64,000 nucleotides of DNA. Source: Candidatus Saccharibacteria bacterium 49-20. GTDB lineage: Bacteria; Patescibacteriota; Saccharimonadia; Saccharimonadales; Saccharimonadaceae. The DNA is taken from assembly GCA_001897295.1 (NCBI GenBank), contig MKSN01000001.1, positions 454,011 through 518,010 on the forward strand. Direction: 5' to 3'. The translations under genes were made by a program, and so were the position numbers. Under the pieces are notes generated by a model that was not told the origin of the DNA, searched no databases, and saw nothing but the letters and a program-made list of their open reading frames with translations. Shown here one piece after another: positions 1 through 64,000 of the stretch (positions are counted from its first letter, which is position 1; the number at the start of each line of letters is the position of its first letter).

Positions 1-713
1 ACGGCAAGAAAAAGCTCGGTAAACGCGACGGAGCAAAAGACATCCTCGAATACGCCAAGGAAGGGTACCTTCCCGAAGCAATGGCAAACTTCCTCGCAAC
101 ACTTGGTTGGAATGATGGCACCGAGCAAGAAGTATTTACCATGCAAGAACTCATTGAAAAGTTCTCACTTGACCGTGTGCAAAAGAGCCCGGCTCGCTTC
201 GACGAACAGCGCCTACTATGGCTCAACGGCCAGCACATTCGTGCGCTGAGCCTCGATGACCTTTACACTCGCGTCACCGACTTTTGGCCAGCCTCAGCAG
301 CGGGCGCAAGCGAAGAAAGCAAGAAGCAAGTCCTCGCGCTCGTCCAGGACCGCATGAAAACACTCGCGGATCTTTCAATTTTGACAAGCTACTTCTTTGA
401 GGAACCGACCCCAAACTGGGAGATGGTCTCGAGCAACAAGCAGCTCGCCAAGCTCACCAACGATGAAGTTCACGCGCTCCTCGAGGAAGCGAAGAACTCA
501 TTAAGCGCAAGTGACTTTACCGCCGAAGCAATCCAGGCAACGCTCAATAATCTTCTTGAAATCACAGGACAAAAACCTGGCATTCTATTCAGCCTGATTC
601 GTCTTGCCGTGTCATGGGCACCGTTTAGTCCTGCACTGAACGACACGCTTGCAACTCTTGGTAAGGAAGTTACTCTACAACGCCTCCAGGTTAGTCTCGA
701 TTCACTTAAGTAA
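1..713 (+). CDS. gltX: Glutamyl-tRNA synthetase, C-terminal part (5' end outside window)
   Basis: Class I aminoacyl-tRNA synthetase that charges tRNA-Glu; cytoplasmic. The reading frame is open from base 3, so the gene begins before the window; about 236 residues are visible. The first residues read KKKLGKRDGA, the KMSKS-type loop of GluRS (usual form KLSKR), followed by the family's YLPEAMANFLATLGW segment and the helical anticodon-binding domain (WLNGQHIRALS). The stop is at 711-713. The next gene starts after 38 nt from its own -10 element. A tRNA-Glu gene lies 3.8 kb downstream. Assignment is firm; the catalytic half cannot be inspected. Confidence 0.95.
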   Translation, partial: GKKKLGKRDGAKDILEYAKEGYLPEAMANFLATLGWNDGTEQEVFTMQELIEKFSLDRVQKSPARFDEQRLLWLNGQHIRALSLDDLYTRVTDFWPASAAGASEESKKQVLALVQDRMKTLADLSILTSYFFEEPTPNWEMVSSNKQLAKLTNDEVHALLEEAKNSLSASDFTAEAIQATLNNLLEITGQKPGILFSLIRLAVSWAPFSPALNDTLATLGKEVTLQRLQVSLDSLK

Positions 714-751
714 CAGTTAGCGGCAGCACAAGATTCTGCTATACTATGCTT

Positions 752-1873
752 ATGTTTACACGCAAGCAACCGCGCGTCGTGTTAGACTCACCGGACACTA
801 AAAAGACCAACAAATTTAAAGCATGGGTGAGCACACACAAAAAACTCGCTATTACCCTTGGGGTAGTGGGAGTGCTTCTTATTGGTGGCGCAGGTGTGGG
901 CGCGTATTATTTCTTGAATCAAAAAGCTCCCGAGGAACCAAAGGTAGCCGTAAAGCCAAAGCCAGAACCGGCACCCGAGCCGGTGAAATACTATTCGCCG
1001 CTGACGGGTAGTGAAGTTGCTACTTCAGAAGCGACGCATCAAGCCGTGACGGGTATCATGATTGAGAATAGCCCTGATGCACGGCCACAGTCTGGCATCA
1101 AAGATAGTGGCGTGGTATTTGAGGCCATCGCTGAGGGTGGCATTACGCGCTTCCTCGTGCTCTATCAAGAGCAAAAACCGCAGCTCGTCGGGCCAGTGCG
1201 AAGTGTACGCGCCTACTACGTAGACTGGGTAGCAGCCTTCAACGCCAGCGTCGCACACGTAGGCGGAAGTGCCGCCGCCTTAGCTGAAGTTCGCAACGGC
1301 AATTACCGTGACATCGACCAGTTCTTTAACGCCAGTACCTACTGGCGCGCGACCGACCGCTACGCACCGCACAACGTCTATACAAGTTTCGAAAAGATTG
1401 ACGCACTCAATACAAAGAAGGGATACACCACCTCAGCCTTCACCGGCTTTACGCGAAAAGATAGCGCCGCAAGCGCAACTCCAAACGCAACTGGCATTAA
1501 TGTGACGATCAGTAGCGTCAACTACAATAGTAGCTATACCTATAATGCGACCACGAATACCTACGACCGATCAGTTGGCGGTAAGTCGCAGATGGACCGA
1601 GAAGCGGGGCAAGTGAGTCCTCGCGTGGTCATCGCAATGCGTGTCACCCAATCGACAGTTATGGAGGATGGTTACCGCGAAAGTATTAATGCGGTCGGCA
1701 CCGGTCAGGCATACATCTTCCAAGACGGCACCGTCCAAGAAGTCACTTGGCGAAAACCAAGCAAAACTGCGCAAATTAGCTTTAGTGACGCGGAAGGTAA
1801 AGACGTACCGCTCGCGCGCGGCCAAACCTGGATTACCGCAGTGCCGAACGGAAAGGCAATCACATGGCAGTAA
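752..1873 (+). CDS. DUF3048 (YerB-like) membrane-anchored protein
   Basis: 373 residues with a short basic N-terminus, one membrane segment at about residues 31-52, a Lys/Pro/Glu linker, then a domain resembling DUF3048/YerB (IMIENSPDARPQSG, FLVLYQ, VGPVRSVRAYYVDW, RAPHNVYTS-like stretch). No lipobox, so probably an inner-membrane protein with an outward domain; the biochemical role of the family is unknown to me. Start choice: TATACT at 740-745 ends 6 nt before ATG 752, so the in-frame ATG at 746 would lie upstream of the transcript. The 3' end overlaps the following kinase gene by 10 nt, suggesting translational coupling and an operon with the two-component genes. Confidence 0.8.
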   Translation: MFTRKQPRVVLDSPDTKKTNKFKAWVSTHKKLAITLGVVGVLLIGGAGVGAYYFLNQKAPEEPKVAVKPKPEPAPEPVKYYSPLTGSEVATSEATHQAVTGIMIENSPDARPQSGIKDSGVVFEAIAEGGITRFLVLYQEQKPQLVGPVRSVRAYYVDWVAAFNASVAHVGGSAAALAEVRNGNYRDIDQFFNASTYWRATDRYAPHNVYTSFEKIDALNTKKGYTTSAFTGFTRKDSAASATPNATGINVTISSVNYNSSYTYNATTNTYDRSVGGKSQMDREAGQVSPRVVIAMRVTQSTVMEDGYRESINAVGTGQAYIFQDGTVQEVTWRKPSKTAQISFSDAEGKDVPLARGQTWITAVPNGKAITWQ

Positions 1874-3450
1874 ACCCACTCAAGTCTAAACCGCAACTCG
1901 TGAAGGATTTCTGGCCCCGCTTTAAGCGCGGTGCGGTTGTGATTATTATTGTCCTACAACTCCTGATTCTGGTAGCGTTGGCTGCACTACTTACCACATC
2001 GGGCTTCTTTGACGATAACCCGCTCGGATTCGCCGCAACGCTTGTCGCTCAAAGTGTATTAGGTATCGTCGCATCGGTTGTCATTTATCACCTCGTGGCA
2101 CGCCCGATGAAGCACCTGCTATCCGCGCTCGTACACGTCGCTGGCGAACCGACCAATATTGCACCACCAAACCCAAATGAAACTCGCTTTGAAAAGAACG
2201 GGTTCAAGCCAGTGCTTCAGACGATCTACCAGCTCGCGTCTGACGTCAAAGATCCAATCGAGGAAGGCGCGCAAAGTGCGCAGTCCGCAATCGGACCCCA
2301 AGCACAAATCACACAACCGTCGGTCCAGTCGGTTCTTAGCTCTGCACTCGACCAAGCAATCTGTGGCTTTGTAGTACTGAACCAGCAACACCAAATCATT
2401 TACGCCAGCAAGGCTGCGCCCCTCAAAGTAGACACCAACGGAGTGCAATCACTCGACCTCATCTTCAACGACAACGATACAATCGAAACATGGTGGGCAG
2501 AGTGCGAGCAAACCGCTGTTCACGCCGAAAAGACCTGGCCACGCATTCCTAATAAACTCCCAAACGAAGAAGACCGCCGCTTCTTTGACGTCATCGCGAC
2601 GTACAACAAGGGCACCGAAAGCGAAATGGTCATTACGCTCATCGACCGCACGCATCTTTACGAAGTAGGGGAGGCCGAGCTCGATTTCATCGCCTTCGCC
2701 GCCCACGAACTTCGCGGACCAATTACCGTGATTCGTGGCTACATCGACGTCCTAAGCGACGAGCTCTCAACGGTCCTTCAAGAAGATCAAAAAGAACTCT
2801 TTAGGCGCCTCGCGGTATCAGCAAACAGGCTTTCGGGCTACATCAATAACATCCTTAACACCTCACGCTACGACCGTCGACACCTGCGCATGCACCTTGC
2901 GGAAACGACCGTAAACGCAGTCTACGATACTATCCGCGACGACATGTCACTGCGTGCAAGTTCACAAAACCGCATGCTTTCCGTCAGCATTCCCGAAGGC
3001 CTTCCGACCATCGCAGCGGACACCGCGAGTCTTGGCGAGGTGTTCGGTAACCTCATCGATAACGCAATCAAATACAGCAACGAGGGTGGTGCAATTGAAG
3101 TCAACGCCGCTTCCAAGGGTGACTTCGTCGAGTGGATCGTCAGCGACCACGGCATCGGTATGCCAGCAAGCGTTGTCAGTAATTTGTTCCAGAAATTCTA
3201 TCGCTCACACCGCTCTCGTGAAACTGTCGCAGGTACGGGCATCGGCCTTTACATTAGCAAGGCAATAGTGGAATCTCACGGTGGCTCAATTAGTGTCCGC
3301 AGCGAAGACGGTCGAGGCTCAACGTTCATCGTCTCGCTTCCAACTTACAAAACCGTTGCAGACAAGCTTAAAGCAGGTAATAATGGTAACGAAACCTTAA
3401 TCAGTAGCGAAGGCAGCTGGATTAAGAACCATAATATGTATAGGGGATAA
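1864..3450 (+). CDS. Membrane sensor histidine kinase
   Basis: 528 residues. Two hydrophobic segments near the N-terminus (about 23-47 and 55-80), a PAS-like middle region (about 150-265), then a HisKA/HATPase core: H-box FAAHELRGP with the phospho-accepting His at residue 281, N-box NLIDNAIKYS, G1 DHGIGM, F-box FQKFYRS and G2 GTGIGLYIS. It autophosphorylates and should pass phosphate to the receiver protein encoded 5 nt downstream. It overlaps the DUF3048 gene by 10 nt. The sensed signal cannot be read from sequence; the outside loop between the membrane segments is short, so sensing may be in the membrane or by the PAS domain. Confidence 0.93.
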   Translation: MAVNPLKSKPQLVKDFWPRFKRGAVVIIIVLQLLILVALAALLTTSGFFDDNPLGFAATLVAQSVLGIVASVVIYHLVARPMKHLLSALVHVAGEPTNIAPPNPNETRFEKNGFKPVLQTIYQLASDVKDPIEEGAQSAQSAIGPQAQITQPSVQSVLSSALDQAICGFVVLNQQHQIIYASKAAPLKVDTNGVQSLDLIFNDNDTIETWWAECEQTAVHAEKTWPRIPNKLPNEEDRRFFDVIATYNKGTESEMVITLIDRTHLYEVGEAELDFIAFAAHELRGPITVIRGYIDVLSDELSTVLQEDQKELFRRLAVSANRLSGYINNILNTSRYDRRHLRMHLAETTVNAVYDTIRDDMSLRASSQNRMLSVSIPEGLPTIAADTASLGEVFGNLIDNAIKYSNEGGAIEVNAASKGDFVEWIVSDHGIGMPASVVSNLFQKFYRSHRSRETVAGTGIGLYISKAIVESHGGSISVRSEDGRGSTFIVSLPTYKTVADKLKAGNNGNETLISSEGSWIKNHNMYRG

Positions 3451-3455
3451 CCAAC

Positions 3456-3827
3456 GTGGCAATCAAAACCATCCTTATTGTCGAAGACGACCGATTCATT
3501 GGTGAAATGTACGTACGCAGCCTCAAGAAGGCTGGCTATGAAGTTGATTGGATGGTTGATGGCAATGACGGACTTATCGCAGCCCGCAACAAGCCGTACG
3601 ACCTCGTACTGCTTGATGTCATGCTTCCGGAACGACGAGGCACCGAAGTCCTCGAAGCACTCCGCGGAACCGAGGATCTTATTCCAAACTCAAAGGTCAT
3701 TGTACTGACCAATTTTGAACAAGACGACGAATCGCGCATGGCAATGGAATCACGCGCTGATGCGTATCTTATTAAGGCTGAAATCACACCAAGCAAACTC
3801 CTTTCTGTCATCGAACAGTTGAACTAA
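3456..3827 (+). CDS. Single-domain response regulator (receiver only)
   Basis: 123 residues, a lone REC domain: acidic pair E10-D11-D12, phosphoacceptor D54 in LVLLDVMLP, T85 in VIVLTNF and K107 in AYLIKAE. There is no DNA-binding output domain, so it probably acts by protein contact or as a phosphate relay. It starts with GTG 5 nt after the kinase stop and ends 2 nt before the next membrane-protein gene, so kinase, regulator and membrane protein look like one transcription unit and the kinase is the likely partner. Assignment is firm, target unknown. Confidence 0.93.
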   Translation: MAIKTILIVEDDRFIGEMYVRSLKKAGYEVDWMVDGNDGLIAARNKPYDLVLLDVMLPERRGTEVLEALRGTEDLIPNSKVIVLTNFEQDDESRMAMESRADAYLIKAEITPSKLLSVIEQLN

Positions 3828-3829
3828 CT

Positions 3830-4495
3830 ATGGATAAAGACCACCGCCTGGACGCACCGGACAACGAATCGCTTAGCACCATTGAGCAGATTAGTGACCA
3901 CAGTGAACTGACTACCATTTACCCACACGCACACCTTGGCTGGGAGAAAGACGAACTCATCTCTCACGACGAGCGAGAGAAGCGCCGCAACGACGAGCGA
4001 CTTCGCATCAGCCTGTCACTGCGCAAATGGTTTCTCGTAATCGGTATTTTAATTCCACTACCAATCTTATTTATGGGCTTCTTAGTATCGATTGCACCCG
4101 AAATATTTGACATGAAAAAGCTTCAGTTCATGGCACTTCCAGTTCTTATTGCTACTGGCTTCTTCATCTTCCTGACCTACAAGGGCTTTAAGTATGCCTT
4201 TAAAATTTTCTACAAACACGGCACAAAACCAGTACCATTCATCCTCGCGCTCCTAGGTCTGCTTGCGCTCAGCACAAATGCAGTCTTTCTTCTTACAGAA
4301 CCGCTTCATACTGGGCACTATGCAATCGATTCTGTGATCGTTGACGGGGGACTGCTTGTAGCGAGCATCCTCTACAGCCTTGCACTGGTATTTATTTGGT
4401 CATCGCCGCGCCTCACATCGGGCGCGAAGCTCGCATACGTGGGCATTATCGCGCTTCTCATTCTTATGGGAACAGCGAGTCTTTATCTGTTCTAG
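3830..4495 (+). CDS. Polytopic membrane protein of unknown function
   Basis: 221 residues. The first 60 or so are charged and probably cytoplasmic; then about five hydrophobic segments (near residues 65-87, 100-122, 133-155, 163-192 and 202-221). The chain ends inside the last segment. I do not recognise a family. It starts 2 nt after the response regulator stop and is the last gene of that unit; tRNA-Glu follows after 40 nt. Co-location suggests a role with, or as target of, the two-component pair, but this is inference from context only. Confidence 0.75.
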   Translation: MDKDHRLDAPDNESLSTIEQISDHSELTTIYPHAHLGWEKDELISHDEREKRRNDERLRISLSLRKWFLVIGILIPLPILFMGFLVSIAPEIFDMKKLQFMALPVLIATGFFIFLTYKGFKYAFKIFYKHGTKPVPFILALLGLLALSTNAVFLLTEPLHTGHYAIDSVIVDGGLLVASILYSLALVFIWSSPRLTSGAKLAYVGIIALLILMGTASLYLF

Positions 4496-4535
4496 GTGGA
4501 CAAGCGTATCGTTTTTTGCTAGTATTGTTCGAGTT

Positions 4536-4610
4536 GGTCCCGTCGTCTAACGGTTAGGACACCAGGTTCTCATCCTGGCAATCGGAGTTCGATTCTCCGC
4601 GGGATCACCA
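4536..4610 (+). tRNA. tRNA-Glu (anticodon CTC)
   Basis: Complete 75-nt cloverleaf with encoded CCA. The acceptor strands GGTCCCG and CGGGATC pair over seven positions (one G-T), the D-loop contains GGTTAGGAC, the anticodon stem CCAGG/CCTGG encloses TTCTCAT (anticodon CTC), and the T-arm is CGGAG-TTCGATT-CTCCG. A terminator hairpin follows 9 nt downstream. Confidence 0.97.
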
Positions 4611-4619
4611 AAGAAAGTA

Positions 4620-4650
4620 CGTCACTATTGCAGTGGCGTTTTTTCTTTTT
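4620..4650 (+). terminator. Rho-independent terminator after tRNA-Glu
   Basis: A 7-bp stem CGTCACT/AGTGGCG (one G-T pair) with loop ATTGC is followed by a T-rich tail (GTTTTTTCTTTTT region up to 4650). It separates the tRNA from the GC-rich lipoprotein cassette. Confidence 0.8.
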
Positions 4651-4689
4651 ACCTTAGAACCATACCTACAAACCACGTCGCTAGTAATA

Positions 4690-4718
4690 TTGACAAAAAT
4701 GGTAAAAAATGATAAAAT
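4690..4718 (+). promoter_or_regulatory. Near-consensus promoter of the lipoprotein cassette
   Basis: TTGACA (4690-4695), 17-nt spacer, TAAAAT (4713-4718). Transcription should begin about 4725, at or next to GTG 4726, so the mRNA would be leaderless. An in-frame ATG at 4699 lies between the two hexamers and therefore should not be the start. Confidence 0.8.
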
Positions 4719-4725
4719 AACGCGC

Positions 4726-5343
4726 GTGAACCTTGCTAATTCGCATCGAGGCACTCGCCTCGCCCTGGTTGTGTGCGTTGCCGCAACCGCGTTTCTCCTG
4801 TCCGCCTGCAGTGTGCCGAACTTGTTCGCCACGGATGGCCGACAGGTCAGCCCGGTGACGCCCAAGCCGAATTCCGGCACCCCAGAGGCGCAAGATCCGT
4901 TCCTCGAGATCGACATCACCCGGCCGGCGGATCCTCCGACCGACGAGTGGCTCAACTGGACCGTCGGTCGAGACGAGACCTATGCCGAGGAAGTCAGCGG
5001 CTACCTCGAAAAGCTCGGAACGATGGTGGGAGTTGAGGGCTTCGAAAGCCCCAACGACTATTACATGGAGCAGGGCTACGGTGCAGTCGCTCCCTTCGGG
5101 GACTATTGCATCGTCGTGCTGAACTTCGACGAGTCCTACGATGGCATGAGCCTGGCCGTCCTGTCGAGGATTAACTTCGACGCCTCGATCATCGCTAAGC
5201 CGACCTCCGACTATGAGTCGCTCAAGGCCTTCGCCAACTACTACCGCACCTGGTGTGCGCAGGGTGGCGACTGGCCAGGCACCCCTCCGGGAACTCAGTC
5301 GGATGTCACGGTCGATAAGGGGGAACCCTCGATCGGCGGCTGA
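4726..5343 (+). CDS. Secreted lipoprotein of unknown function (GC-rich cassette)
   Basis: 205 residues from GTG 4726. Residues 1-26 form a signal peptide with basic start, hydrophobic core and lipobox LLSAC, so the mature protein would be a lipoprotein on the outer face of the membrane. The remainder is acidic with Pro/Thr-rich linker and no family I recognise. Base and codon use are clearly richer in GC than gltX or the carotenoid genes (CTG, GAG, GTC, ACC favoured), as in the other cassettes. It stands alone between its own near-consensus promoter and a double terminator, so it is transcribed independently. Unlike the other cassettes it seems to have no leader. A surface role is inferred from the lipobox only. 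Confidence 0.8.
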   Translation: MNLANSHRGTRLALVVCVAATAFLLSACSVPNLFATDGRQVSPVTPKPNSGTPEAQDPFLEIDITRPADPPTDEWLNWTVGRDETYAEEVSGYLEKLGTMVGVEGFESPNDYYMEQGYGAVAPFGDYCIVVLNFDESYDGMSLAVLSRINFDASIIAKPTSDYESLKAFANYYRTWCAQGGDWPGTPPGTQSDVTVDKGEPSIGG

Positions 5344-5353
5344 GTTCACACCC

Positions 5354-5422
5354 TCCGTTCCCGAGCTGCACTGCGCAGCTCGGGAACGGACCGACTCACT
5401 TCCACCTAGCGGTGGTTTTTTT
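5354..5422 (+). terminator. Double terminator of the lipoprotein cassette
   Basis: First hairpin 5354-5390: a perfect 16-bp stem (TCCGTTCCCGAGCTGC and its complement) with 5-nt loop and no T tail. Second hairpin 5402-5415: CCACC-TAGC-GGTGG followed by seven T (5416-5422). The T tail overlaps the stop codon of the convergent small gene at 5421-5657. Confidence 0.85.
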
Positions 5423-5657
5423 AATAGGGGAGCTCTTCGACCGCCACACCCATAGTCCGCGCAAACAACTCAATCTGCTGAAACTTACAGTACTTAATCG
5501 GCACGCCGTCCTCGTCAACAACCCGGTAATAATGATCGAACTGGCGTACCTCGCCCTTAAATGTTTTGGCAGAAGTCGGCTCATCAATGCGCACAATACT
5601 CCAACCTGGGTGTGCTTCAAGAATTCGTTTAATTTTTGCGTAGTGATTGAAAGCCAT
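5421..5657 (-). CDS. Small conserved-looking cytoplasmic protein, unknown function
   Basis: 78 residues, ATG at 5657, stop at 5421-5423. Soluble and mixed-charge, with no membrane segment or signal; I do not recognise a family. Base composition resembles the core genes. Upstream on the minus strand is an AT-rich stretch (TATAAT at 5677-5672 in that direction, and TATAAA slightly nearer) that overlaps the promoter of the divergent MMPL gene, so the two probably share a divergent promoter region of only 28 nt. The reading frame is supported by this promoter placement and by the precise fit between the MMPL promoter and the cassette terminator. Confidence 0.6.
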   Translation of the reverse strand: MAFNHYAKIKRILEAHPGWSIVRIDEPTSAKTFKGEVRQFDHYYRVVDEDGVPIKYCKFQQIELFARTMGVAVEELPY

Positions 5658-5685
5658 AGATACTCTTTATATTATAATGAAGACA

Positions 5686-7818
5686 ATGAAACGCACCGCA
5701 AAAGATTCTCCAAAAGTCAGCAAATGGGTGAGGATACTTATTCCGACACTCCTTATTGGGGTGTGGTTTGCAGTTGGCGGTATTGGCGGGCCTTACTTTG
5801 GAAAAATTGGCGACGTCGCCAGTAACGATCAATCAACCTTCCTGCCCGCAAGTGCAGAATCAACAAAAGTAAACGAGGAACTTAAAAAGTTCCAAGATTC
5901 TTCAACCATCCCTGCAATCATTGTATTTAGCGACGACTCTGCAGCGCTCGACGCGCAAGTCATTACTGCGATCACTAAAGCAACCGCGCCACTGGCGGAC
6001 ATCTCCGGCGCCGAAAGTGTTTCGCCGCCAATCGTTGCTGAAGACGAAAAGGCCGCACTTGTCGTCGTAAACATGAAGAGCGACACTGACTATAAAGAAT
6101 TCTCGGCCGAAATTCGTAGCGACCTCGACGACGCAAACCTTTCGGTCCAATACCAGCTAAGTGGACCAGTCGGTTTTTTGAGCGACCTCGGCAAAGCGTT
6201 CTCGGGCATTGACGGCATTCTGCTACTCGTTGCGCTCAGCGTGGTGTTTATCATTCTCATTATCGTCTACAGGTCCCCAGTACTGCCGTTCCTCGTACTT
6301 ATCACGTCGATGTTCGCACTCTGCGCAGCAATTCTGACCGTCTATTACTTAGCTGCGGCCGATATCATTACGCTTAACGGCCAGGTGCAGGGGATTCTCT
6401 TCATCCTAGTGATTGGCGCCGCCACCGACTACGCGCTCCTTTTCGTAGCACGCTACCGTGAAGAGCTTGAGCGCCACGAGAAAACCTATCAAGCGCTCCT
6501 GACGAGTTGGAAGCGTTCATTTGAGCCTATCGTTGCCGCAGGCGGTACGGTCATCGCCGGGCTTCTTTGTCTACTGCTTTCGGACCTAACTTCAAACAAA
6601 GCCCTTGGACCAGTTGGTGCAATTGGCATTGCATTCGCCATCCTCGCCGCGCTGACGCTCCTACCAAGCCTGCTCCTTATGTGGGGACGAAAAGCATTCT
6701 GGCCTCGCGCGCCGCGTTTTAACAATACGTCGGCCGAAAAGAAGCAGGGGATATGGCAAAAGACCGCAGGCTTCGTAAGTCGAAGAGCGCGCCCAATCTG
6801 GATCATCACCACATTCGTACTGCTTGTATGTTCGCTTGGGTTATTACAACTTAAGGCCGATGGCGTGCCGCAAAGCGAATTTGTGCTCGGTGCTTCGCAA
6901 GCTCGCGATGGCCAAAAAATAATCGATGCGCACTTCCCGGGTGGATCGGGTACTCCAACCTATATCATTGTCCCTGAAAATGAGCTCGACGAAACGGTCA
7001 CTAGACTTACGGAAGATACGGGTGTCGCGTCGGTATCGGCGAAAGCAGATAATTCACCGTCAGGTACACTCCCACTTGGCACTGAAGAGCTGCCGTATCC
7101 ATTCCGCCAGGCAACCATTAAGACAGTCGATGGCGAGCTGCTTCTTGAAGTCACCCTCAACGATGCTGCGGATTCTGAAGCGGCGCAAGCAACTATCGAA
7201 CGCCTTCGCACTTCGCTCCATGAAGTTGACGAATCTATCCGCATTGGCGGTACTGCAGCCGTGCAACTTGACACCAACACAAGTGCCGAGCACGACCGAG
7301 CGGTTGTCATCCCCGCAGTGCTAATTGTCATCACACTTATCCTCATGGCGCTCCTCAGGTCCATCCTCGCGCCGCTTATTCTGCTTGCAACAACCATGCT
7401 TTCTTTCGCAGCAACACTAGGAATTTCAGCCCTCGTCTTTAACGGAATATTCAATTTCCCAGGCGCCGACCCGTCAGTAGTGCTGTACGGATTTATATTC
7501 CTCGTCGCGCTCGGCATCGATTACAATATCTTCCTCATGACCCGAGTACGCGAAGAATCGAAAAAACATGGCACACGAAAAGGCGTTCAAATCGGCCTAG
7601 TTGCAACCGGCGGCGTGATTACCTCGGCAGGTATCGTCCTCGCAGCTACCTTCGCCGCACTGGCCGTCATTCCAATTCTATTCCTCGCACAACTCGCATT
7701 TATCGTGTCACTCGGGGTACTTATCGATACGATTATTATCCGCTCACTACTTGTACCCGCAATTGCCCATGATATAGGCGATAAGATCTGGTGGCCATCA
7801 AAAATTCGACGTAAGTAA
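5686..7818 (+). CDS. MMPL-family RND transporter next to carotenoid genes
   Basis: 710 residues. One N-terminal membrane segment, a soluble loop, a bundle of about five segments (residues about 160-340), then a second copy of the same layout (one segment near 370, loop, five segments near 530-700): the pseudo-symmetric RND/MMPL fold. Motifs such as GAATDYALLFVARYREEL and ALGIDYNIFLMTRVREE occur at matching positions of the two halves, typical of the proton-relay helices. Start choice: TATAAT 5673-5678 ends 7 nt before ATG 5686; the ATG at 5677 lies inside the hexamer. It sits 25 nt before the GGPP synthase gene. In Corynebacterium an RND/MMPL gene also lies within the carotenoid operon, so transport of a carotenoid or lipid is a reasonable guess. 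Confidence 0.88.
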   Translation: MKRTAKDSPKVSKWVRILIPTLLIGVWFAVGGIGGPYFGKIGDVASNDQSTFLPASAESTKVNEELKKFQDSSTIPAIIVFSDDSAALDAQVITAITKATAPLADISGAESVSPPIVAEDEKAALVVVNMKSDTDYKEFSAEIRSDLDDANLSVQYQLSGPVGFLSDLGKAFSGIDGILLLVALSVVFIILIIVYRSPVLPFLVLITSMFALCAAILTVYYLAAADIITLNGQVQGILFILVIGAATDYALLFVARYREELERHEKTYQALLTSWKRSFEPIVAAGGTVIAGLLCLLLSDLTSNKALGPVGAIGIAFAILAALTLLPSLLLMWGRKAFWPRAPRFNNTSAEKKQGIWQKTAGFVSRRARPIWIITTFVLLVCSLGLLQLKADGVPQSEFVLGASQARDGQKIIDAHFPGGSGTPTYIIVPENELDETVTRLTEDTGVASVSAKADNSPSGTLPLGTEELPYPFRQATIKTVDGELLLEVTLNDAADSEAAQATIERLRTSLHEVDESIRIGGTAAVQLDTNTSAEHDRAVVIPAVLIVITLILMALLRSILAPLILLATTMLSFAATLGISALVFNGIFNFPGADPSVVLYGFIFLVALGIDYNIFLMTRVREESKKHGTRKGVQIGLVATGGVITSAGIVLAATFAALAVIPILFLAQLAFIVSLGVLIDTIIIRSLLVPAIAHDIGDKIWWPSKIRRK

Positions 7819-7843
7819 GCAGTCTGCTATAGTAAGGGGACTT

Positions 7844-8920
7844 ATGCATACACCCTCAGTACTTATTGCCGATGATACAAAAAAGCAGGTAAATGATTAC
7901 CTTGCCGAGTACAGTGTTCGACGCATACGCGAGGCGGAGGCAATTGGACCGTCGTACGTACGCCTGCGCGAAGCCATTGATCGCCTTATTCAGGTTGGCG
8001 GAAAGCGCCTTCGCCCCGCCATGGTGCTGGCGACATTTCGAGCCTATGAGCCACACGAGTCGCTGAAAAGCGTACTGCCCGCAGCTGCTGCGCAGGAATT
8101 GCTCCACCTTTCAATGCTCGTACACGACGACATTATTGACCGCGACGTCACGCGCTATGGCATCCCAAACGTTGAAGGTTCTTTTTTAAGCTTCTATGAA
8201 CCATTTATTGAAAGCACCGAAGAACGACGTCACTTTGCATTAAGCGCGGCAATTCTTGCGGGAGATGCGCTGCTTGCCGATGCACACCAACTCATTCGCA
8301 GTACCGATCGCCCCGCAGCACTTGTGCGGCAAGTTGAAGATATTATGTCGGAATCTGTGTTTTCTGTCATCGGCGGAGAATTGCTTGATACGGAGTCGGG
8401 GATTCTTGTTGATGAAACTATTTACCCACTCGACGTCGCGCAGCATAAAACAAGCAGCTACTCTTTCGTTGGCCCACTTACCACAGGTGCAATACTTGCG
8501 CACGCACCAGAACAAGATATTCAACTCCTCGCGCAATTCGGCACCTACCTCGGCATTGCGTATCAACTGCAAGACGATCTACTTGGTGTATTCGGAGACG
8601 AGCAAAAGACGGGCAAGAGTACCGTGAGTGATATCCGTGAAGGTAAGAGAACTTTCATGATTCAGGAATTCGAACGTCTCGCAGACAGCGACGCACAGTC
8701 TGAATTTTTTGCGATATTTCACCGTGAAGATGCGAGCGATGCAGAACTTAGTCGCGCTCGCACCCTGCTAGACGAATCGGGTGCGAAACAAGCCACGGAA
8801 TCGAGAATCGCATTTTATACCAATGAATGCGAGACACTCCTTGCAAGCCTTTCACTCGAAGAAGGACGACGGGGTGTATTTTATGAACTAATCCAAACCT
8901 GTGTAGTCCGAGAATCATAG
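7844..8920 (+). CDS. crtE: Polyprenyl diphosphate synthase (probable GGPP synthase)
   Basis: 358 residues. Trans-prenyltransferase condensing IPP with allylic diphosphates; in this context probably making geranylgeranyl diphosphate for phytoene. First Asp-rich motif is LVHDDIIDRD, second is QLQDDLLGVFGDE; GGKRLRPAMV near the N-terminus is the IPP-binding basic motif. A -10 like TATAGT ends 10 nt before the ATG, so it may have a short-leader promoter of its own as well as read-through from the MMPL gene. It ends 2 nt before crtB. Product chain length cannot be fixed by eye. No MEP or mevalonate genes are in the window, so the source of IPP/DMAPP is unknown. Confidence 0.9.
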   Translation: MHTPSVLIADDTKKQVNDYLAEYSVRRIREAEAIGPSYVRLREAIDRLIQVGGKRLRPAMVLATFRAYEPHESLKSVLPAAAAQELLHLSMLVHDDIIDRDVTRYGIPNVEGSFLSFYEPFIESTEERRHFALSAAILAGDALLADAHQLIRSTDRPAALVRQVEDIMSESVFSVIGGELLDTESGILVDETIYPLDVAQHKTSSYSFVGPLTTGAILAHAPEQDIQLLAQFGTYLGIAYQLQDDLLGVFGDEQKTGKSTVSDIREGKRTFMIQEFERLADSDAQSEFFAIFHREDASDAELSRARTLLDESGAKQATESRIAFYTNECETLLASLSLEEGRRGVFYELIQTCVVRES

Positions 8921-8922
8921 CT

Positions 8923-9762
8923 ATGGAACTCTACACAAAAACTTCGTACGAAATAAGTCGAACCCTCACGCTTCGCTACTCAACTTCATTTGGCAAAAGC
9001 ACAAAGTTGTTTCCAAAGACCATGCAGCCGCACATCTTTGCAATCTATGGCCTCGTGCGAGTGGCCGATGAAATTGTCGATACCTACACGGGCGACCATC
9101 AAGAAGCGCTTCTTGATGAACTCGAACAAGACGCCTACCGCGCACTTAAAGTTCAGTATAGCGCGAATCCTCTTGTGCACGCGTTTGCAGTAACTGCAAA
9201 GCAATTCAATATCGATGACTCGCTGATACAACCATTCTTCAGAAGCATGCGCCTTGATCTAGCGCCTCGCACCTACACACAAAAATTGTACGAAGAATAT
9301 ATTTACGGCTCAGCGGAAGTAATAGGACTTATGTGCTTAAAGGTATTCGTTCACGGAGATGAGAGCGCATACGCTCGCCTGAGTCCAGGTGCAAGTGCAC
9401 TCGGTGCTGCCTACCAAAAAGTAAACTTCCTGCGTGATATTGCGAGCGATTACTACGATCGCGGCCGAATGTATTTTCCAGAAATAAAGTTTGAGACCTT
9501 TGATGAAGCACAAAAGCGCGCCGTTGTTGCTGATATCGAAGCCGATTTCTTGGCCGCAGAGTCATCGATACGCGACCTCCCTAAAAGCTCGCGCGCGGCC
9601 GTAGGCTTAAGCCATGCGTATTACCTCGAATTGCTTAAGAAGCTAAAAGCGACACCCATCGAAACTATCAAAAAAAGCCGCATTCGTGTCCCTGCTGGCA
9701 AAAAGGCCGCACTAGGCCTGCGTCATTCACTGAACATACAAAAAGGAACCCGCATATGGTAA
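8923..9762 (+). CDS. crtB: Phytoene synthase
   Basis: 279 residues. Head-to-head condensation of two GGPP molecules to phytoene. The trans-isoprenyl synthase motifs are present: RVADEIVDTY in the first third and NFLRDIASDYYDRGRMYFP in the second (family form LRDIxED..RGRxYxP). The initial SFGKSTKLFPK resembles the squalene/phytoene synthase start. It begins 2 nt after crtE and its last 7 nt overlap crtI, so it is translationally coupled in the carotenoid operon. Assignment is firm from motifs and context. Confidence 0.93.
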   Translation: MELYTKTSYEISRTLTLRYSTSFGKSTKLFPKTMQPHIFAIYGLVRVADEIVDTYTGDHQEALLDELEQDAYRALKVQYSANPLVHAFAVTAKQFNIDDSLIQPFFRSMRLDLAPRTYTQKLYEEYIYGSAEVIGLMCLKVFVHGDESAYARLSPGASALGAAYQKVNFLRDIASDYYDRGRMYFPEIKFETFDEAQKRAVVADIEADFLAAESSIRDLPKSSRAAVGLSHAYYLELLKKLKATPIETIKKSRIRVPAGKKAALGLRHSLNIQKGTRIW

Positions 9763-11228
9763 AAGTTGTCATCATTGGTGGTGGAATTGGTGGACTTGCC
9801 ACTGCCAATCTACTCGCGCAGGAAGGCCACGAAGTCCACGTCTACGAGAAGAATACGCAGCTTGGCGGGAGGGCAGGGCAGTTCAAAAAAGATGGGTTCA
9901 CCTTCGATACTGGACCCTCTTGGTATTTAATGCCAGATGTATTTGAGCGCTACTACTCGCTTCTTGGCACTTCGACAAAAAAGGAACTCGACCTCGTGCG
10001 ACTTTCGCCAGCGTACAAAGTGTACTCAGGAGACACTTCGCTTACCATTTCTGGCGACCTCAAAAAAGATGCAGCGACATTCGAGTCACTCGAAAGGGGA
10101 GCGGGCAACAAACTCCACTCGTACGTCGCGCAAAGTCTTATTACATACAGATTTGCCCTCAAGCATTTCCTGTACAGCAACTTCGATTCAGCGCGACCTT
10201 TTACGAAAGGTGAGATTTTGCGAAATGGTGCACGCATGTCGCAGCTTGCATTATCACCAATTCACCGTTATGTGGCAAAGCAGTTTAAAAATACGCAGCT
10301 CCAGCAAATTTTAGAGTACCCTACGGTATTCCTAGGAAGCTCCCCATATAGCGCACCCGCGCTCTACAGTCTGATGAGCGCCCTTGATTTCCATGATGGC
10401 GTGTATTATCCAAAGGGTACTATGTACGCAGTGGTAGAATCCCTAGAAAAAATTGGGCGCGGCCTTGGTGTGTCCTACCACACCGGCGTTGCTGTGCGCA
10501 CCATCCAAACTAAATCCAAAAAAGCCACCGCGCTGATACTCGAGGACGGCAGTAAAGTTGAAGCCGATATTATCATCGCCAATAGCGATCTTCACTTTAC
10601 CGAAACCTCGCTACTCGCGCCAAAAGACCAAACGTATCCGGAATCATATTGGCGCAAAAAAGAAGCGAGTCCAAGCGCGCTATTGATGTACCTTGGCATA
10701 GAGGGGAGCATTCCGGAATTCGAACACCATACACTTCTTTTTACCAATAACTGGAAGAAGAATTTCGATACAATCTTTCACGAAAAAGCCATTCCTAAGC
10801 CCGCTTCACTCTATATATCGAAAACGAGTGCCACCGACACTACCGCACCGAAAGGTAAGGAAAATATTTTCGTGCTCGTGCCGCTTCCATCAGGTATTAC
10901 AATTCCTGCAGAACAACTTGAAGATCTTGCCGACACGTATCTAGAGCAAATCAAGCACACCACCGGCGTCGACCTGAAGGCTCGAACTATTTCGCGCACA
11001 CTTTTTGGGCCCAATGATTTCAGTGCAAAATATAATGCATGGCAATCAAGCATGCTGGGACCGTCTCACATCCTGCGTCAAAGCGCATTCTTCCGAACTC
11101 CCAACAAAAGCAAAAAGTTACACAACCTCTACTATGTCGGTGCGTCGACCGTCCCGGGCATAGGTGTTCCAATGTGCCTTATTAGTGCCGAGCTCGTATC
11201 TGAGCGCATTCGAAAGGATATTGCGTAA
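9756..11228 (+). CDS. crtI: Phytoene desaturase (CrtI type)
   Basis: 490 residues. FAD-dependent desaturase converting phytoene to lycopene. N-terminal dinucleotide-binding motif GGGIGGLATANLLAQEG followed by YEKNTQLGGRAG; C-terminal FAD/substrate signature YYVGASTVPGIGVPMCLIS. Length is normal for CrtI. It overlaps crtB by 7 nt upstream and its TAATG stop/start joins the first lycopene cyclase subunit. How many desaturation steps it performs cannot be read, but the following cyclase and elongase genes imply lycopene as the product. Confidence 0.93.
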   Translation: MVKVVIIGGGIGGLATANLLAQEGHEVHVYEKNTQLGGRAGQFKKDGFTFDTGPSWYLMPDVFERYYSLLGTSTKKELDLVRLSPAYKVYSGDTSLTISGDLKKDAATFESLERGAGNKLHSYVAQSLITYRFALKHFLYSNFDSARPFTKGEILRNGARMSQLALSPIHRYVAKQFKNTQLQQILEYPTVFLGSSPYSAPALYSLMSALDFHDGVYYPKGTMYAVVESLEKIGRGLGVSYHTGVAVRTIQTKSKKATALILEDGSKVEADIIIANSDLHFTETSLLAPKDQTYPESYWRKKEASPSALLMYLGIEGSIPEFEHHTLLFTNNWKKNFDTIFHEKAIPKPASLYISKTSATDTTAPKGKENIFVLVPLPSGITIPAEQLEDLADTYLEQIKHTTGVDLKARTISRTLFGPNDFSAKYNAWQSSMLGPSHILRQSAFFRTPNKSKKLHNLYYVGASTVPGIGVPMCLISAELVSERIRKDIA

Positions 11229-11542
11229 TGACATTCGCATACCTCACAGGACTTCTTATCGGCATCGCCGGGATGGCTACAATAGACTGGCGCTATAAGC
11301 TTGCATTTTGGCGAAACAAAAAACAAACTTGGGCAATCGTACTCACTGCAATGGCCGTATTTCTTGTGTGGGATTTCTTAGGAATTTGGCTTGGCATTTT
11401 TATTGGCGGTACGAGTCAGTATCAGCTACCATTTAGTCTTGCTCCGCATTTCCCACTCGAAGAGCTATTCTTCCTTTTCCTTCTTTCATACTGCACACTT
11501 GTCATTTATTCAGGAGTTCGCACATGGCGTTCACGTATCTAG
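11228..11542 (+). CDS. crtYc: Lycopene cyclase subunit, first half (CrtYc/CrtYe-like)
   Basis: 104 residues with three membrane segments; a heterodimeric lycopene beta/epsilon-type cyclase subunit like those of actinobacteria. The conserved acidic turn APHFPLEELFF lies at the end of the second loop (family pattern P-x-E-E/D-x-x-F). The start codon shares a base with the crtI stop, and the last 19 nt overlap the second subunit gene, so the two subunits should be made in equal amounts. In C50 pathways homologous subunits cyclise the elongated carotenoid; ring type cannot be told from sequence. Confidence 0.85.
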   Translation: MTFAYLTGLLIGIAGMATIDWRYKLAFWRNKKQTWAIVLTAMAVFLVWDFLGIWLGIFIGGTSQYQLPFSLAPHFPLEELFFLFLLSYCTLVIYSGVRTWRSRI

Positions 11543-11826
11543 TACTCAACATCATTTTCTGCGTCATTATACTTTTCTTGTTTGCCAGAAAATTCAAACG
11601 CCCATCCAAAAGCTGGTGGATAACGCTTGGTATCGTACTACTCTTAACACTCGTGTTCGACAACCTTGCCATATGGGCAGGATTCTTCTCTTACAATCCG
11701 TCGCTCATACTTGGCATACATTTAGGTCTCGCACCAATTGAGGACTTCTTCTACGCATTTATGGCATGTCTCCTGATTCCATTGTTGCTTGACCGATTTT
11801 CAACAGCGAAGGAGTCCGCAGTATGA
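11524..11826 (+). CDS. crtYd: Lycopene cyclase subunit, second half (CrtYd/CrtYf-like)
   Basis: 100 residues with three membrane segments and the diagnostic GLAPIEDFFYAFM turn, matching the second subunit of heterodimeric carotenoid cyclases. It overlaps the first subunit by 19 nt and the elongase gene by 4 nt (ATGA). The tight overlaps and small size are typical of actinobacterial crtYc/crtYd or crtYe/crtYf pairs. I name it by resemblance; exact ring chemistry is not decidable here. Confidence 0.85.
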   Translation: MAFTYLVLNIIFCVIILFLFARKFKRPSKSWWITLGIVLLLTLVFDNLAIWAGFFSYNPSLILGIHLGLAPIEDFFYAFMACLLIPLLLDRFSTAKESAV

Positions 11827-12707
11827 GTAAGGCTGAAACCCTCAAAAAGCTATTCTTAGTATCGCGGCCTATCTCTTGGCCAAACACAAGCTACCCATTT
11901 GCCGCTGGCTACATCATCGCAACTCTTTTAAGCGGGGTGCCCCTCCAGCTACCCGCACTCATACTCGGCACCTTGTATTTCATCGGACCCTACAATCTTC
12001 TGATGTATGGCATTAACGATATATTTGACTACGAATCTGATATCAAAAATCCCCGCAAGGGTGGGGTAGAGGGCATGAAAGAGTCACGCGCGTTGCACCC
12101 CGCAATCATGCGCGCCGTACTCTGGACGAACATACCATTCATCATTGCACTGCTCGCCCTAGGCTCATGGCACGCAAACATCGCGCTACTCGTCGTTGTC
12201 TTCGCCGCAATTGCCTATTCGGCAGAAGGCCTTCGGTTCAAGGAAATCCCCCTACTTGATTCAATTACAAGCAGCCTGCACTTTGTGGGGCCACTCGTAT
12301 ATGCGCTGCTGCTCGTAAATTTCCCGGTACACGCATGGCCATGGGTGACTGCGTTCTTCCTATGGGGCATGGCGTCTCACGCATTCGGTGCAGTGCAAGA
12401 TATCATTCCAGACAGAAAGGGCGACATTAAGTCGATTGCAACACTATTCGGGGCAAGAGCTACGGTTATCTTCTCGGTTGCGCTTTATGTAGTCGCAACG
12501 CTACTAGTACTTACTCAAGGACTTGTGTATATTCCTATCGCCGCGATGGGGGCATGCTACATCGCGAATAGCGCCCGGTTTATCACGGTGAATGACAAGA
12601 CTTCTGCTTCAACAAATAAAGGCTGGAAACAATTTCTATGGCTCAACTACGTCACCGGCATGATCATAACTTTCGTCATCATCATCAATCTTTCGACTCA
12701 TTTCTAG
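11823..12707 (+). CDS. crtEb: UbiA-family prenyltransferase, probable lycopene elongase
   Basis: 294 residues with about eight membrane segments. UbiA-type Asp-rich motif NDIFDYESDIKNPRKGG (residues about 64-80), a form characteristic of lycopene elongases that add C5 units to lycopene to give C50 carotenoids; a second acidic motif is VQDIIPDRKGDIKS. Last gene of the carotenoid operon, overlapping crtYd by 4 nt. With the split cyclase it suggests a C50 product of the decaprenoxanthin/sarcinaxanthin class. An alternative is prenylation of another isoprenoid or quinone head group, but the context favours carotenoid. Confidence 0.82.
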   Translation: MSKAETLKKLFLVSRPISWPNTSYPFAAGYIIATLLSGVPLQLPALILGTLYFIGPYNLLMYGINDIFDYESDIKNPRKGGVEGMKESRALHPAIMRAVLWTNIPFIIALLALGSWHANIALLVVVFAAIAYSAEGLRFKEIPLLDSITSSLHFVGPLVYALLLVNFPVHAWPWVTAFFLWGMASHAFGAVQDIIPDRKGDIKSIATLFGARATVIFSVALYVVATLLVLTQGLVYIPIAAMGACYIANSARFITVNDKTSASTNKGWKQFLWLNYVTGMIITFVIIINLSTHF

Positions 12708-12788
12708 GGCGGTATTCGCTTGTATTCTTGGTGCTCTTGAGTCATACTAACCATAAGAATAAAAGGGTAGGCAGGCTAACAAAAATTC

Positions 12789-14933
12789 ATGACACCGATT
12801 CGACTGTCGCATATCTGGTACAGACGTTTCTACGCTGCGTTATTTGCCATGTCTCTTGGCTACGTCGTCCTCTATGCACTTCAAGCCTTCAACCTTCAAT
12901 ACATCCCGCTTTCGGTTCGTATTGAACTACTCCCTGCAATCGGCGCGGCACTCGTCGTCGTTGCGTGTATCGCATTATTTATCCTCAATAAAAAGGTAAC
13001 TTCATTTTGGCCGTCATTCATTACATTTGCGGTCTTTATCATTACCACCGCCTACATCGTACAAAGTACGGGCGGGGTGCACTCCGACTTTTTAGTTCTG
13101 TGGTCGCTTGGGGTATTTATTGCGCCTATCTTTGGCGCCTACGGCTGGGTGCCAGTCCTCGTGATGATGGGTTCATATGTTGCCGGCGAGTATATGACAG
13201 GTGGTTTACCAACTGAAACACTCGTACTTATTGCGCTCAGTAGCGCGCTTCCTTTAGCTGCTGGTGTCATTCTTTGGCGCGAAACGCCAGAGTCCGACCG
13301 CTACGCCGATCATGATGTCAAAAGCCTCGCCAACCAACTGTCGGAAGTGGCAACAAAATCTGAAATTGTGATTAACGCCATCGGCGACGGAGTTATCGCA
13401 CTCGACGGTACCGGTGTCGTGCAGCTGATTAACCCGGCCGCGCAGGAAATCCTTGGGTGGGGCAAGCAGGATGCGTTAATGCTAAATTACAAATCGATCC
13501 TTAAGCTCACTAACGATGCGAACGCCGAGCTTGACCCTTCACAAGACCCAATTCAGCAAGTGCTCAACACCAACCAGCAGGCGAGGGGAAGCAAGCTTAC
13601 CGCCATGACAAAATCTGGCAAGAAAATCTCCGTTGCACTTGTTGCGTCTCCGATTGGCGATGCGGGTTCGGGTGCAATCGCAGTCTTCCGTGACGTCACT
13701 AACGAACGGGCCGAAGAACGTGAACAAGCCGAGTTTATTAGTACCGCCAGCCACGAAATGCGCACACCAGTTGCGTCAATCGAAGGCTACCTTGGCCTGG
13801 CGCTCAACCCAAACACCGCCACCATCGATGCAAAAGCGCGCGACTTCATCATGAAAGCTCACGAAGCCGCACAGCACCTTGGCCGCTTGTTCCAGGACCT
13901 GCTTGACGTCTCGAAGTCTGAAGATGGCCGCATGACCAACATCCCGCGCGTCGTAGACGTCGTGCCATTTACGCAGACTATCGTGCAAGGGCTCACGCAA
14001 AAGGCAACCGACAAGGGTCTTCGAATCACTTTCGTGCCAGGTGAGGGAAACGGAACCGAGCGTGGTATCAAGAAAGTCATGCCGGTGTACTACATCAACC
14101 TCGATAACGACCATGTACGTGAAGTACTCGATAACCTCATTGAAAACGCCATTAAATATACCCCAGAAGGTGAAGTGCGCGTTGACGTCACTGGCACCGA
14201 AGACAAGGTCGTCATCACCATTAAAGACTCTGGGCTTGGCATCCCAACCGAAGATATCCCGCATCTTTTCCAAAAGTTTTACCGCGTCGACAATATGGAT
14301 CGCCAATCAATTGGTGGCACCGGGCTCGGGCTTTACCTTTGCCGCCGCCTCGTTGAAGCAATGCAGGGTCGCCTATGGGTCGAGAGTGTGTTCGGATCGG
14401 GCAGTACGTTCTTCGTTGAGCTCCCTCGCGTAAGTAGCCTCGAGGCCGAACAACTTCAGGCCTCTCAGGCTCAAGAAGCCGCTCGTGCAGCGGCAGCTCA
14501 ACCAGCACCAGTCGCACCGGCGGTTTCAATCCCTGTCACGTTTGCGGACACACCAGCACCAGCACCAGCACCGATTGCAGCACCCGCACCAACTCCCGCG
14601 CCTCAAGTTGCCACTCAGCCAGCGCAAGCCCAAGCCGCCCAACCACTGCCAGCGCAAGCCCAAGCTGTACCGCAAGTAGCGCCTCAACCCCAGGCGCCTG
14701 TCGCATACGCGGCACCACAAGCCTTGCCTCAAGCATATGCCACACCGCAACCACAGGCTGCTGCGTCTGCACCACAAGTTGCTCCTCAACAACTCGCCAA
14801 TCCAGGCGTAAAGCCAGCCACCACCGTACCTCGAGGTGAGACCCTCACGAGGGACCAAATCAACGAACGAGTCCGACAACTCGAAGCCCTGGCGCAGCAA
14901 CAGAGGGGAAGCGTGACACCTCCAGTGAGGTAA
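12789..14933 (+). CDS. Membrane histidine kinase with PAS domain and long Ala/Pro/Gln tail
   Basis: 714 residues. Six membrane segments (about residues 15-170), a PAS domain (about 195-310), HisKA with phospho-accepting His322 in STASHEMRTP, and a HATPase domain (N-box NLIENAIKYT, G1 DSGLGI, F-box FQKFYRV, G2 GGTGLGLYL). From about residue 555 to 680 the chain is low-complexity, rich in Ala, Pro and Gln, ending in a short helical stretch. The upstream 82 nt hold no clear -10 at leaderless distance. The response regulator 54 nt downstream has a similar tail, so the two probably work together and may interact or cluster through the tails. Confidence 0.92.
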   Translation: MTPIRLSHIWYRRFYAALFAMSLGYVVLYALQAFNLQYIPLSVRIELLPAIGAALVVVACIALFILNKKVTSFWPSFITFAVFIITTAYIVQSTGGVHSDFLVLWSLGVFIAPIFGAYGWVPVLVMMGSYVAGEYMTGGLPTETLVLIALSSALPLAAGVILWRETPESDRYADHDVKSLANQLSEVATKSEIVINAIGDGVIALDGTGVVQLINPAAQEILGWGKQDALMLNYKSILKLTNDANAELDPSQDPIQQVLNTNQQARGSKLTAMTKSGKKISVALVASPIGDAGSGAIAVFRDVTNERAEEREQAEFISTASHEMRTPVASIEGYLGLALNPNTATIDAKARDFIMKAHEAAQHLGRLFQDLLDVSKSEDGRMTNIPRVVDVVPFTQTIVQGLTQKATDKGLRITFVPGEGNGTERGIKKVMPVYYINLDNDHVREVLDNLIENAIKYTPEGEVRVDVTGTEDKVVITIKDSGLGIPTEDIPHLFQKFYRVDNMDRQSIGGTGLGLYLCRRLVEAMQGRLWVESVFGSGSTFFVELPRVSSLEAEQLQASQAQEAARAAAAQPAPVAPAVSIPVTFADTPAPAPAPIAAPAPTPAPQVATQPAQAQAAQPLPAQAQAVPQVAPQPQAPVAYAAPQALPQAYATPQPQAAASAPQVAPQQLANPGVKPATTVPRGETLTRDQINERVRQLEALAQQQRGSVTPPVR

Positions 14934-14987
14934 TAAACGTAAGTAGTATGGTAATTTTAAAGGTACTTAGGTAGAATAAAGGTAATT

Positions 14988-15986
14988 ATGGCAAAAATCC
15001 TACTAGTAGAAGATGACAAAAGCCTACGCGAGATTTATGGCGTCCGTTTGATGGCCGAAGGATACGAAATCGTATCTGCAGGCGACGGTGAAGAAGCGCT
15101 CGCAATGGCAATTAAAGAACGTCCTGACCTCATCGTCAGTGACGTCATGATGCCGAAGATTAGCGGGTTCGACATGCTCGATATTCTTCGTAGTACCTCT
15201 GAGACAAAAGACGTAAAGGTGATTATGATGACCGCGCTTTCAAGCGACGATCAGCGCGCCCGTGGTGAATCGCTCGGCGCCGACCGTTACCTTGTGAAGT
15301 CACAAGTTGGTATCGAAGACGTTGTCCGCACCGTGCACGACGTACTTGGCGATGGCCTTGGTGGCGCGCCTGCAGCGCAGGCACCTGCACCAATTGCCGC
15401 TCCCGCACCGGCACCGCTTACCGTTGCGCCAGCACCTGCACCAGCTCCAACGCCAGAGCCTGTTGTCGCAGCGCCAGCCGCTCCAGCGCCCGCATTTGTA
15501 CCTGAGCCTCTTACTGTTGCACCAGCACCAGTAGCAGCTGCACCAGCTTTCGAGCCAGCCGCTCCCGTAGCCGCACCGGCACTTGACCCAGCATACGCTG
15601 CGCCTGCGCCCGCTCCAGCACCGCTTACCGTTGCGCCAGCACCTGCACCAGCTCCAATGCCAGAGCCTGTTGTCGCAGCGCCAGCCGCTCCAGCGTCTGC
15701 ATTTGTACCTGAGCCTCTTACTGTTGCACCAGCACCAGTAGCAGCTGCACCAGCACCTGCGAGCACGACTCTCAACGAGCTTCCTGCAAACCCGGCACCA
15801 TTACCACAGCCAACCGCGCCATTCTCATCTCCAGCGCCTGCATCGCTTGGCGAGCGCGTCATCGAACCACTCACGACAAACCTCAACGCCGCAGGTCCTG
15901 TCGACATCGCAAGCCAAATGGCACAAGCGCTGAACGACCCAACAAATCCTGGCCAAGGTACACCACCAGTACCGCCCGCAGCCTAG
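14988..15986 (+). CDS. Response regulator with Ala/Pro repeat tail
   Basis: 332 residues. REC domain at 1-122 with E8-D9-D10, phosphoacceptor D52 in IVSDVMMP, T82 in MTALS and K104 in YLVKSQ. Residues about 125-332 are an Ala/Pro/Val low-complexity tail without a recognisable DNA-binding domain; the core of the tail is an imperfectly duplicated unit containing APLTVAPAPAPAP and EPVVAAPAAPA, produced by a 137-bp DNA repeat. The receiver closely resembles the lone receiver at 63525-63917 (shared DxMMPKISGFDxLDILR), so the two are paralogues. TAGAAT ends 10 nt before the ATG. Output mechanism unknown. Confidence 0.9.
   Translation: MAKILLVEDDKSLREIYGVRLMAEGYEIVSAGDGEEALAMAIKERPDLIVSDVMMPKISGFDMLDILRSTSETKDVKVIMMTALSSDDQRARGESLGADRYLVKSQVGIEDVVRTVHDVLGDGLGGAPAAQAPAPIAAPAPAPLTVAPAPAPAPTPEPVVAAPAAPAPAFVPEPLTVAPAPVAAAPAFEPAAPVAAPALDPAYAAPAPAPAPLTVAPAPAPAPMPEPVVAAPAAPASAFVPEPLTVAPAPVAAAPAPASTTLNELPANPAPLPQPTAPFSSPAPASLGERVIEPLTTNLNAAGPVDIASQMAQALNDPTNPGQGTPPVPPAA
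15411..15547 (+). repeat. 137-bp imperfect direct repeat, copy 1
   Basis: Matches 15618-15754 with three C/T differences by eye; inside the Ala/Pro tail of the response regulator and in frame (offset 207 nt). Suggests tail expansion by duplication. Confidence 0.85.
15618..15754 (+). repeat. 137-bp imperfect direct repeat, copy 2
   Basis: Second copy of the repeat at 15411-15547, same frame, so the encoded 46-residue unit is duplicated almost unchanged. Confidence 0.85.
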
Positions 15987-16004
15987 TCTTGGTATACTAG
16001 CGAG

Positions 16005-16685
16005 GTGAGCGAACGCTTAAATAAGTATCTTGCATTTCATCTCGGCCTTTCGCGACGTGAGGCCGATGATTTGATTTCTAAGGGTAAAGTCCTCATTGAT
16101 AACATGCCAATCGCACTTGGCGCCCGCGTTGAAGAAGGGCAGACAGTTACCGTTTCTGGCAAGCCAGTCGCGCAAAAGGAAAATTATTCCTACATCGCAC
16201 TTAATAAGCCCCGCGGTTACGTGTCATCGCGCAAGCAACAAGGCGAGAATCCCACCCTATATTCACTTCTGCCAAAAGAGTATCACGCGCTGAAGCCCGT
16301 TGGACGGCTCGATAAAGACAGTAGCGGGCTTCTACTACTTACGGATGACGGCGATTTTGCATTCCAAATGACGCACCCAAAGTTTTATAAAGTAAAGACC
16401 TACGAAGTCTCGCTCAGCACACCGCTCGAGCCACTTCACCAACAGATGATTAGTGACTTCGGTATTCAGCTTGAAGACGGACCAAGCAAGCTTAGCCTTG
16501 AGCGCAAAGACGAAAGTCGCAAAAACTGGACCGTCACGATGCACGAAGGTCGTAATCGCCAGATTCGTCGTACTTTCGCTGCGCTGGGATACGAAGTCAC
16601 AATACTTCACCGCACCAGTTTCGGAAATTACGCGCTGAACGAGCTCGAATCAGGCGCTTTCCAATCTGTAAAGCGTATTGACTAA
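16005..16685 (+). CDS. RsuA/RluB-family pseudouridine synthase
   Basis: 226 residues. N-terminal S4 RNA-binding domain (ERLNKYLAFHLGLSRREAD, residues about 2-60) and a pseudouridine synthase core with catalytic Asp in GRLDKDSSGLLLLT and the family's ALNKPRGYVSS and HEGRNRQIRR motifs. Converts a specific uridine in rRNA to pseudouridine; small- or large-subunit target (RsuA, RluB, RluE or RluF type) cannot be decided. Start is GTG 16005: TATACT 15993-15998 ends 6 nt before it, so the mRNA should be leaderless. Transcribed separately from the preceding regulator. Confidence 0.9.
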   Translation: MSERLNKYLAFHLGLSRREADDLISKGKVLIDNMPIALGARVEEGQTVTVSGKPVAQKENYSYIALNKPRGYVSSRKQQGENPTLYSLLPKEYHALKPVGRLDKDSSGLLLLTDDGDFAFQMTHPKFYKVKTYEVSLSTPLEPLHQQMISDFGIQLEDGPSKLSLERKDESRKNWTVTMHEGRNRQIRRTFAALGYEVTILHRTSFGNYALNELESGAFQSVKRID

Positions 16686-16712
16686 TCTACATTATAGTTT
16701 TATAACTACATC

Positions 16713-17303
16713 ATGATAGTTGGCGACCCAGAAGAGCCGATGGTGGAATATAAAATGCGCGAAGGTCGTCGCATTGTTGGCTTTACCCTCAAACAATACC
16801 CCGACGTAGAAGCAGCCTATGAAACCTTCGAGCGCCCACGCCCCTCACTACTCATTGCGCAAGCAGCGACTCGTATCTGCCTCGACTATGCACACGCAAC
16901 AGGTGAGATATCGGGCGCGCAAGACGTCCTGACGTACGGCATGCTTGACGTGACTCGGCTCATCATCCCTGCGCTCGCACGTCACCCATCAATTCCAAAA
17001 CAACAAGCAATGGAAATTGCAGCAAGCCACAGCACGGTAATGGCCCATGCCCTTGGTGCACGTATCCCTGTCGAGCAAACCGATGCGACTCTTTTTGACC
17101 ACCCCGGTAAGACATTTGATGTCAGCGCCGATGGGTCGCACATAGAAATTACCGATCCATCCATTACTCCAAATCAAGAGCGCGGCTGCGCAGCGGTGCA
17201 CATCGGCGACGGCGAAATTCAAAAAGTCGATCCGCTCTTCGAGCGTTTTTCCATCTGGGCAGGACACCTCGCAGTTATTGCTCACTACGAGCACCGTCAG
17301 TAA
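16713..17303 (+). CDS. Hypothetical soluble protein
   Basis: 196 residues, no membrane segment or signal, rich in Ala, Ile and His. I recognise no family. A TATAAC at 16701-16706 ends 6 nt before the ATG, giving a leaderless start that supports the gene. It lies between a pseudouridine synthase and der, each with its own -10, so context says little. The central part (about 30-110) looks all-helical, the C-terminal part mixed. Confidence 0.65.
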   Translation: MIVGDPEEPMVEYKMREGRRIVGFTLKQYPDVEAAYETFERPRPSLLIAQAATRICLDYAHATGEISGAQDVLTYGMLDVTRLIIPALARHPSIPKQQAMEIAASHSTVMAHALGARIPVEQTDATLFDHPGKTFDVSADGSHIEITDPSITPNQERGCAAVHIGDGEIQKVDPLFERFSIWAGHLAVIAHYEHRQ

Positions 17304-17357
17304 TCTTTCCGCTAACGCTCGCCAAAACCTCAAAAGTATGCTAAAATTACCTCTGTT

Positions 17358-18734
17358 ATGGCGACAAAATTGCCCACAGTTGCGATTATTGGACGAGCGA
17401 ACGCAGGAAAAAGTTCGCTTTTTAATCGTTTCGTAAAATCAAAGCAAGCTATTGTCGCCCGCGAAGCGGGTACGACCCGTGACAACGTCCTTGGTAAGGT
17501 GAGCTACGGCGATCACCAGTTCTGGCTCGTCGATACCGCCGGCCTTAAAGACCCTAACGACGAGTTTGAAGCGTCTATTCAAGAGCAGATTACTGAAGCC
17601 GCCGAAGCAGCCGATGCAATCCTTGTGGTTGTCGACAGCACCGAATACGTCAGCGACGAAGACCGTATCGTTGCAAAGAAGGCACTCAAGAGTAAAAAGC
17701 CCGTCATTCTTCTGACCAACAAAGTCGACCTTGCAGGTAACCTTCCGATTGAGGAATTCCGCCGCCTTGGTATTAAAGAGATTATCCGCACCAGCGCCGA
17801 ACACACACAAGGTGTCGAAGAAACCCTTGAAGCACTCGCTGAGCTCCTTCCAGCTAAAACCGAGCGCGAAGAAACTGATGTGATTCGCGTATCACTAATC
17901 GGTCGCCCAAACGTAGGGAAGAGTAACCTATTTAACACCCTCGCCGGCAAGCAACAGGCCCTCGTTGCGAACATCGCAGGCACAACCCGTGATATTAACC
18001 GTGTACCACTCAAGTACAAGGGCCAAGCCATCGAACTCCTCGACACCGCTGGTGTCCGCCGCCAGGGTAAGCAAGAAGTAGGCATCGAAAAGTTTAGCGT
18101 CCTTCGCACCCTTCAAGCAATTGAAGAATCAGATATTTGTTTCCTTCTTATGGACGTCAACGAACTCAATACTCAGCTTGACCAACGCCTCGCAGGTATC
18201 ATTGACGAAGCAGGCAAGGGCCTTGTGGTCGTGATTAGTAAGTGGGACAGTGTCATGGGTAAGGACGCCTACACACGCGATGCGCTCGCACCAAAGATTT
18301 CGAGCACCTTCGATTTCGTCCCATGGGCACCGCTCATCTTCACAAGTTCGGTTACTGGTCAGAACGTCTCAAAACTGTTCGACCTTATTCTCGACATTCA
18401 CGAGCGCCGCACTCAAGAACTCAAAACTCGCCAGCTCAACGACCTTCTGCAAAAGACTGTCGCCAGCCACCCACCAGCAGGCCTCAAGAACACCCACCCG
18501 AAGCTTCGCTACATGGTACAGACCGACGTATCACCACCATGGTTCGTCATCTACGGATCAAACCTCAAGTTCCTCCACTGGAGCTACAAGCGTCACCTTG
18601 AACGCGTCATGCGTGAAAAGTTTGACTTCACTGGTACGGCAATCAAGTTTAGCTTCCGTGACGAAAAGCAAATCAAAGCCAACCGCGAAAAAGTGGCTAA
18701 GCAAACTGAAACATTCAGCTCAGAAGAAGAATAA
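17358..18734 (+). CDS. der: Ribosome assembly GTPase Der (EngA)
   Basis: 458 residues with two tandem Era-like GTPase domains and a C-terminal KH-like domain. Domain 1: GRANAGKSS (G1), DTAGL (G3), TNKVD (G4). Domain 2: GRPNVGKSN (G1), DTAGV (G3), ISKWD (G4). Acts in assembly of the 50S subunit; normal length. TAAAAT at about 17342-17347 lies 10 nt before the ATG, so the leader is only a few nucleotides. A strong hairpin follows and also serves the convergent gene. Confidence 0.97.
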   Translation: MATKLPTVAIIGRANAGKSSLFNRFVKSKQAIVAREAGTTRDNVLGKVSYGDHQFWLVDTAGLKDPNDEFEASIQEQITEAAEAADAILVVVDSTEYVSDEDRIVAKKALKSKKPVILLTNKVDLAGNLPIEEFRRLGIKEIIRTSAEHTQGVEETLEALAELLPAKTEREETDVIRVSLIGRPNVGKSNLFNTLAGKQQALVANIAGTTRDINRVPLKYKGQAIELLDTAGVRRQGKQEVGIEKFSVLRTLQAIEESDICFLLMDVNELNTQLDQRLAGIIDEAGKGLVVVISKWDSVMGKDAYTRDALAPKISSTFDFVPWAPLIFTSSVTGQNVSKLFDLILDIHERRTQELKTRQLNDLLQKTVASHPPAGLKNTHPKLRYMVQTDVSPPWFVIYGSNLKFLHWSYKRHLERVMREKFDFTGTAIKFSFRDEKQIKANREKVAKQTETFSSEEE

Positions 18735-18755
18735 TAAGCTCCTAAAAAGCAGAGA

Positions 18756-18778
18756 GACCCACCCCAAAGGGGTGGGTC
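18756..18778 (+). terminator. Bidirectional terminator between der and convergent cassette gene
   Basis: Perfect 10-bp stem GACCCACCCC/GGGGTGGGTC with loop AAA. In the minus direction it is followed by TCTCTGCTTTTT, giving a good terminator for the cassette gene at 18800-19249; in the plus direction the tail is short (TTCTCG). Confidence 0.8.
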
Positions 18779-18799
18779 TTCTCGAATGAGCTGAACGTG

Positions 18800-19249
18800 T
18801 CAGTCGGAAGCGGCCGAAACCAACTCCTGCTCGTCACGCGCACGCCCGAAGAGGGTCTTGCCGTTCGCGCGCAGCGCCTCCATGTACTCCTTCCAGCGGT
18901 CGTAGGCGACCATGACGGTTGCCGCCAGCACCATGAAAAGCCCGGCCCACGCGAACGTGATGGACAGCTGGTTCAGTATCTCCATACCCTCCACGAAGTA
19001 GAGCAGGAAGATAGTCCAGGCCATGAAGACCACCAGGTAGCCGACGAGTGAACGCATCTGGGCGCGGAAGTGACGCACCTGGATGACGCTCAGTGCGTCG
19101 ACTTCGGTTCGGGTAGCACGCAGGTGGGCACTCACCGAGTCTTCAGTCTCACGCGAAACACCGAAGATAGCGATCGAACGCATGACGGCGGCGACGAGCA
19201 TGACAGATGCTCCCGCGATCAGCACGATCGTGTACAGCATGATGTCCAT
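18800..19249 (-). CDS. Three-segment membrane protein of unknown function (GC-rich cassette)
   Basis: 149 residues with three hydrophobic segments (about 2-28, 65-87 and 95-119), a charged region between the first two and a charged C-terminus. No family recognised. Start at 19249 is preceded by AAAGGAG with a 5-nt gap; longer in-frame starts upstream have no ribosome site. High-GC codon choice contrasts with der and pth on either side. It is the only gene besides 5421-5657 on the minus strand in the first 34 kb and lies alone between its own promoter (19359-19331) and terminator. Confidence 0.75.
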   Translation of the reverse strand: MDIMLYTIVLIAGASVMLVAAVMRSIAIFGVSRETEDSVSAHLRATRTEVDALSVIQVRHFRAQMRSLVGYLVVFMAWTIFLLYFVEGMEILNQLSITFAWAGLFMVLAATVMVAYDRWKEYMEALRANGKTLFGRARDEQELVSAASD

Positions 19250-19330
19250 AGGGACTCCTTTGTTCATTCGAGGTACGAGCGATCCGCACCTCGAGGATTT
19301 TTGTTCGAGGGGATGTACTCTTGGTTGCAT

Positions 19331-19359
19331 ATTATAGCATAAAAGATATAAAAAAGCAA
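19331..19359 (-). promoter_or_regulatory. Promoter of the 18800-19249 cassette
   Basis: On the minus strand TTGCTT (19359-19354), 17-nt spacer ending in TGC, TATAAT (19336-19331). Leader of about 75 nt with a CCTCGA-containing inverted repeat before the Shine-Dalgarno. Confidence 0.8.
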
Positions 19360-19384
19360 TTGTCTGCTACAATAGACCCCAGTA

Positions 19385-19951
19385 ATGAAACTTATTTTCG
19401 CACAAGGTAACCCAGGGACGCAGTACGCGCGCACTCGCCATAATGTCGGGTTTATTATGCTTGATGCACTGGCAGACGCAGCGAAGGCACAGTGGAAACC
19501 CGAATCTAAGTACAAGGCCGAGGTTGCGGCTATTCAGCTTCAAGGCGAGAAGGTACTGCTCGTAAAGCCGACGACTTTCTATAACGAGACTGGCCTTGCT
19601 GCACGCGCGCTTGTCGACTTCTACAAGCTCACCCCGTCAGAAGACGTACTCGTGATTCATGACGAACTGGCGCTTCCTTTCGGGACTGTACGCATCCGCG
19701 AAAAGGGGAGCGATGCAGGCAATAACGGCATTAAAAGCCTCAACGCACACCTTGGCCCAGACTACGCACGTATTCGCATTGGTATCTGGAATGAACTGCG
19801 CGATCGCATGGACGACGCGGCGTTTGTGCTCAGTGTATTTAACAAAGACGAGCAGACCCATTTGGCTGAAAAAATCACCCCAACCGTGCTGACACTTATT
19901 GATAATTTCGTCGCGGGCACACTCGAGCCAGCCAGTCATAAATTGTCATAA
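19385..19951 (+). CDS. pth: Peptidyl-tRNA hydrolase
   Basis: 188 residues. Releases tRNA from peptidyl-tRNAs dropped by the ribosome. Motifs: QGNPGTQYARTRHNVGF with catalytic His in TRHN, KPTTFYNETG, and the HDELALPFGTVRIREKGSDAGNNGIKS region (the family's HDDLDLPxGxxRxKxGGGxGGHNGLKS with several substitutions). TACAAT ends 11 nt before the ATG, so a short-leader mRNA. Independent of the divergent cassette next to it. Confidence 0.95.
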   Translation: MKLIFAQGNPGTQYARTRHNVGFIMLDALADAAKAQWKPESKYKAEVAAIQLQGEKVLLVKPTTFYNETGLAARALVDFYKLTPSEDVLVIHDELALPFGTVRIREKGSDAGNNGIKSLNAHLGPDYARIRIGIWNELRDRMDDAAFVLSVFNKDEQTHLAEKITPTVLTLIDNFVAGTLEPASHKLS

Positions 19952-19970
19952 AATTATTTCATGTTTATGC

Positions 19971-19999
19971 TTGCAATACTGTAAAGTTTGTCGCATAAT
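19971..19999 (+). promoter_or_regulatory. Promoter of the 20104-20616 cassette
   Basis: TTGCAA (19971-19976), 17-nt spacer, CATAAT (19994-19999). The resulting leader is about 97 nt, with GATCGAGCTTGATC and CAAGCTCTTG-type inverted repeats. Confidence 0.65.
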
Positions 20000-20103
20000 T
20001 ACCCCTGTTTTCGATCGAGCTTGATCGTAAGACGGCAGTACTTCGTACCACCTCACCCTCAAGCTCTTGAAAAAGTAGCTTGACCAACCCCCGAAGGAAT
20101 TAC

Positions 20104-20616
20104 ATGGAACCAAACGAGGACGACCCCGGACTAGCCCCCGAGGTCATCTCACACGTCGTACCCGTAAGCGCTGACAAAGACCTCCGAGTCCGACTCATCA
20201 TCAACAAGGCGTTCGCGATCTACCAAGAGCTCCTGTGGTACGACCCGCACCGCAAGAACACCGAAGTTCGCTCGGTGCCAGAAGTCCTCCCCGAAAAGGT
20301 TCAGCCGAAGCGTCGTGGACTCTTCGTGCGCCAGCCTCGCACTCCTCAGCCCAAGCTCGAAGAGAAGCGGTGCTGGACCATCGGAAAGACCCTGTTCGAT
20401 GCGATGGCGCATATGCCCCAGCAGCTCTTCATTGCCTCGAACGGCATCCCGTACTGCTCGTTCGTCAAGCTGGGCAAGCCCACGCGCTACGAGCAGCTGA
20501 CTCCTGCGTTCCTGAACAGGCAGAGCGACTCCGTTCTGAACAGCATGCTCGCTGAGCTGCATGATGAACATCGGAGACTGCTCAAGAAACGCGCCAAGGG
20601 CAAGAAGGCCGCATAG
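20104..20616 (+). CDS. Hypothetical protein (GC-rich cassette)
   Basis: 170 residues, soluble, with basic central and C-terminal parts (QPKRRGLFVRQPRTPQPK; ends KKRAKGKKAA). No family recognised; the basic character would suit nucleic-acid binding, but this is a guess. Start ATG 20104 has AAGGAA 6 nt upstream; the TTG eight codons earlier has none. Codons favour CTC/CTG, AAG and GAG, unlike pth. One-gene unit with its own promoter and a terminator hairpin. Confidence 0.7.
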   Translation: MEPNEDDPGLAPEVISHVVPVSADKDLRVRLIINKAFAIYQELLWYDPHRKNTEVRSVPEVLPEKVQPKRRGLFVRQPRTPQPKLEEKRCWTIGKTLFDAMAHMPQQLFIASNGIPYCSFVKLGKPTRYEQLTPAFLNRQSDSVLNSMLAELHDEHRRLLKKRAKGKKAA

Positions 20617-20639
20617 GCTCGGAATCCTGGTCAAGCTAA

Positions 20640-20663
20640 AACCCCCGTCGAGAGACGGGGGTT
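20640..20663 (+). terminator. Terminator of the 20104-20616 cassette
   Basis: Perfect 10-bp stem AACCCCCGTC/GACGGGGGTT with GAGA tetraloop, tail GAAGCATTTTAT. Confidence 0.85.
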
Positions 20664-20690
20664 GAAGCATTTTATAGATATTTTTTGGCA

Positions 20691-20730
20691 ACAAAAAGGC
20701 GCCAGGTAAGGGTGGGCATCACCTGGCGCC
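20691..20730 (-). terminator. Terminator of the 385-nt RNA
   Basis: Perfect 10-bp stem GGCGCCAGGT/ACCTGGCGCC (20698-20707 with 20721-20730), 13-nt loop, then TTTTTGT in the minus direction. In the plus direction the tail is ATTTTG. Confidence 0.85.
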
Positions 20731-21075
20731 ATTTTGCCCTTTAACCCACCCAGATTTACTCAAGTGAAGCGTCGTCGATCTGCACTTGGCTAGATGCGCG
20801 CCTGGTTGAACCTCGCAGAGTCCCAACCACTACTGTATAGTCACCTCCGAGTAAATCTTTAAACGGGATCCAGTTCTCAATGAAAACTGGTGTTAAAGGG
20901 ATTAGTAAGCATGCAAAGCTGTCGAAGAATGAATTCTCAAGCCAGAAAAGTGGAGGGTAGGTACTTTAAAAGCGCCTTGCACACTACCTAACATTGGCAG
21001 TACTATAAATAGTAACTACCGTTAGAAATAGGGGGTATAAGGTGCTTGATAAGCAATTGCTCGCTGTATCAATCG
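20691..21075 (-). ncRNA. Probable structured non-coding RNA of about 385 nt, unassigned
   Basis: No protein frame explains this stretch. On the minus strand it lies between a consensus promoter and a strong terminator. It contains many helices: CTAAC...GTTAG plus inner pairs across 20988-21025 (about 17 bp with bulges); CCAGTT/AACTGG near 20870; AGATTTACTC (20752-20761) pairing with GAGTAAATCT (20849-20858) to close a branched domain; inside it GGTTG/CAACC (20804-20828) and CAAGTG/CACTTG (20761-20788). I could not find tmRNA, RNase P or SRP RNA signatures. Ends are inferred from promoter and terminator. Confidence 0.7.
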
Positions 21076-21081
21076 TTTGTC

Positions 21082-21110
21082 ATTATAGCACCTAGTTGAC
21101 GTCGTGTCAA
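21082..21110 (-). promoter_or_regulatory. Consensus promoter of the 385-nt RNA
   Basis: Minus strand: TTGACA (21110-21105), 17-nt spacer ending in TGC, TATAAT (21087-21082). A perfect match to the sigma-70 consensus with extended -10; predicted start about 21075. It is divergent from, and nearly abuts, the dprA -10 (TATTCT, 21115-21120). Confidence 0.88.
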
Positions 21111-21129
21111 TACTTATTCTAAGGTGTAC

Positions 21130-21990
21130 ATGAAATTAGGAAAAATCAATAGACAAAGTATAGGAATAAGCGGTTTCACCTCTGTATTGAATCGTTACGA
21201 GGGCATGCCAAAAGAGCTGTATATCGCAGGAGTGCTTCCAACCGAGCGTGCAGTCACCGTTGCGATTATAGGGTCACGGAAACCAACAGCTTACGGAAAA
21301 GAAGTCACCCACAGGCTCGCATACGAGCTTGCTAAAAGGGGAGTGATTATCGTGAGCGGCCTGGCGTACGGGGTCGATGCCATCGCCCACGAAGCGGCGC
21401 TCGAAGCAGGCGGCACCACAATCGCGGTCATGGCGAATGGGTTACATCGCGTATACCCGGTAGCTCACACACGCCTTGCGGAGCGCATCATCGCGAAGGG
21501 CGGTGCGCTTATTTCCGAGCAACCAGTGGGACTCGATGCGCATAAATATCACTTCCTCGCGCGAAACCGTATCGTTAGCGGACTCGCCGACGCCGTGATT
21601 GTGACCGAGGCAGCGCATCGAAGCGGAACATTCTCGACGGTATCCCACGCCATTACCCAGAACAAAGAGGTATTTGCAGTGCCGGGGCCCATTACAAGCC
21701 TACTGTCGGCTGGACCAAACCGATTACTCCAGGAAGGCGCGCACCTCGTGCTTACGTACGAAGACATCCTGAGTGTCATTGCACCCGACCTTCTTACCGA
21801 TACAAAGCAGCTCCCGCTCGGTTCGAGTCCGCTTGAAGTGCAAATCATCCAACAAATCCAGCAAGGCAACGCATCACTTGATGGCGTACTCTCCGCCGTT
21901 GACGCTTCCACAACCGAAATCCTTCAGTCCGTCACGGCCATGGAGCTTGCAGGTACACTTCGCGTCGTGGCGGGCCGGCTCTACCTTTGA
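21130..21990 (+). CDS. dprA: DNA processing protein DprA
   Basis: 286 residues. Single-strand DNA-binding protein that loads RecA during natural transformation. Rossmann-like core: GSRKPTAYGKEV, VSGLAYGVDAIAHEAAL, GGTTIAVMANGLHRVYPVAH, GGALISEQPVG, then FLARNRIVSGLADAVIVTEA and FAVPGPI. N-terminal part is shorter than in many DprA proteins. ATG 21130 chosen because TATTCT ends at 21120; GTG 21124 would be only 3 nt away. Together with the pilin gene at 26.5 kb it is consistent with DNA uptake. Its TGA stop (21988-21990) lies inside the -35 of the next cassette. Confidence 0.93.
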   Translation: MKLGKINRQSIGISGFTSVLNRYEGMPKELYIAGVLPTERAVTVAIIGSRKPTAYGKEVTHRLAYELAKRGVIIVSGLAYGVDAIAHEAALEAGGTTIAVMANGLHRVYPVAHTRLAERIIAKGGALISEQPVGLDAHKYHFLARNRIVSGLADAVIVTEAAHRSGTFSTVSHAITQNKEVFAVPGPITSLLSAGPNRLLQEGAHLVLTYEDILSVIAPDLLTDTKQLPLGSSPLEVQIIQQIQQGNASLDGVLSAVDASTTEILQSVTAMELAGTLRVVAGRLYL

Positions 21991-22015
21991 TTTTTTGTGC
22001 ATTTTATTCTATAAT
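21987..22015 (+). promoter_or_regulatory. Promoter of the 22083-22628 cassette, overlapping the dprA stop
   Basis: TTGATT (21987-21992), 17-nt spacer, TATAAT (22010-22015). The -35 contains the dprA stop codon. Leader of about 60 nt. Confidence 0.85.
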
Positions 22016-22082
22016 AAGTAAGCTCTTTCCGGACGGGAAGGGCGCAGAAAAGACATCCGCACACCCACTGAATCGAGGATTC

Positions 22083-22628
22083 ATGCACGAACAGTATGCG
22101 TATTTGTCGTCCACCGACTTCACGCGTATCGCAGCTGACCTGCTGCCGCTCCTCGACGCCGTCCTGGAGCACAGCGACACGCTGCGGCCCGAGATCGTCA
22201 AGGTCTACAGGCCGCACCCGCTGGCAAGGCGCCTGGCGTCAACCATCGTCCGCTCGCTTCCCGGCAAGATAGGGGAGCGCAGCTTCGGTGAGCGGCCGAT
22301 CAACGAGATGCTGGGTTACAGGTTCTCGGACCCCGATCACCCTGACATCGTCGGCGTGATCGTCGAGGCCGATGGACACATGTTCATCGCCACGCCGTAC
22401 CAGCCCATGCTGCGTCAGCCCTCCGAGCTGTACATCCTGCACGCCAAGCTGGAAGGCTACGTCGAGGTCTGCCTGGCCGGTGACATGGTCGGCACGGCAA
22501 CGATGGCCGCGGTCAACGTCGACAACGCGCGCTACGCGATCGAGCGTCTGCTGCCCGACGGGCACCAGATGAAGCGTCCCACGCGCAAGCCGGAAGATGC
22601 CTGCATCGACGGACGCACCCGCGTCTAA
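22083..22628 (+). CDS. Hypothetical protein (GC-rich cassette)
   Basis: 181 residues, soluble, acidic to neutral, no signal or membrane segment and no recognised family. The middle (about 60-145) looks like an alpha/beta domain (EMLGYRFSDPDHPDIVGVIV). ATG 22083 has GAGG just upstream. The frame is open to 21987 but that part is the promoter and leader. Codon use is strongly GC-rich (CTG, GAC, GTC). First of three consecutive one-gene cassettes between dprA and topA, each with promoter and terminator. Confidence 0.72.
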   Translation: MHEQYAYLSSTDFTRIAADLLPLLDAVLEHSDTLRPEIVKVYRPHPLARRLASTIVRSLPGKIGERSFGERPINEMLGYRFSDPDHPDIVGVIVEADGHMFIATPYQPMLRQPSELYILHAKLEGYVEVCLAGDMVGTATMAAVNVDNARYAIERLLPDGHQMKRPTRKPEDACIDGRTRV

Positions 22629-22691
22629 TCGCATCGACACACCCAGCACCCGCTGGATACCATGTCACCTCAAGTGGCGGAACTACCGTCC

Positions 22692-22715
22692 CGCCCTCAG
22701 CTCACGCTGGGGGCG
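22692..22715 (+). terminator. Terminator of the 22083-22628 cassette
   Basis: Ten-bp stem CGCCCTCAGC/GCTGGGGGCG (one T-G pair), loop TCAC, tail TCTTCATTTATTG; no continuous T run. The -35 of the next cassette begins 11 nt after the stem. Confidence 0.8.
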
Positions 22716-22726
22716 CTCTTCATTTA

Positions 22727-22755
22727 TTGACTTTTTATCATACTTATGCTATAAT
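22727..22755 (+). promoter_or_regulatory. Promoter of the 22832-23293 cassette
   Basis: TTGACT (22727-22732), 17-nt spacer ending in TGC, TATAAT (22750-22755). Differs from the promoter at 23356-23384 at only three spacer positions. The leader holds the 12-nt palindrome GTTCACGTGAAC within a longer CTCGA..TCGAG inverted repeat. Confidence 0.88.
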
Positions 22756-22831
22756 TCGCAAATCGTCAACCTCCGACCAATCCTCGAGGTTCACGTGAAC
22801 TTCGAGCCAATCAGTTAGGAACCCGATCGCC

Positions 22832-23293
22832 ATGATCGCACCCTTGCAAGACCGTCTCGCATCCATGTCCGACGACGACCAGCAGAAGTACATCGAGCGC
22901 CAGGTGCTGCTCGAGCAGCTGCTGCGCCAGTCCACGCTGCACGCAACCTTCGACAACCTCAGTCGCTACGACGAGGGCATCGTCGACCGCGGCGAGGACT
23001 CCATCGTCGAAGACACCGGAGTCGTCTTCCTCGGCGTCCACCGGACCGGCGGGGGAGGTGCACTGCACCTCGTCGTCTTCCGCGGACGAGTGTCCGGCAT
23101 GAGCAGCTTCGGCTGGATCGACCCGTCGGCACAGATGATGCAGATCCACCCCGTCGACGAGCTGGTCTTCAGCCTCACCGACGAGGAGTTCGATCGACTG
23201 TTCGCCATCAAGGCGGAGATGGACACCCGTCAGCGCCGCGAAGCACAGACGCAGCCCATCGACATCGTCGATGCCATCATCGTCGACGACTGA
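22832..23293 (+). CDS. Hypothetical protein (GC-rich cassette)
   Basis: 153 residues, acidic, soluble, not recognised. N-terminal 40 residues look helical (DDDQQKYIERQVLLEQLLRQ), the centre is Gly-rich beta-like (GVHRTGGGGALHLVVFRG), and the C-terminus is helical then acidic. ATG 22832 follows AGGA at an unusually wide gap of about 11 nt. Its N-terminal helix vaguely resembles that of the next cassette protein (both begin DRLxxM...Q), which together with the near-identical promoters hints at a common origin, but sequence identity is low by eye. Confidence 0.72.
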   Translation: MIAPLQDRLASMSDDDQQKYIERQVLLEQLLRQSTLHATFDNLSRYDEGIVDRGEDSIVEDTGVVFLGVHRTGGGGALHLVVFRGRVSGMSSFGWIDPSAQMMQIHPVDELVFSLTDEEFDRLFAIKAEMDTRQRREAQTQPIDIVDAIIVDD

Positions 23294-23318
23294 GGAGCCC
23301 AGCTCCCGGCTCGAAGTT

Positions 23319-23342
23319 GCCCACCCTGGAATACGGGTGGGC
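23319..23342 (+). terminator. Terminator of the 22832-23293 cassette
   Basis: Perfect 8-bp stem GCCCACCC/GGGTGGGC, 8-nt loop, tail GCTTCATAT without a T run. Confidence 0.8.
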
Positions 23343-23355
23343 GCTTCATATCTAA

Positions 23356-23384
23356 TTGACTTTTTATTGCACTTATGCTATAAT
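23356..23384 (+). promoter_or_regulatory. Promoter of the 23450-23899 cassette
   Basis: TTGACT (23356-23361), 17-nt spacer ending in TGC, TATAAT (23379-23384). Confidence 0.88.
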
Positions 23385-23449
23385 AAACAAACTAATCTCG
23401 CCCTACTTTCGAGATTACGAGATCTTCGACACAACCGAAAGGCACTATC

Positions 23450-23899
23450 ATGACATCATTGACCGCCACCCCGACAGACCGCCTACTTCTCAAGATGCAG
23501 GACCAGCTCGCGCAGTCCGACATCGAGAAGCTGCGCATGCTGCAGGGCGTCGCCAACCTGCTGACGACTCACCAGGAGTTCATTCACCTGAACGTCTCGC
23601 TCACCGGCGCCGCCTCGCACCTCAGGGTAGCGGATGGACCGTCGCCCTACATCGACGTCAACGTGACGGTCGAAGGCAAGCGGCTCATCATGATGCCGCT
23701 GAAGCTCAAGAGCCAGACGTACGGGCTGTTCGACCCTGACACCCGTGTCGCCGACATGGTGACACTGGACGACCTGGTCGACATGCTGACCCCGAGGGGT
23801 CTGGCGGCCTACGTGGGACGACTCAACCAGCACGCACACCTGCGCGCCGAGCACCGCGAGGTCGCACTCCCGGAGATGAAGCTGCCCAAGCGGTTGTGA
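23450..23899 (+). CDS. Hypothetical protein (GC-rich cassette)
   Basis: 149 residues, soluble, not recognised. N-terminal helix (residues about 8-45), then a beta-rich middle (IDVNVTVEGKRLIMMPLKLK) and a helical C-terminus. ATG 23450 has AAAGG at a gap of 8 nt. GC-rich codons throughout. Third of the three tandem cassettes; topA follows after its terminator. Confidence 0.72.
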   Translation: MTSLTATPTDRLLLKMQDQLAQSDIEKLRMLQGVANLLTTHQEFIHLNVSLTGAASHLRVADGPSPYIDVNVTVEGKRLIMMPLKLKSQTYGLFDPDTRVADMVTLDDLVDMLTPRGLAAYVGRLNQHAHLRAEHREVALPEMKLPKRL

Positions 23900-23911
23900 G
23901 AAATACTCGCA

Positions 23912-23943
23912 GGCCCGTCCTCTCACTACATAGAGGGCGGGCC
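23912..23943 (+). terminator. Terminator of the 23450-23899 cassette
   Basis: Twelve-bp stem GGCCCGTCCTCT/AGAGGGCGGGCC (one T-G pair), 8-nt loop, tail GCTTCATTTCC. Confidence 0.85.
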
Positions 23944-24073
23944 GCTTCATTTCCAAGGGGTTTTGCTTTACAAAGTATTGTGAAGTGGTGTACACTCCAC
24001 CGTTGTGCAAAGCACGTTGCAACGCACGGCAAACTTAAGCACTTATTTAGAACCCTTTAGTATACTTATATAT

Positions 24074-26455
24074 ATGTCCAAAAATCTTGTCATCGTAGAG
24101 TCCCCAGCAAAAGCAAAAACTATCGAGAAATACCTCGGTAAAGAGTTTACCGTGCTTTCAAGCGTGGGTCACATCCGTTCAATCGCAAAGAAAACCAAAG
24201 ATGGCACGCCGCCAATCGATGTAAAGAATGGGTTTGCGACGACCTACGAAATCGACAGCGAGAAAACAAAAACCATTAACGAACTGAAGCGCGCCGTAAA
24301 AGCCGCCGAAGTTGTCTGGCTCGCAACCGATGAAGACCGCGAAGGGGAGGCGATTGCCTGGCACCTTTGCGAAGTCCTCAAGCTCGACCCTAAAAAGACA
24401 AACCGTATTGTCTTCCATGAAATTACCAAGTCTGCCATTGAAGAGGCAGTTAAAACCCCTCGTACCGTCGATATGCAACTTGTTCAAGCGCAACAAGCCC
24501 GTCAAATCCTTGACCGTCTTGTAGGGTTTGAACTAAGCCCGGTAGTATGGCAAAAAGTCCCCGGAGGAAAATCTGCTGGTCGCGTGCAGTCTCCTGCGGT
24601 TCGCCTTTTGGTTGAACGCGAACGCGAGATTCAAGGCTTCGAAGGCAACTTCCAATTTAAGGTCACTGCCGAATTCACTCACGAAGGCGCGACCGTCAAG
24701 GCCGAGCTTCCGCAGCGCTTCGATACCGAAGAAGAAGCCCAAAGCTTCCTTCAAAGCCTCGCCGACGCAACCTTCACCGTCTCTGATGTCACCACAAGTC
24801 CAGGCACACGCAATCCTGGCGCACCATTCACTACTAGTACCCTCCAGCAAGAAGCCAACAGTAAGCTTGGCTTCGGGTCTCGTGCAACCATGTCGAGTGC
24901 ACAAAAGCTCTACCAAGAAGGTAAGATCACCTACATGCGTACCGACTCAACCACGCTCAGTGGTCAGGCAATCGCTGCCGCAGCAGAATTTATCAAAAGT
25001 GCGTTCGGTGAAGAATACTCACAAGTCCGCCAATTCAAGACTAAATCTGCCAGCGCACAAGAAGCTCACGAGGCAATTCGCCCAACCGATATGGCCGCTG
25101 AAAAGGGAAGTAGCAACGACTACGACCAAAAGCTGTACGACCTAATTCGTCGCCGCACACTTGCGAGTCAAATGGCACCTGCGAAACTCGAGAAGACCGT
25201 TATTACCATTTCAATTAGCGGCTCGACCCAAAAGTTCGAAGCTAAGGGTGAAGTCATTGTATTCGATGGATTCCTTAAAGTGTATGGTGGGGGTAAAAAA
25301 GACCCAGATATTCTTCCTGCAGTTGCTTCTGGCGACCAACTTGCCCTCGAACATGCCGACGCGCGCCAAACATTCGGTCGCCCGCCAGCTCGTTTCACCG
25401 AAGGTTCACTCGTCAAAAAACTTGAAGAACTTGGCATTGGCCGCCCTTCAACCTACGCCACGATTATTAACACCGTCCAGGTGCGTGGCTACGCCGAAAA
25501 GGGTGAGGGCGAAGGTACCGAACGCGACGTCATTACACTTGCCGTCACCCCAGGTGCAACAGTTGCGCGAGAAATCGTACAAGAGAAAACCGGTGCCGAT
25601 AAAGGCAAGCTCGTACCGACATCTGTCGGCATGATGATTAGCGACTTTTTGAGTGACCATTTCGAACAAGTCGTCGACTACGGCTTTACTGCTGACGTTG
25701 AGGAAGAATTCGACCAAATCGCAACTGGCGCATTGGCGCGCAACGTCATGCTCGAAAAATTCTACACACCGTTCCATAAGCTTATCGAGCAATCAGGTGG
25801 CATCGACCGCTCACAGGTTGCCCAGGCAACTCCAGTAGGGACCGACCCTAAAACTGGCAAAATGATCTTCGCACGTATCGGTCGGTTTGGACCAATGCTG
25901 CAGCTTGGCGAGGCTAAGAATCCCGACGGCACCGATAGCGACGAAAAGCCGCAATTCGCCCCAATGCCTAAGGGTGCCCGCGTCGACACCGTCACACTCG
26001 AGCAAGCGCTGAAGGCATTCCAACTTCCACGTCTCGTGGGCGAAACCAAAGAGGGTCTTCCTATTAAAGCCAACATCGGTCGCTTTGGTCCGTACATTCA
26101 GGTTGATAAGCTTTTCGTCAGCATTAAGCCCCTCGACCCACACACCATTACGCACGAAGAGGCCCTCGAACTTTACGCCGCCAAGCTTAAAAGTGAAGCC
26201 GAGAAGAACATCGCCGACTTTGGCGACGGGGTCAAAGTACTTAATGGACGCTATGGCCCTTACATCACCGATGGTAAAAAGAATGCCAAAATTCCAAAAG
26301 ACACCGATCCAAAAACCATCACTCACGAACAAGCTAAGCAGATGATTGCCGACGCCCCCGAGGCCAAGGGCCGCTTCGCACGCCGCACCACAACAGCAGC
26401 AAAAAAAGCACCGGCTAAAAAACCTGCAACTCGCAAAAAAGCTGCCAAGAAATAG
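24074..26455 (+). CDS. topA: DNA topoisomerase I
   Basis: 793 residues. Type IA enzyme relaxing negative supercoils. Toprim domain at the N-terminus (IVESPAKAKTIEKYLG, and LATDEDREGEAIAWHL with the metal-binding DxDxE-like residues), catalytic Tyr287 in YMRTDST, then two C-terminal beta repeats of the kind TDPKTGKMIFARIGRFG and a Lys/Ala-rich basic tail at the very end. No Cys4 zinc fingers. TATACT (24061-24066) ends 7 nt before ATG 24074, so the mRNA should be leaderless; the upstream frame back to 24005 is outside the transcript. Confidence 0.97.
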   Translation: MSKNLVIVESPAKAKTIEKYLGKEFTVLSSVGHIRSIAKKTKDGTPPIDVKNGFATTYEIDSEKTKTINELKRAVKAAEVVWLATDEDREGEAIAWHLCEVLKLDPKKTNRIVFHEITKSAIEEAVKTPRTVDMQLVQAQQARQILDRLVGFELSPVVWQKVPGGKSAGRVQSPAVRLLVEREREIQGFEGNFQFKVTAEFTHEGATVKAELPQRFDTEEEAQSFLQSLADATFTVSDVTTSPGTRNPGAPFTTSTLQQEANSKLGFGSRATMSSAQKLYQEGKITYMRTDSTTLSGQAIAAAAEFIKSAFGEEYSQVRQFKTKSASAQEAHEAIRPTDMAAEKGSSNDYDQKLYDLIRRRTLASQMAPAKLEKTVITISISGSTQKFEAKGEVIVFDGFLKVYGGGKKDPDILPAVASGDQLALEHADARQTFGRPPARFTEGSLVKKLEELGIGRPSTYATIINTVQVRGYAEKGEGEGTERDVITLAVTPGATVAREIVQEKTGADKGKLVPTSVGMMISDFLSDHFEQVVDYGFTADVEEEFDQIATGALARNVMLEKFYTPFHKLIEQSGGIDRSQVAQATPVGTDPKTGKMIFARIGRFGPMLQLGEAKNPDGTDSDEKPQFAPMPKGARVDTVTLEQALKAFQLPRLVGETKEGLPIKANIGRFGPYIQVDKLFVSIKPLDPHTITHEEALELYAAKLKSEAEKNIADFGDGVKVLNGRYGPYITDGKKNAKIPKDTDPKTITHEQAKQMIADAPEAKGRFARRTTTAAKKAPAKKPATRKKAAKK

Positions 26456-26472
26456 TGCTACAATAAGCCCAT

Positions 26473-27249
26473 ATGAAAAATCGGTGGGCACCCGGCTTTA
26501 CAATCGTTGAACTCATCATCGTCGTGGTGGTTATCGCGATTCTCGCAACCATCTCTATCGTGGGATATAACGGGGCAACAAAGCTCGCACTCTCAACCGC
26601 GGCAAAAAGTGACCTGCAAAATGTTTCGACCGCCATGGCGCAAGAGCTGCGAAAGCACGCAGAGTACCCCGAACAACTTCCCGATGAAGTCAAAGCGTCA
26701 AATCGCATTACACTTAACTTCATCGGTTCAGGCGAGCTGCCTTACTATAAAAATCTCAACGCAGTACAGGGTGGTATGGTAATGGCAAAAGCCTGCCAGG
26801 ACCTTGTTGACGCGGGATACGGGAAAGGTACGAGTCAGGGCGGCCAGCTACGCGACTACGTCACGGGGTGCGGCAACTGGAATGACGATAGCATGCAAGT
26901 CACTGGATGGGACTCGAAAGTGTGGCCAGTGCCCGTTCAAAAGCAAGCACTGCTCGATTACGGCAATAATTTCCACACTTCTAACTCTTGGGATATCGAC
27001 CAAGATCGCGTCATGAAAAACTTCTACACCCAGATGGTTTCGCGCTACGAACAAATGGGCGGCACCTTCCCGGTCACCAGCTTCTGGGACTACTGGGCAA
27101 CACCTACAAATGGGGGAGTAATGGCGCAGCCCCTTGATGCGAATGCACCCACAAGGCCTTACTACTGCGTGGAGGCTGAAGTACAAGGCCAACCCGAACT
27201 TATTTGGCACGTCACAGAGAGCGGCAAGATCGAATCCGGCAGTTGTTAG
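26473..27249 (+). CDS. Type IV pilin-like protein
   Basis: 258 residues. Short basic leader then the prepilin signature PGFTIVELIIVVVVIAILA: cleavage expected between Gly8 and Phe9, with the conserved Glu at mature position 5. A long hydrophobic helix is followed by a large globular head with several Cys, probably disulfide-bonded outside the cell. TACAAT ends 8 nt before the ATG. It stands 17 nt after topA with its own -10. No assembly ATPase or prepilin peptidase is nearby. Major or minor pilin cannot be told. Confidence 0.88.
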   Translation: MKNRWAPGFTIVELIIVVVVIAILATISIVGYNGATKLALSTAAKSDLQNVSTAMAQELRKHAEYPEQLPDEVKASNRITLNFIGSGELPYYKNLNAVQGGMVMAKACQDLVDAGYGKGTSQGGQLRDYVTGCGNWNDDSMQVTGWDSKVWPVPVQKQALLDYGNNFHTSNSWDIDQDRVMKNFYTQMVSRYEQMGGTFPVTSFWDYWATPTNGGVMAQPLDANAPTRPYYCVEAEVQGQPELIWHVTESGKIESGSC

Positions 27250-27267
27250 GCTAGCAATACCACATCT

Positions 27268-27276
27268 TGTGGATAA
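27268..27276 (-). promoter_or_regulatory. Perfect DnaA-box-like 9-mer
   Basis: Minus strand reads TTATCCACA. It lies just after the pilin gene and about 80 nt before the strong promoter of the sigma-4/HARE gene. One of three such perfect 9-mers noticed, all intergenic. Confidence 0.5.
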
Positions 27277-27346
27277 CTAAAGCGTCAAACCACTATATAC
27301 ACAGTCTGTCTATTTCATGCTACAATAAGTTAACTAAACAAATTCT

Positions 27347-27375
27347 TTGACATATTTTACATAATATTGTAAAAT
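27347..27375 (+). promoter_or_regulatory. Consensus promoter of the sigma-4/HARE-HTH gene
   Basis: TTGACA (27347-27352), 17-nt spacer, TAAAAT (27370-27375). An additional extended -10 (TGCTACAAT) ends at 27326. The leader from this promoter is about 65 nt, long for this genome. Confidence 0.8.
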
Positions 27376-27446
27376 GATATTAAAGAATATGAATAGAAGC
27401 TAATTCCAAGCCAGAGGTGGGGGCAGAGGAAAGAAAGACAATCCAG

Positions 27447-28499
27447 ATGACTGACACTACTGAAACCAAGCCGACCGTCGACCTCAAAACAGGGGTCACG
27501 GACATCGTCGCTCTCATCGATCAAGAACGCGAACGAGAGATTATTACACGCCGCTTCGGCCTTTACGACCGCCGTGAAACACTCGAACAGATTGGTGAAT
27601 TGCTTGGTATCACCCGTGAACGCGTCCGTCAGTTGGAAAAAGCTATTCTTATTCGTCTTAAAATTGCCGCAGAAGAGGGAAAGACCGACACTGTTGCACA
27701 GCTTGAAAAAGTATTTATTCGCCAGCTAAGCGAAATGGGGCGTGCTGCTCGCGTATCCGACCTGGCCGACAAGCTGTACGGCAAAACCACCAACGCTCAA
27801 GAACGTGCCCACGTCGCCTTCATCGCGACACTTGCCCCAAACCTTACTGTTATCGACGAAAACGACAACTACCACCAAGCGACCGCAGTGGCCGAATATG
27901 GCGACGAAAAGAAACTTAAAGGCCGTGTTGATGACATCGTAAAGCTTATTAAAGAAGCCAAAGAACCACAAAGCGTCGACCAACTCTTCGACAAGCTCAG
28001 CTACGAGCACCCCGCACAGGTTGCAGCACTCGCAAGCATCAGCAAGCAACTCGCACACCTGCGCGACGTATGGGGCCTTACAAAGTGGCCAACCGTCAAC
28101 CCTAAGAACATCCGCGACAAGATCTATGTCATTCTTGCCGACAACAAGAAGCCAATGCACTTTAGCGACATTGCAAAGTCTATCAAGGACAGCTCTTTCA
28201 AGCGTAAAGACGTCACCACTCAGGCGATTCACAACGAACTTATCAAGGACAAGCGCTTCGTCCTCATTGGTCGCGGCATCTACGCCCTCGACAACTGGGG
28301 CTACAGCAAGGGTACCGTCAGCGACATCATCGCCGACGTACTAAAGGATGCAAAAGAACCGCTTCACCGCGACGAAATCGTCAAGCGCGTACTCAAGAGT
28401 CGCCAGGTGAAGGAAACAACCATCCTCCTCAACCTTCAAAGCAAGCCGCAGTTTAAGCGGGTTGCGAAAGCAACCTACGTCCTCGCTGACGAAGCTTAA
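27447..28499 (+). CDS. Sigma-70 region 4 / HARE-HTH regulator
   Basis: 350 residues. Residues about 35-80 form a sigma-70 region 4 helix-turn-helix (RETLEQIGELLGITRERVRQ), the part that reads -35 elements. The remainder holds winged-helix modules of HARE-HTH type (KPMHFSDIAKSIKD, EPLHRDEIVKRVLKSR). There is no region 2, so it is not a full sigma factor; a RNA-polymerase-associated regulator is more likely. Start ATG 27447 is preceded by GAGGAAAG at a wide gap; an upstream GTG (27417) is an alternative start. The strong -35 promoter is unusual for core genes here and suggests high expression. Confidence 0.85.
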   Translation: MTDTTETKPTVDLKTGVTDIVALIDQEREREIITRRFGLYDRRETLEQIGELLGITRERVRQLEKAILIRLKIAAEEGKTDTVAQLEKVFIRQLSEMGRAARVSDLADKLYGKTTNAQERAHVAFIATLAPNLTVIDENDNYHQATAVAEYGDEKKLKGRVDDIVKLIKEAKEPQSVDQLFDKLSYEHPAQVAALASISKQLAHLRDVWGLTKWPTVNPKNIRDKIYVILADNKKPMHFSDIAKSIKDSSFKRKDVTTQAIHNELIKDKRFVLIGRGIYALDNWGYSKGTVSDIIADVLKDAKEPLHRDEIVKRVLKSRQVKETTILLNLQSKPQFKRVAKATYVLADEA

Positions 28500-28545
28500 G
28501 CATTATTGCCTAATCTTTCCAGAGGTGAGAGAATAGAGTCAAGCT

Positions 28546-31227
28546 ATGGAATTTATTGGCGCACTACTGAATTTCTTCCTGCAATGGTACATTTGGCTGC
28601 CAATCGTTTTGGTGCTCGCGTACTTGACGCTGCGTAACTACAAGAAAGCTGAAATTATCCAACAACAAGAGTCCGATCTCTTGATTCTTGAGATTCCAAA
28701 AACCAACGACAAAAAAGAACTCGCAGCCGAGCAAATGTTCGCAAGTCTTCATGGTATTCTTCGTGACCGCGAAGAGCTCAAGGCAAACGGGGGCTTCCAA
28801 GAGCACCTCAGCTTCGAGTTCGCATCGGTGAACGGCCAAATCCGCTTCTACGTCTGGGTGCCACGTCAACTGCGCAGCTTCGTTGAAGGACAAATCTACT
28901 CTCAGTATCCAACGGTCCAAATTCGTGAAGCAGAAGAAGACTACACCTCTCACGAGCGCGACCATAGCGTCGTCTACACCACCGATATCGTCCTCACGGA
29001 AAACGAAGTGCTCCCAATTAAAAGCTTCCAGAGCTTCGAAGTAGACCCGCTTGCAGGTATTACCGGAACACTCGCAAAGCTCGAGACCACTGGTGATGAA
29101 ATGTGGGTGCAAATTCTTGCACGTCCTATTGCCGACGATTGGCACAAAACTACCGAAAAATGGGCGAGTGGTGTGCGCGCAGGCAAAAGTTCTTCAACCG
29201 TAAAGTACCTTGGATGGCTTCCGCAAGTCCTCGAGGCACTCTGGAAACCACCTGAAGCGGGTGAGAAAGTCACGATTGCAAAAGAACTTTCAGATCGCGA
29301 CAAAACTCGTATCTCTGAAGCCGCAACCAAAGCGACCAAACTTGGCTACCAAGTAAAAATTCGCGTTGCCTACCTTGGTGAAAACCAAACGACCGCCCGT
29401 CAGCAGTTGCAGGCGATTGTCGGTACATTTAAACAGTTCAACTCAACCAACCTCAACGGCTTTAAGGCGAGTGGCGCCAGCTTTGCAAAAGAAAATCTCA
29501 TCCCATACCGCGACCGTCAATTCGGCGCAGGTGGGTTTATTCTTAATATCGAAGAGCTCGCCAGTGTCTACCACCTTCCACACACCAACGTGGAAACTCC
29601 AAACATTGTCTGGGCAAGCAGCAAGACTGCCGAACCACCTGCTAAGCTTCCTATCATCACTGGAAATCCCGCAATCGATGAAAACATCAGCGCCTTTGGC
29701 CTGACCAACTTCCGCGGTATCAATCACCAGTTTGGTATGACGCGCTTCGATCGCTCCCGACATGTCTATATTATCGGGCAGACCGGAGCGGGTAAGTCGG
29801 GTCTCTTGGAACTCTTCGCCTTGAGCGACATCTTCCACAACCAAGGCTACGCGATTATTGACCCGCACGGTGACCTTGCTGTTAATAACATGAAGTTTAT
29901 CCCTGGTAGCCGCATGAAAGACGTCGTCTACTTCAACCCAGCCGACACCGCGCACCCAGTAGGGTTTAATCCGCTTGAAGTTACGAACCCAGAACAGAAG
30001 AGCAACATTAGCTCTGAGGTCATTGGGGTGCTCAAGCGTATGTTCGGCGATTCATGGGGTCCTCGCTTGGAGTACATCCTTCGCTATACCATTCTCGCGC
30101 TCTTGGACCGTCCGTCGACCACCATGCTTGATATTTCCCGCATGCTGACCGACAAGAAGTTCCGCAAAGAAACGCTCAGCTACTGTACCGACAGCGTCGT
30201 ACTGCAGTTCTGGAACGTCGAATTCGCCAGCTGGAATGACAAGTTCGCCAGCGAAGCAATCGCACCGGTGCTTAATAAGGTAGGTGCTTTCACCGCCAAC
30301 CCAACCATCCGTAATATCATCGGCCAGCCAAAGTCGACCTTCAATATTCGTCAGATTATGGACGAAGGCAAGATCCTTATCGTCAACCTTTCAAAAGGCC
30401 TTATCGGTGAAGACAACGCTGCGATTCTTGGTTCATTCCTCGTGACAAAAATTCAACTCGCTGCCATGAGCCGTAGCGACATCCCGAACATCGCCGATCG
30501 CCGTCCGTTCTATCTTTACGTGGACGAGTTCCAGAACTTTGCCACCGATTCATTCGCAACCATCCTGTCCGAGGCCCGCAAGTACGCCCTTAATCTTACC
30601 GTGGCGAACCAGTACATTGGACAGATGACCGACACCGTACGCGATGCAGTATTTGGTAACGTCGGTTCAATGATTTCATTCCGCGTTTCAGCCGACGACG
30701 CACCACTACTTGCCAAGCAGTTTGAGCCACAGTTCGAACCTGGCGACCTTCTGCAAATGCACAACCGTCACTTCATCATTAACATGGTAATCAACGGTGA
30801 GAAGGCCCCAGCCTTTAGCGCCACGACACTAAAACTCCCGCCAGAGCAAATCGATAACTCACCGCAAATCATCGAGAACTCACGCCGTCTTTATAGCCGC
30901 CCGCGTGCTGATATCGAGGCCGAGATTAACGCGCTCATCAATACACCCGCACCATTGCAGCCACAGGTTAATAAGGCCGCCTCAACCGACCAAGACCCAA
31001 ACCTGCCACGCACCCCAGCCCAAGCCAAGCTCTGGCCAATTGACGCGGGCGCTAAGGCCGTCGAATCGCTTATTGAGCCACCAATCGCCTCAAACGCGCC
31101 AAGCAGCCTAGAAGGACCTCAGGCGGCCTTTGGCAGCGAACCAAACCCTGATGCGCCCGCAAAGAAAAAGCGAAAGCGCACGCGTAAGCGTAAGAAACCA
31201 GCCGAAGCGGTCGAAACGCCATCATAG
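28546..31227 (+). CDS. TraG/VirD4-like or HerA-like membrane ATPase
   Basis: 893 residues. One N-terminal membrane segment (about 5-27), a soluble middle, then a P-loop ATPase: Walker A GQTGAGKS at 411-418, AIIDPHGDLA, Walker B PFYLYVDEFQNF, and arginine-rich following motifs; a C-terminal region with Pro-rich linker and a strongly basic end (KKKRKRTRKRKK). This matches the conjugative coupling-protein-like ATPases common in CPR genomes, which could move DNA or protein across the envelope. No other type IV secretion genes are adjacent. A weak TAGAGT ends 6 nt before the ATG. Ends at a terminator. Confidence 0.85.
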   Translation: MEFIGALLNFFLQWYIWLPIVLVLAYLTLRNYKKAEIIQQQESDLLILEIPKTNDKKELAAEQMFASLHGILRDREELKANGGFQEHLSFEFASVNGQIRFYVWVPRQLRSFVEGQIYSQYPTVQIREAEEDYTSHERDHSVVYTTDIVLTENEVLPIKSFQSFEVDPLAGITGTLAKLETTGDEMWVQILARPIADDWHKTTEKWASGVRAGKSSSTVKYLGWLPQVLEALWKPPEAGEKVTIAKELSDRDKTRISEAATKATKLGYQVKIRVAYLGENQTTARQQLQAIVGTFKQFNSTNLNGFKASGASFAKENLIPYRDRQFGAGGFILNIEELASVYHLPHTNVETPNIVWASSKTAEPPAKLPIITGNPAIDENISAFGLTNFRGINHQFGMTRFDRSRHVYIIGQTGAGKSGLLELFALSDIFHNQGYAIIDPHGDLAVNNMKFIPGSRMKDVVYFNPADTAHPVGFNPLEVTNPEQKSNISSEVIGVLKRMFGDSWGPRLEYILRYTILALLDRPSTTMLDISRMLTDKKFRKETLSYCTDSVVLQFWNVEFASWNDKFASEAIAPVLNKVGAFTANPTIRNIIGQPKSTFNIRQIMDEGKILIVNLSKGLIGEDNAAILGSFLVTKIQLAAMSRSDIPNIADRRPFYLYVDEFQNFATDSFATILSEARKYALNLTVANQYIGQMTDTVRDAVFGNVGSMISFRVSADDAPLLAKQFEPQFEPGDLLQMHNRHFIINMVINGEKAPAFSATTLKLPPEQIDNSPQIIENSRRLYSRPRADIEAEINALINTPAPLQPQVNKAASTDQDPNLPRTPAQAKLWPIDAGAKAVESLIEPPIASNAPSSLEGPQAAFGSEPNPDAPAKKKRKRTRKRKKPAEAVETPS

Positions 31228-31256
31228 AACCCCTTAGATAAGGGGTTCTTGTTTTT
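31227..31256 (+). terminator. Terminator after the TraG-like gene
   Basis: Perfect 9-bp stem GAACCCCTT/AAGGGGTTC, loop AGAT, tail TTGTTTTT. The tail doubles as a -35 (TTGTTT 31249-31254) for the next cassette, 17 nt before TATAGT (31272-31277). Confidence 0.88.
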
Positions 31257-31309
31257 CAAAACCGATATCTGTATAGTAGGGAAACCGTCCACCAGAGGAA
31301 GGAACACGA

Positions 31310-31618
31310 GTGAACGAAGAGGTCACCGACGACAACGACCCCTTGCGGGGACTTGAGGCATCGTTCGGACTGCACTACATCGGACAGACGATCGGAAGGA
31401 CAGTAAGCAAGATTCGGGCCGATATGGTCTACCGACTCGAGCGGCTCGAGCGCTACACGGAATACGTGCTGGGGATGTACTACACGTACGATCAGCGCCA
31501 GTACGCAGAGGCCGAGGTCTTTCGTCTCCAGGTCGAGCTGGCCGAGCTCCACGAGGAGCTTATCAACACGCTCGTCATGGCACCGGACATAGGCCGACCG
31601 ATCTACATCAACACTTAG
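31310..31618 (+). CDS. Small helical protein (GC-rich cassette)
   Basis: 102 residues from GTG 31310, preceded by GAGGAAGGA with a usable gap. Mostly alpha-helical and acidic, with a Tyr-rich middle (YTEYVLGMYYTYDQRQYAE) and a heptad-like stretch (EAEVFRLQVELAELHEEL) that could form a coiled coil. No family recognised. Own promoter TTGTTT-N17-TATAGT built on the previous terminator tail, own terminator downstream. GC-rich codon use as in other cassettes. Confidence 0.68.
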   Translation: MNEEVTDDNDPLRGLEASFGLHYIGQTIGRTVSKIRADMVYRLERLERYTEYVLGMYYTYDQRQYAEAEVFRLQVELAELHEELINTLVMAPDIGRPIYINT

Positions 31619-31632
31619 CCCCGTCAGCCCGT

Positions 31633-31669
31633 CGAGAGCCTCGCGCCCTCCGGGGTGTCGGGGCTCTCG
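31633..31669 (+). terminator. Terminator of the 31310-31618 cassette
   Basis: Eight-bp outer stem CGAGAGCC/GGCTCTCG with GC-rich inner pairs, tail CCATTTCAAAG. Confidence 0.75.
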
Positions 31670-31689
31670 CCATTTCAAAGGGGGCATGC

Positions 31690-31695
31690 TATACT
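31690..31695 (+). promoter_or_regulatory. Extended -10 of the metK transcript
   Basis: TGC followed by TATACT (31690-31695); start predicted near 31702, giving a leader of about 215 nt that holds the SAM riboswitch. Confidence 0.7.
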
Positions 31696-31714
31696 TCAAG
31701 GGTAATTAACAAAT

Positions 31715-31840
31715 CGACGTATCCAGAGTGCAGCGAGAGAACTAGCTCAATGACCTGCCGGCAACCAGTCTTATCATCTCCCAAAGAATGAGGACACGGT
31801 GCCCCTTCTAGCCCTGAAGAACTTCGGGGGAAGATAACAG
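31715..31840 (+). promoter_or_regulatory. SAM-I (S-box) riboswitch upstream of metK
   Basis: All main parts of the S-box aptamer can be paired by eye. P1: TATC (31720-31723) with GATA (31833-31836). P2: GCAG/CTGC and GAG/CTC enclosing the AGAACTAG loop and the AATGA turn. The conserved CCGGCAACC and the matching GGTGCC bound P3 (GTC/GAC and TCAT/ATGA inside). A CTAG in the P2 loop can pair with CTAG after P3 as the pseudoknot. P4 is CCCTGAAG/CTTCGGGG. The downstream ATCTT...AAGAT hairpin may be the expression platform; mechanism (transcription or translation) is not clear. It should lower metK expression when SAM is plentiful. Confidence 0.88.
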
Positions 31841-31916
31841 ACCTCGGACACTCCTTGGTATCTTCCCGCGGCCCAATTCAATAGGGCGGAAAGATGCGTA
31901 CAAAGGAGTATTTTTT

Positions 31917-32888
31917 ATGCCAACAATCTATCGAACTGCCGAGAGTGTTTCCCCGAAGCACCCAGACAAAATCTGCGATCAAATCTCAGACGCCATCCTT
32001 GACGCGCACCTTAAAGAAGACCCGCACGCACGTGTCGCCGTCGACGTCGCAGGTGCCCACGGAAAAATCTTTATTGCCGGTGAAGTCACCTCAAGAGCCA
32101 CCTCTGTTGATATTAGGGCCATCGTCGACCGCCTCGCAGGCACAAAACTCGACGGCTCGCCTCTAGAAATTATCGAGAGCATCGAAGCGCAAAGTCCTGA
32201 AATTGCCCAAGGGGTTAACACTGGTGGGGCAGGGGACCAAGGGATTATGGTTGGCTATGCCACCAGTGAAACACCCGAGCTTCTTCCGCTCGAATACGTA
32301 CTGGCACGAAATCTTAATAAATTCCTTTACAAAACCTGGCCGTATGACGGCAAAACCCAGATCACCACCCTTGATGGGGAAGTGATCGCGGTCGTCACAA
32401 GTTTCCAACACGCACCAAAAAGCGAACTCACTGCGAAAGTAGAAGAATGGCTCGAACAAGACCCGCTCGTGCGCATTCACCAAGAAAATTTCGCGCTTCA
32501 CGTCAACCCTGCAGGCGACTGGGAAGTAGGCGGCTTCGACGCAGACTCCGGCCTTACCGGACGCAAACTCGCTGTCGATAATTATGGCCCACGCGTCCCG
32601 CTTGGTGGTGGGGCATTTAGCGGCAAAGATGGCACAAAAGTAGATCGATCAGCCGCCTACATCGCCCGCCAAATTGCCATCGACTACCTCAAGAAACACG
32701 ACGCACGCGAAGTATTCGTCTATCTTGCCTACGCAATTGGCTATCCGCAACCTGTCGAAGCGACCGCTATTGTTGACGGCATCCAACAACAGATTAGCGG
32801 CTACGACCTCACCCCTGAAGGAATCATCCAGACACTTAACCTTCGTACCCCAGGATTCGAAGCCCGCGCCAGGTATGGACATTTCTAG
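31917..32888 (+). CDS. metK: S-adenosylmethionine synthetase (short form)
   Basis: 323 residues, shorter than the usual 380-400 but with the key motifs: SVSPKHPDKICDQISDAILD (ATP/Met site), GAGDQGIMVGYA, and GGGAFSGKDGTKVDRSAAYI (P-loop-like phosphate site). Makes SAM from Met and ATP. AAAGGAG at a gap of 7 nt gives a classical ribosome site, in contrast to the leaderless core genes, and the leader carries a SAM-I riboswitch, so the gene is under product feedback. Reduced length is probably a lineage trait rather than truncation, because both ends carry expected sequence. Confidence 0.95.
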   Translation: MPTIYRTAESVSPKHPDKICDQISDAILDAHLKEDPHARVAVDVAGAHGKIFIAGEVTSRATSVDIRAIVDRLAGTKLDGSPLEIIESIEAQSPEIAQGVNTGGAGDQGIMVGYATSETPELLPLEYVLARNLNKFLYKTWPYDGKTQITTLDGEVIAVVTSFQHAPKSELTAKVEEWLEQDPLVRIHQENFALHVNPAGDWEVGGFDADSGLTGRKLAVDNYGPRVPLGGGAFSGKDGTKVDRSAAYIARQIAIDYLKKHDAREVFVYLAYAIGYPQPVEATAIVDGIQQQISGYDLTPEGIIQTLNLRTPGFEARARYGHF

Positions 32889-32903
32889 AAATCATCGTAT
32901 AAT
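32876..32903 (+). promoter_or_regulatory. Promoter of the three-gene membrane cassette
   Basis: TGGACA (32876-32881), 16-nt spacer, TATAAT (32898-32903). The -35 lies inside the last codons of metK. Confidence 0.65.
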
Positions 32904-32945
32904 AAACGATTAGCTTATCCTCTCGACAACGAAAGGAGGTGTCCG

Positions 32946-33197
32946 ATGGACGCCAAGGATAACGCGTACCTTGAATTCCTGGAAGCGCAATTCGAAGAAG
33001 AGAAGTGCGAGACACGCGAAAAGGCAGCACGTCGCGCCCGGAGACATTCCCGCGCCGACATGCACGCAAATTCGCCCCAAAGGGAGTGGGTGTTCTGGCT
33101 CTGCTGGACGCTCTACGCCCCGGGGCTCTCGTCGCTCCTGATCATCGGCATCGCCTGGATGGTCAACACCTCCGGAAGGGGGCCTCTTCTGAAATGA
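32946..33197 (+). CDS. Small single-pass membrane protein, cassette gene 1 of 3
   Basis: 83 residues. Charged N-terminal half with Glu/Lys then Arg-rich stretch (EKAARRARRHSRAD), followed by one membrane segment (about 48-73). Excellent ribosome site AAAGGAGGTG 4 nt before the ATG. Overlaps the next gene by 4 nt (ATGA). No family recognised. GC-rich codons. First gene of the only multi-gene cassette in the window. Confidence 0.7.
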   Translation: MDAKDNAYLEFLEAQFEEEKCETREKAARRARRHSRADMHANSPQREWVFWLCWTLYAPGLSSLLIIGIAWMVNTSGRGPLLK

Positions 33198-33358
33198 AGC
33201 GACTCGTCACGAAGTGTGTTGAGTTTGTCCGTGAGGTGAGTGGGTGGCTCACGGTTCTTTTTTGGACCTTCATCGCCACTCTTGTAGTGGCCCTTGGAAC
33301 CGTCTGGTTTTATGGCCTTCCGATCCTCGCATTCGGCATGCTCACGCACCTGAAGTAG
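33194..33358 (+). CDS. Small membrane protein, cassette gene 2 of 3
   Basis: 54 residues from ATG 33194, overlapping the first gene's stop by 4 nt, so probably made by coupled translation. One or two closely spaced hydrophobic segments (about 16-50) that cover most of the chain. No family recognised. Confidence 0.62.
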   Translation: MKRLVTKCVEFVREVSGWLTVLFWTFIATLVVALGTVWFYGLPILAFGMLTHLK

Positions 33359-33371
33359 AAGGGAGGGGCCT

Positions 33372-33617
33372 ATGAGGCTTCTCGATCACATCATGTATCC
33401 ACTGAGCTTTCCCGCAAGGATGGCTCGACTCGAGCAGAAGTTCGTCGCCCAAGAGGCGGGGACTCACTCATGGGAGGAGGTGGTAGCGATCATGACCACA
33501 CCAAACAGTCCGCACGATGCGCCCCGTCGCATTCGTCTGAGTAAGCCGAAGCTGGCCGTCATCTGGACAACCGTCGGCTTCTTCTTCCTCTACGCCTTCA
33601 ACGTCATCGACGTATAG
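33372..33617 (+). CDS. Small membrane protein, cassette gene 3 of 3
   Basis: 81 residues. Soluble N-terminal part (about 1-58) and a membrane segment at the C-terminus (about 60-79), a tail-anchored layout. GGGAGGGG just upstream of the ATG is a good ribosome site. Lies 13 nt after gene 2 and is followed by the cassette terminator, so the three small membrane proteins are co-produced and may form one complex. Confidence 0.68.
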   Translation: MRLLDHIMYPLSFPARMARLEQKFVAQEAGTHSWEEVVAIMTTPNSPHDAPRRIRLSKPKLAVIWTTVGFFFLYAFNVIDV

Positions 33618-33656
33618 GGCAGGAGGGGCGAGTGCACGCTTCCCTGTTATTCAAGT

Positions 33657-33706
33657 AGGCCCGGTGCCTGCGGTCGAAGGACTCATCCTCCCGCAGCACG
33701 GGGCCT
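33657..33706 (+). terminator. Terminator of the three-gene cassette
   Basis: AGGCCC/GGGCCT outer stem with inner CTGCGG/CCGCAG, tail TTCGACTTTCC. Confidence 0.7.
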
Positions 33707-33742
33707 TTCGACTTTCCGCGCCCTCCATGCTACACTTTTGGC

Positions 33743-34288
33743 ATGGCAGAGAGCGATGTATTTCGAGAAATTTCGCTCGACGAATTCCGTCGAAGGCATG
33801 ACCATGTCGAATCGCGAATCACCATTGGTCAACTTGCCACCATTCGCTCTCAAATCTTTCTAGAAGCCTACAGCGTCAATGCGTACATGGAGCGCATTGA
33901 AACAGCCGTGGGATTTAGCGTCGCAGTTGAACGTATTGAAACCCCGGCCTCGATTGCGCTGGGCACTACGACCGTGCGACTTCTTTTTTATTCCAAACTT
34001 CAGCTTCAGGAAAAGCCGGCCGTCTCACGTATTGCAACCATACATCCGCAAACTCACGCCGGTGACGACGCACCCGCGATTTGGCGCATCCCGCGCGATG
34101 ACGCCTTTAGGACGCCGCAATTTCGATCTATTACCGAGGGATTCTTTTCACGCTGGGTTGACGACGACATCTCAGATGCCTGGCGTGAGCTGTACGAGCA
34201 TCCAGAACGCACCAATATAACGCCGCATTCACCCCTGTTGCATCAGAGGTCACCGTTTACGCCCCCTACCAAGAGGGAAAAACCCTAG
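33743..34288 (+). CDS. Hypothetical soluble protein
   Basis: 181 residues, core-type base composition, no membrane segment and no recognised family. TACACT (33731-33736) ends 6 nt before the ATG, so leaderless. The C-terminal 35 residues are Pro/His-rich and probably disordered (SPLLHQRSPFTPPTKREKP). It is the last plus-strand gene before the gene-free gap and the change of main coding strand. Confidence 0.65.
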   Translation: MAESDVFREISLDEFRRRHDHVESRITIGQLATIRSQIFLEAYSVNAYMERIETAVGFSVAVERIETPASIALGTTTVRLLFYSKLQLQEKPAVSRIATIHPQTHAGDDAPAIWRIPRDDAFRTPQFRSITEGFFSRWVDDDISDAWRELYEHPERTNITPHSPLLHQRSPFTPPTKREKP

Positions 34289-34978
34289 TTTTACCCCTTA
34301 AAATTTTATCGAACATAATTAGAACATTCACCATAAGGGCCTGGATGGGGTGTCTATAAACATGAATACACATAACAAGGTGTCCAAAATACGAAATTGC
34401 GAACTCAGGGCGTGATTAATAGGCAATAGCAAAAATACAGAAGCGCGAAGCAGAGAATTGTGAAATTATTTTCAAAAACCAGGCAGAAAGAGTGGCATAA
34501 GTTATCATGATTTGAATATAGACTTAACGTCGCACAATATATCTTTTACGAAGTGCATATATATGAAATAAGATGAATACTCATCCATCTTATTTAGCCC
34601 CCTAAAAGAGAAGTAACCGGTAAACTTGTCATACTCACACTATTTATACTGTTATTACTACACGTGTTATTACTGCCGATATGATCAAAGCCTCAGGCCC
34701 TCAGCCAAGTCGGCCCTAAGGGCGTTGTATATTTGTACATCAGTATTTGACTTATCCACAGTTTCAGTGCCATATTTGCTTTTTTCGTAAAATGATTATA
34801 CTACTCTCCTTCTGCTCCTCTACCCCGCTTTTTGACTTTTTGTTATTTTGATATCAAAATATACTTTTTTACACAAAATCGAACATGGAACAAAAATAGA
34901 ACATTGATATATGAAAAAGAGGGGGAAGAGTGTACCAACTTGGCGCCCAGACCGCCTCAGTGCCAACTCGCGTCGTCG
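34289..34978. other. Gene-free AT-rich region between convergent gene blocks
   Basis: About 690 nt without a supportable gene. Contents seen: a direct repeat ATCGAACAT...TAGAACATT at 34308-34328 and again at 34878-34905; hairpin AAATAAGATG/CATCTTATTT (34566-34595); GTTATTACT twice (34651-34659, 34666-34674); a perfect DnaA-box 9-mer TTATCCACA (34752-34760); TTGACT at 34832 with CAAAAT 17 nt later; and an 18-bp palindrome TATTTTGATATCAAAATA (34844-34861). Genes to the left are almost all plus, to the right almost all minus, so transcription converges here. It could be a replication terminus-type or maintenance region, or a decayed cassette; none is proved. Confidence 0.6.
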
Positions 34979-35926
34979 CTACTTGTACGCTGCACGGCCC
35001 GAGACCCGCACATCAACGTACCCTGCCCCACCACCTCCGTGTGATTCCAAATATTTAAGGGCGCGGTCAGCATCTTCCATCTGCTCCCCTGCTCCCCTGT
35101 CGATCGAAAACTTTACATAAGTTGTTTTGTTTTCAAAGTACACGTCTACCTGGCGTGTTGTACCAGTTGGGAGGATCGCTTTTACAGGGGTATATCCCCT
35201 ACCCTGCGCCTCTGAAACAATACGCCCCAAAAAGCCTAGTAGGCGCGTTCCCACTACTGCACTTCCCTGCTCTGGACTGACGCCACTTTCATCAACAATC
35301 TGTACTGTTGGTGCATCGTAATAGTTCTTCTCAAAGACCACACCATCAGCGTCGACGTAGTACTGCTTGCCGTTAATTTGCCACCCCGCAACAGGGGTGC
35401 GGAAGGTAACGGTAAAGTTGCTCTGGGCAAGCCCGGGCATGCCGCTCAATTCGAGGGTCTCTACCTCTGGAAGTTCACTTGAAACGAAGGCGCTTAATGC
35501 GGTCTCGTCGAGTGACGCACGCAGACGTTGTGCTGGGTTCAGATTTAAATATTCACTTACCGACTTTTCATATACGCCATTGTCGAAGGTGGTCGACAGC
35601 TGCTTCGACGAAGTCATGACATGCACCTGGGCGATGAGCTGCCACAGCAAGAGTGCGAGCGCAACAACCGCGACGGCAACAATCAAAAAGATGCCGCCAA
35701 GCTTACGACGCTGTAACGCAAGAGTGTGCGCCTTTTGGCGAGACGATTCCTCGGGAGTATTATGCCGGTAACTACTGAGTGTTTGGTTGCGCCTAAATTG
35801 CGTTTGGGGCGCCTCGACAGCTGATTTTGAAGTGCGCGTCGCCCCGGCGTCAAACTCATCCTCAGCAACACGTCGACGACGTGGAACAGGCTCATTTGCA
35901 CGAGAATTTTTCTTTTTCGAAAACAT
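34979..35926 (-). CDS. ftsQ: Cell division protein FtsQ
   Basis: 315 residues. Arg/Lys-rich cytoplasmic N-terminus (about 1-95), one membrane segment (about 97-120), then a POTRA-type and FtsQ domain outside (LSGMPGLAQSNFTVTFRTPVAGW; YYVDADGVVF). Connects FtsL/FtsB-type proteins with the divisome. ATG 35926 follows an extended -10 (TGCTATACT) by 10 nt, so it has its own promoter within the dcw cluster; an upstream in-frame start at 35959 would be before it. Last gene of the minus-strand cluster. Confidence 0.85.
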   Translation of the reverse strand: MFSKKKNSRANEPVPRRRRVAEDEFDAGATRTSKSAVEAPQTQFRRNQTLSSYRHNTPEESSRQKAHTLALQRRKLGGIFLIVAVAVVALALLLWQLIAQVHVMTSSKQLSTTFDNGVYEKSVSEYLNLNPAQRLRASLDETALSAFVSSELPEVETLELSGMPGLAQSNFTVTFRTPVAGWQINGKQYYVDADGVVFEKNYYDAPTVQIVDESGVSPEQGSAVVGTRLLGFLGRIVSEAQGRGYTPVKAILPTGTTRQVDVYFENKTTYVKFSIDRGAGEQMEDADRALKYLESHGGGGAGYVDVRVSGRAAYK

Positions 35927-35965
35927 GGTTACGCTTAGTATAGCACCTAAGCGCCTCAAGCAGGA

Positions 35966-37111
35966 CTACTTACGCGCCCCAAGAATCAAGCGGGCTACAT
36001 CTTTGGCGGCATTTGGCTTCGCGAAAGTCCCGAAGCGCTTCGCCATTGTCTTGGTAGTCTTTGGATCGTTAAGGTAGTTAGCGACTGCTTTGACGAGCAG
36101 TTGCGGGCGTTCTACCGTTGCATCTTCATCAAGCACCACAGCCACCTGCGCCTCGCCGTATACGGCAGCATTCTTAAGCTGGTGACCGCCGGTTAAAGCC
36201 GCATTAGGAACAAGAATAGTAGGCTTCTCAAGCGCTGCAAGTTCAAGAATTGTCGTTGCGCCCGCTCGTGTCACCACGACGTCAGCCGCCCCAAGGAGCT
36301 CGTGCATATTGTTTACAAACTTATGCAGCTTGAAGTCTTTCGTGTCTGGGTGCTGTAGGCGAAGTTCATCGTAGTGCCCTGCCCCACTGACCAAAATAAC
36401 AGAGGTAATATCAAGCAACTTATCGAGCACTTCAAGTGTCGTGTTATTAAGGCGCGTCGCACCAAGCCCGCCACCCGTCACGACAGTAAGGGGTTTCTTT
36501 GGGTCGACGCCCCACTGCTTTTTTGCTGCGACTTGCTCGGCAGCACTGAAAGGGCGGAACTTTGCATTCACAGGAATACCCACGTATTCGGTGCGGTCCT
36601 TAGGGTAATTGTAGTACTCGAGTGGGGCGCCCGTGGCAATCTTCGTTGCCCAGCGCGACAGTACGCGGTTGGTAAGCCCAGGGTGCGCATCGGAGTCGTG
36701 AATCACCAACGGAATGCGCAACAAGTGAGCGGCCATTCCCACGGGAAGACAGACAAAGCCCCCTTTAGTAAAAATGACGTCCGGTCGCCACCAAAGCAAC
36801 TTCCAGAAGCTCTGTAAAAAGCCACCGGCAATCTTAAATAAGTCAACAAAATTCTGCCACATAAGTGATGGCCACATAATATGCTGCCAAAGAGTCAGGT
36901 GATGATAACGGCGAAGCTTTCCTGATGCAATCGTCTCAACAGCAATCGAATCATCAAAGGCGCCTACAATAGAGGCTGCTTGCTGCGCAAAGTGCACATC
37001 ACACCAGAATTTCAATTCGACGTCGGGTTCAAGTGTGCGGAGCTCTTTAAGCACCGCGACGACTGGCGTAACGTGTCCGCCGGACCCCCCGCCTACTGCG
37101 AGAATCCTCAT
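35966..37111 (-). CDS. murG: UDP-GlcNAc:lipid I transferase MurG
   Basis: 381 residues. Adds GlcNAc to lipid I on the inner membrane face, giving lipid II. N-terminal Gly-rich motif GGGSGGHVTPV, then IHDSDAHPGLTNR and the C-terminal UDP-binding part (VVTGGGLGATRLN, TRAGATTILELAALEKPTILVP). Its start overlaps the end of ftsW by 65 nt, unusually long, but the ATG cannot move downstream without losing the glycine motif. Part of the dcw operon. Confidence 0.95.
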   Translation of the reverse strand: MRILAVGGGSGGHVTPVVAVLKELRTLEPDVELKFWCDVHFAQQAASIVGAFDDSIAVETIASGKLRRYHHLTLWQHIMWPSLMWQNFVDLFKIAGGFLQSFWKLLWWRPDVIFTKGGFVCLPVGMAAHLLRIPLVIHDSDAHPGLTNRVLSRWATKIATGAPLEYYNYPKDRTEYVGIPVNAKFRPFSAAEQVAAKKQWGVDPKKPLTVVTGGGLGATRLNNTTLEVLDKLLDITSVILVSGAGHYDELRLQHPDTKDFKLHKFVNNMHELLGAADVVVTRAGATTILELAALEKPTILVPNAALTGGHQLKNAAVYGEAQVAVVLDEDATVERPQLLVKAVANYLNDPKTTKTMAKRFGTFAKPNAAKDVARLILGARK

Positions 37112-38321
37112 CTGTTGCCTCCTTTATACGTGATGAATGTACGGTGTATTTTGAAAGTTGGAACACCAGTCCAAGCGCCGCTGCAATAAAGATCATACTC
37201 GTACCACCATAACTGAGTAGTGGCAGTGTAATACCGGTCAATGGGAAAATACCAATCATAGCGGCTATATTTAGGATAACATGGGCGCCGAGCCACCCAA
37301 ATACGCCCGCTGCGAGCAGCTTTAGGCGCAGATCAATCATTCCGTCCATAACACTTAAAAGACGCATCAGAAGCGCCACAAAGAGGCCCAGGAGCGCAAC
37401 AGTCCCCACGAAGCCAAATGTCTCACCAATAATGGCAAAGATCGAATCATTCATCGACTCCGGAAGATATCCAGACGCCTGGACACTACTGCCAATTCCT
37501 ACACCAAACATGCCGCCCGAGCCAATCGCAATCTTTGCGTGCTGAATGTGATAGGCGTCCGCGTCCTCAGTTGAGGTATTGTCACCCTGCAAGTACGTCA
37601 TCACGCGCTCGACGCGGTGCGGCGACGTAAAAATCATCACCATTCCAGCAACGAGTAACACGCCAAACAAACTAAATATGATTTTCTTATTAATTCCCGC
37701 CACAAACAGCATTGCCACAATAATCGCCGTCAGTGAGATACCCGTACCGAGGTCCTTTTGAATTCCAATCACGAAAAGCACCGCAAAGCCCGCGATAGCC
37801 GCCACTGGAAGAAGCGTCTCTTTCCAGTCGTTAATCTTCCCCGTCTTCACGCGTACGGCAAGAAATACCGCAAGATATAGAAGCAACCCAAACTTGAGGA
37901 TTTCCGCAGGCTGCACACTTCCAAGTGGTCCAAGTTCAATCCAACGGGCCGCGCCATTCGTCGCTTCGATAACCCCGACCCAGTACCCCACCGCAAGCAG
38001 CGCACAAGCAATAAATCCAGCCCATAGCACCTTCGCACCGTGTTTCAAGACAAAATTATATGGCACAACCGACATCGCCCAGAATGCACCCAGCGCAAGT
38101 CCGATACTAAGAAGCTGCTTCCAGAAGAAATATCCCGAGTCATATTCAAACCCAAATACTGAGTTCATCAGGTTGGCACGCTGCGGGCCGATAGCGTAAA
38201 TAACAAGCAGTCCAATAAACATAAGGAGCACCGTGAAAATGACAATCAAGCGATCGCCGTGGTGCTTACGAATCACACCCTCGGGTGTGGCACCGCGCCT
38301 TTCACGCCACCCAGCGGCCAT
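37047..38321 (-). CDS. ftsW: Lipid II polymerase FtsW (SEDS family)
   Basis: 424 residues with about ten membrane segments. SEDS glycosyltransferase polymerising lipid II at the septum. Family motifs include NGAARWIELGPLGSVQPAEILKFG and the late PLTGITLPLLSYGGTSM. It begins 2 nt after mraY and its last 65 nt are shared with murG. Basic C-terminal tail (RSRRGVRRTRYASRRGA) lies in the overlap. Next to a class B PBP, its usual partner. Confidence 0.95.
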   Translation of the reverse strand: MAAGWRERRGATPEGVIRKHHGDRLIVIFTVLLMFIGLLVIYAIGPQRANLMNSVFGFEYDSGYFFWKQLLSIGLALGAFWAMSVVPYNFVLKHGAKVLWAGFIACALLAVGYWVGVIEATNGAARWIELGPLGSVQPAEILKFGLLLYLAVFLAVRVKTGKINDWKETLLPVAAIAGFAVLFVIGIQKDLGTGISLTAIIVAMLFVAGINKKIIFSLFGVLLVAGMVMIFTSPHRVERVMTYLQGDNTSTEDADAYHIQHAKIAIGSGGMFGVGIGSSVQASGYLPESMNDSIFAIIGETFGFVGTVALLGLFVALLMRLLSVMDGMIDLRLKLLAAGVFGWLGAHVILNIAAMIGIFPLTGITLPLLSYGGTSMIFIAAALGLVFQLSKYTVHSSRIKEATDEDSRSRRGVRRTRYASRRGA

Positions 38322-38323
38322 TG

Positions 38324-39358
38324 CTAGATGTTACCCCCGGCCAGTGCAACCATCACACCTACAAACGAAGTAACTGCAGCAATAACCCAGAAGCGCATCG
38401 TTACCTTTGTTTCAGGCCAGCCAATTGCTTCGAGGTGGTGGTGAATCGGCGCAGAAATGAAGATCTTACGCTTAAAGACCCGCTTGCTAAAGATTTGAAT
38501 GAGGCTTGAGCCCGCTTCAATCACAAATACCAGGCCGATAATCGGAAGAATAAACAGCGTGTCGGTCAGCATTGCCACGACACCAAGCGATGTACCCAGC
38601 GCAAAGCTTCCCACGTCTCCCATGAAGAATCGAGCTGGATGAATATTAAACCAAAGGTAGCTGAGTAGCGCCCCTACTACGGTGAAACAGAAGCCTGCCA
38701 TAAGTGGGTTACCTTGCATAATTGCAATCACACCGAAACTACCAAATGAAATTGCCGCAAGGCCGCCCGCAAGTCCATCAAGGCCGTCGCTAATATTTAC
38801 GGCGTTACCTGTTGCGACAACCACAAAGGCAAACAACGGAATAATGAGCCAGCCAAGGTGCCACTCACCTACAAACGGTACCGTGACCGCAGTAACGTCA
38901 AGGCGGTCAAAGAAGAACCAGCCAAGTACTAGGCCGATACCGGTAATCATCAAAAACTTAAAGCTCGATCGAAGCCCCGCCACACCCTTGCCGCCGCCAC
39001 GGATGTTAATAATATCGTCAATCAGTCCAACCAATGCACCCCCGGCAAGTGCCGCTAGGGGCAGCCATGTCTCGCGACGGTCAAGATTGAAGAAGAAGGT
39101 CACAATCACAATCGCCAGCACGAAGACCATACCAGCCATTGTGGGAATGTTGCGCTTGAACTTTGCGGCGTGGAGCTTCGTAAACACTGACAGCTTTTCA
39201 CCAGTGGTACTCTCGGTGCGTTGGCGCTTCCAAAACTTAAAGCGATACGCAACAAATGTATAGACAGGCGTGAGAAGCATCGCCAGCACAAACGCGCCCA
39301 CACTCAGAATAAATGTCTGCAGTAGTGCGTTATTGAGAACTTGGTTTACGGGTTCCAT
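38324..39358 (-). CDS. mraY: Phospho-MurNAc-pentapeptide translocase MraY
   Basis: 344 residues with about ten membrane segments. Links phospho-MurNAc-pentapeptide to undecaprenyl phosphate, forming lipid I. Motifs: KRNIPTMAG near the N-terminus, DDIINI, NAVNISDGLDGLAGG with the catalytic Asp pair, and APIHHHLE near the C-terminus. Lies 6 nt after the PBP gene and 2 nt before ftsW. Confidence 0.96.
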   Translation of the reverse strand: MEPVNQVLNNALLQTFILSVGAFVLAMLLTPVYTFVAYRFKFWKRQRTESTTGEKLSVFTKLHAAKFKRNIPTMAGMVFVLAIVIVTFFFNLDRRETWLPLAALAGGALVGLIDDIINIRGGGKGVAGLRSSFKFLMITGIGLVLGWFFFDRLDVTAVTVPFVGEWHLGWLIIPLFAFVVVATGNAVNISDGLDGLAGGLAAISFGSFGVIAIMQGNPLMAGFCFTVVGALLSYLWFNIHPARFFMGDVGSFALGTSLGVVAMLTDTLFILPIIGLVFVIEAGSSLIQIFSKRVFKRKIFISAPIHHHLEAIGWPETKVTMRFWVIAAVTSFVGVMVALAGGNI

Positions 39359-39364
39359 ATTTGT

Positions 39365-41119
39365 TTAGCCTTTCGGTTGGATCTTTAGGTAATCAAGCAT
39401 CCAGTTTGAGATATCAGTGAAGATTGGCATCGCATCGGCTGAACCGCCCAAAATGCGGTGATCGCCGTGGATTGATACCATTATGACATATTCTGGGTGA
39501 TCTATATCACTTCCGCCGTATCCAAGGTAGGTCGCGATTGTTTCGTCGTCGGCGTACACCCCATTCTTAATCACCTGTGAGGTACCAGTCTTACCACCGA
39601 TATAGTAGCCGGCTTTATCAATTCCCCTAAATGACGAGCGCGCCACATGAGTCATTTCTTTAATCTGCTGAGACGTTGTTTCCTTAACAACGCCAAGCTT
39701 TGCCGGTTGCGGGGTTGCATTCTGGACGTACTCCCCTTCGCCGTTCACGTAGCCGCTAATAACAGTTGGTTTGTAGTAGTTACCGCCGTTGATCAGTGCG
39801 CAGAACCCGCTCGTCACTTGAATAAGCGTCGCATCAAGTCCTTGCCCGAATGACATGTTCGAATAGCGTACCGCGTTACCATCGGCGTCATCAGGGGAAA
39901 TGATAATTCCCTTCTGCTCATTCGCAAGTTCAATGCCAGTGTTTTGCCCGAGGCCAAGGCGGTCGTGGAAATACTCGTACATTGTGTCACGAGCGGTCTT
40001 AGTAATATCTTTACCATTCCCAAGGCGTTCAGCGAGCGTAACGAAGCCGGTATTAAGCGACCAAGTCAGCGCGGTTTGGAATGAAATCACCCCCGTGTGG
40101 CCCTTAGTTGCGTTTGTAATTGTGCGGTCATCCACCTTAATCGAGTCGGTGTTGTAGTAGGTGTCATTTGCCGTCGCAACGCCCTTGTCGATTGCAGCCG
40201 CCATCGTATACGTCTTCACGTCAGAACCCGGTTCGTACGGCGCAGAAATTGTACCATTATTGAATAGTGCCGCATCGTTCACTTTGTAGTATTCAGACGG
40301 ATTATAAGTAGGTAGATTCGCCATCGCCATGACGCGGCCGGTATTAGGGTCCATGACTACGACACTCGCGTCAGTTGCGCGGCTGCGCTGGATACCCGCT
40401 GCGAGCGCCTGCTCAACCTTCGACTGAATATTGCGGTCGATCGACATCACGATATTTTTACCATTTTCAGCTGGTTCACGGATATTGCGATCGCCAATCG
40501 TCAACGGTACATCACTCACGTCAGTCACCGTTTCGAGGCGCCCATCCTTACCAGCGAGTTCGTCGTTCATGTATCCTTCAAGGCCGTAGTTTCCTACCCC
40601 ATCAGCGTTCACAAACCCTAGCGTTTGCGCAGCAAGTTGGCCCTCTGGGTACACGCGCTGCGAGACGGCAGTAAACCCAATGCCGCTCAACTTTTCGTCT
40701 TTAATCTTTTCTGCCTGGGTACGGGTGACGCGCTTGGCGATAATCTGATAGCGACTATCTTCTTTATCAAGAAGCTTATCGAAATCATCCACTACGTTAC
40801 CACCTGCTACCGCTTTCATAACCTTCTCGACCTTATCGGCCGAGTCGTTTTCGATGATAACCGCAGGGTCAACAAATACCGTGTAGACAGTTTCGTTTAA
40901 CACGAGTTTTACTGGGCTATCGCCACTTAAGGCATAGATTTCACCACGGGTGGCGGGAAGGCGCTCTTTCTTCACCTGCTCTTGCTGAGCCAATGACACG
41001 TAGTGATTATGTTGAATCACCTGTAGGTAAAAAAGCCGAAGCACAAAAACAGCCGCAATCACGAGTACTACACTCGCAAGGATGCGGGATCGGCTGCCTT
41101 GAAGTAATTCGGGTTTCAT
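39365..41119 (-). CDS. ftsI: Class B penicillin-binding protein (FtsI/PBP2-type)
   Basis: 584 residues. Membrane anchor at about 13-33, dimerisation domain, then the transpeptidase domain with S299-x-x-K302 in EPGSDVK, S354-L-N356 and K510-T-G512. Cross-links septal peptidoglycan as partner of FtsW. Position between an FtsL-like gene and mraY is the classical one for ftsI. No PASTA domains. Symbol by position and motif; the enzyme could also serve elongation in this small genome. Confidence 0.92.
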   Translation of the reverse strand: MKPELLQGSRSRILASVVLVIAAVFVLRLFYLQVIQHNHYVSLAQQEQVKKERLPATRGEIYALSGDSPVKLVLNETVYTVFVDPAVIIENDSADKVEKVMKAVAGGNVVDDFDKLLDKEDSRYQIIAKRVTRTQAEKIKDEKLSGIGFTAVSQRVYPEGQLAAQTLGFVNADGVGNYGLEGYMNDELAGKDGRLETVTDVSDVPLTIGDRNIREPAENGKNIVMSIDRNIQSKVEQALAAGIQRSRATDASVVVMDPNTGRVMAMANLPTYNPSEYYKVNDAALFNNGTISAPYEPGSDVKTYTMAAAIDKGVATANDTYYNTDSIKVDDRTITNATKGHTGVISFQTALTWSLNTGFVTLAERLGNGKDITKTARDTMYEYFHDRLGLGQNTGIELANEQKGIIISPDDADGNAVRYSNMSFGQGLDATLIQVTSGFCALINGGNYYKPTVISGYVNGEGEYVQNATPQPAKLGVVKETTSQQIKEMTHVARSSFRGIDKAGYYIGGKTGTSQVIKNGVYADDETIATYLGYGGSDIDHPEYVIMVSIHGDHRILGGSADAMPIFTDISNWMLDYLKIQPKG

Positions 41120-41131
41120 AAACGTAAGATA

Positions 41132-41479
41132 TTATTCTTGAACGTACTGAGTATTGGCTGGCGTAGTCATTTCCTTTGCCACGCTGCTGTTCTTGACGGT
41201 CTCAAGCGCAGTGAGGCGGGCGTTCTCTACCTCGAGCTCGCTCTTTTGTTCATTGTAGTCAGCAATCTGACTGTCGATCTTTTGTGCTTCGTAGTCATAA
41301 CCTGTGGTGCGTGTTGCCTGGGTGACGTAAATCAAACCGAGGACAATAATCATCAGCGCGACCAGCACTGTATGAGCAACTGGCCCAAGTTTGACTGCCG
41401 ATTGAAAGCGAGTCGTATTCTGGTTACGAGAATAGTTCTGCTGACGGCGTGAAACGTAATAATTGTTAGTTTGTGACAT
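41132..41479 (-). CDS. ftsL: FtsL/DivIC-like division protein
   Basis: 115 residues. Polar N-terminus rich in Asn, Gln and Tyr, one membrane segment (about 34-53), then a heptad-like coiled coil outside (QKIDSQIADYNEQKSELEVE). Sequence of this family is poorly conserved, so the name rests on size, topology and location between rsmH and the PBP gene. The leader is A-rich (AAAAACAAAAAACAAAAACC) and preceded by tandem hairpins. Confidence 0.75.
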   Translation of the reverse strand: MSQTNNYYVSRRQQNYSRNQNTTRFQSAVKLGPVAHTVLVALMIIVLGLIYVTQATRTTGYDYEAQKIDSQIADYNEQKSELEVENARLTALETVKNSSVAKEMTTPANTQYVQE

Positions 41480-41540
41480 TGTGGTGGTGGTTTTTGTTTT
41501 TTGTTTTATTTTTTGTGGCTCGTCTAGGCTTTAGGCCCGC

Positions 41541-41583
41541 CTGAGTCATAGGCCCCGGGCCCGCTGCTATGAGATAGCGGGCC
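41541..41583 (-). promoter_or_regulatory. Tandem GC-rich hairpins in the ftsL leader
   Basis: On the minus strand GGCCCGCT..AGCGGGCC is followed by GGCC..GGCC hairpins, about 60-100 nt before the ftsL start and after a 21-codon open frame. Possible attenuator or RNA-processing site; function inferred only from structure. Confidence 0.45.
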
Positions 41584-41600
41584 AAGAGCGAATTGGTGGA

Positions 41601-41666
41601 TTACTTTACGCGAACTGCAACGACTTGTGGTTGGTCTGCGTATTGTACTGTAATGTGAACTGGCAT
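41601..41666 (-). CDS. Possible 21-residue peptide in the dcw cluster
   Basis: ATG at 41666-41664 and TAA at 41603-41601 encode MPVHITVQYADQPQVVAVRVK. A purine stretch AAGGGAAAGGG lies about 10 nt upstream. It sits in the 214-nt space between rsmH and ftsL, directly before the tandem hairpins, a layout like a leader peptide. Equally it could be chance; no homologue is known to me. Confidence 0.35.
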   Translation of the reverse strand: MPVHITVQYADQPQVVAVRVK

Positions 41667-41693
41667 GATTTTTGTGCCCTTTCCCTTGTTTTT

Positions 41694-42581
41694 TTATTTT
41701 TTCACAGCAACCCGAAGCTTTGCGCTTCGTGATCGCGGATTGTGAACATCGTCGGTGGCTCCTGAAATCGGTTTCTTGGTAAGCGTTTGAAGTTCTGCTT
41801 CAAAGCCTGCATCTTCTTGTTCTTTGAAGAAGCGTTTTACGAGACGGTCCTCGAGACTGTGGAAGCTAATCACCCCTACCCTTCCGCCCTTCTTAAGAAG
41901 TTTGGGAAGCAGTGGTAGTGTTGTCTTCACTTGTCCGAGTTCGTCGTTGACGGCAATGCGGAGCGCTTGAAAAGTACGCGTAGCTGGATGGATTTTACCC
42001 TGCCGGCCACGATAATTTTGCTTAATGAGTGCGGCGAGTGTTTCGGTGTCGCTGTATGGTTTATTGGCGATAATCACTTCTGCAAGATTTTTTGCTTGCA
42101 TGTACGGCTCTTCGCCATACTCGTGAATAATCGTCGCGAGTTCCTGTATGGTCGTGGTATTAATCAAGTCCGCGGCGGTTTGCCCCGTGCTTCGATCCAT
42201 ACGCATATCCAAAGGACCATTGTGCTTTAACGAAAACCCTCGTTCGCCCTGATCGAGCTGTGGTGACGACACCCCCAAATCAATCAGGATAAGGTCAAAT
42301 GCTTTCCCCTCTTCAACAAGCTGCGTTGCGGCAGATGCGAAATCGGTATGCATAAGCTGAACGCCCCGGTCTGCCAAGTGCTGAAGATGCGCAATCGCAT
42401 AGTCATCACGGTCGACCAGAACACTCTCCTTATCATTTTGTGTCAGTTCTAAAATGCCAGTAGCGTGTCCTGCATAGCCTGCGGTTAAATCGAGGTACGA
42501 TTCTCCCTTCTGGGGTGCAAGTTCACGAAGAACGGCGTCGAACAAGACGGGAACATGATGTGGTGGATGTTCTTTACTCAT
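41694..42581 (-). CDS. rsmH: 16S rRNA m4C1402 methyltransferase RsmH (MraW)
   Basis: 295 residues. Methylates N4 of C1402 in 16S rRNA using SAM. Motifs: HVPVLFDAVL, YLDLTAGYAGHATGIL (SAM site), LILIDLGVSSPQLDQGERGFS, MRMD, and RTFQALRIAVNDEL followed by ISFHSLEDRLVKRFF. ATG 42581 is 7 nt after TATAAT (42594-42589), so leaderless; the ATG at 42590 is inside the hexamer. Second gene of the dcw cluster after mraZ, but with its own promoter. Confidence 0.96.
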   Translation of the reverse strand: MSKEHPPHHVPVLFDAVLRELAPQKGESYLDLTAGYAGHATGILELTQNDKESVLVDRDDYAIAHLQHLADRGVQLMHTDFASAATQLVEEGKAFDLILIDLGVSSPQLDQGERGFSLKHNGPLDMRMDRSTGQTAADLINTTTIQELATIIHEYGEEPYMQAKNLAEVIIANKPYSDTETLAALIKQNYRGRQGKIHPATRTFQALRIAVNDELGQVKTTLPLLPKLLKKGGRVGVISFHSLEDRLVKRFFKEQEDAGFEAELQTLTKKPISGATDDVHNPRSRSAKLRVAVKK

Positions 42582-42594
42582 CTCCCCCATTATA

Positions 42595-42966
42595 CCATTT
42601 GGCAGAACGAAGGATTCGAAGTCACCTAACCGATAGTGAAGCTGTTTGTTTTCGCAGGTGTGTTTGTTTTTGAACGGTTAAAACCGTTTGTAAAAGTATC
42701 CGAGGATACTTCTGTAAAAGTCGTGGCAAAGCTATTATTGGGGGTATCTATTGATACTCATACCCTAAGCAGTGCCGAGTTGAGAGACTTATGTGAGGTG
42801 GAGTTTTGGGAGGTGTGTTTTTTGAGGAAGGTACAAGGGCTGTTTATTGTGTGCCCCATGCCACGCCTCACTACCAGATAGTTGACTTCGAGAGTTTTCT
42901 TTTCGTGTTTGATTTTTTAAAGGACCGACCTAGTACATTACTTACGTTTTCTCGTAAGGATCAGAT
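42595..42966. other. Intergenic region between rsmH and mraZ with several hairpins
   Basis: About 370 nt. Visible structures: AACGGTT/AACCGTT (42673-42688), AAGTATCC/GGATACTT (42694-42711), GGTATC..GATACC-type pairing near 42743-42765, and CTTACG/CGTAAG near 42946. An open frame on the plus strand (42636-42881) has no promoter or ribosome site and unusual composition, so I do not call it. Could hold an RNA processed from the mraZ transcript. Confidence 0.45.
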
Positions 42967-43341
42967 TTATTCGGAATCTCCAGCCATGATGCGCCAATAC
43001 TGCCCTGCGCGAACTGCAACAATGTCTTTTTCGATGCGACTGTAGTCCAGCAGGTGCTGTTCAATTGTCACACGACCTTGCTTTTGGTCGAGCTCAGCTT
43101 CAGTCTTGCCGCGACGGAACTTTACGTTCATGTCAGCAATCTTTTCATCAAGAATGCTGCCACTCGCGTTGAGTGCCGCTTCAACTTCTTTATCCCATAC
43201 CGATTTTGGGTAGAGATGCAGATAGTTACCAAATCCCCTAGTCAGGACGACACCAGTGATAAATTCTTCACGAAGCTCTGACGGAATCGTCAATCGACGC
43301 TTATCGTCTAACCTTCGTTCAAAATAATCTACTTGTGCCAC
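42967..43341 (-). CDS. mraZ: MraZ, regulator of the dcw cluster
   Basis: 124 residues. AbrB-like DNA-binding protein with two tandem SpoVT-AbrB-type units (residues about 5-50: YFERRLDDKRRLTIPSELR; second unit about 75-120). Binds TGGGN repeats upstream of its own gene in known systems, and such repeats are present here (43455-43431). Start is GTG 43341 with GGAAGG about 8 nt upstream, a ribosome-site-led gene. Heads the dcw cluster. Confidence 0.9.
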   Translation of the reverse strand: MAQVDYFERRLDDKRRLTIPSELREEFITGVVLTRGFGNYLHLYPKSVWDKEVEAALNASGSILDEKIADMNVKFRRGKTEAELDQKQGRVTIEQHLLDYSRIEKDIVAVRAGQYWRIMAGDSE

Positions 43342-43422
43342 TTCTGCCCTTCCTTCGAGGTGCTAGAGTTGTTTTTTAATGTATAGTTGTTTGTCTTGTG
43401 GTCTTGTTTTCCACTTGGACTA

Positions 43423-43455
43423 ATCATACTACCCACAATTACCCACTACAACCCC
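43423..43455 (-). promoter_or_regulatory. MraZ operator boxes over the mraZ promoter
   Basis: Minus strand shows GGGGT (43455-43451), TGGGT (43445-43441) and TGGGT (43435-43431), each 10 nt apart start to start, i.e. boxes separated by 5 nt, the known MraZ pattern. They overlap the -35 (TTGTAG, 43451-43446) and spacer of a promoter with -10 TATGAT (43428-43423), so MraZ should repress its own cluster. Confidence 0.75.
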
Positions 43456-43486
43456 CAATTTTGACATTTTTTATAAAGGTGTTCGT

Positions 43487-43495
43487 TTATCCACA
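43487..43495 (+). promoter_or_regulatory. Perfect DnaA-box-like 9-mer upstream of mraZ
   Basis: TTATCCACA, 30 nt beyond the MraZ boxes. Could link division-gene expression to DnaA; a chance match is possible. Confidence 0.45.
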
Positions 43496-43535
43496 TATTT
43501 GGGGAAAACTATCCCTGCACAACAGAGGTGAAAGT

Positions 43536-43569
43536 AAAAAATACCCCGCCTAGAAAGCGTGGTATTTTT
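43536..43569 (-). terminator. Terminator of the yvcK/HAD operon
   Basis: AAAATACC..CGC with GCG..GGTATTTT stem; in the minus direction the tail is TTTTTTAC. Lies 20 nt after the HAD gene stop. Confidence 0.75.
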
Positions 43570-43588
43570 CGTGACACTATACAAAATA

Positions 43589-44263
43589 TTAGAGGGTTTT
43601 GAGCAGTTCGGTCGATGCAGTCAGAGACGGCACGATTTCAAGTCTATGAGCACCTAGGCTTTTTGCGTGCTCGGCCGCATCTGCGGCACTCGTCAGCCAG
43701 ATGCCCGTCACCCCTTCGGATAGCTGAGTAAAGGCGCGCGCCTTGTCGTCCTCAAAGGTAACCTGCTCTACTACATTGCCGCCAAACTCATCGGGCAGCG
43801 CGTATGTTCCATCGGGCTGTTTCCACGAGGCTATTACCGGTGACTTATCAGCACTTTCGGTAAAGTAGATCGGTGCGTCCTGCAGACCAAGAATAGACAG
43901 CTTTAAGTATTGATCGGCTTCGTCGCCAAATGTAAAGATGCCATAGCTTGGCCGAACATCGGTCAATGTGTCCGCAAGCGCAATACGCTCGTCAAACCCT
44001 TCGATCTTGAAAGCCTCGCGCCCGTATGCGGCAAGTACCTTATCAACCAATGTCATAAAGCCTTCATCGCCAAGGTGTTTTCTTAAGAATCGCAGCACAA
44101 AAAAAGTCTCTTCGCGCGCGTAGGCCTCTTCAAACCGCACATCAAGCTCCGTAGCAAGGCCAGGCTCCGACTTATTTACCTCGTCGGTGATAGCTTTTGC
44201 AAATTTTGATGTATCAAAAAGGGTTCGGTCGAGGTCAATGAGCTGAAACAAATTACGCTTCAT
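43589..44263 (-). CDS. HAD-like phosphatase, substrate unknown
   Basis: 224 residues. Motif I of the HAD superfamily near the N-terminus (LIDLDRTLFDT, with the nucleophile Asp), a helical cap, GIFTFGDEA as a likely motif II (Thr), and acidic residues later (TFEDDKA) as motif IV. Overlaps the end of the yvcK-like gene by 11 nt, so coupled. Substrate cannot be inferred. Followed by a terminator. Confidence 0.75.
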   Translation of the reverse strand: MKRNLFQLIDLDRTLFDTSKFAKAITDEVNKSEPGLATELDVRFEEAYAREETFFVLRFLRKHLGDEGFMTLVDKVLAAYGREAFKIEGFDERIALADTLTDVRPSYGIFTFGDEADQYLKLSILGLQDAPIYFTESADKSPVIASWKQPDGTYALPDEFGGNVVEQVTFEDDKARAFTQLSEGVTGIWLTSAADAAEHAKSLGAHRLEIVPSLTASTELLKTL

Positions 44264-45272
44264 CAGATCGGTAGAGTTCCAAAATTAACTTTGCAACCGC
44301 CTTAGCATCGTGACGAATAAGTGAGCGGTGGCCAATAAGGCTATCGCCCTTAGCGACTGCCGCCATAGGACCCAAGAAGTCTCCACCTACTGCTTCGTAG
44401 TGAGCGGTTGAAAGCTTTTCAATATCAGCCTGCGTAACGTAGCCACCCTCTTCCTCGTAACGCCTCGCGACATCCTCTGTCGGTGCCTGTTGGTTATACA
44501 GTACATAGTCAAGGAACTCTCCCCCACCAAAGCGTTCAATTTCCGAGGCGTGATCACTTACCGTAAAGCCATCGGTCTGGCCCTGCTTACTGACGAGGTT
44601 CGCGACGTAAAAAACTTTCGCCTTCGTTTTAAGAAGCGCCTCGCTCATACCGTCAATCACAAGAAGTGGACCAAGTGAGGTGTAAAGATCACCGGGCGCA
44701 ACCACAATGACATCGGCTTGCTCGATTGCCGCCAGCGCCATTGGGTTAGCATGCGCCGCCGGAACAACCGAAAGCTGCGCACGACGTGGGTCGTACTGGA
44801 AATACTCGTTATCGATCACGCGCTCACCATGAAGTACGAGGCTCTTATCAGGCCACTCCATTTTAAGACGGATATCGTCGAGGGTCGCAGGAATCACCGT
44901 TCCGCGAATACGAAGAATTTCAGAGGCCGTCTCTACCGCCTGGCTAAAGTCTCCCGTAATTTTTTCGAGTGCTGAGAGCAGCACATTACCGAATGAGTGA
45001 CCGTCAAAGGTTCCGGTATCAAAGCGGTATTGGAAAAGGTCACGCACCTTTGGCGAGTCACTGAGCGCCACGAGACATTGACGCACGTCACCTGCAGGAA
45101 GCGACCCTAGTTCGTCGCGGAGCACCCCGGTACTCCCCCCGTCGTCCGCCATGCTGACGATTGCGGCAATTTGACTCGTATATTTCTTCAAGGCAGAAAG
45201 CATTGTAAAGCTCCCCGTCCCACCGCCAATTACGGCGATCTTCACTTCATTCTGGGCAAAAGGATCTTTCAT
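44253..45272 (-). CDS. YvcK/CofD-like protein
   Basis: 339 residues. CofD-like nucleotide-sugar-binding fold: VIGGGTGSFTMLSALKKYT, SMADDGGSTGVLRDELGSLPAGDVRQCLVAL, and VVAPGDLYTSLGPLLVIDGM. YvcK proteins bind UDP-sugars and influence cell-wall synthesis and carbon metabolism; catalytic activity is unknown. In many bacteria it neighbours rapZ and whiA, neither of which is here. TACAAT ends 8 nt before the ATG, so little or no leader. First gene of a two-gene unit with the HAD protein. Confidence 0.88.
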   Translation of the reverse strand: MKDPFAQNEVKIAVIGGGTGSFTMLSALKKYTSQIAAIVSMADDGGSTGVLRDELGSLPAGDVRQCLVALSDSPKVRDLFQYRFDTGTFDGHSFGNVLLSALEKITGDFSQAVETASEILRIRGTVIPATLDDIRLKMEWPDKSLVLHGERVIDNEYFQYDPRRAQLSVVPAAHANPMALAAIEQADVIVVAPGDLYTSLGPLLVIDGMSEALLKTKAKVFYVANLVSKQGQTDGFTVSDHASEIERFGGGEFLDYVLYNQQAPTEDVARRYEEEGGYVTQADIEKLSTAHYEAVGGDFLGPMAAVAKGDSLIGHRSLIRHDAKAVAKLILELYRSDEA

Positions 45273-45288
45273 ACTTTCTTATTGTACC

Positions 45289-46809
45289 TTACGAAATTAC
45301 ATCTTCACCAAAGTGCTTTTGAAGACGCATTTTAATTGAGCCTTCGTGACGACCGAGACGCTTACTGAGCTGCTTGAGTGACTTCCCCTGTTGAAAAAGC
45401 TGCTTCAATTCGGCGTCTTGCTCGTCGAGCCAAGGCCTGTAGGCGTTCGGATAGGTTTCGCGCATTTTTTCGATTTTCTCCGCCCAGCCGCTTACGGCCT
45501 TTGTCTTTGGCGCAGGTGTCTTGGCTCGTTTTTCGGCATTCTTGAGCAGCGGCGCAAAGCGCTTGGCTGCTTGCGCAGCTTTATCGCGAAGATGCACGTC
45601 AATCAGCTGCGCTTCTGGGCTGACTCGAAGCGCCATCTGGTTAATGCCCGTCAGATAAAGGTTCTCGACGTTTTTCACACGACTCAATGCCACATACCCC
45701 ATACCTTCAACAAATGCCTTGCGAAGGTCGATACGGGCGGCATCGAGTGTCATCCCCTGCGATTTGTGGACCGTAATTGCCCATGCAAGACGAAGTGGGA
45801 TTTGCGAAATACTCGCACGCTTTTTATCGCCGTCACGAAGCTCCCAGGTGTCGGGTGACATCGTCACCTCTTTACCATTCTGGAATTCAACGACCGGATA
45901 TTCAGTATGCGGCTCAAAGTCGACCACGCGGCCAATACTCCCGTTCACATACTTACGCTCTGGGCTATTTTTGACCGCCATCACAAGCGCACCATGCTTG
46001 AGCTTCAATACCTTTGGCGCCAGCACCGAACGCTGCAGCGTTTCAACGTAGCTTTCAGCACCGGTACTGCTCTGCTCATAGGAAATTTCATCCTCATCGA
46101 GCTCGCGCAGTTTCGCCTCGTTCATGCTATCGACATCAATATTCACCGTATGCAGTTCGGTGAGTTGCTCGAGGTCGTCCGGGAACACCTCGGTGCGCGC
46201 AAGGAGCGTTTCTGCGTGGTGACGACGTACGTCGCCCGCCCTAATCGCGTTCAAAATACCGATAAGCTTTTCGTCGTCCTGACGGTGCTGCTCTTCAAGA
46301 TAACAAATAACCGGGTCGAGTTCCTGCCATACATCCGAGTTCACGACGAAGCTGCCCGCACGCGAATCACCTCTATTAATTGGTGGGAGCTGGAAGAAAT
46401 CACCTGACATAATAATTTGAATGCCGCCAAATGGCACATCGGGCTCTTTTCGTACCAAACGACAGACCTCGTCGACCATATCGAGGCGGAAGTCGTGCAG
46501 CATACTAATCTCATCGATCACCAACACGTCGGTTTTTTCGATAATCTCACGACGCCCTTTTGCGATGTGTTCGGCAAACCCATTCGGCACGTAATCGTTC
46601 ACACCAATGCCAGCCCAGGCGTGAATTGTTGTACCACCAAGGTGTGTTGCGGCGAGGCCCGTGGTTGCGGTAATCGACACATGCTTACCTTCGTGTTTGG
46701 CAAACTTAATAAACTGGTTAAGGACATATGTCTTACCCGCACCAGCCGGACCGGTCAACAGTACACTCTCCCCCGAGAGCATTATTTCTAACGCCAACGC
46801 TTGATTCAT
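45289..46809 (-). CDS. Pif1-type DNA helicase with C-terminal HTH
   Basis: 506 residues. Superfamily 1 helicase: Walker A GPAGAGKT at 20-27, ATTGLAATHLGGTTIHAWAGIG (motif Ia), DVLVIDEISML (Walker B), EQHRQ, and late ITVHKSQGMTLD with GYVALSRVK. The C-terminal 65 residues (AVSGWAEKIEKMRETYPNAY onward) end in a helix-turn-helix-like segment (KSLKQLSKRLGRHEGSIKMR). TATAAT (46822-46817) ends 7 nt before the ATG, so leaderless. Role in G-quadruplex or fork processing is family knowledge; the tail may target it. Confidence 0.9.
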   Translation of the reverse strand: MNQALALEIMLSGESVLLTGPAGAGKTYVLNQFIKFAKHEGKHVSITATTGLAATHLGGTTIHAWAGIGVNDYVPNGFAEHIAKGRREIIEKTDVLVIDEISMLHDFRLDMVDEVCRLVRKEPDVPFGGIQIIMSGDFFQLPPINRGDSRAGSFVVNSDVWQELDPVICYLEEQHRQDDEKLIGILNAIRAGDVRRHHAETLLARTEVFPDDLEQLTELHTVNIDVDSMNEAKLRELDEDEISYEQSSTGAESYVETLQRSVLAPKVLKLKHGALVMAVKNSPERKYVNGSIGRVVDFEPHTEYPVVEFQNGKEVTMSPDTWELRDGDKKRASISQIPLRLAWAITVHKSQGMTLDAARIDLRKAFVEGMGYVALSRVKNVENLYLTGINQMALRVSPEAQLIDVHLRDKAAQAAKRFAPLLKNAEKRAKTPAPKTKAVSGWAEKIEKMRETYPNAYRPWLDEQDAELKQLFQQGKSLKQLSKRLGRHEGSIKMRLQKHFGEDVIS

Positions 46810-46883
46810 TACCCCTATTATACCCCAAGGAAGTGAGAGAAAAATGTATTAGTGAAGTGTTAAATGCTACAATAACTACCGTT

Positions 46884-47690
46884 ATGCGAATTGCAATTCA
46901 GGGAGACGCCGGCTCATTCCACGACGAAGCCGCCAAACTATGGACCAATGGCGACGTTGAGATCGTCCCCGCTTCGAGTTTCCCTGAAACCTTCAAGGCC
47001 GTTGCATCAGGTAAAGCCGAGGTGCTGATCGTGGCAATCGAGAACTCGCTGTACGGCGGCATCAACCAGGTGTATGACCTGATTGAAAAGTATGGCTACC
47101 CTATTATTGGCGAGAGCCACCTGCCAATTCACCACCAGCTCATTAGCGCAGGTTCAACCGAAACTATTACCGACATCTACTCGCACCCTGTTGCACTCGC
47201 CCAGTGTGAAGCCTACCTAGACGCCCATTACCCCAATGTCGAGCGTCACGAGTACCATGACACCGCTGCAGCTGTCGAGCATATTAAGCAACTCGACCCT
47301 TCTACGACCGCTGCGATTGCAAGTTCTATTGCTGCATCAATGCACGAAATGCCAATCATCGCTAAAGATATCGAGGATAACCCTGCAAACTTTACCCGCT
47401 TCCTCGTCTTGCAACCTGGCGGCCACGCACCAGAAAATGCCAACCGCACCTCACTCGTACTCACTACTGGCAACACCCCAGGTTCACTGGCGCAAATCCT
47501 TACTATCTTTGCCGCAAAAAATATCAATCTCTCAAAACTTCAATCGCGCCCCATTGTAGGGACGCCATGGAAGTACCGATTTTATCTCGTCGTTGATACC
47601 GCTGGAAGCGAGCTTGATGAAGCGCTTGGCGAAATTCGCCCACTCACCAGCTCACTTACCGTACTTGGTCAGTATTACCACTCGCTTTAA
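46884..47690 (+). CDS. pheA: Prephenate dehydratase
   Basis: 268 residues. Converts prephenate to phenylpyruvate for Phe synthesis. Catalytic domain: IQGDAGSFHDEAA, VAIENSLYGGI, SHPVALAQCEAYL, DTAAAVEHI and NFTRFLVL with the Thr-Arg-Phe catalytic motif; C-terminal ACT domain with NTPGSLAQILTIFAAKNINLSKLQSRP (Phe-binding GALA/ESRP-type sites, here PGSL and QSRP). Extended -10 TGCTACAAT ends 10 nt before ATG 46884. Converges with the next gene, sharing 4 nt at their ends. No other aromatic amino acid genes are in the window. Confidence 0.92.
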   Translation: MRIAIQGDAGSFHDEAAKLWTNGDVEIVPASSFPETFKAVASGKAEVLIVAIENSLYGGINQVYDLIEKYGYPIIGESHLPIHHQLISAGSTETITDIYSHPVALAQCEAYLDAHYPNVERHEYHDTAAAVEHIKQLDPSTTAAIASSIAASMHEMPIIAKDIEDNPANFTRFLVLQPGGHAPENANRTSLVLTTGNTPGSLAQILTIFAAKNINLSKLQSRPIVGTPWKYRFYLVVDTAGSELDEALGEIRPLTSSLTVLGQYYHSL

Positions 47691-48823
47691 CCGCGAGGTG
47701 GCTCGCCCTCAGGATCGTCGAGCAGCTTTTTGCTCTTAATTTCAAAGCGTCGGCCAGAGACTTCGCTGGTAATGTAATCTTCGTTAATGAGGTTCACAAA
47801 CATCTCAAGGTCATTTCCGTCCATGATAATAATCTTACCTTCATCGTCGGTCATAAGTTCAAGTTGCATTGAATCTGCATAGTCGATTGCCTGCTCTTGG
47901 GTCACGACACCCACTTCAAGTTTCTGAAGCTTATTGACGATTTTCTTCTTCTCCATCACAAGTGTCTGGAGGTCGGTGCCATCCGGGAAGCTCAACTTGT
48001 AAGCCTTTTCAATCTCGGTCACCTTTTGGTCTGCAAGAAGCTGCTTCTTAAATTCATAGTTAAAGAGACGTTCAAACTTCGATTGATTAAAGATAAAGAT
48101 GTCTTTATTTACAACCAACACCTGGTTGTCACTTGGTACTTTCCAGCCAAACTCAGGCTCGAACTGCTTGAACTCGCCACTTTCAAATTGCCAAGAGGCT
48201 GCACCTTGAAGTGTGTTCCCGCTACTCACCTGCTTAATCACGTAGAATGCGCCGGTGCCATCGCGACGGCTAAAACGCGCCGCGATACCCTTAATACGCT
48301 TAAACTCATGCTCGGCCTCACTAAACTCAACAATGTCGTGACGCTCGTGTTCGATAAGATGAATCAAGGTTTCGGCGCGGCCAACTTTTGGAAGGTCCGT
48401 GCGAAGCAGCGTGTTCTCTTCTTTGTCGCTCAGCTCATAATCGCGCACACTTAGTCCAGTACCTGCACCGAGGTTTACATCGTTAATCACATCATACAAA
48501 AACAGTGACTTAATTTGCGAATCAAGATCATCGGAGATAGTAGTTGTGTACGGTGTGTAGTTTTTGTTAAACAAGAAGAACTCAACGCGAAGTTCATTTT
48601 TGACCGAGTCAGTTTGATTTGCCCACTGAAAGATATCAACACCCGCACCCTCGTCTTGCTGTTTTAATTCAGCGCGAAGGTCGTCAGATTTTTCTACGGT
48701 TTCAACTGGGGCGTTTGCCGCGCCCGTTTCGACAACCACTTCTTCGTCTGCATCGACAACGTCAGACATATCTGTCATTTCTACAATTTCATCATTTTCC
48801 GGATTCTTTTCAGCGTCTGCCAT
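47687..48823 (-). CDS. Possible DUF4868 (KwaB-like) protein
   Basis: 378 residues, acidic. N-terminal 70 residues are Glu/Asp/Val-rich and probably disordered; the remainder is a soluble alpha/beta protein. The stretch VLVVNKDIFIFNQSKFERLFNYE resembles the hallmark of DUF4868 proteins, a family that includes KwaB of the Kiwa defence system, but I am not certain. No KwaA-like partner is next to it. TACAAT lies about 30 nt before the start, so it has a leader. Converges with pheA with a 4-nt overlap. Confidence 0.5.
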   Translation of the reverse strand: MADAEKNPENDEIVEMTDMSDVVDADEEVVVETGAANAPVETVEKSDDLRAELKQQDEGAGVDIFQWANQTDSVKNELRVEFFLFNKNYTPYTTTISDDLDSQIKSLFLYDVINDVNLGAGTGLSVRDYELSDKEENTLLRTDLPKVGRAETLIHLIEHERHDIVEFSEAEHEFKRIKGIAARFSRRDGTGAFYVIKQVSSGNTLQGAASWQFESGEFKQFEPEFGWKVPSDNQVLVVNKDIFIFNQSKFERLFNYEFKKQLLADQKVTEIEKAYKLSFPDGTDLQTLVMEKKKIVNKLQKLEVGVVTQEQAIDYADSMQLELMTDDEGKIIIMDGNDLEMFVNLINEDYITSEVSGRRFEIKSKKLLDDPEGEPPRG

Positions 48824-48891
48824 GTGTGTATTCCCTATTTAATGCAACAGGGTTAATTGTACCATTTTATCAGCGCGTCGACACGAAAAGT

Positions 48892-49476
48892 TTACACCCT
48901 CTCAGGGAGTGCGTCGATATACTGACGCATGTCGCTATGAAGCTCTTCGAAGTCATCACTCGTCACCATCGCTAAATCATCCGTCACGGCAAGCATCGGA
49001 ATCGCATCATTGTCGATACGGAAATGGTCTAGGCGATACTCGAGCGGATTATCCGCTCCTGGATAGTCTTCACCAAACCCGACAAGGCGCAGGGTTCTAT
49101 CGGCCATAAGTGTGCGAGCCCTTGACCATTCGAATCGATACGTCGAACGTTCACCGCGCCATGCACCCACCCTATCCTGCGCAAAATAGGTGTCAATAAT
49201 TTTAAGCGATTGCGTGCGCGGCATACCTTCGCTCGAAGGTCGAGACCCTACTCGCACCGCCATACGATGACGAATATTCACCGGAAGATAGCCGTCATCA
49301 AGCATAAAATCTTCACGGTCGACTTCTTCTATATAGTAGTGCGCATTCTTGATGCGACTCAATGTCCTAAAGCGCTCCCTCGCGACAGCCGATCGCATAC
49401 CAAGCATCGCAAGGTCTTTTAGCTGCGCGGGGGTGGGCGGATTTCCAGCGACTCGCCGCTCGATCTCAAAAGACAT
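48892..49476 (-). CDS. Hypothetical protein, second of a coupled pair
   Basis: 194 residues, soluble, rich in Arg and Asp. No family recognised. Its start overlaps the stop of the gene at 49476-50033 (TAATG), so the two are translationally coupled and probably work together. Core-type codon use. Ends about 70 nt before the upstream end of the 47687-48823 gene, same strand. Confidence 0.62.
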   Translation of the reverse strand: MSFEIERRVAGNPPTPAQLKDLAMLGMRSAVARERFRTLSRIKNAHYYIEEVDREDFMLDDGYLPVNIRHRMAVRVGSRPSSEGMPRTQSLKIIDTYFAQDRVGAWRGERSTYRFEWSRARTLMADRTLRLVGFGEDYPGADNPLEYRLDHFRIDNDAIPMLAVTDDLAMVTSDDFEELHSDMRQYIDALPERV

Positions 49477-50033
49477 TACTGGACCCTCGTTTCAATCATT
49501 TGTTGAATCGAAAGTGCAACCGCATCCACGTCCGAGGCAAAAGTACTATAGTCATACGGCGTCATCGGTTGAGTAACAGCACCTTGCTTTTCCAGTACGT
49601 TGTTCGTCGTCAGGTTTGCAAAATGCACCGCGCGTCCATGCGCCTCAAATCGGTACTCGCGAAACAATGGATACGGGCTATTACCAATAAACTCACGGAT
49701 ACATAGTGACGCCATCGTCCCAAGCGAACCCCTAGGATACTCCTCGAGTACTATTTGCGCTTCCGTGCTCATAGGGTTTCTTTCAATCCAGCTACGAGAT
49801 AAATCAGAGTAGACAATTTCGTCGTCTGAGTCGACACTATCGTGCGCCCCATATACACTCAGCGAACACACACTCGTTCCGTCCTTATAGCTATGAGATG
49901 CGAGGCCCTCTCGGTGAGTAAGAAGCTCTTCAATCGCTTCTATCGCAGGCTCGAACAATAATCCGTTACGTCGCGTGTCGTATTCGTGTCGGTCGCCGGT
50001 ATACAGCGGGTGGTGTTCAAGCCGCTCTGTCAT
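49476..50033 (-). CDS. Hypothetical protein, first of a coupled pair
   Basis: 185 residues, soluble, Glu- and Ser-rich, no recognised family. TATAGT (50045-50040) ends 6 nt before ATG 50033, giving a leaderless start. Joined by TAATG to the following gene. Confidence 0.65.
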   Translation of the reverse strand: MTERLEHHPLYTGDRHEYDTRRNGLLFEPAIEAIEELLTHREGLASHSYKDGTSVCSLSVYGAHDSVDSDDEIVYSDLSRSWIERNPMSTEAQIVLEEYPRGSLGTMASLCIREFIGNSPYPLFREYRFEAHGRAVHFANLTTNNVLEKQGAVTQPMTPYDYSTFASDVDAVALSIQQMIETRVQ

Positions 50034-50079
50034 GGGTTGACTATACGCCTATATAGCAGCGCTGTCACCCCTATTTTTC

Positions 50080-50499
50080 CTAAAGACGCACACCCTCGCG
50101 AGCTTTATTCGCCCACTCATCGGCCATCTCGTTACCCTCGTCGCCCTCATGCCCACGTACCCAAGTAAGCTTTGCATTTGAGTTTTGGTAGAGCGGATAG
50201 ACTTCTTGTACGATGTCGAGGTTTTTAATCTCGCCGCCCTTCTTCTTCCAGCCCTTCGCCTCCCAGCCTGGTGCCCATTTGGTAATAACGTTAATCCAGA
50301 ACTCACTGTCCGTAAAGATTTCAGCCTCTTCACCATTCGAGTCTTTTAACGCAGCGGTAATAGCCTTGCCTTCCATGCGAATATTAGTCGTCTCACCGTC
50401 CTCACTTCCAAGAATGTGCGGCACGCCGTTTTTGATTACAGAAAAGCCACCAGGGCCAGGGTTTGGGCTCGCCGAGCCGTCGGTATAGTAAATAATCAT
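50080..50499 (-). CDS. rnhA: Ribonuclease HI
   Basis: 139 residues. Cleaves RNA in RNA-DNA hybrids. YYTDGSASPNPGPGGFSVI carries the first catalytic Asp; IRMEGKAITAAL the Glu; IFTDSEFWINVI the second Asp; and VRGHEGDEGNEMADEWA the His loop and last Asp. TACAAT (50512-50507) ends 7 nt before ATG 50499, so leaderless; the frame's earlier ATG at 50529 is upstream of the promoter. Confidence 0.95.
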   Translation of the reverse strand: MIIYYTDGSASPNPGPGGFSVIKNGVPHILGSEDGETTNIRMEGKAITAALKDSNGEEAEIFTDSEFWINVITKWAPGWEAKGWKKKGGEIKNLDIVQEVYPLYQNSNAKLTWVRGHEGDEGNEMADEWANKAREGVRL

Positions 50500-50518
50500 A
50501 TGCTCTATTGTAACAGTG

Positions 50519-50932
50519 CTAGCTGACAATTTCGTCGCCAGCTTTGCTGTCTTTTACTTTGCTCATTGTCTTCTTGAAGATAAAGAGCGGCGACACCACC
50601 CCCGCAAGCACCGTCACAAGCCAAATGATGAGCGGCGCCAAAATCCATGTGGCCAAACCGTTAATCTCTACCCCACTTGTGAATAATGTCGTGAGCCAAA
50701 GCACGACAAAAGTCGTCACAAGCGCAATTCCGCCACGAAGTGCGGGCAGATATCGCAACGACATCGAGAGTACGAAAGGCGTCAAAATAAGCTGCGCGAT
50801 GGTAAAGAAAATCACGCTCCACGTGAAGCCGACGACGGTCAAGTTGAACCCATCAAGAATCCATGAGGCAATTATAAGGCCCAGTGCGTTTCCCAATAGT
50901 GTAAGTACAGTGATAGCGAGGAATCGAAGCAT
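50519..50932 (-). CDS. Phage-holin-4/YvlD-like membrane protein
   Basis: 137 residues with four membrane segments and a short charged C-terminus. Sequence pattern (LGNALGLIIASWILDGFNL, LTPFVLSMSLRYLPALRG) fits the holin superfamily 4/YvlD group, small membrane proteins of unclear function found in many chromosomes; it need not be phage-derived. GGGAG about 8 nt upstream of the ATG. Name by resemblance. Confidence 0.7.
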   Translation of the reverse strand: MLRFLAITVLTLLGNALGLIIASWILDGFNLTVVGFTWSVIFFTIAQLILTPFVLSMSLRYLPALRGGIALVTTFVVLWLTTLFTSGVEINGLATWILAPLIIWLVTVLAGVVSPLFIFKKTMSKVKDSKAGDEIVS

Positions 50933-50991
50933 GTCTATATCTCCCTTAAATACACTTTAAGTCTACACCCTTTTGCGCCGTGAAGATATAT

Positions 50992-51020
50992 TTGACAAAA
51001 TAGCCGCAAAAGTGCATAAT
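50992..51020 (+). promoter_or_regulatory. Promoter of the 51094-51468 cassette
   Basis: TTGACA (50992-50997), 17-nt spacer ending in TG, CATAAT (51015-51020). Confidence 0.75.
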
Positions 51021-51093
51021 AGTATAGACACAGTCTCACTGACCAAGTAGGTCACCCACCTTTCACCCTCGAGCAAGAACGGAGGTGGTTGCG

Positions 51094-51468
51094 GTGTCCA
51101 ACACCACACCCACTCACGAAATCACCCACCAGCGCTTCGGCACCCGCGCCGCAGTACGACTGGCCAACTCCATTCAGGATGCGCTGGCCGACGAAACCAG
51201 CCCGAGTGCCCGGCGCGGCGCCCAGGACCACGTCGCCATCGCGTTCAAGAAGACGACGCCGCTGGACGGCCCCGACCTGTCGCACATGCGACACATCAAC
51301 TACAGCGAGCTGACCATCGTACCCCTTGACCCGCTCGATAGCGAGCCGTCGGTACGGATGGGTCCGGGAGGCGTCGTCCTCGACGAGGAGGCAGAAGGAT
51401 GCGGCGGCGAAGACTGCTGCGCCCGCTGCGGCACGGGCTATCACTGTGCCCGCTGTCCGCTGAGCTGA
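51094..51468 (+). CDS. Hypothetical protein with Cys-rich tail (GC-rich cassette)
   Basis: 124 residues from GTG 51094, 7 nt after GGAGGT. Residues 1-98 are soluble and unrecognised; the tail CGGEDCCARCGTGYHCARC holds six Cys and a His in a spacing that could bind zinc or iron-sulfur, or be modified. GC-rich codons throughout, in contrast to the holin-like and DUF427 genes beside it. Single-gene unit with its own promoter and an exceptional long terminator. Confidence 0.7.
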   Translation: MSNTTPTHEITHQRFGTRAAVRLANSIQDALADETSPSARRGAQDHVAIAFKKTTPLDGPDLSHMRHINYSELTIVPLDPLDSEPSVRMGPGGVVLDEEAEGCGGEDCCARCGTGYHCARCPLS

Positions 51469-51492
51469 GTGCCGCCCTCCGTTCCTGAACGG

Positions 51493-51538
51493 GTGAAATG
51501 AGCAAAGCCGCGTCCCTTCGGGGGCGCGGCCATTTCAC
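51493..51538 (+). terminator. Long terminator of the 51094-51468 cassette
   Basis: Inner stem GCCGCGTCCC/GGGGCGCGGC (one T-G) with TTCG tetraloop, extended after a 6-nt bulge by GTGAAATG/CATTTCAC. No T run follows. Confidence 0.85.
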
Positions 51539-51550
51539 TTCTTAAAATAA

Positions 51551-51868
51551 CTACTCCGTAACTTCTATGCCGTTCCAGAAGGCGACGTAGTTTGAGAAAT
51601 CATGCTTTACACGCTCAACGGCGCTTGATTTAGGCTCGGGATAATACCAGGCACCAAAAAGATTACGCTGACCCATTACAACTACATCGTAGTAACTTGC
51701 CTCGCCCTTCCACGGACAGGTGGTATGATGAGTGCTTTCTTCAAAAAATTCCCAATTGATACTCTTTGGAGGAAAATACCAATTTCCTTCAATTCGAATA
51801 AGGTCTGATACTGGCGATTCAGCAATAGTTTCACCCTGCCAAGCCGCCTTCACCCTAAAGATCCTCAA
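51551..51868 (-). CDS. DUF427 family protein
   Basis: 105 residues. DUF427 fold: VKAAWQGETIAESP, YFPPKSI, and the signature THHTTCPWKGEASYYDV, then WYYPEP. Function of the family is not established. The first 14 nt overlap the end of glyS, so it is co-transcribed with it. Confidence 0.88.
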   Translation of the reverse strand: MRIFRVKAAWQGETIAESPVSDLIRIEGNWYFPPKSINWEFFEESTHHTTCPWKGEASYYDVVVMGQRNLFGAWYYPEPKSSAVERVKHDFSNYVAFWNGIEVTE

Positions 51869-53201
51869 CCTTTACGCGGCGTTGTTCAGTAGTATCGCGA
51901 TCGCGGACCGACACAAGGCCATCCGTCTCGAGCGTATCGAAGTCGACAACCACACAGTACGGCGTACCGATTTCATCTTGGCGACGGTAGCGCTTTCCAA
52001 TGTTTCCGTTGTCATCCCACATCACGGCACCGTACTTCTTTTTCAAGATTTCATACACTTCGCGCGCTTTGGCAACGAGCTCTGGCTTGTTGCGTACAAG
52101 TGGCGAAACTGCAAAACGAATTGGCGCGAGGTGTTCTGGGAATTTCATGACAATACGAGTGTCACCATTTACTTCATCCTCTGTGTAGGCGGCGGTCATA
52201 ACCGCCATAAGCGCACGCTCAACACCAAATGACGGCTCGATGACGTGTGGGACAAACTTCTCGTTAGTACCCTTGACGTTGTAGTCCATATTCTTACCAC
52301 TGACGCGTTGAATATTGCCAAGGTCAAAGTCACCGCGGTACGCAAGGCCAAGAAGCTCTTCCTTACCAATTGGGAAGTCGTATTCAAAGTCGATAGTACG
52401 CTTACTGTAGTGTGCACGGTCTTCTTCGGGCACTTCTAGTTCGTGGACGTTCTCGTCAGCGAGGCCAAGTGCTTGTGTCCACTTCCATACCATCTGGCGC
52501 CAGTGCTCAAATGACTCTTCCCACTTCGCAGGATCTACGAAGTATTCAATCTCCATCTGTTCAAACTCGCGTGAACGGAAAATAAAGTCGCGTGGGCTAA
52601 TTTCATTACGGAACGCCTTCCCCTGCTGCGCAAGGCCAAACGGAAGGTCTGGATAGAATGAGTCCACAACGTTCTTGTAGTTCGTGAAGATGCCTTGGGC
52701 GGTTTCTGGGCGAAGGTAGCTAATCGACTTATCGTCAGCTACCGGGCCGACAGTTGTCGTAAACATCATGTTAAAGGTGCGAACGTCAGACAATTCGTTA
52801 CCATTTGGGCTTTTCACGTTGTTGTCGCGAATAAGCTTCGTAAGGTCTTCGAGCTTCAATCCATCAACGCTAAATCCAGCGTCTTTTAGAAGGTGGTCAG
52901 CACGAAAGCGCTGCTTGGTTTCAAGGTCTTCAACCAGCGGGTCGTTAAACGTATCAACGTGTCCACTTGCCTGCCATACCTTTTGGTTCATCAAAATCGC
53001 CGCGTCAACACCGAACATGTCGTCGCGTTCGTCGACGAACATCTTCCACCAAAGTTGCATAATATTTCGCTTCAGTTGCACGCCGAGTGGGCCGTAGTCC
53101 CAAGTTCCACTTAGTCCGCCGTAAACATCAGACCCTGGGTAAATAAAGCCGCGGCGCTTTGCCAAGCTTACAATGTCTTCCATGTGTTTTTCTGTACTCA
53201 T
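51855..53201 (-). CDS. glyS: Glycyl-tRNA synthetase (dimeric class II type)
   Basis: 448 residues. Charges tRNA-Gly. N-terminal SLAKRRGFIYPGSDVYGG, motif 2 FRNEISPRDFIFRSREFEQMEIEYF, motif 3 EPSFGVERALMAVM, and the anticodon-binding domain at the C-terminus. ATG 53201 chosen because the extended -10 TGGTATACT ends 11 nt before it and family proteins begin here; the frame continues open for another 235 codons upstream into the opposite-strand cassette gene, without homology. The poly-subunit alpha/beta type is excluded. Confidence 0.95.
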   Translation of the reverse strand: MSTEKHMEDIVSLAKRRGFIYPGSDVYGGLSGTWDYGPLGVQLKRNIMQLWWKMFVDERDDMFGVDAAILMNQKVWQASGHVDTFNDPLVEDLETKQRFRADHLLKDAGFSVDGLKLEDLTKLIRDNNVKSPNGNELSDVRTFNMMFTTTVGPVADDKSISYLRPETAQGIFTNYKNVVDSFYPDLPFGLAQQGKAFRNEISPRDFIFRSREFEQMEIEYFVDPAKWEESFEHWRQMVWKWTQALGLADENVHELEVPEEDRAHYSKRTIDFEYDFPIGKEELLGLAYRGDFDLGNIQRVSGKNMDYNVKGTNEKFVPHVIEPSFGVERALMAVMTAAYTEDEVNGDTRIVMKFPEHLAPIRFAVSPLVRNKPELVAKAREVYEILKKKYGAVMWDDNGNIGKRYRRQDEIGTPYCVVVDFDTLETDGLVSVRDRDTTEQRRVKVEDL

Positions 53202-53251
53202 AACTGCGTTGTAGTATACCATAGTTTTCCACTTTCTACCCCTTATACAAA

Positions 53252-53280
53252 TTGACTTTTTTAACATTTTTTGGTATAAT
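53252..53280 (+). promoter_or_regulatory. Promoter of the 53373-54179 cassette
   Basis: TTGACT (53252-53257), 17-nt T-rich spacer, TATAAT (53275-53280). Confidence 0.85.
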
Positions 53281-53372
53281 ATCGAGCAGTTGTTTAACAT
53301 CGAACGCCACCAATTGGCGCTCCCCGACCACATCACCCCATCCATCCACGACACTATTCCATTGGAGGAATA

Positions 53373-54179
53373 ATGATCAAAGAAGCAACCCTGCAAGATC
53401 GTCTGCTTGAGGGTGGCGTCCTCATGCAGCATGATAACCCCGCCGAGGCCTACCTGGTCTTCAAGGAGGTCGCGCTCAACGATGAGGCGACCCCTCACCA
53501 GCGATGCACCGCCTATCAGCAGATGGGCGTCTGCGCGCGCATCATGGGCGGCCTCAAGGACGCACGGGCGCAGCTCGAGCACGCACTCGCACTCACCAAG
53601 GAGTACGAGTTCGACTGGGCGCTCACCGGCGCAGTCCTTCGTGACCTCGCGGCCGTCTACGGCGCCTACTACCACTCGTACCGTGAAGGCTTTCGCGGCT
53701 ACGAGCAGGAGCAGGCCGAGAAGCACCTCGCCCTGGCACGCACCACCTACAACGAGAGCCTCGAGGTTCTGTCGCAGGGCGGCCCGATGCACGAGCTGAT
53801 CTCCACGAAGATCTTCAAGGAGTTCCTCGAGTGGCAGGCTGCCGACTACGCCAAGGGCGCCGTGGCGCGTAAGCTCCGCAAGGAGCGGATGCTCGAGCTG
53901 AGCCATCAGCTGAGCCTGAGCTACGGAGACCTAATCTTCTACATCGCGGGGCACCCGTCTTCCGACACGCAGCCCAAGGTGTACCAGGTCAACGCACTCA
54001 TCCGCCTCATTCGCACCCTTCCCTTGGCCGGGAGGATGAAGTTCCGCCGTGACGTTCTGCGCCTGACCGCGAAGGACTCACCCTCACCAGGTACGCGAAA
54101 GCGCGCACTGGTGGCGCTCATCACGGGCAACGCGGTGTACGGTCGAGTCGAGCTCCGCACGGCGCAGCGTTCGCGTTGA
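53373..54179 (+). CDS. TPR-like helical protein (GC-rich cassette)
   Basis: 268 residues, almost entirely helical. Residues about 15-140 look like tetratricopeptide-type repeats (AEAYLVFKEVALNDEA, AYQQMGVCARIMGGLKDARAQLEHALAL, with Ala/Gly/Tyr at packing positions), a protein-binding fold. C-terminal third is basic. GGAGGAAT lies 4 nt before the ATG, an excellent ribosome site, and the leader is about 85 nt with GCGCC/GGCGC-type pairing. Strongly GC-rich codons. Largest of the cassette genes; partner unknown. Confidence 0.75.
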   Translation: MIKEATLQDRLLEGGVLMQHDNPAEAYLVFKEVALNDEATPHQRCTAYQQMGVCARIMGGLKDARAQLEHALALTKEYEFDWALTGAVLRDLAAVYGAYYHSYREGFRGYEQEQAEKHLALARTTYNESLEVLSQGGPMHELISTKIFKEFLEWQAADYAKGAVARKLRKERMLELSHQLSLSYGDLIFYIAGHPSSDTQPKVYQVNALIRLIRTLPLAGRMKFRRDVLRLTAKDSPSPGTRKRALVALITGNAVYGRVELRTAQRSR

Positions 54180-54181
54180 AC

Positions 54182-54219
54182 AACAGGTCCGCGTCCCCTT
54201 CGGGGGATGCGGACCTGTT
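54182..54219 (+). terminator. Terminator of the 53373-54179 cassette
   Basis: Seventeen-position stem AACAGGTCCGCGTCCCC/GGGGATGCGGACCTGTT (one G-T pair) capped by a TTCG tetraloop; tail CAATTTC without a T run. Confidence 0.88.
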
Positions 54220-54232
54220 CAATTTCTAGGGC

Positions 54233-54916
54233 CTAGGAAATATCAACGGCGGCGTGCTCACGCACCACACGTAGACACTCTGGCAAAAGCGTGCCCACGC
54301 CACCAATTTGAATCAGCACCTTCAGTGGCCTCGAGGCAATCAGGCGCAACAACTTTATGTGTTCACTTGAAAGCTCACCACTACTTACCTTACGAAGGCC
54401 TTGCTCTGCCATGTCATAGCGGTAAGACGCGTCCGCCTGCAATTGCTCGCCATCAATATCAAGTTCAAGATTAAGGTCATGGCCCAGCAGCGACGCATAG
54501 CGAATATAGAACCAGGCCTCAATCAGCGCCTGTGGAATCGTCAGTACATCAAGACCCGCAATTGTCTCCTCCAGTAGATCAAACCATTCAGGTTCATCAA
54601 CCGTTTCGCTCGCTCGAGCCACCAATTTCACCGCCGTGTAACCAAACTGCAACCGATCGTAATCCTCTAAAATGTGCCTGTAAAAATGGTCGAGCTTCGC
54701 AGAGGTCAGTACACCCAGGTCACCCTTCCCCTCACCAATCACCACATCACTCACCGCGAATAACTCAATACCACCGGCCAGCTTACTTTTCTCCTTACGG
54801 ACCCCGCGCGCCATCACACTGCGACGACCGTCAGGAGTAATCATCTGCACCACCCTATCAGCTTCACCGTAATTCGTGCGGCGCAGTACTATCGCTTTTG
54901 TGCGTGTCGTTTTCAC
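54233..54916 (-). CDS. recO: DNA repair protein RecO
   Basis: 227 residues. OB-fold N-terminal domain (RTKAIVLRRTNYGEADRVVQMIT, GVRKEKSKLAGGIELFAVSDVVI) and helical C-terminal domain. Helps RecR load RecA on SSB-coated DNA. Lacks the Cys4 zinc site seen in some RecO proteins. Overlaps the response regulator gene by 4 nt, so it is the last gene of an operon with a two-component pair, an odd association. Confidence 0.9.
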   Translation of the reverse strand: MKTTRTKAIVLRRTNYGEADRVVQMITPDGRRSVMARGVRKEKSKLAGGIELFAVSDVVIGEGKGDLGVLTSAKLDHFYRHILEDYDRLQFGYTAVKLVARASETVDEPEWFDLLEETIAGLDVLTIPQALIEAWFYIRYASLLGHDLNLELDIDGEQLQADASYRYDMAEQGLRKVSSGELSSEHIKLLRLIASRPLKVLIQIGGVGTLLPECLRVVREHAAVDIS

Positions 54917-55278
54917 CCCAGCACCGCCTTTACCGCCACAACCAAATCACTGGGATGCATTGTTGACTTATCAACAACGCGCCTCACCCCATACGCACCA
55001 AGCTGTGTATCATTAAATTGTTCAGCCAAATTCGTACAAAGCACCACAGGAATCTCTTTCGTATCACCATGTGACTGCAGCTCATTTAAAAACGCAAAGC
55101 CTGTCGAGCCAGCCAATAACACGTCAAGAATAATCACATCGGGCATAAAGGTATCAACGAGTTCAATGGCGGCCAACGCGTGGGGTGCGATCTCAACTTC
55201 GTAGCCCGCCTTTTGTAAAACTCCAGCTTCCATCTCGGCGAGCCAGTAATCGTCTTCAACAAGCAGCACCTTTGTCAT
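54913..55278 (-). CDS. Single-domain response regulator
   Basis: 121 residues. REC domain with E8-D9-D10, phosphoacceptor D52 in IILDVLL, T82 in LCTNL and K104 in VVDKST. No output domain. Overlaps the kinase gene upstream and recO downstream by 4 nt each, so the three are translated as a coupled set and the kinase at 55275-55985 is its partner. Confidence 0.92.
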   Translation of the reverse strand: MTKVLLVEDDYWLAEMEAGVLQKAGYEVEIAPHALAAIELVDTFMPDVIILDVLLAGSTGFAFLNELQSHGDTKEIPVVLCTNLAEQFNDTQLGAYGVRRVVDKSTMHPSDLVVAVKAVLG

Positions 55279-55985
55279 AGTAAACTCATCTGCGAAGAAG
55301 CTTGCAGCTCTACGTAAAACGTCGCACCGTCTTTATGGCGAACCGCCCCAATACGCCCATTCATTGCCTCGGCAAATTGACTGGCGATATAGAGCCCCAG
55401 TCCACTACTTTCGGGACGGGCATGGATAGATTGCGGCGCGGTGCGCAGCTTCTTTTGCAGCTTTCGCCACATGTCGCTCGAAAGCGCTGGACCATAATCC
55501 CTTACGCCGATACGAATCGTCCCTGAATTTTTCAATGCGTTAATCTGCATACTCACCGCAGACCCCGGGGTGCTGTAGTGGAGCGCGTTATCACTAAACC
55601 CAAGCAAAATACGCCGTAATAAGTCCCGATTCGCCACAAGGAGTAACGGATGCTTTCGCGTCTTTACTTCAACGCGGCGTCCATAGACTTCAAATAGTGG
55701 CGCAAGTTCAGAAACAATATCTCTACAAAGTTGTTCGGGGTTAATAGGCTCGACCGTAAAGAGCGCGTCCTCGAGGCGTGCCGATCGAGTAAGGTCGCTT
55801 GTAAGGCGCAGGGCGCGTTCACTCGTCAGTACAGTCTGACGAAGAAGCCGCGCGCGCTCAGCTTCAGAGAGGTGCTCATCCTCAAGGCGCAGGGCAAGTT
55901 GGCGCACCAACGCAAGTGGCGCTTTTAATTCGTGCGCAGCCGCAATAAGCGGTGTCACTTCGTACCTTCCGTCCCCTCCATTCAT
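55275..55985 (-). CDS. Soluble histidine kinase
   Basis: 236 residues without membrane segments. HisKA with phospho-accepting His18 in AAAHELKAP, then HATPase domain: SDNALHYST (N-box), VRDYGPAL (G1), SSGLGLYIASQ (G2). No sensory domain, so input must come from a partner. TACACT (55997-55992) ends 6 nt before ATG 55985, so leaderless; an earlier in-frame ATG at 56027 is rejected for that reason. First gene of the kinase-regulator-recO operon. Confidence 0.9.
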   Translation of the reverse strand: MNGGDGRYEVTPLIAAAHELKAPLALVRQLALRLEDEHLSEAERARLLRQTVLTSERALRLTSDLTRSARLEDALFTVEPINPEQLCRDIVSELAPLFEVYGRRVEVKTRKHPLLLVANRDLLRRILLGFSDNALHYSTPGSAVSMQINALKNSGTIRIGVRDYGPALSSDMWRKLQKKLRTAPQSIHARPESSGLGLYIASQFAEAMNGRIGAVRHKDGATFYVELQASSQMSLL

Positions 55986-56036
55986 GTACCTAGTGTAGCA
56001 TTGGCGAGGCCACGCGGGCAAAGACAAGCGTGATGA

Positions 56037-56831
56037 TTATTTGTTGAAAGTAATAGTCTTGATAAGTGCTTCGAAATCGCCCTTAAACGTCTCGGCGTCT
56101 GTGCGTACGGTGACCGTTTTGTCGCGAATCTTTACGATAACCGCTGCTCCGCGGATATCCTTAGTGAAGCTTCCGTCAAGGCGTGTACCATTTTGACCGT
56201 CAAGACTTACTGAGCTCGACTTAAGTTCTCCGCTTCCCACAAGCTTCTTGTAGCCATCGACAACCTTGTCGTAGTCTTGGTCTTGAATCGTCACGTGGAG
56301 TGCATATTGTTGAGCTGAATTTACCTCAGGCACAGTACCTGGGTTGAAGTAGGCTTCGTAGTCACCACCCTCGTTCGCATCCTTTGCAACGTAGACACTC
56401 CACGTCTTTGGGTAGTCAAATGAAAGACGACCATAATCGTCTGGACCTACAAATTGACGGTTTGGCTGCTTCTCTTTTTCAAGGAAGTCTGCCGCATCTT
56501 TATCGGCTTGCTCTTTTACCGCAGCAGCGACCGCAACCGATACCTTGCTATCGACATTATTCTTCTGATCAAGATAGTTTACATATGCCCATACAGCGAC
56601 GCCCGCAGAAGCAAGCGTGGTGAAAATGAATACAAAGGTCATAATCATCCACTTAAGCTTTGGATCGTGATGACGCTTAATAGGTGGCGTATTGACTGGT
56701 GGAATTGGCGTATAGCCCGCTTGTGGAGCCGGTGGCACGGGCGCACCAGGTACAGCAAACTGGCCCTGCACAGGTTGTTGCGGCACATTCGAAGGTTGCT
56801 GCCCAGGCTGAAACGGATACTCAGGATTCAT
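56037..56831 (-). CDS. Membrane-anchored protein with Pro/Gln-rich N-terminus
   Basis: 264 residues. Residues 1-60 are rich in Pro, Gln and Val (cytoplasmic, probably disordered), one membrane segment at about 69-93, then an outside domain of about 165 residues (GRLSFDYPKTWSVYVA resembles PsbP/LpqN-like lipid-facing domains, weak). TATAAT ends 9 nt before ATG 56831; the frame is open 39 codons further upstream but this is before the promoter and overlaps the methyltransferase gene. Function unknown. Confidence 0.72.
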   Translation of the reverse strand: MNPEYPFQPGQQPSNVPQQPVQGQFAVPGAPVPPAPQAGYTPIPPVNTPPIKRHHDPKLKWMIMTFVFIFTTLASAGVAVWAYVNYLDQKNNVDSKVSVAVAAAVKEQADKDAADFLEKEKQPNRQFVGPDDYGRLSFDYPKTWSVYVAKDANEGGDYEAYFNPGTVPEVNSAQQYALHVTIQDQDYDKVVDGYKKLVGSGELKSSSVSLDGQNGTRLDGSFTKDIRGAAVIVKIRDKTVTVRTDAETFKGDFEALIKTITFNK

Positions 56832-56853
56832 ATGGCCTTTATTATACTTACGC

Positions 56854-57366
56854 TTAGTTGTGGTGTAAAGGTTCGAAACTATAGAGATGGTACGCCTCGA
56901 AGCTGCGCGCAGGTGTGCGCCCAGGAAGCGGATTACCGTAACAGACAATTGTCAGGGGTCGCCCAAGCCGATTCGCCTCGCCTTGCACTTTTTTCGAAAG
57001 CTTCGCTCCGTCCCTGCCTACGGCAAATGCATATATCAATGTCACGTCATCGGGAAACGGCGCAACCCACGCGTTCACCCATCGCACTAAGACTCGGCGA
57101 TCACCAAGCGATAGAAGTTTTGAAATACCTACAAAAAGCGGATGGATCTCGTACCCTACCGCCTTCGCGCCACGTCGGCTTACTTCACGGAGCACAATCC
57201 CATCGCCGCTTCCAATATCAAGTACGACGTCACCTTTTGCGACAGGGGTGAACTCATCGAATAAGCTTTTAATATCTCGGCGAAGCGATGGTACGTACGG
57301 TGCACCAAAAAAGACACTAATCCCCACAAGGACAACAATACATCCAACAATGTAAATCCAAAGCAC
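56854..57366 (-). CDS. SAM-dependent methyltransferase-like membrane protein
   Basis: 170 residues. N-terminal membrane segment (about 3-22) followed by a Rossmann methyltransferase start: VVLDIGSGDGIVLREVSRRGAK is a good SAM-binding motif I, followed by YEIHPLFV. The domain is short and lacks an obvious motif IV, so substrate is unknown. Starts with GTG overlapping the xseB stop (TAGTG). Confidence 0.75.
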   Translation of the reverse strand: MLWIYIVGCIVVLVGISVFFGAPYVPSLRRDIKSLFDEFTPVAKGDVVLDIGSGDGIVLREVSRRGAKAVGYEIHPLFVGISKLLSLGDRRVLVRWVNAWVAPFPDDVTLIYAFAVGRDGAKLSKKVQGEANRLGRPLTIVCYGNPLPGRTPARSFEAYHLYSFEPLHHN

Positions 57367-57572
57367 TACGCCTCTCCGTCAAACTTCTTCTTCACGACTT
57401 TAATGTCGTTTTTGAGCTTCGTAAGATCCTTTTCGATTTCCTCAGCAAGGCTTTCGGCTTGCTTGAATTTCGTCACCGCATCCTCGAGCTTGAATGCAGG
57501 ACTCTGGAACCACGCCACGAGCTCAGACAGCTCGCTCATTTTTTCTTGTACGGTCTTATTTGCTTCTGACAT
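57366..57572 (-). CDS. xseB: Exodeoxyribonuclease VII small subunit
   Basis: 68 residues, helical hairpin typical of XseB (MSELSELVAWFQSPAFKLEDAVTKFKQAESLAEEIEKDL). Several copies bind XseA to form the single-strand DNase. Overlaps xseA by 17 nt and the methyltransferase gene by 1 nt. Confidence 0.92.
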   Translation of the reverse strand: MSEANKTVQEKMSELSELVAWFQSPAFKLEDAVTKFKQAESLAEEIEKDLTKLKNDIKVVKKKFDGEA

Positions 57573-58650
57573 CTTTTACCTCCGCGGTGATATATTCTTT
57601 ATAGGTTTCAATTTCAAGCGCAGCACCTAGCTTCGCCTCACCCCTTAGCAGTGCATAGCCCCGCTTCAAAACATTCTCTGGGTTCAATTGTGCGACTGCC
57701 ACCCGTAGTGTACCGAGGCGTTCAAACGCATCGTCGAGCCGCTCGCGAATCCTTCGGAAAGCCTGGTCGAGCTGCTCGTTCACACGCACTGAGTGCTGAT
57801 CGATTGCCTGAATTAGCTGATAGCCAAGCGATGATGCCTGCTGATGCACCGAGCGAATAATCTCCCGCCTATCAGGTACAAGGATTTCCGCGGCATTAGT
57901 AGGCGTCGCTGCGCGCACGTCCGACACCATGTCAGCCAGCGTGTGGTCGACTTCGTGGCCCACACCCACAAGAGTTGGGATGCGGCTTCCTGCAATTTCA
58001 CGCGCCAGCAGCTCGTCGTTAAATGTCATAAGGTCTTCAGCACTCCCCCCACCGCGTACAATTACCAGCACCTCAGGTAGCACTTCAAGGCTGTTGAAAA
58101 ACTTAATGGCACGAATAATTTGATCCGCCGCTGGGTCACCTTGCACCTGAGTGTGCGCGACTTCAACATTCATACCGCCCCAGCGCTCATTAATAATTTT
58201 GCAAAAGTCTGCATAGGCCGCCGATTCCGTACTAGTAATTACCGCGACATGCGATGGTACTCGCGGCAACGTACGCTTTCGCTCAGGTGCAAAAAGGCCT
58301 TCAGCTTCAAGCTTCGCCTTTAAAAGTTCGAAGCCCTTCTTGATAGAGCCCTCACCTACCGGCTTAATGGCACGAATATTAAGACTGAACTTACCCCACT
58401 TGCCGTTAAGGCGCGGCGACGCAACAATCAACACCTTCATGCCATTTTCAATTGGGATGCGCAGGTTAAAGGCCGCCATAAAACAGTCGATGACTGACTC
58501 TTCGTCTTTGAGCTTAAAGCTCACCCATTTACCTTGACTGACACGAAACTCCGCCACCTCACCGACAATTGTCACCGTAGGATAGGCGTACTCAAGCGTC
58601 TGGTTAACCAGCGCAACAAAATCACTAACTGTTAGCTGGAGGTTTTCCAT
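57556..58650 (-). CDS. xseA: Exodeoxyribonuclease VII large subunit
   Basis: 364 residues, slightly short of the usual 400-450. OB-fold N-terminal domain (TIVGEVAEFRVSQGKWVSFKLKD), catalytic core with VAVITSTESAAYADFCKII, VIVRGGGSAEDLMTFNDELLAREI and PTLVGVGHEVDHTLADMVSDVRAATPTNAAE, then a coiled-coil region. Its start overlaps the flippase-like gene by 26 nt. Part of a xseA-xseB unit. Confidence 0.95.
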   Translation of the reverse strand: MENLQLTVSDFVALVNQTLEYAYPTVTIVGEVAEFRVSQGKWVSFKLKDEESVIDCFMAAFNLRIPIENGMKVLIVASPRLNGKWGKFSLNIRAIKPVGEGSIKKGFELLKAKLEAEGLFAPERKRTLPRVPSHVAVITSTESAAYADFCKIINERWGGMNVEVAHTQVQGDPAADQIIRAIKFFNSLEVLPEVLVIVRGGGSAEDLMTFNDELLAREIAGSRIPTLVGVGHEVDHTLADMVSDVRAATPTNAAEILVPDRREIIRSVHQQASSLGYQLIQAIDQHSVRVNEQLDQAFRRIRERLDDAFERLGTLRVAVAQLNPENVLKRGYALLRGEAKLGAALEIETYKEYITAEVKDVRSK

Positions 58651-59668
58651 ACTTCACAATCGTTAATTGATAGAATACGTAGCCAAACGCAATCGTACCC
58701 GCAAGCAGCGTCACGCGGGCAAGTAACGTACCGGCAATCGCAACCTCCGCAGGCACACCCGCAGCCGCCAAGAACGTCACCATTACCGCCTCGTACACAC
58801 CTGTGCCGCCCGGGGTAATCGAAATTGCGCCCGCAATTGACGCAATACCAAAGGCAATGAATAGCAGCGCCGCATCGAGCGGATAGCCAAGTGCCCAGAA
58901 CGAAATCCAAAGCAAGGCAACATCAAGAATGTTTGCGATTGCCGCCCAAATAAACGGCCTAATCAGAATTTTGCGCTCGCGTCGAATCGCCAGGTAGTCA
59001 TCGTGGAGGCCATCGAAGAATTCAAGAATTACTTCACCGTCGACGAGCTTGCGCTTCTTGCCACGGGTAATCCAACGGACAAACTTGTTGACCGTCTTTG
59101 TGAGCCACGCCGAAAAACGCCTCAGGCGCGCGTTATCTTTAATAAGCCAAATTCCGCCAAGTGTACCGCCAATTGCAACTACCGCAAGTAGCGCGCCAAT
59201 ACCAGAAATCGTCCAGTTAATCTCGTGACGGAACGCCAAAATAATCATGGCGACAATAAGCAGCATAATAAAACTTAAGAATGTAAGTACAAAGCGAATA
59301 ATTTGTGCCATCGTCGAGCGCGCAATCGATACATGGTGCTTCTTAAGAATCCAGGCAAGATACGAGAAGCCGGCTGCTCCCCCACTTGGCAAAATGTGGT
59401 TCACGAAATTAAGTTCGAGCGCTAAACGTGTCATTGACCAGCGAGACATATCCTCGAGATTGCCCTTGGCGCGTAGATAAGAAAAAATCATGCCGCCCGT
59501 TGCATAGTAGCTCGCAAATTGCACCGGAATAAGAAGTGCGAGGATCCAAAGATCAACTTGCCCCAAAAGTCCCCATGCTTTCACGATTTGTGGCCAGGCG
59601 GCAACAATAACAATCGCCAAGAGAACAAGCGTAATCAGTGTTAACCAACCCCTGAAAGAAAGCTTCAT
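58625..59668 (-). CDS. Flippase-like membrane protein (YbhN/AglD/LPG-synthase TM family)
   Basis: 347 residues with about eight membrane segments. Fits the lysylphosphatidylglycerol-synthase transmembrane family (UPF0104): LPSGGAAGFSYLAWILKKHHVSIARS near the middle and the late ITPGGTGVYEAVMVTFLAAAGVP signature. Thought to act in lipid-linked sugar transport or membrane handling; substrate unknown. Start ATG 59668: TATAAT (59681-59676) ends 7 nt before it and contains part of the earlier ATG at 59677. Confidence 0.88.
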   Translation of the reverse strand: MKLSFRGWLTLITLVLLAIVIVAAWPQIVKAWGLLGQVDLWILALLIPVQFASYYATGGMIFSYLRAKGNLEDMSRWSMTRLALELNFVNHILPSGGAAGFSYLAWILKKHHVSIARSTMAQIIRFVLTFLSFIMLLIVAMIILAFRHEINWTISGIGALLAVVAIGGTLGGIWLIKDNARLRRFSAWLTKTVNKFVRWITRGKKRKLVDGEVILEFFDGLHDDYLAIRRERKILIRPFIWAAIANILDVALLWISFWALGYPLDAALLFIAFGIASIAGAISITPGGTGVYEAVMVTFLAAAGVPAEVAIAGTLLARVTLLAGTIAFGYVFYQLTIVKYGKPPANS

Positions 59669-59749
59669 ATACTTCATTATATCGCCTTAGGGGTAAACTA
59701 CCATAAGAAACTTCTCAGCTTACCGCCCCACCTCTGATATAATAAGAGC

Positions 59750-60931
59750 ATGCATATTGCCCTTTTAGGTCGCCAACCCGAACTCTCTATCGCCGAACTC
59801 GAGCGAGTTTTTACAAAAGTATCTTGGTTTTCGCCACAAACCGCCCTCATCGACACCGACGAAGCGATTGATATTCAAAAACTTGGCGGTTCACAAAAAA
59901 TCGGACGTGTCATTCTTGAAGTCGATTCAACCGAATGGCGTCACGTATCAGGCGCGCTTGTAAAACACTACGCCAAAATCTGGTCTGTCGCTGCAGGTAA
60001 AATTACCCTTGGACTCAGTGCCTACGACTTTAAGCTTTCGCCTCGTGAGCTCCAAAAGTCCGGCCTCATTCTAAAAAGTAAGCTCAAGAGTGGCGGCGTC
60101 AGTCTTCGTCTCGTACCAAACCAAGAAGTTGCGCTAAGTACCGCTACGTCGCACCACAACAAGTTGGGTCTTTCTGACAATAAAGTCGAGCTTCTTATTA
60201 TTCGCGGTAAAAACTCAACTATCATCGCCGAAAGCATCGGTGCGCAAAATATTACAGCCCTCGCTGCCCGTGACCAGGGCCGCCCACGCCGTGACGCTTT
60301 CGTAGGGATGCTCCCGCCAAAGCTCGCGCAAATTATGATCAACCTTGCAGGCCCGCTTGCAGCCGACCCGACCCAAGACCTCGCCCAACCGCGCGTGCTC
60401 GACCCATTCTGTGGCACCGGCGTCCTACTTCAAGAGGCGATGCTTATGGGGTATGACGTTTACGGAACTGACCTCTCCGAAAAAATGATTCGCTACAGTC
60501 GTGAGAACCTCAACTGGTTGCAGGATAAGTACCAGCTCACTGGGCACTGGTACCTCCATGAAGGCGACGCGACTGACACAAAATGGCAACAACCTATCGC
60601 CGCCGTTGTAACCGAAACGTATCTTGGTCAACCGTTTAGCGCACCACCTTCAAGCGCCAAGCTTACCGAAGTTAGAGGTAATTGTAACCATATTATTGGT
60701 GGTTTCCTTAAGAATCTTTCAAAACAGCTCAAGCCCGGCACACCCGTAGTGCTCGCTGTCCCAGCTTGGAAAGACAAATCAGATAACTTCACTCACCTTC
60801 CTCTTACTACCAAGATTGAAGACTATGGCTTTAAGCGTATGACGCTTACTACTGTAGACGCCGACCGCCTTATGTATTTCCGACCCGACCAAGTTGTTGC
60901 GCGCGAATTACTGCTTCTTACAGTGAAATAA
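59750..60931 (+). CDS. TRM11-like RNA methyltransferase
   Basis: 393 residues. N-terminal region (1-170) of THUMP-like type, then a Rossmann methylase with motif I LDPFCGTGVLLQEAMLMGYDVYGTDLS (residues about 205-240). The usual NPPY-type catalytic motif appears altered (VTETYLGQP), as in TRM11-like proteins. Probably modifies a guanosine in tRNA. TATAAT (59738-59743) ends 6 nt before the ATG. Divergent from the flippase-like gene; the two -10 elements are about 60 nt apart. Confidence 0.85.
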   Translation: MHIALLGRQPELSIAELERVFTKVSWFSPQTALIDTDEAIDIQKLGGSQKIGRVILEVDSTEWRHVSGALVKHYAKIWSVAAGKITLGLSAYDFKLSPRELQKSGLILKSKLKSGGVSLRLVPNQEVALSTATSHHNKLGLSDNKVELLIIRGKNSTIIAESIGAQNITALAARDQGRPRRDAFVGMLPPKLAQIMINLAGPLAADPTQDLAQPRVLDPFCGTGVLLQEAMLMGYDVYGTDLSEKMIRYSRENLNWLQDKYQLTGHWYLHEGDATDTKWQQPIAAVVTETYLGQPFSAPPSSAKLTEVRGNCNHIIGGFLKNLSKQLKPGTPVVLAVPAWKDKSDNFTHLPLTTKIEDYGFKRMTLTTVDADRLMYFRPDQVVARELLLLTVK

Positions 60932-61028
60932 TGAAATAAAAAAGCTGGATCGTCAGCGATGCCAGCAAGATACACGAAATAAGTACGAGAAAAAGGCTTT
61001 GACGAGTCTCAGTTGTTAGTTTTGTCAT
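60918..61028 (-). CDS. Small single-pass membrane protein, 36 residues
   Basis: ATG at 61028-61026, TAA at 60920-60918. Polar N-terminus (MTKLTTETRQ) and one hydrophobic segment (about 11-36) reaching the C-terminus. GAGGAGG lies 5 nt before the ATG, one of the best ribosome sites in the window. Its last 14 nt overlap the end of the TRM11-like gene on the other strand. A -10 (TACAAT, 61272-61267) lies about 240 nt upstream. Function unknown. Confidence 0.6.
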   Translation of the reverse strand: MTKLTTETRQSLFLVLISCILLASLTIQLFYFIISL

Positions 61029-61434
61029 AAAACCTCCTCGCCCGTCGATGCTTAAAATCTACAGAGGTCATAAATCACAGAACCCGCCGCCAGGCGGACC
61101 GTGAGGCCCCACAAAAGTTTCCTAAAGTGACGCGTTAACGAACCTGAACGACGGGATCAGTGTTGTTAACGCGATTTTCAACCATACCTTACACTGAATA
61201 GCCCAAGGGTTAGGTCGTTCTGCCGAATTGTAATGAATCGCAGGGCGTAGCCCGCGCTCACCCCTGATTGTACCATAGCAATGATGAAATAATCTTGAGA
61301 TTGGAGTGGAGATTGGCCGTTGGTGTGTTTGAGCGACATCTGCAGCCCAAGTCGAACCAGGCGCAGAGGCCCTGGTGAGACATGGCGCGAAGCCGTCCGA
61401 AAACATAGCAAGGGCCAATCTCCCCCTCTACCCC
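61029..61434. other. Non-coding region with two structured elements
   Basis: No protein gene seen. On the minus strand, from a -10 at 61272-61267, the leader of the 36-residue gene contains a 9-bp helix CGCGTTAAC/GTTAACGCG (61131-61139 with 61165-61173) and further GC-rich hairpins. To its right, 61309-61422 is closed by a perfect 10-bp helix GAGATTGGCC/GGCCAATCTC and contains CCAGG/CCTGG and GGC/GCC hairpins; GAGATTGG is also directly repeated at 61297-61304 and 61309-61316. Strand and identity of this 114-nt element are unknown. Confidence 0.55.
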
Positions 61435-61463
61435 TTGACTATTCAGCTAATTTTAGGTACAAT
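61435..61463 (+). promoter_or_regulatory. Promoter of rpmA
   Basis: TTGACT (61435-61440), 17-nt spacer, TACAAT (61458-61463); leader of about 50 nt with AAGGAGATAAT before the ATG. Confidence 0.8.
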
Positions 61464-61519
61464 TGAACAGATTGATGCGAGATTTTAAGAATACAGACTC
61501 GCGAAGGAGATAATAAAGT

Positions 61520-61792
61520 ATGTCACACGTTAAAGCAGGTGGTTCAAGTAAGAACATCCACAACAACGCCGGCGCCCGCCTTGGCGTGAAGCGCTTTGGT
61601 GGTCAAAAAGTAAATACTGGTGAAGTTTTGGTTCGCCAAACTGGTAGCACAAAGATTGCTGGCCCTGGTACTTTTATTAGCAAGAACTACACTATCCACG
61701 CCGCACAAGATGGTGTTGTAAGCTTCAAGAAGGTCAAAAAAGGCACCTTCACTGGCCGTACCGTCGTTCGTACCCAAGTAATTGTTTCATAA
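61520..61792 (+). CDS. rpmA: Ribosomal protein bL27
   Basis: 90 residues. 50S protein whose N-terminus reaches the peptidyl-transferase centre. SHVKAGGSSKNIHNNAGARLGVKRFGG and DGVVSFKK match the family. No N-terminal extension needing Prp-type cleavage. Good ribosome site GAAGGAG. Usually rplU (bL21) lies directly upstream; here rpmA is alone between a structured non-coding region and its own terminator. Confidence 0.96.
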   Translation: MSHVKAGGSSKNIHNNAGARLGVKRFGGQKVNTGEVLVRQTGSTKIAGPGTFISKNYTIHAAQDGVVSFKKVKKGTFTGRTVVRTQVIVS

Positions 61793-61810
61793 TTGAGACC
61801 TACTACGAAC

Positions 61811-61843
61811 AAATAACCCCGCATCTCGCGGGGTTATTTGTTT
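61811..61843 (+). terminator. Terminator of rpmA
   Basis: Perfect 12-bp stem AAATAACCCCGC/GCGGGGTTATTT with loop ATCTC, tail GTTT. Confidence 0.88.
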
Positions 61844-61855
61844 ACTATCGCTTGA

Positions 61856-63490
61856 CTACATAGTCCTGGGGTTAACCCGTGCATACGCCACCTGAACATT
61901 CTCACTAAAGCTCTGAAGGTTCGTATCGGCTTTACGGATAGCTTGACCAAGTTCGCTATCCTCATCTGCGTATCGTCGCACGTCAACAATAATTTGCTGT
62001 AGCTCGCTTACGTCAATCGGGCGTGAATATGACTGCTGCAGGATATCCTCGAGCCTAGAAGTTGCAGTACCAATACCAAGTCGCCTAGCCGTACCGACCG
62101 TTTCACTCAGTTGTTTTAGGCTATCTTTCAGCTCTTGCGTCTCGCCAACGGTCGCTTTTGCCCCGCCCACAAACGATGCTGCGGATTCAGGCACCCGGTC
62201 GATTTGCGCCCCCTGCTGCGCAAGTACTGACTCAAAGTTACCATCTATAACTCCTGCGCGACTTGAGCTAGCCTCAAGACCATTCTCGGTTACATCAATC
62301 GCTCGACTCATGTCGGCGACCGGCCCTTCTTCATACCTTCCAGCGGCGCCGTTCACCTGATACAGCTGGTCGATAGTCTGACGAATAAGCGTTTGTACTG
62401 CTCCAGTTGGATAATCCTCATAGTGACGAAGTGCGTTGTTTAAGCCGTCGGTACTTATAGTAATTCCCTCTAGAATTGTTCGGGTACCAAGCCCAATAGC
62501 ACGCCCTTCTTCATCCAGTACTTTAATTCCCTTCTGCAGTGAACTTGCGAGTTCATCGCGCACATCAAAAATATTCTGCTCATAAATTCGCTTCAAACGG
62601 TCAGCTTCACCTTGCTCAACAGACTGCGCTTCACCTTCACTCGAATTTGAATCGACCTCTTGTTCAACCGCAACAGTCTCTTTTACGGGCACCTCACCAA
62701 TATCTTCAAGTTCTTCGCGAGAAAGCTCGGGCCGTTCACGCTCCACCTCATTTACGAGTTCTTCGGTGCGCTGATCAATTTCCGCCTCATCTTGAAGCAT
62801 AAGAGCCTCGGCGCGTCGTGCGGCATCAGAGAGCCCTTCGGTCGCAGGCTGCTCAGCCTGAGGCGCTCGATCATGAGTGATATCGTCTACCTCGGACTCA
62901 TCCGGCTCTGCAGCGTTTGCACGAAGAGCCTCAATCTCCGCTTCCGTAAGACTTGCATCTCCAAATCCCATAACGGACAGCTTCCCCCCTGCATCTTGGG
63001 GGCGTGATACGTTTAAGCCTTTATCTTGATCAAGGGAGACGCTAAAATCTACATCCTTGCCGAAACGGGCTTTTATGACAGCAGGGGTGATTGTCTCACC
63101 AGCACGCAACCCCTTATATCCCTGCTTTTCGCCCATTGCAGGCTGAGATCGATCCACAAGTAGCGCAGCGACGCTGGCATCAAGCAAACTTCCCTGGTAC
63201 TCCACTACCTCCACCTGGCGACCCTTAATTGTCTCTGTTCGACGAGGCAATTTCGTCAGATCGACAACCTCAAACCCAAGAGTCGAATCATTCTGGATAA
63301 ATTCACTCTCTTCGCGAGACGTGGGTTGCGAAATATCTGGCGCGATGACGTAGCGCGCCTCTTTGTTGAAATCAAACGTAGCAGAGCCCTTAACTTCCTG
63401 CACCATATTAAGCTTCGATAGTGATATATCGCGCTCTGGCTGGACGTCTTGTTCTTGTGGGTTTGGCTGGTTTGTTTCGTCGAATGGCAT
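61856..63490 (-). CDS. Hypothetical acidic protein
   Basis: 544 residues, strongly acidic, no membrane segment. N-terminal third has mixed beta-like sequence; residues about 185-300 are Glu/Ala-rich and probably disordered or coiled; the C-terminal 240 residues are helical. Not recognised. Starts 34 nt after the response regulator gene, same strand, so the two may form an operon and the protein may be the regulator's target or scaffold. Faces rpmA across a terminator. Confidence 0.7.
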   Translation of the reverse strand: MPFDETNQPNPQEQDVQPERDISLSKLNMVQEVKGSATFDFNKEARYVIAPDISQPTSREESEFIQNDSTLGFEVVDLTKLPRRTETIKGRQVEVVEYQGSLLDASVAALLVDRSQPAMGEKQGYKGLRAGETITPAVIKARFGKDVDFSVSLDQDKGLNVSRPQDAGGKLSVMGFGDASLTEAEIEALRANAAEPDESEVDDITHDRAPQAEQPATEGLSDAARRAEALMLQDEAEIDQRTEELVNEVERERPELSREELEDIGEVPVKETVAVEQEVDSNSSEGEAQSVEQGEADRLKRIYEQNIFDVRDELASSLQKGIKVLDEEGRAIGLGTRTILEGITISTDGLNNALRHYEDYPTGAVQTLIRQTIDQLYQVNGAAGRYEEGPVADMSRAIDVTENGLEASSSRAGVIDGNFESVLAQQGAQIDRVPESAASFVGGAKATVGETQELKDSLKQLSETVGTARRLGIGTATSRLEDILQQSYSRPIDVSELQQIIVDVRRYADEDSELGQAIRKADTNLQSFSENVQVAYARVNPRTM

Positions 63491-63524
63491 GGTTGTTTGT
63501 GTGTAGTTAATCGTTTATTAATTC

Positions 63525-63917
63525 TTACGAATTAGTCTGCGCTACACCTAGATGGTGTCGTACGCGTTCAATCACGTCGCCAATCACAACTTGTGACTTC
63601 ACAAGGTAGTCATCGACGCCGAGTGATTCAGCACGCTCTTTATCTTTAGGTTGGCTGAGCGCGGTCAACATAATAACGTGGATATTTGCAGTGTCCGGTG
63701 TGTTGCGAAGGATGTCGAGTACATCAAACCCGCTAATCTTTGGCATCATCGCATCCAATAGAATCAGATCAGGCTTAAAACGGGTTGCAGCTGCAAGTGC
63801 ATCCTCGCCGTTCCCTACCCATTCGGTTTCAAAGCCTTCAATATCAAGGCGAGACTTATAGACGTTCGCTAACGCTTCGTCGTCTTCTACTAACAAGATT
63901 TTCTTTTTAGTGTCCAT
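63525..63917 (-). CDS. Single-domain response regulator
   Basis: 130 residues. REC domain with an acidic pair in LVEDDEA, phosphoacceptor Asp in LILLDAMMP, Thr in MLTALS and Lys in YLVKSQ. Closely similar to the receiver part of the regulator at 14988-15986 (MMPKISGFDxLDILR, YLVKSQV) but without its Ala/Pro tail. No kinase is adjacent in the window. TACAAT lies 9 nt before ATG 63917. Confidence 0.92.
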   Translation of the reverse strand: MDTKKKILLVEDDEALANVYKSRLDIEGFETEWVGNGEDALAAATRFKPDLILLDAMMPKISGFDVLDILRNTPDTANIHVIMLTALSQPKDKERAESLGVDDYLVKSQVVIGDVIERVRHHLGVAQTNS

Positions 63918-63968
63918 ATACGGTGTATTGTACTACGCGCTCCAGATAAGCACAAGCTTGATTGCCCC

Positions 63969-64000
63969 TTAGATTGCCTTTAGTGCCGCTTCGAGCTGAG
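63969..64000 (-). CDS. Possible 3' end of a minus-strand gene (partial)
   Basis: In one minus-strand frame the last bases encode QLEAALKAI followed by TAA (63971-63969). This looks like a helical protein end, but only 32 nt are visible, so identity is unknown. Confidence 0.35.
   Translation of the reverse strand, partial: QLEAALKAI

Follow-up and report, generated by a model that had tools for sequence, protein, structure and literature searches.

The 64,000-nucleotide window (the whole stretch of DNA that was analyzed) comes from the 905-kb chromosome of a host-dependent member of the Saccharibacteria and contains ten small units whose genes belong to a class with its own codon usage. The class extends beyond the window and is not special to it. 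With moderate confidence, we interpret the units as a resident, family-wide accessory class of moron-like chromosomal genes, with selection maintaining their distinct codon usage. Judged from sequence comparisons, the class looks maintained and resident, not simply recently captured foreign DNA.

A preliminary description of the window had proposed these ten units; all were confirmed where it had placed them, with 12 genes in total. For comparison with the rest of the genome, about 0.4 of the 0.9 Mb was sampled as stretches. A two-Gaussian fit to 352 sampled genes gave one GC3 group at 0.51±0.047 (92.1%) and another at 0.811±0.049 (7.9%), 6 standard deviations apart (BIC of -935 for two components versus -658 for one). 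The GC-rich codon class makes up about 1/13 of the genes in the sampled part of the genome. The 12 window genes have GC3 values of 0.67 to 0.87, not equal to the core value of about 0.51, and all ten units fall in the high-GC3 group. The codon preferences noted earlier were also borne out: from core to cassette genes, the fraction of CTG rises from.13 to.48, that of CAG from.44 to.89, that of GAG from.34 to.73, and that of ATC from.40 to.86. Cassettes are unevenly distributed, with about 30 genes in the 248 kb sampled between genome positions 290 and 538 kb and about 1 in the 180 kb sampled elsewhere.

The units (Table 1) had been described as sharing a near-consensus promoter, usually a leader, one to three small genes, and a strong hairpin. 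Hairpins were found 3′ of 10/10 units, at -20 to -36 kcal/mol (mean, -28.7, versus -12.3 for 20 core gene ends). Each unit carries one to three genes, most have a near-consensus promoter, and leaders are within about 30 to 110 nt, more closely about 32 to 92 nt, in most units. The genes at 20104 and 31310 have poor promoters, and the gene at 4726 begins 7 nt past its -10 box. On a simple consensus scale, 13/29 cassettes in the sampled genome had a promoter score of at least 11 versus 19/218 core genes, a comparison that flatters the cassettes because many core genes lie inside operons. The promoter motif was rejected as a mark of the class, since it is a general strong promoter of the family and also drives genes of ordinary GC3. 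Taken together, codons, promoters, hairpins, and GC3 uphold the view of a recurring class with separate codon usage, predicted to be independently expressed, in an epibiont-type genome.

Table 1. Features of the ten units, in window coordinates
Feature	Coordinates	Strand	GC3, hairpin energy, or basis
Promoter unit 1, TTGACA-17-TAAAAT	4690..4718	+	sequence
Unit 1, almost leaderless gene for a 205-aa lipoprotein (lipobox LLSAC)	4726..5343	+	GC3 0.77
Hairpin unit 1	5354..5391	+	-34 kcal/mol
Promoter unit 2, TTGCTT-17-TATAAT, extended -10	19331..19359	-	sequence
Unit 2 small membrane protein, about 3 TM; DUF2721 similarity weak, below cut-off	18800..19249	-	
Hairpin unit 2	18757..18785	-	-27 kcal/mol
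Unit 3, 170-aa orphan, without clear promoter	20104..20616	+	GC3 0.77
Hairpin unit 3	20638..20665	+	-25 kcal/mol
Promoter unit 4, TTGATT-17-TATAAT	21987..22015	+	sequence
Unit 4, 181-aa orphan	22083..22628	+	GC3 0.86
Hairpin unit 4	22692..22713	+	-20 kcal/mol
Promoter unit 5, exact TTGACTTTTTAT-N5-TTATGCTATAAT	22727..22755	+	sequence
Unit 5, 153-aa orphan	22832..23293	+	GC3 0.86
Hairpin unit 5	23313..23342	+	-24 kcal/mol
Promoter unit 6, exact motif as in unit 5	23356..23384	+	sequence
Unit 6, 149-aa orphan	23450..23899	+	GC3 0.87
Hairpin unit 6	23909..23946	+	-27 kcal/mol
Promoter unit 7, weak, TTGTTT-17-TATAGT	31250..31278	+	sequence
Unit 7, 102-aa orphan between TraC-like gene and metK SAM riboswitch	31310..31618	+	GC3 0.79
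Hairpin unit 7	31631..31672	+	-33 kcal/mol
Promoter unit 8, TGGACA-16-TATAAT	32877..32904	+	sequence
Unit 8 gene 1, 83 aa, one TM	32946..33197	+	GC3 0.74
Unit 8 gene 2, 54 aa, one TM	33194..33358	+	GC3 0.67
Unit 8 gene 3, 81 aa, one TM	33372..33617	+	GC3 0.73
Hairpin unit 8	33658..33705	+	-30 kcal/mol
Promoter unit 9, TTGACA-17-CATAAT	50992..51020	+	sequence
Unit 9, 124-aa orphan, Cys-rich end	51094..51468	+	GC3 0.80
Hairpin unit 9	51492..51539	+	-31 kcal/mol
Promoter unit 10, TTGACT-17-TATAAT	53252..53280	+	sequence
Unit 10 TPR-like protein, 268 aa; TPR_12 E 3e-5, below curated cut-off	53373..54179	+	GC3 0.83
Hairpin unit 10	54180..54221	+	-36 kcal/mol

The preliminary description had recognized none of the proteins; Pfam, PHROG, and NCBIfam gave no family above cut-off for any window unit protein, and the units are not ordinary conserved Saccharibacteria genes. 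Five products are predicted membrane or lipoproteins (genes at 4726, with its lipobox, 18800, 32946, 33194, and 33372), where at least four had been noted. AlphaFold predicted two window proteins poorly (pLDDT of 55 for the unit 4 protein and 43 for the other), and a fold search with the unit 4 model found no match; therefore, no function is claimed from structure. The unit 5 protein had no homologue among 60 relatives. The unit 1 lipoprotein has distant homologues in other genera (26 to 34% identical), with GC3 values of 0.84 (G123), 0.88 (G171), 0.80 (G023), and 0.61 (G100). Across the class, many orphans stand beside lipoproteins and surface, membrane, TPM, Clp_N-like, and TPR-like proteins.

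The window units lie between chromosomal core genes (der, pth, dprA, topA, metK, glyS, and recO). In 12 genomes of the same genus, these slots contain either nothing or other high-GC3 genes, orthologues among them. The dprA-topA gap measures 44 to 100 nt when empty (6/13 genomes); in the other 7 it spans 660 to 2014 nt and carries one to three genes of high GC3. The sister species pair G014/G015 differs at this slot. No support was found for a faint (Y/F)G(V/L)(N/D)P motif as a common feature of the proteins in this slot, as an all-against-all comparison linked only G008/G010 and G014/G015. In G000, G013, G014, and G015, the prfB-ftsE slot holds Clp_N-like genes, or genes in the equivalent position, with GC3 of 0.69 to 0.89 between ordinary neighbors (0.41 to 0.50); orthology here is weakly scored, with E values of 0.005 to 0.13 between slot members, apart from a Pfam hit in G013. 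The slots are clustered and recombination-prone. The TPM family is patchy, occurring in 4/151 genomes.

Orthologues in G014 and G015 differ by a dN of 0.07 to 0.23 and a dS of 0.23 to 0.63 for cassettes versus about 0.005 to 0.03 and 0.34 to 0.66 for core genes. By these values, the cassette orthologues are under purifying selection, yet evolve much faster than the core. If their GC3 were foreign, it should fade with divergence; instead, it stays high in these orthologues and in homologous pairs with near-saturated fourfold sites, where both members have GC3 of 0.67 to 0.91 and neighbors are near 0.4 to 0.55. Such pairs are a surface protein (G000/G014, 0.91/0.76), the dprA-topA gene (G008/G010, 0.70/0.67), the lipoprotein (0.77/0.84 and 0.77/0.88), and TPM (0.77/0.81). 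Because near-saturated homologues are both GC3 rich, the codon regime appears to be kept up rather than a fading trace of origin, although maintenance is seen for a handful of families only, since most cassettes are without a recognizable homologue. The deep lipoprotein and TPM pairs, which join different genera, could each stem from independent transfers out of a single GC-rich pool.

These data bear on the earlier suggestion that the units were probably acquired as recent foreign DNA, which they do not support. According to that explanation, cassettes are unameliorated DNA from GC-rich donors, such as actinobacterial hosts. Their orphan status and their presence or absence between close species are in keeping with it, as is their codon usage, which GC-rich bacteria (Gordonia, Methylorubrum, Streptomyces, and Rhodococcus) fit best, with a gain of 0.04 nats per codon over the genome's core usage tilted uniformly toward GC. 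The likeness is unspecific, however: Methylorubrum fits as well as actinobacteria do and Arthrobacter does not, and the candidate "codon usage of an actinobacterial host" was rejected in favor of a likeness to GC-rich bacteria in general. The K/R ratio (0.55 for cassettes, 1.15 for core, and 0.28 for Rhodococcus) shows protein composition slightly shifted toward GC-rich bacteria, but neither GC2 (0.43 versus 0.50 in Rhodococcus) nor amino acid composition comes close to what a GC-rich donor would show. Searches of phages, plasmids, and viral contigs gave no donor match, nor did two scans of GTDB contigs, all of these searches reaching only close relatives or narrow collections; the GTDB scans, made with TPM, returned nothing with one sequence and, with an alignment, two matches, both in Saccharibacteria. 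Given the high GC3 of near-saturated pairs and same-slot orthologues, recent acquisition is improbable.

Alternatively, a mobile pool specific to Saccharibacteria (plasmids or phages yet to be recognized, or transformation DNA) could seed the slots with genes of a separate GC-rich codon usage, members diverging inside the pool and staying only briefly in each genome. Patchy families such as TPM, slot turnover, and the moron-like layout fit such a pool. Against it, species pairs separated by a core dS of about 0.5 share orthologues slot for slot, as do near-saturated pairs in the case of the surface protein and of the gene between dprA and topA. In addition, no integrase, transposase, or PHROG family was seen at the units, and within the three-unit array (21900-24010) the promoter is the only repeat and no end sequence is shared. 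We consider a pool of this kind unlikely.

Regional bias and ordinary translational optimization are argued against by leaders that are not GC-rich and by the opposite codons of ribosomal genes. The clustered, recombination-prone slots would suit a local bias, either in mutation or through GC-biased gene conversion where recombination is frequent. Since leaders average only 0.51 GC (noncoding DNA, 0.47), the GC shift is confined to coding sequence; promoters are likewise not GC-rich, adjoining core genes are of ordinary composition, and the Arg and Gly codons of cassettes deviate from a uniform GC push, leaving local bias highly improbable. Translational optimization, whether to the tRNAs of the cell or to achieve high expression, is very unlikely. 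G-ending codons do rise most for amino acids with a C34 tRNA (Leu, Thr, Ser, Gln, Lys, and Glu) and show no such rise for Ala, Val, and Gly, for which no C34 tRNA was found. Most boxes fit this idea, but proline fails, as CCG and CCC rise though only a UGG tRNA was found, and the idea was dropped. Ribosomal and elongation factor genes use the opposite codons (GC3 of 0.42 to 0.54 for ribosomal proteins and EF-Tu) and are the worst fit to cassettes of all references.

To characterize mRNA structure, folding was compared with that of synonymous permutations and expressed as z. Cassettes folded better than their permutations. Mean z was -1.32 for cassettes versus -0.46 for core, -2.20 versus -0.37 in relatives, and -1.20 versus -0.69 (p 0.017) in a further comparison, so that the excess over the genome's own core is modest and run-dependent (core mean z of -0.37 to -0.89). 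Cassettes were also more strongly structured than genes of Rhodococcus (-1.63 versus -0.58) and the GC-rich genes of five other bacteria (-1.20 versus -0.05; p 4e-6). The folding excess could have a cause other than selection for structure.

Under the resident-class interpretation, autonomous one- to three-gene units occupy slots that recur between conserved genes, mainly toward the terminus side of the chromosome. Comparison of close species shows that individual slots gain and lose units. Natural competence is known in Saccharibacteria (PMC10633639), and the slots may be refilled by transformation through homologous flanks. Selection on mRNA would hold the codon regime, secondary structure and perhaps transcript longevity being the best candidates, and the products would serve a changing relation with the host cell. 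This putative host interaction is plausible given the fast evolution of the genes and the prediction of secreted proteins, lipoproteins, and membrane proteins among their products. A bolder version, which we regard as improbable, is that Saccharibacteria have two mRNA programs: an ordinary, often leaderless one and a second that is leadered, GC3-rich, and unusually structured, serving outward-facing proteins that evolve fast. Selection would act on this second type as a class, with codon choice as its mark. The second message type may, for example, aid survival in host-free swarmer cells.

When compared with published criteria for phage morons (PMC2920897), the units have their own promoter and/or terminator (two promoters being poor) and a GC content unlike that of their neighbors but do not lie between phage genes. 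Like morons, they are independent promoter-gene-terminator modules between conserved neighbors, in recurrent slots that hold different genes in relatives, with fitness-type cargo. They differ in lying among bacterial core genes rather than in a prophage, in lacking PHROG similarity, and in a GC3 that is kept over near-saturated divergence and is not a mark of origin. Integron cassettes likewise form arrays of small unrelated genes, as do the three tandem units at 21987-23943; however, they are promoterless and sit behind an integrase, whereas most units have promoters, no integrase was seen among the window genes, and no repeated recombination site was seen in the three-unit array. The class III "horizontal" genes of E. 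coli are AT-rich and are read as recent arrivals. They too are a discrete minority codon class rich in orphans and accessory genes, but the cassette class is GC-rich and its homologues keep their composition. Parasites have lineage-specific effector and surface gene sets that are small, fast-evolving, individually transcribed orphans. Cassettes resemble these, with predicted secreted and membrane proteins among them, and add an unexplained codon regime.

Atypical codons in small orphans are routinely read as recent horizontal transfer. Such composition-based calls would be wrong for this whole class, because homologues keep the signal after near-complete turnover of silent sites. Little is known of the host interaction genes of Saccharibacteria. 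The class offers a way to list, from sequence alone, the accessory genes that evolve fast in these bacteria, by a GC3 about 0.25 above core, monocistronic organization, and a strong hairpin. Southlakia epibionticum is a genetically tractable system in which the cause of the codon regime could be tested if the class exists there (PMC10633639).

A literature search found no description of this gene class. The class was found in relatives both within the genus and in other genera of the family, the latter by a promoter-first search. Cassette and core GC3 correlate across genomes (r 0.77, n 8), a figure not taken as proof because the threshold used to choose cassettes biases it. GC3 bimodality was not seen in samples of 17 to 40 kb from each of six further families in the order. 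One odd GC3 pair was observed in a seventh family (G053).

The source genome is a single contig of 904,897 bp, of which the window covers bases 454011 to 518010. All ten GC-rich units proposed in the preliminary description were present, with twelve genes in total, and all 10 ended in the strong hairpin attributed to them (-20 to -36 kcal/mol). The near-consensus promoter was of the sigma-70 type in most units but poor in two (genes starting at 20104 and 31310), and the leader was about 32 to 92 nt long in most units, while the lipoprotein gene at 4726 begins 7 nt past its -10 box. Between dprA and topA, three units stand in tandem, with the promoter as the sole repeat common to them. No window cassette gene received an assignment above cut-off from Pfam, PHROG, or NCBIfam. 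At least five window proteins were counted as membrane or lipoproteins, in agreement with the claim of at least four. Eleven proteins compared with 295 family genomes gave weak matches only, mostly to the lipoprotein; no homologue of gene 22832 was found in 60 relatives, and homologues recoverable by name were all from Saccharibacteria. Class members elsewhere in the genome include a TPM-domain protein of 600 aa whose tail is rich in Gly and Ser, an HhH-domain protein, and a large surface protein, one stretch of which is masked with N. Two class proteins occupy an intergenic slot that holds a Clp_N-domain protein in a relative.

GC at third codon positions (GC3) in 352 genes (about 0.39 Mb of genome) was fitted by two Gaussians, at 0.51±0.047 and 0.811±0.049, the second holding 7.9% of genes. 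The gap from 0.65 to 0.75 was occupied by 3 of 273 genes. The units of the preliminary description served as training data for the first gene-finder model; the GC3 histogram is independent of that label. The distinct codon preference noted earlier was borne out: from core to cassette genes, Leu CTG rose from.13 to.48, Phe TTC from about.5 to.93, and Lys AAG from.53 to.90. Class genes were clustered: the 248 kb sampled from positions 290 to 538 kb of the genome carry about 30, and 180 kb taken from other parts carry about one. GC skew switches sign at about 310 to 365 kb and a second time in the 760 to 820 kb range, placing the cluster on the terminus side, mostly in one replichore.

Several causes of the GC-rich third positions were rejected. 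Regional bias failed on unit leaders averaging 0.51 GC against 0.47 for noncoding DNA, with ordinary neighbours, and generic expression on ribosomal proteins, EF-Tu, and EF-G, which have GC3 of 0.42 to 0.54. ARAGORN found 39 tRNA genes (some may be missed), with only UGG for proline and only UGC for alanine, apparently one U34 tRNA each; matching to this set, in its simple form, was rejected because CCG and CCC rise though only UGG was found. Cassette codon usage was closer to that of GC-rich bacteria such as Gordonia, Methylorubrum, Streptomyces, and Rhodococcus than to a uniformly GC-tilted version of the genome's own core, indicating that the shift is codon specific. A likeness specific to actinobacterial hosts was rejected, since GC-rich bacteria in general resemble the cassettes. 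The proteins are only mildly shifted in composition (GC2 of 0.43 in cassettes, 0.40 in core, and 0.50 in Rhodococcus; K/R of 0.55, 1.15, and 0.28, respectively).

When synonymous codons were permuted with protein and codon composition kept, cassette segments folded better than their permutations (mean z of -1.32 [n = 20] versus -0.46 for core [n = 18]). The same test in relatives gave -2.20 (n = 22) versus -0.37 (n = 34). In another sample, the genome's own cassettes scored -1.63 (n = 23) versus -0.58 for Rhodococcus (n = 19), with own core at -0.89. A larger run gave -1.20 for cassettes (n = 36) versus -0.69 for own core (n = 75; p 0.017) and -0.05 for GC-rich genes of five other bacteria (n = 50; p 4e-6). 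The direction was the same in all runs, with a modest margin over own core. Given this folding excess, selection on the message is the foremost candidate for the cause of the codon regime, though not an established one.

Slots were compared in 12 same-genus genomes, anchored on the positions of der, pth, dprA, topA, sigA, and a TraC-like gene. With the genome studied here included, dprA and topA are 44 to 100 nt apart in 6 of 13 genomes; in the remaining 7, the interval is 660 to 2014 nt and carries one to three genes of high GC3. Sister species G014 and G015 share two genes in pth-dprA and one in topA-sigA; G015 has one dprA-topA gene and G014 none. Relatives G008 and G010 carry homologous dprA-topA genes (36% identical), with a tandem paralogue in G008. 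The surface protein gene adjoins the same conserved 83-aa gene in this genome, G014, and G015. In four genomes, a high-GC3 gene occupies the slot between prfB and ftsE; the protein of one (G013) is recognisably Clp_N (E 2e-16), and similarity among the other three is weak. Relatives' slot genes lie 0.2 to 0.3 above local core GC3, even in G010 (core 0.41 to 0.42). Fitting cassette GC3 to core GC3 across genomes was set aside, as the selection threshold biases the result.

The units had been regarded as probably acquired. At fourfold sites of identical residues, homologous cassettes agreed at 0.23 to 0.49 (independence expectation, 0.28 to 0.40), like core topA between the same species (0.38). 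Homologues with such near-independent sites nevertheless both have high GC3: 0.91/0.76 for the surface protein (this genome/G014; unmasked part), 0.70/0.67 for the G008/G010 dprA-topA pair, 0.77/0.84/0.88 for the lipoprotein, and 0.77/0.68/0.81 for TPM homologues. Recent acquisition would require separate GC-rich arrivals at identical slots, and that claim was not upheld. Searches for a donor, which had a narrow reach, gave no source. A persistent Saccharibacteria gene pool seeding the slots is harder to exclude, most of all for families present in different genera. Because most cassettes are orphans, the argument for maintenance rests on few families. Between G014 and G015, cassette orthologues have dN of 0.07 to 0.23 and dS of 0.23 to 0.63, versus about 0.005 to 0.03 and 0.34 to 0.66 for core genes (except a Pro-rich response regulator, dN 0.06). 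These values indicate that cassette genes are genuine, evolve under purifying selection, and diverge roughly 5 to 20 times faster than most core genes. Taken alone, this pair could fit slow GC3 decay, as its S/W differences might all be S-to-W.

The motif TTGACTTTTTAT-N5-TTATGCTATAAT (up to 2 mismatches) was present in 64 of 101 family genomes; the reversed-motif control had no occurrence among the matches listed. Among 54 matches from 50 fetched loci (two counted twice in overlapping loci), 18, in several genera, precede a gene whose GC3 clearly exceeds that of the sequence around it, which argues that the motif is a general promoter. In family genomes, this strong extended -10 motif serves both ordinary genes without a leader and high-GC3 genes with one. 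Genes 6 to 10 nt past the -10 box were all ordinary (0/12 high GC3), versus 16/27 with high GC3 behind leaders of 25 to 130 nt (p 0.0004, from our own count and a grouping picked after the data were seen). In the genome studied here, the same trend was not significant (2/12 versus 18/48; p 0.30). Many motif-led genes of G113 (1.4 Mb; loci L184-L187, L113-like range) have GC3 of 0.88 to 0.93, the most extreme seen, and this relative may be the best for study.

We suggest that short units join or quit slots between conserved genes, for which natural competence, shown for Saccharibacteria (PMC10633639), and conserved flanks would be enough without integrases. Once placed, units would be expressed on their own. 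Fast divergence is what one would expect of proteins in contact with a changing partner, and messages may remain GC3-rich and structured so that they persist or are shielded in cells that are small and poor in resources. By the criteria in PMC2920897, the cassettes match phage morons in layout and slot behaviour; unlike morons, they sit in core chromosomal neighbourhoods and are distinguished by a lasting codon regime.

In other families of the order (17 to 40 kb sampled each), no such class was seen except a doubtful ORF pair in G053. The high-GC3 ORF there (L087:15203-15949), against a core GC3 of 0.29, could be due to contamination or to a non-coding RNA region.

Other features of the window
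Feature	Position	Strand	Remarks
Likely carotenoid gene cluster	7844-12707		From protein reading
Response regulator, long Ala-Pro repeat tail	14988-15986		Tail kept in relatives
SAM riboswitch	31717-31840	+	Just after unit 7, upstream of metK
LOOT RNA (RF03000), candidate sRNA family	61096-61216	-	58.6 bits

The LOOT RNA lies downstream of 59750-60931 and upstream of the L27 gene. The likely carotenoid cluster would comprise a polyprenyl synthase, phytoene synthase and desaturase, two lycopene-cyclase halves, and a UbiA-type enzyme.
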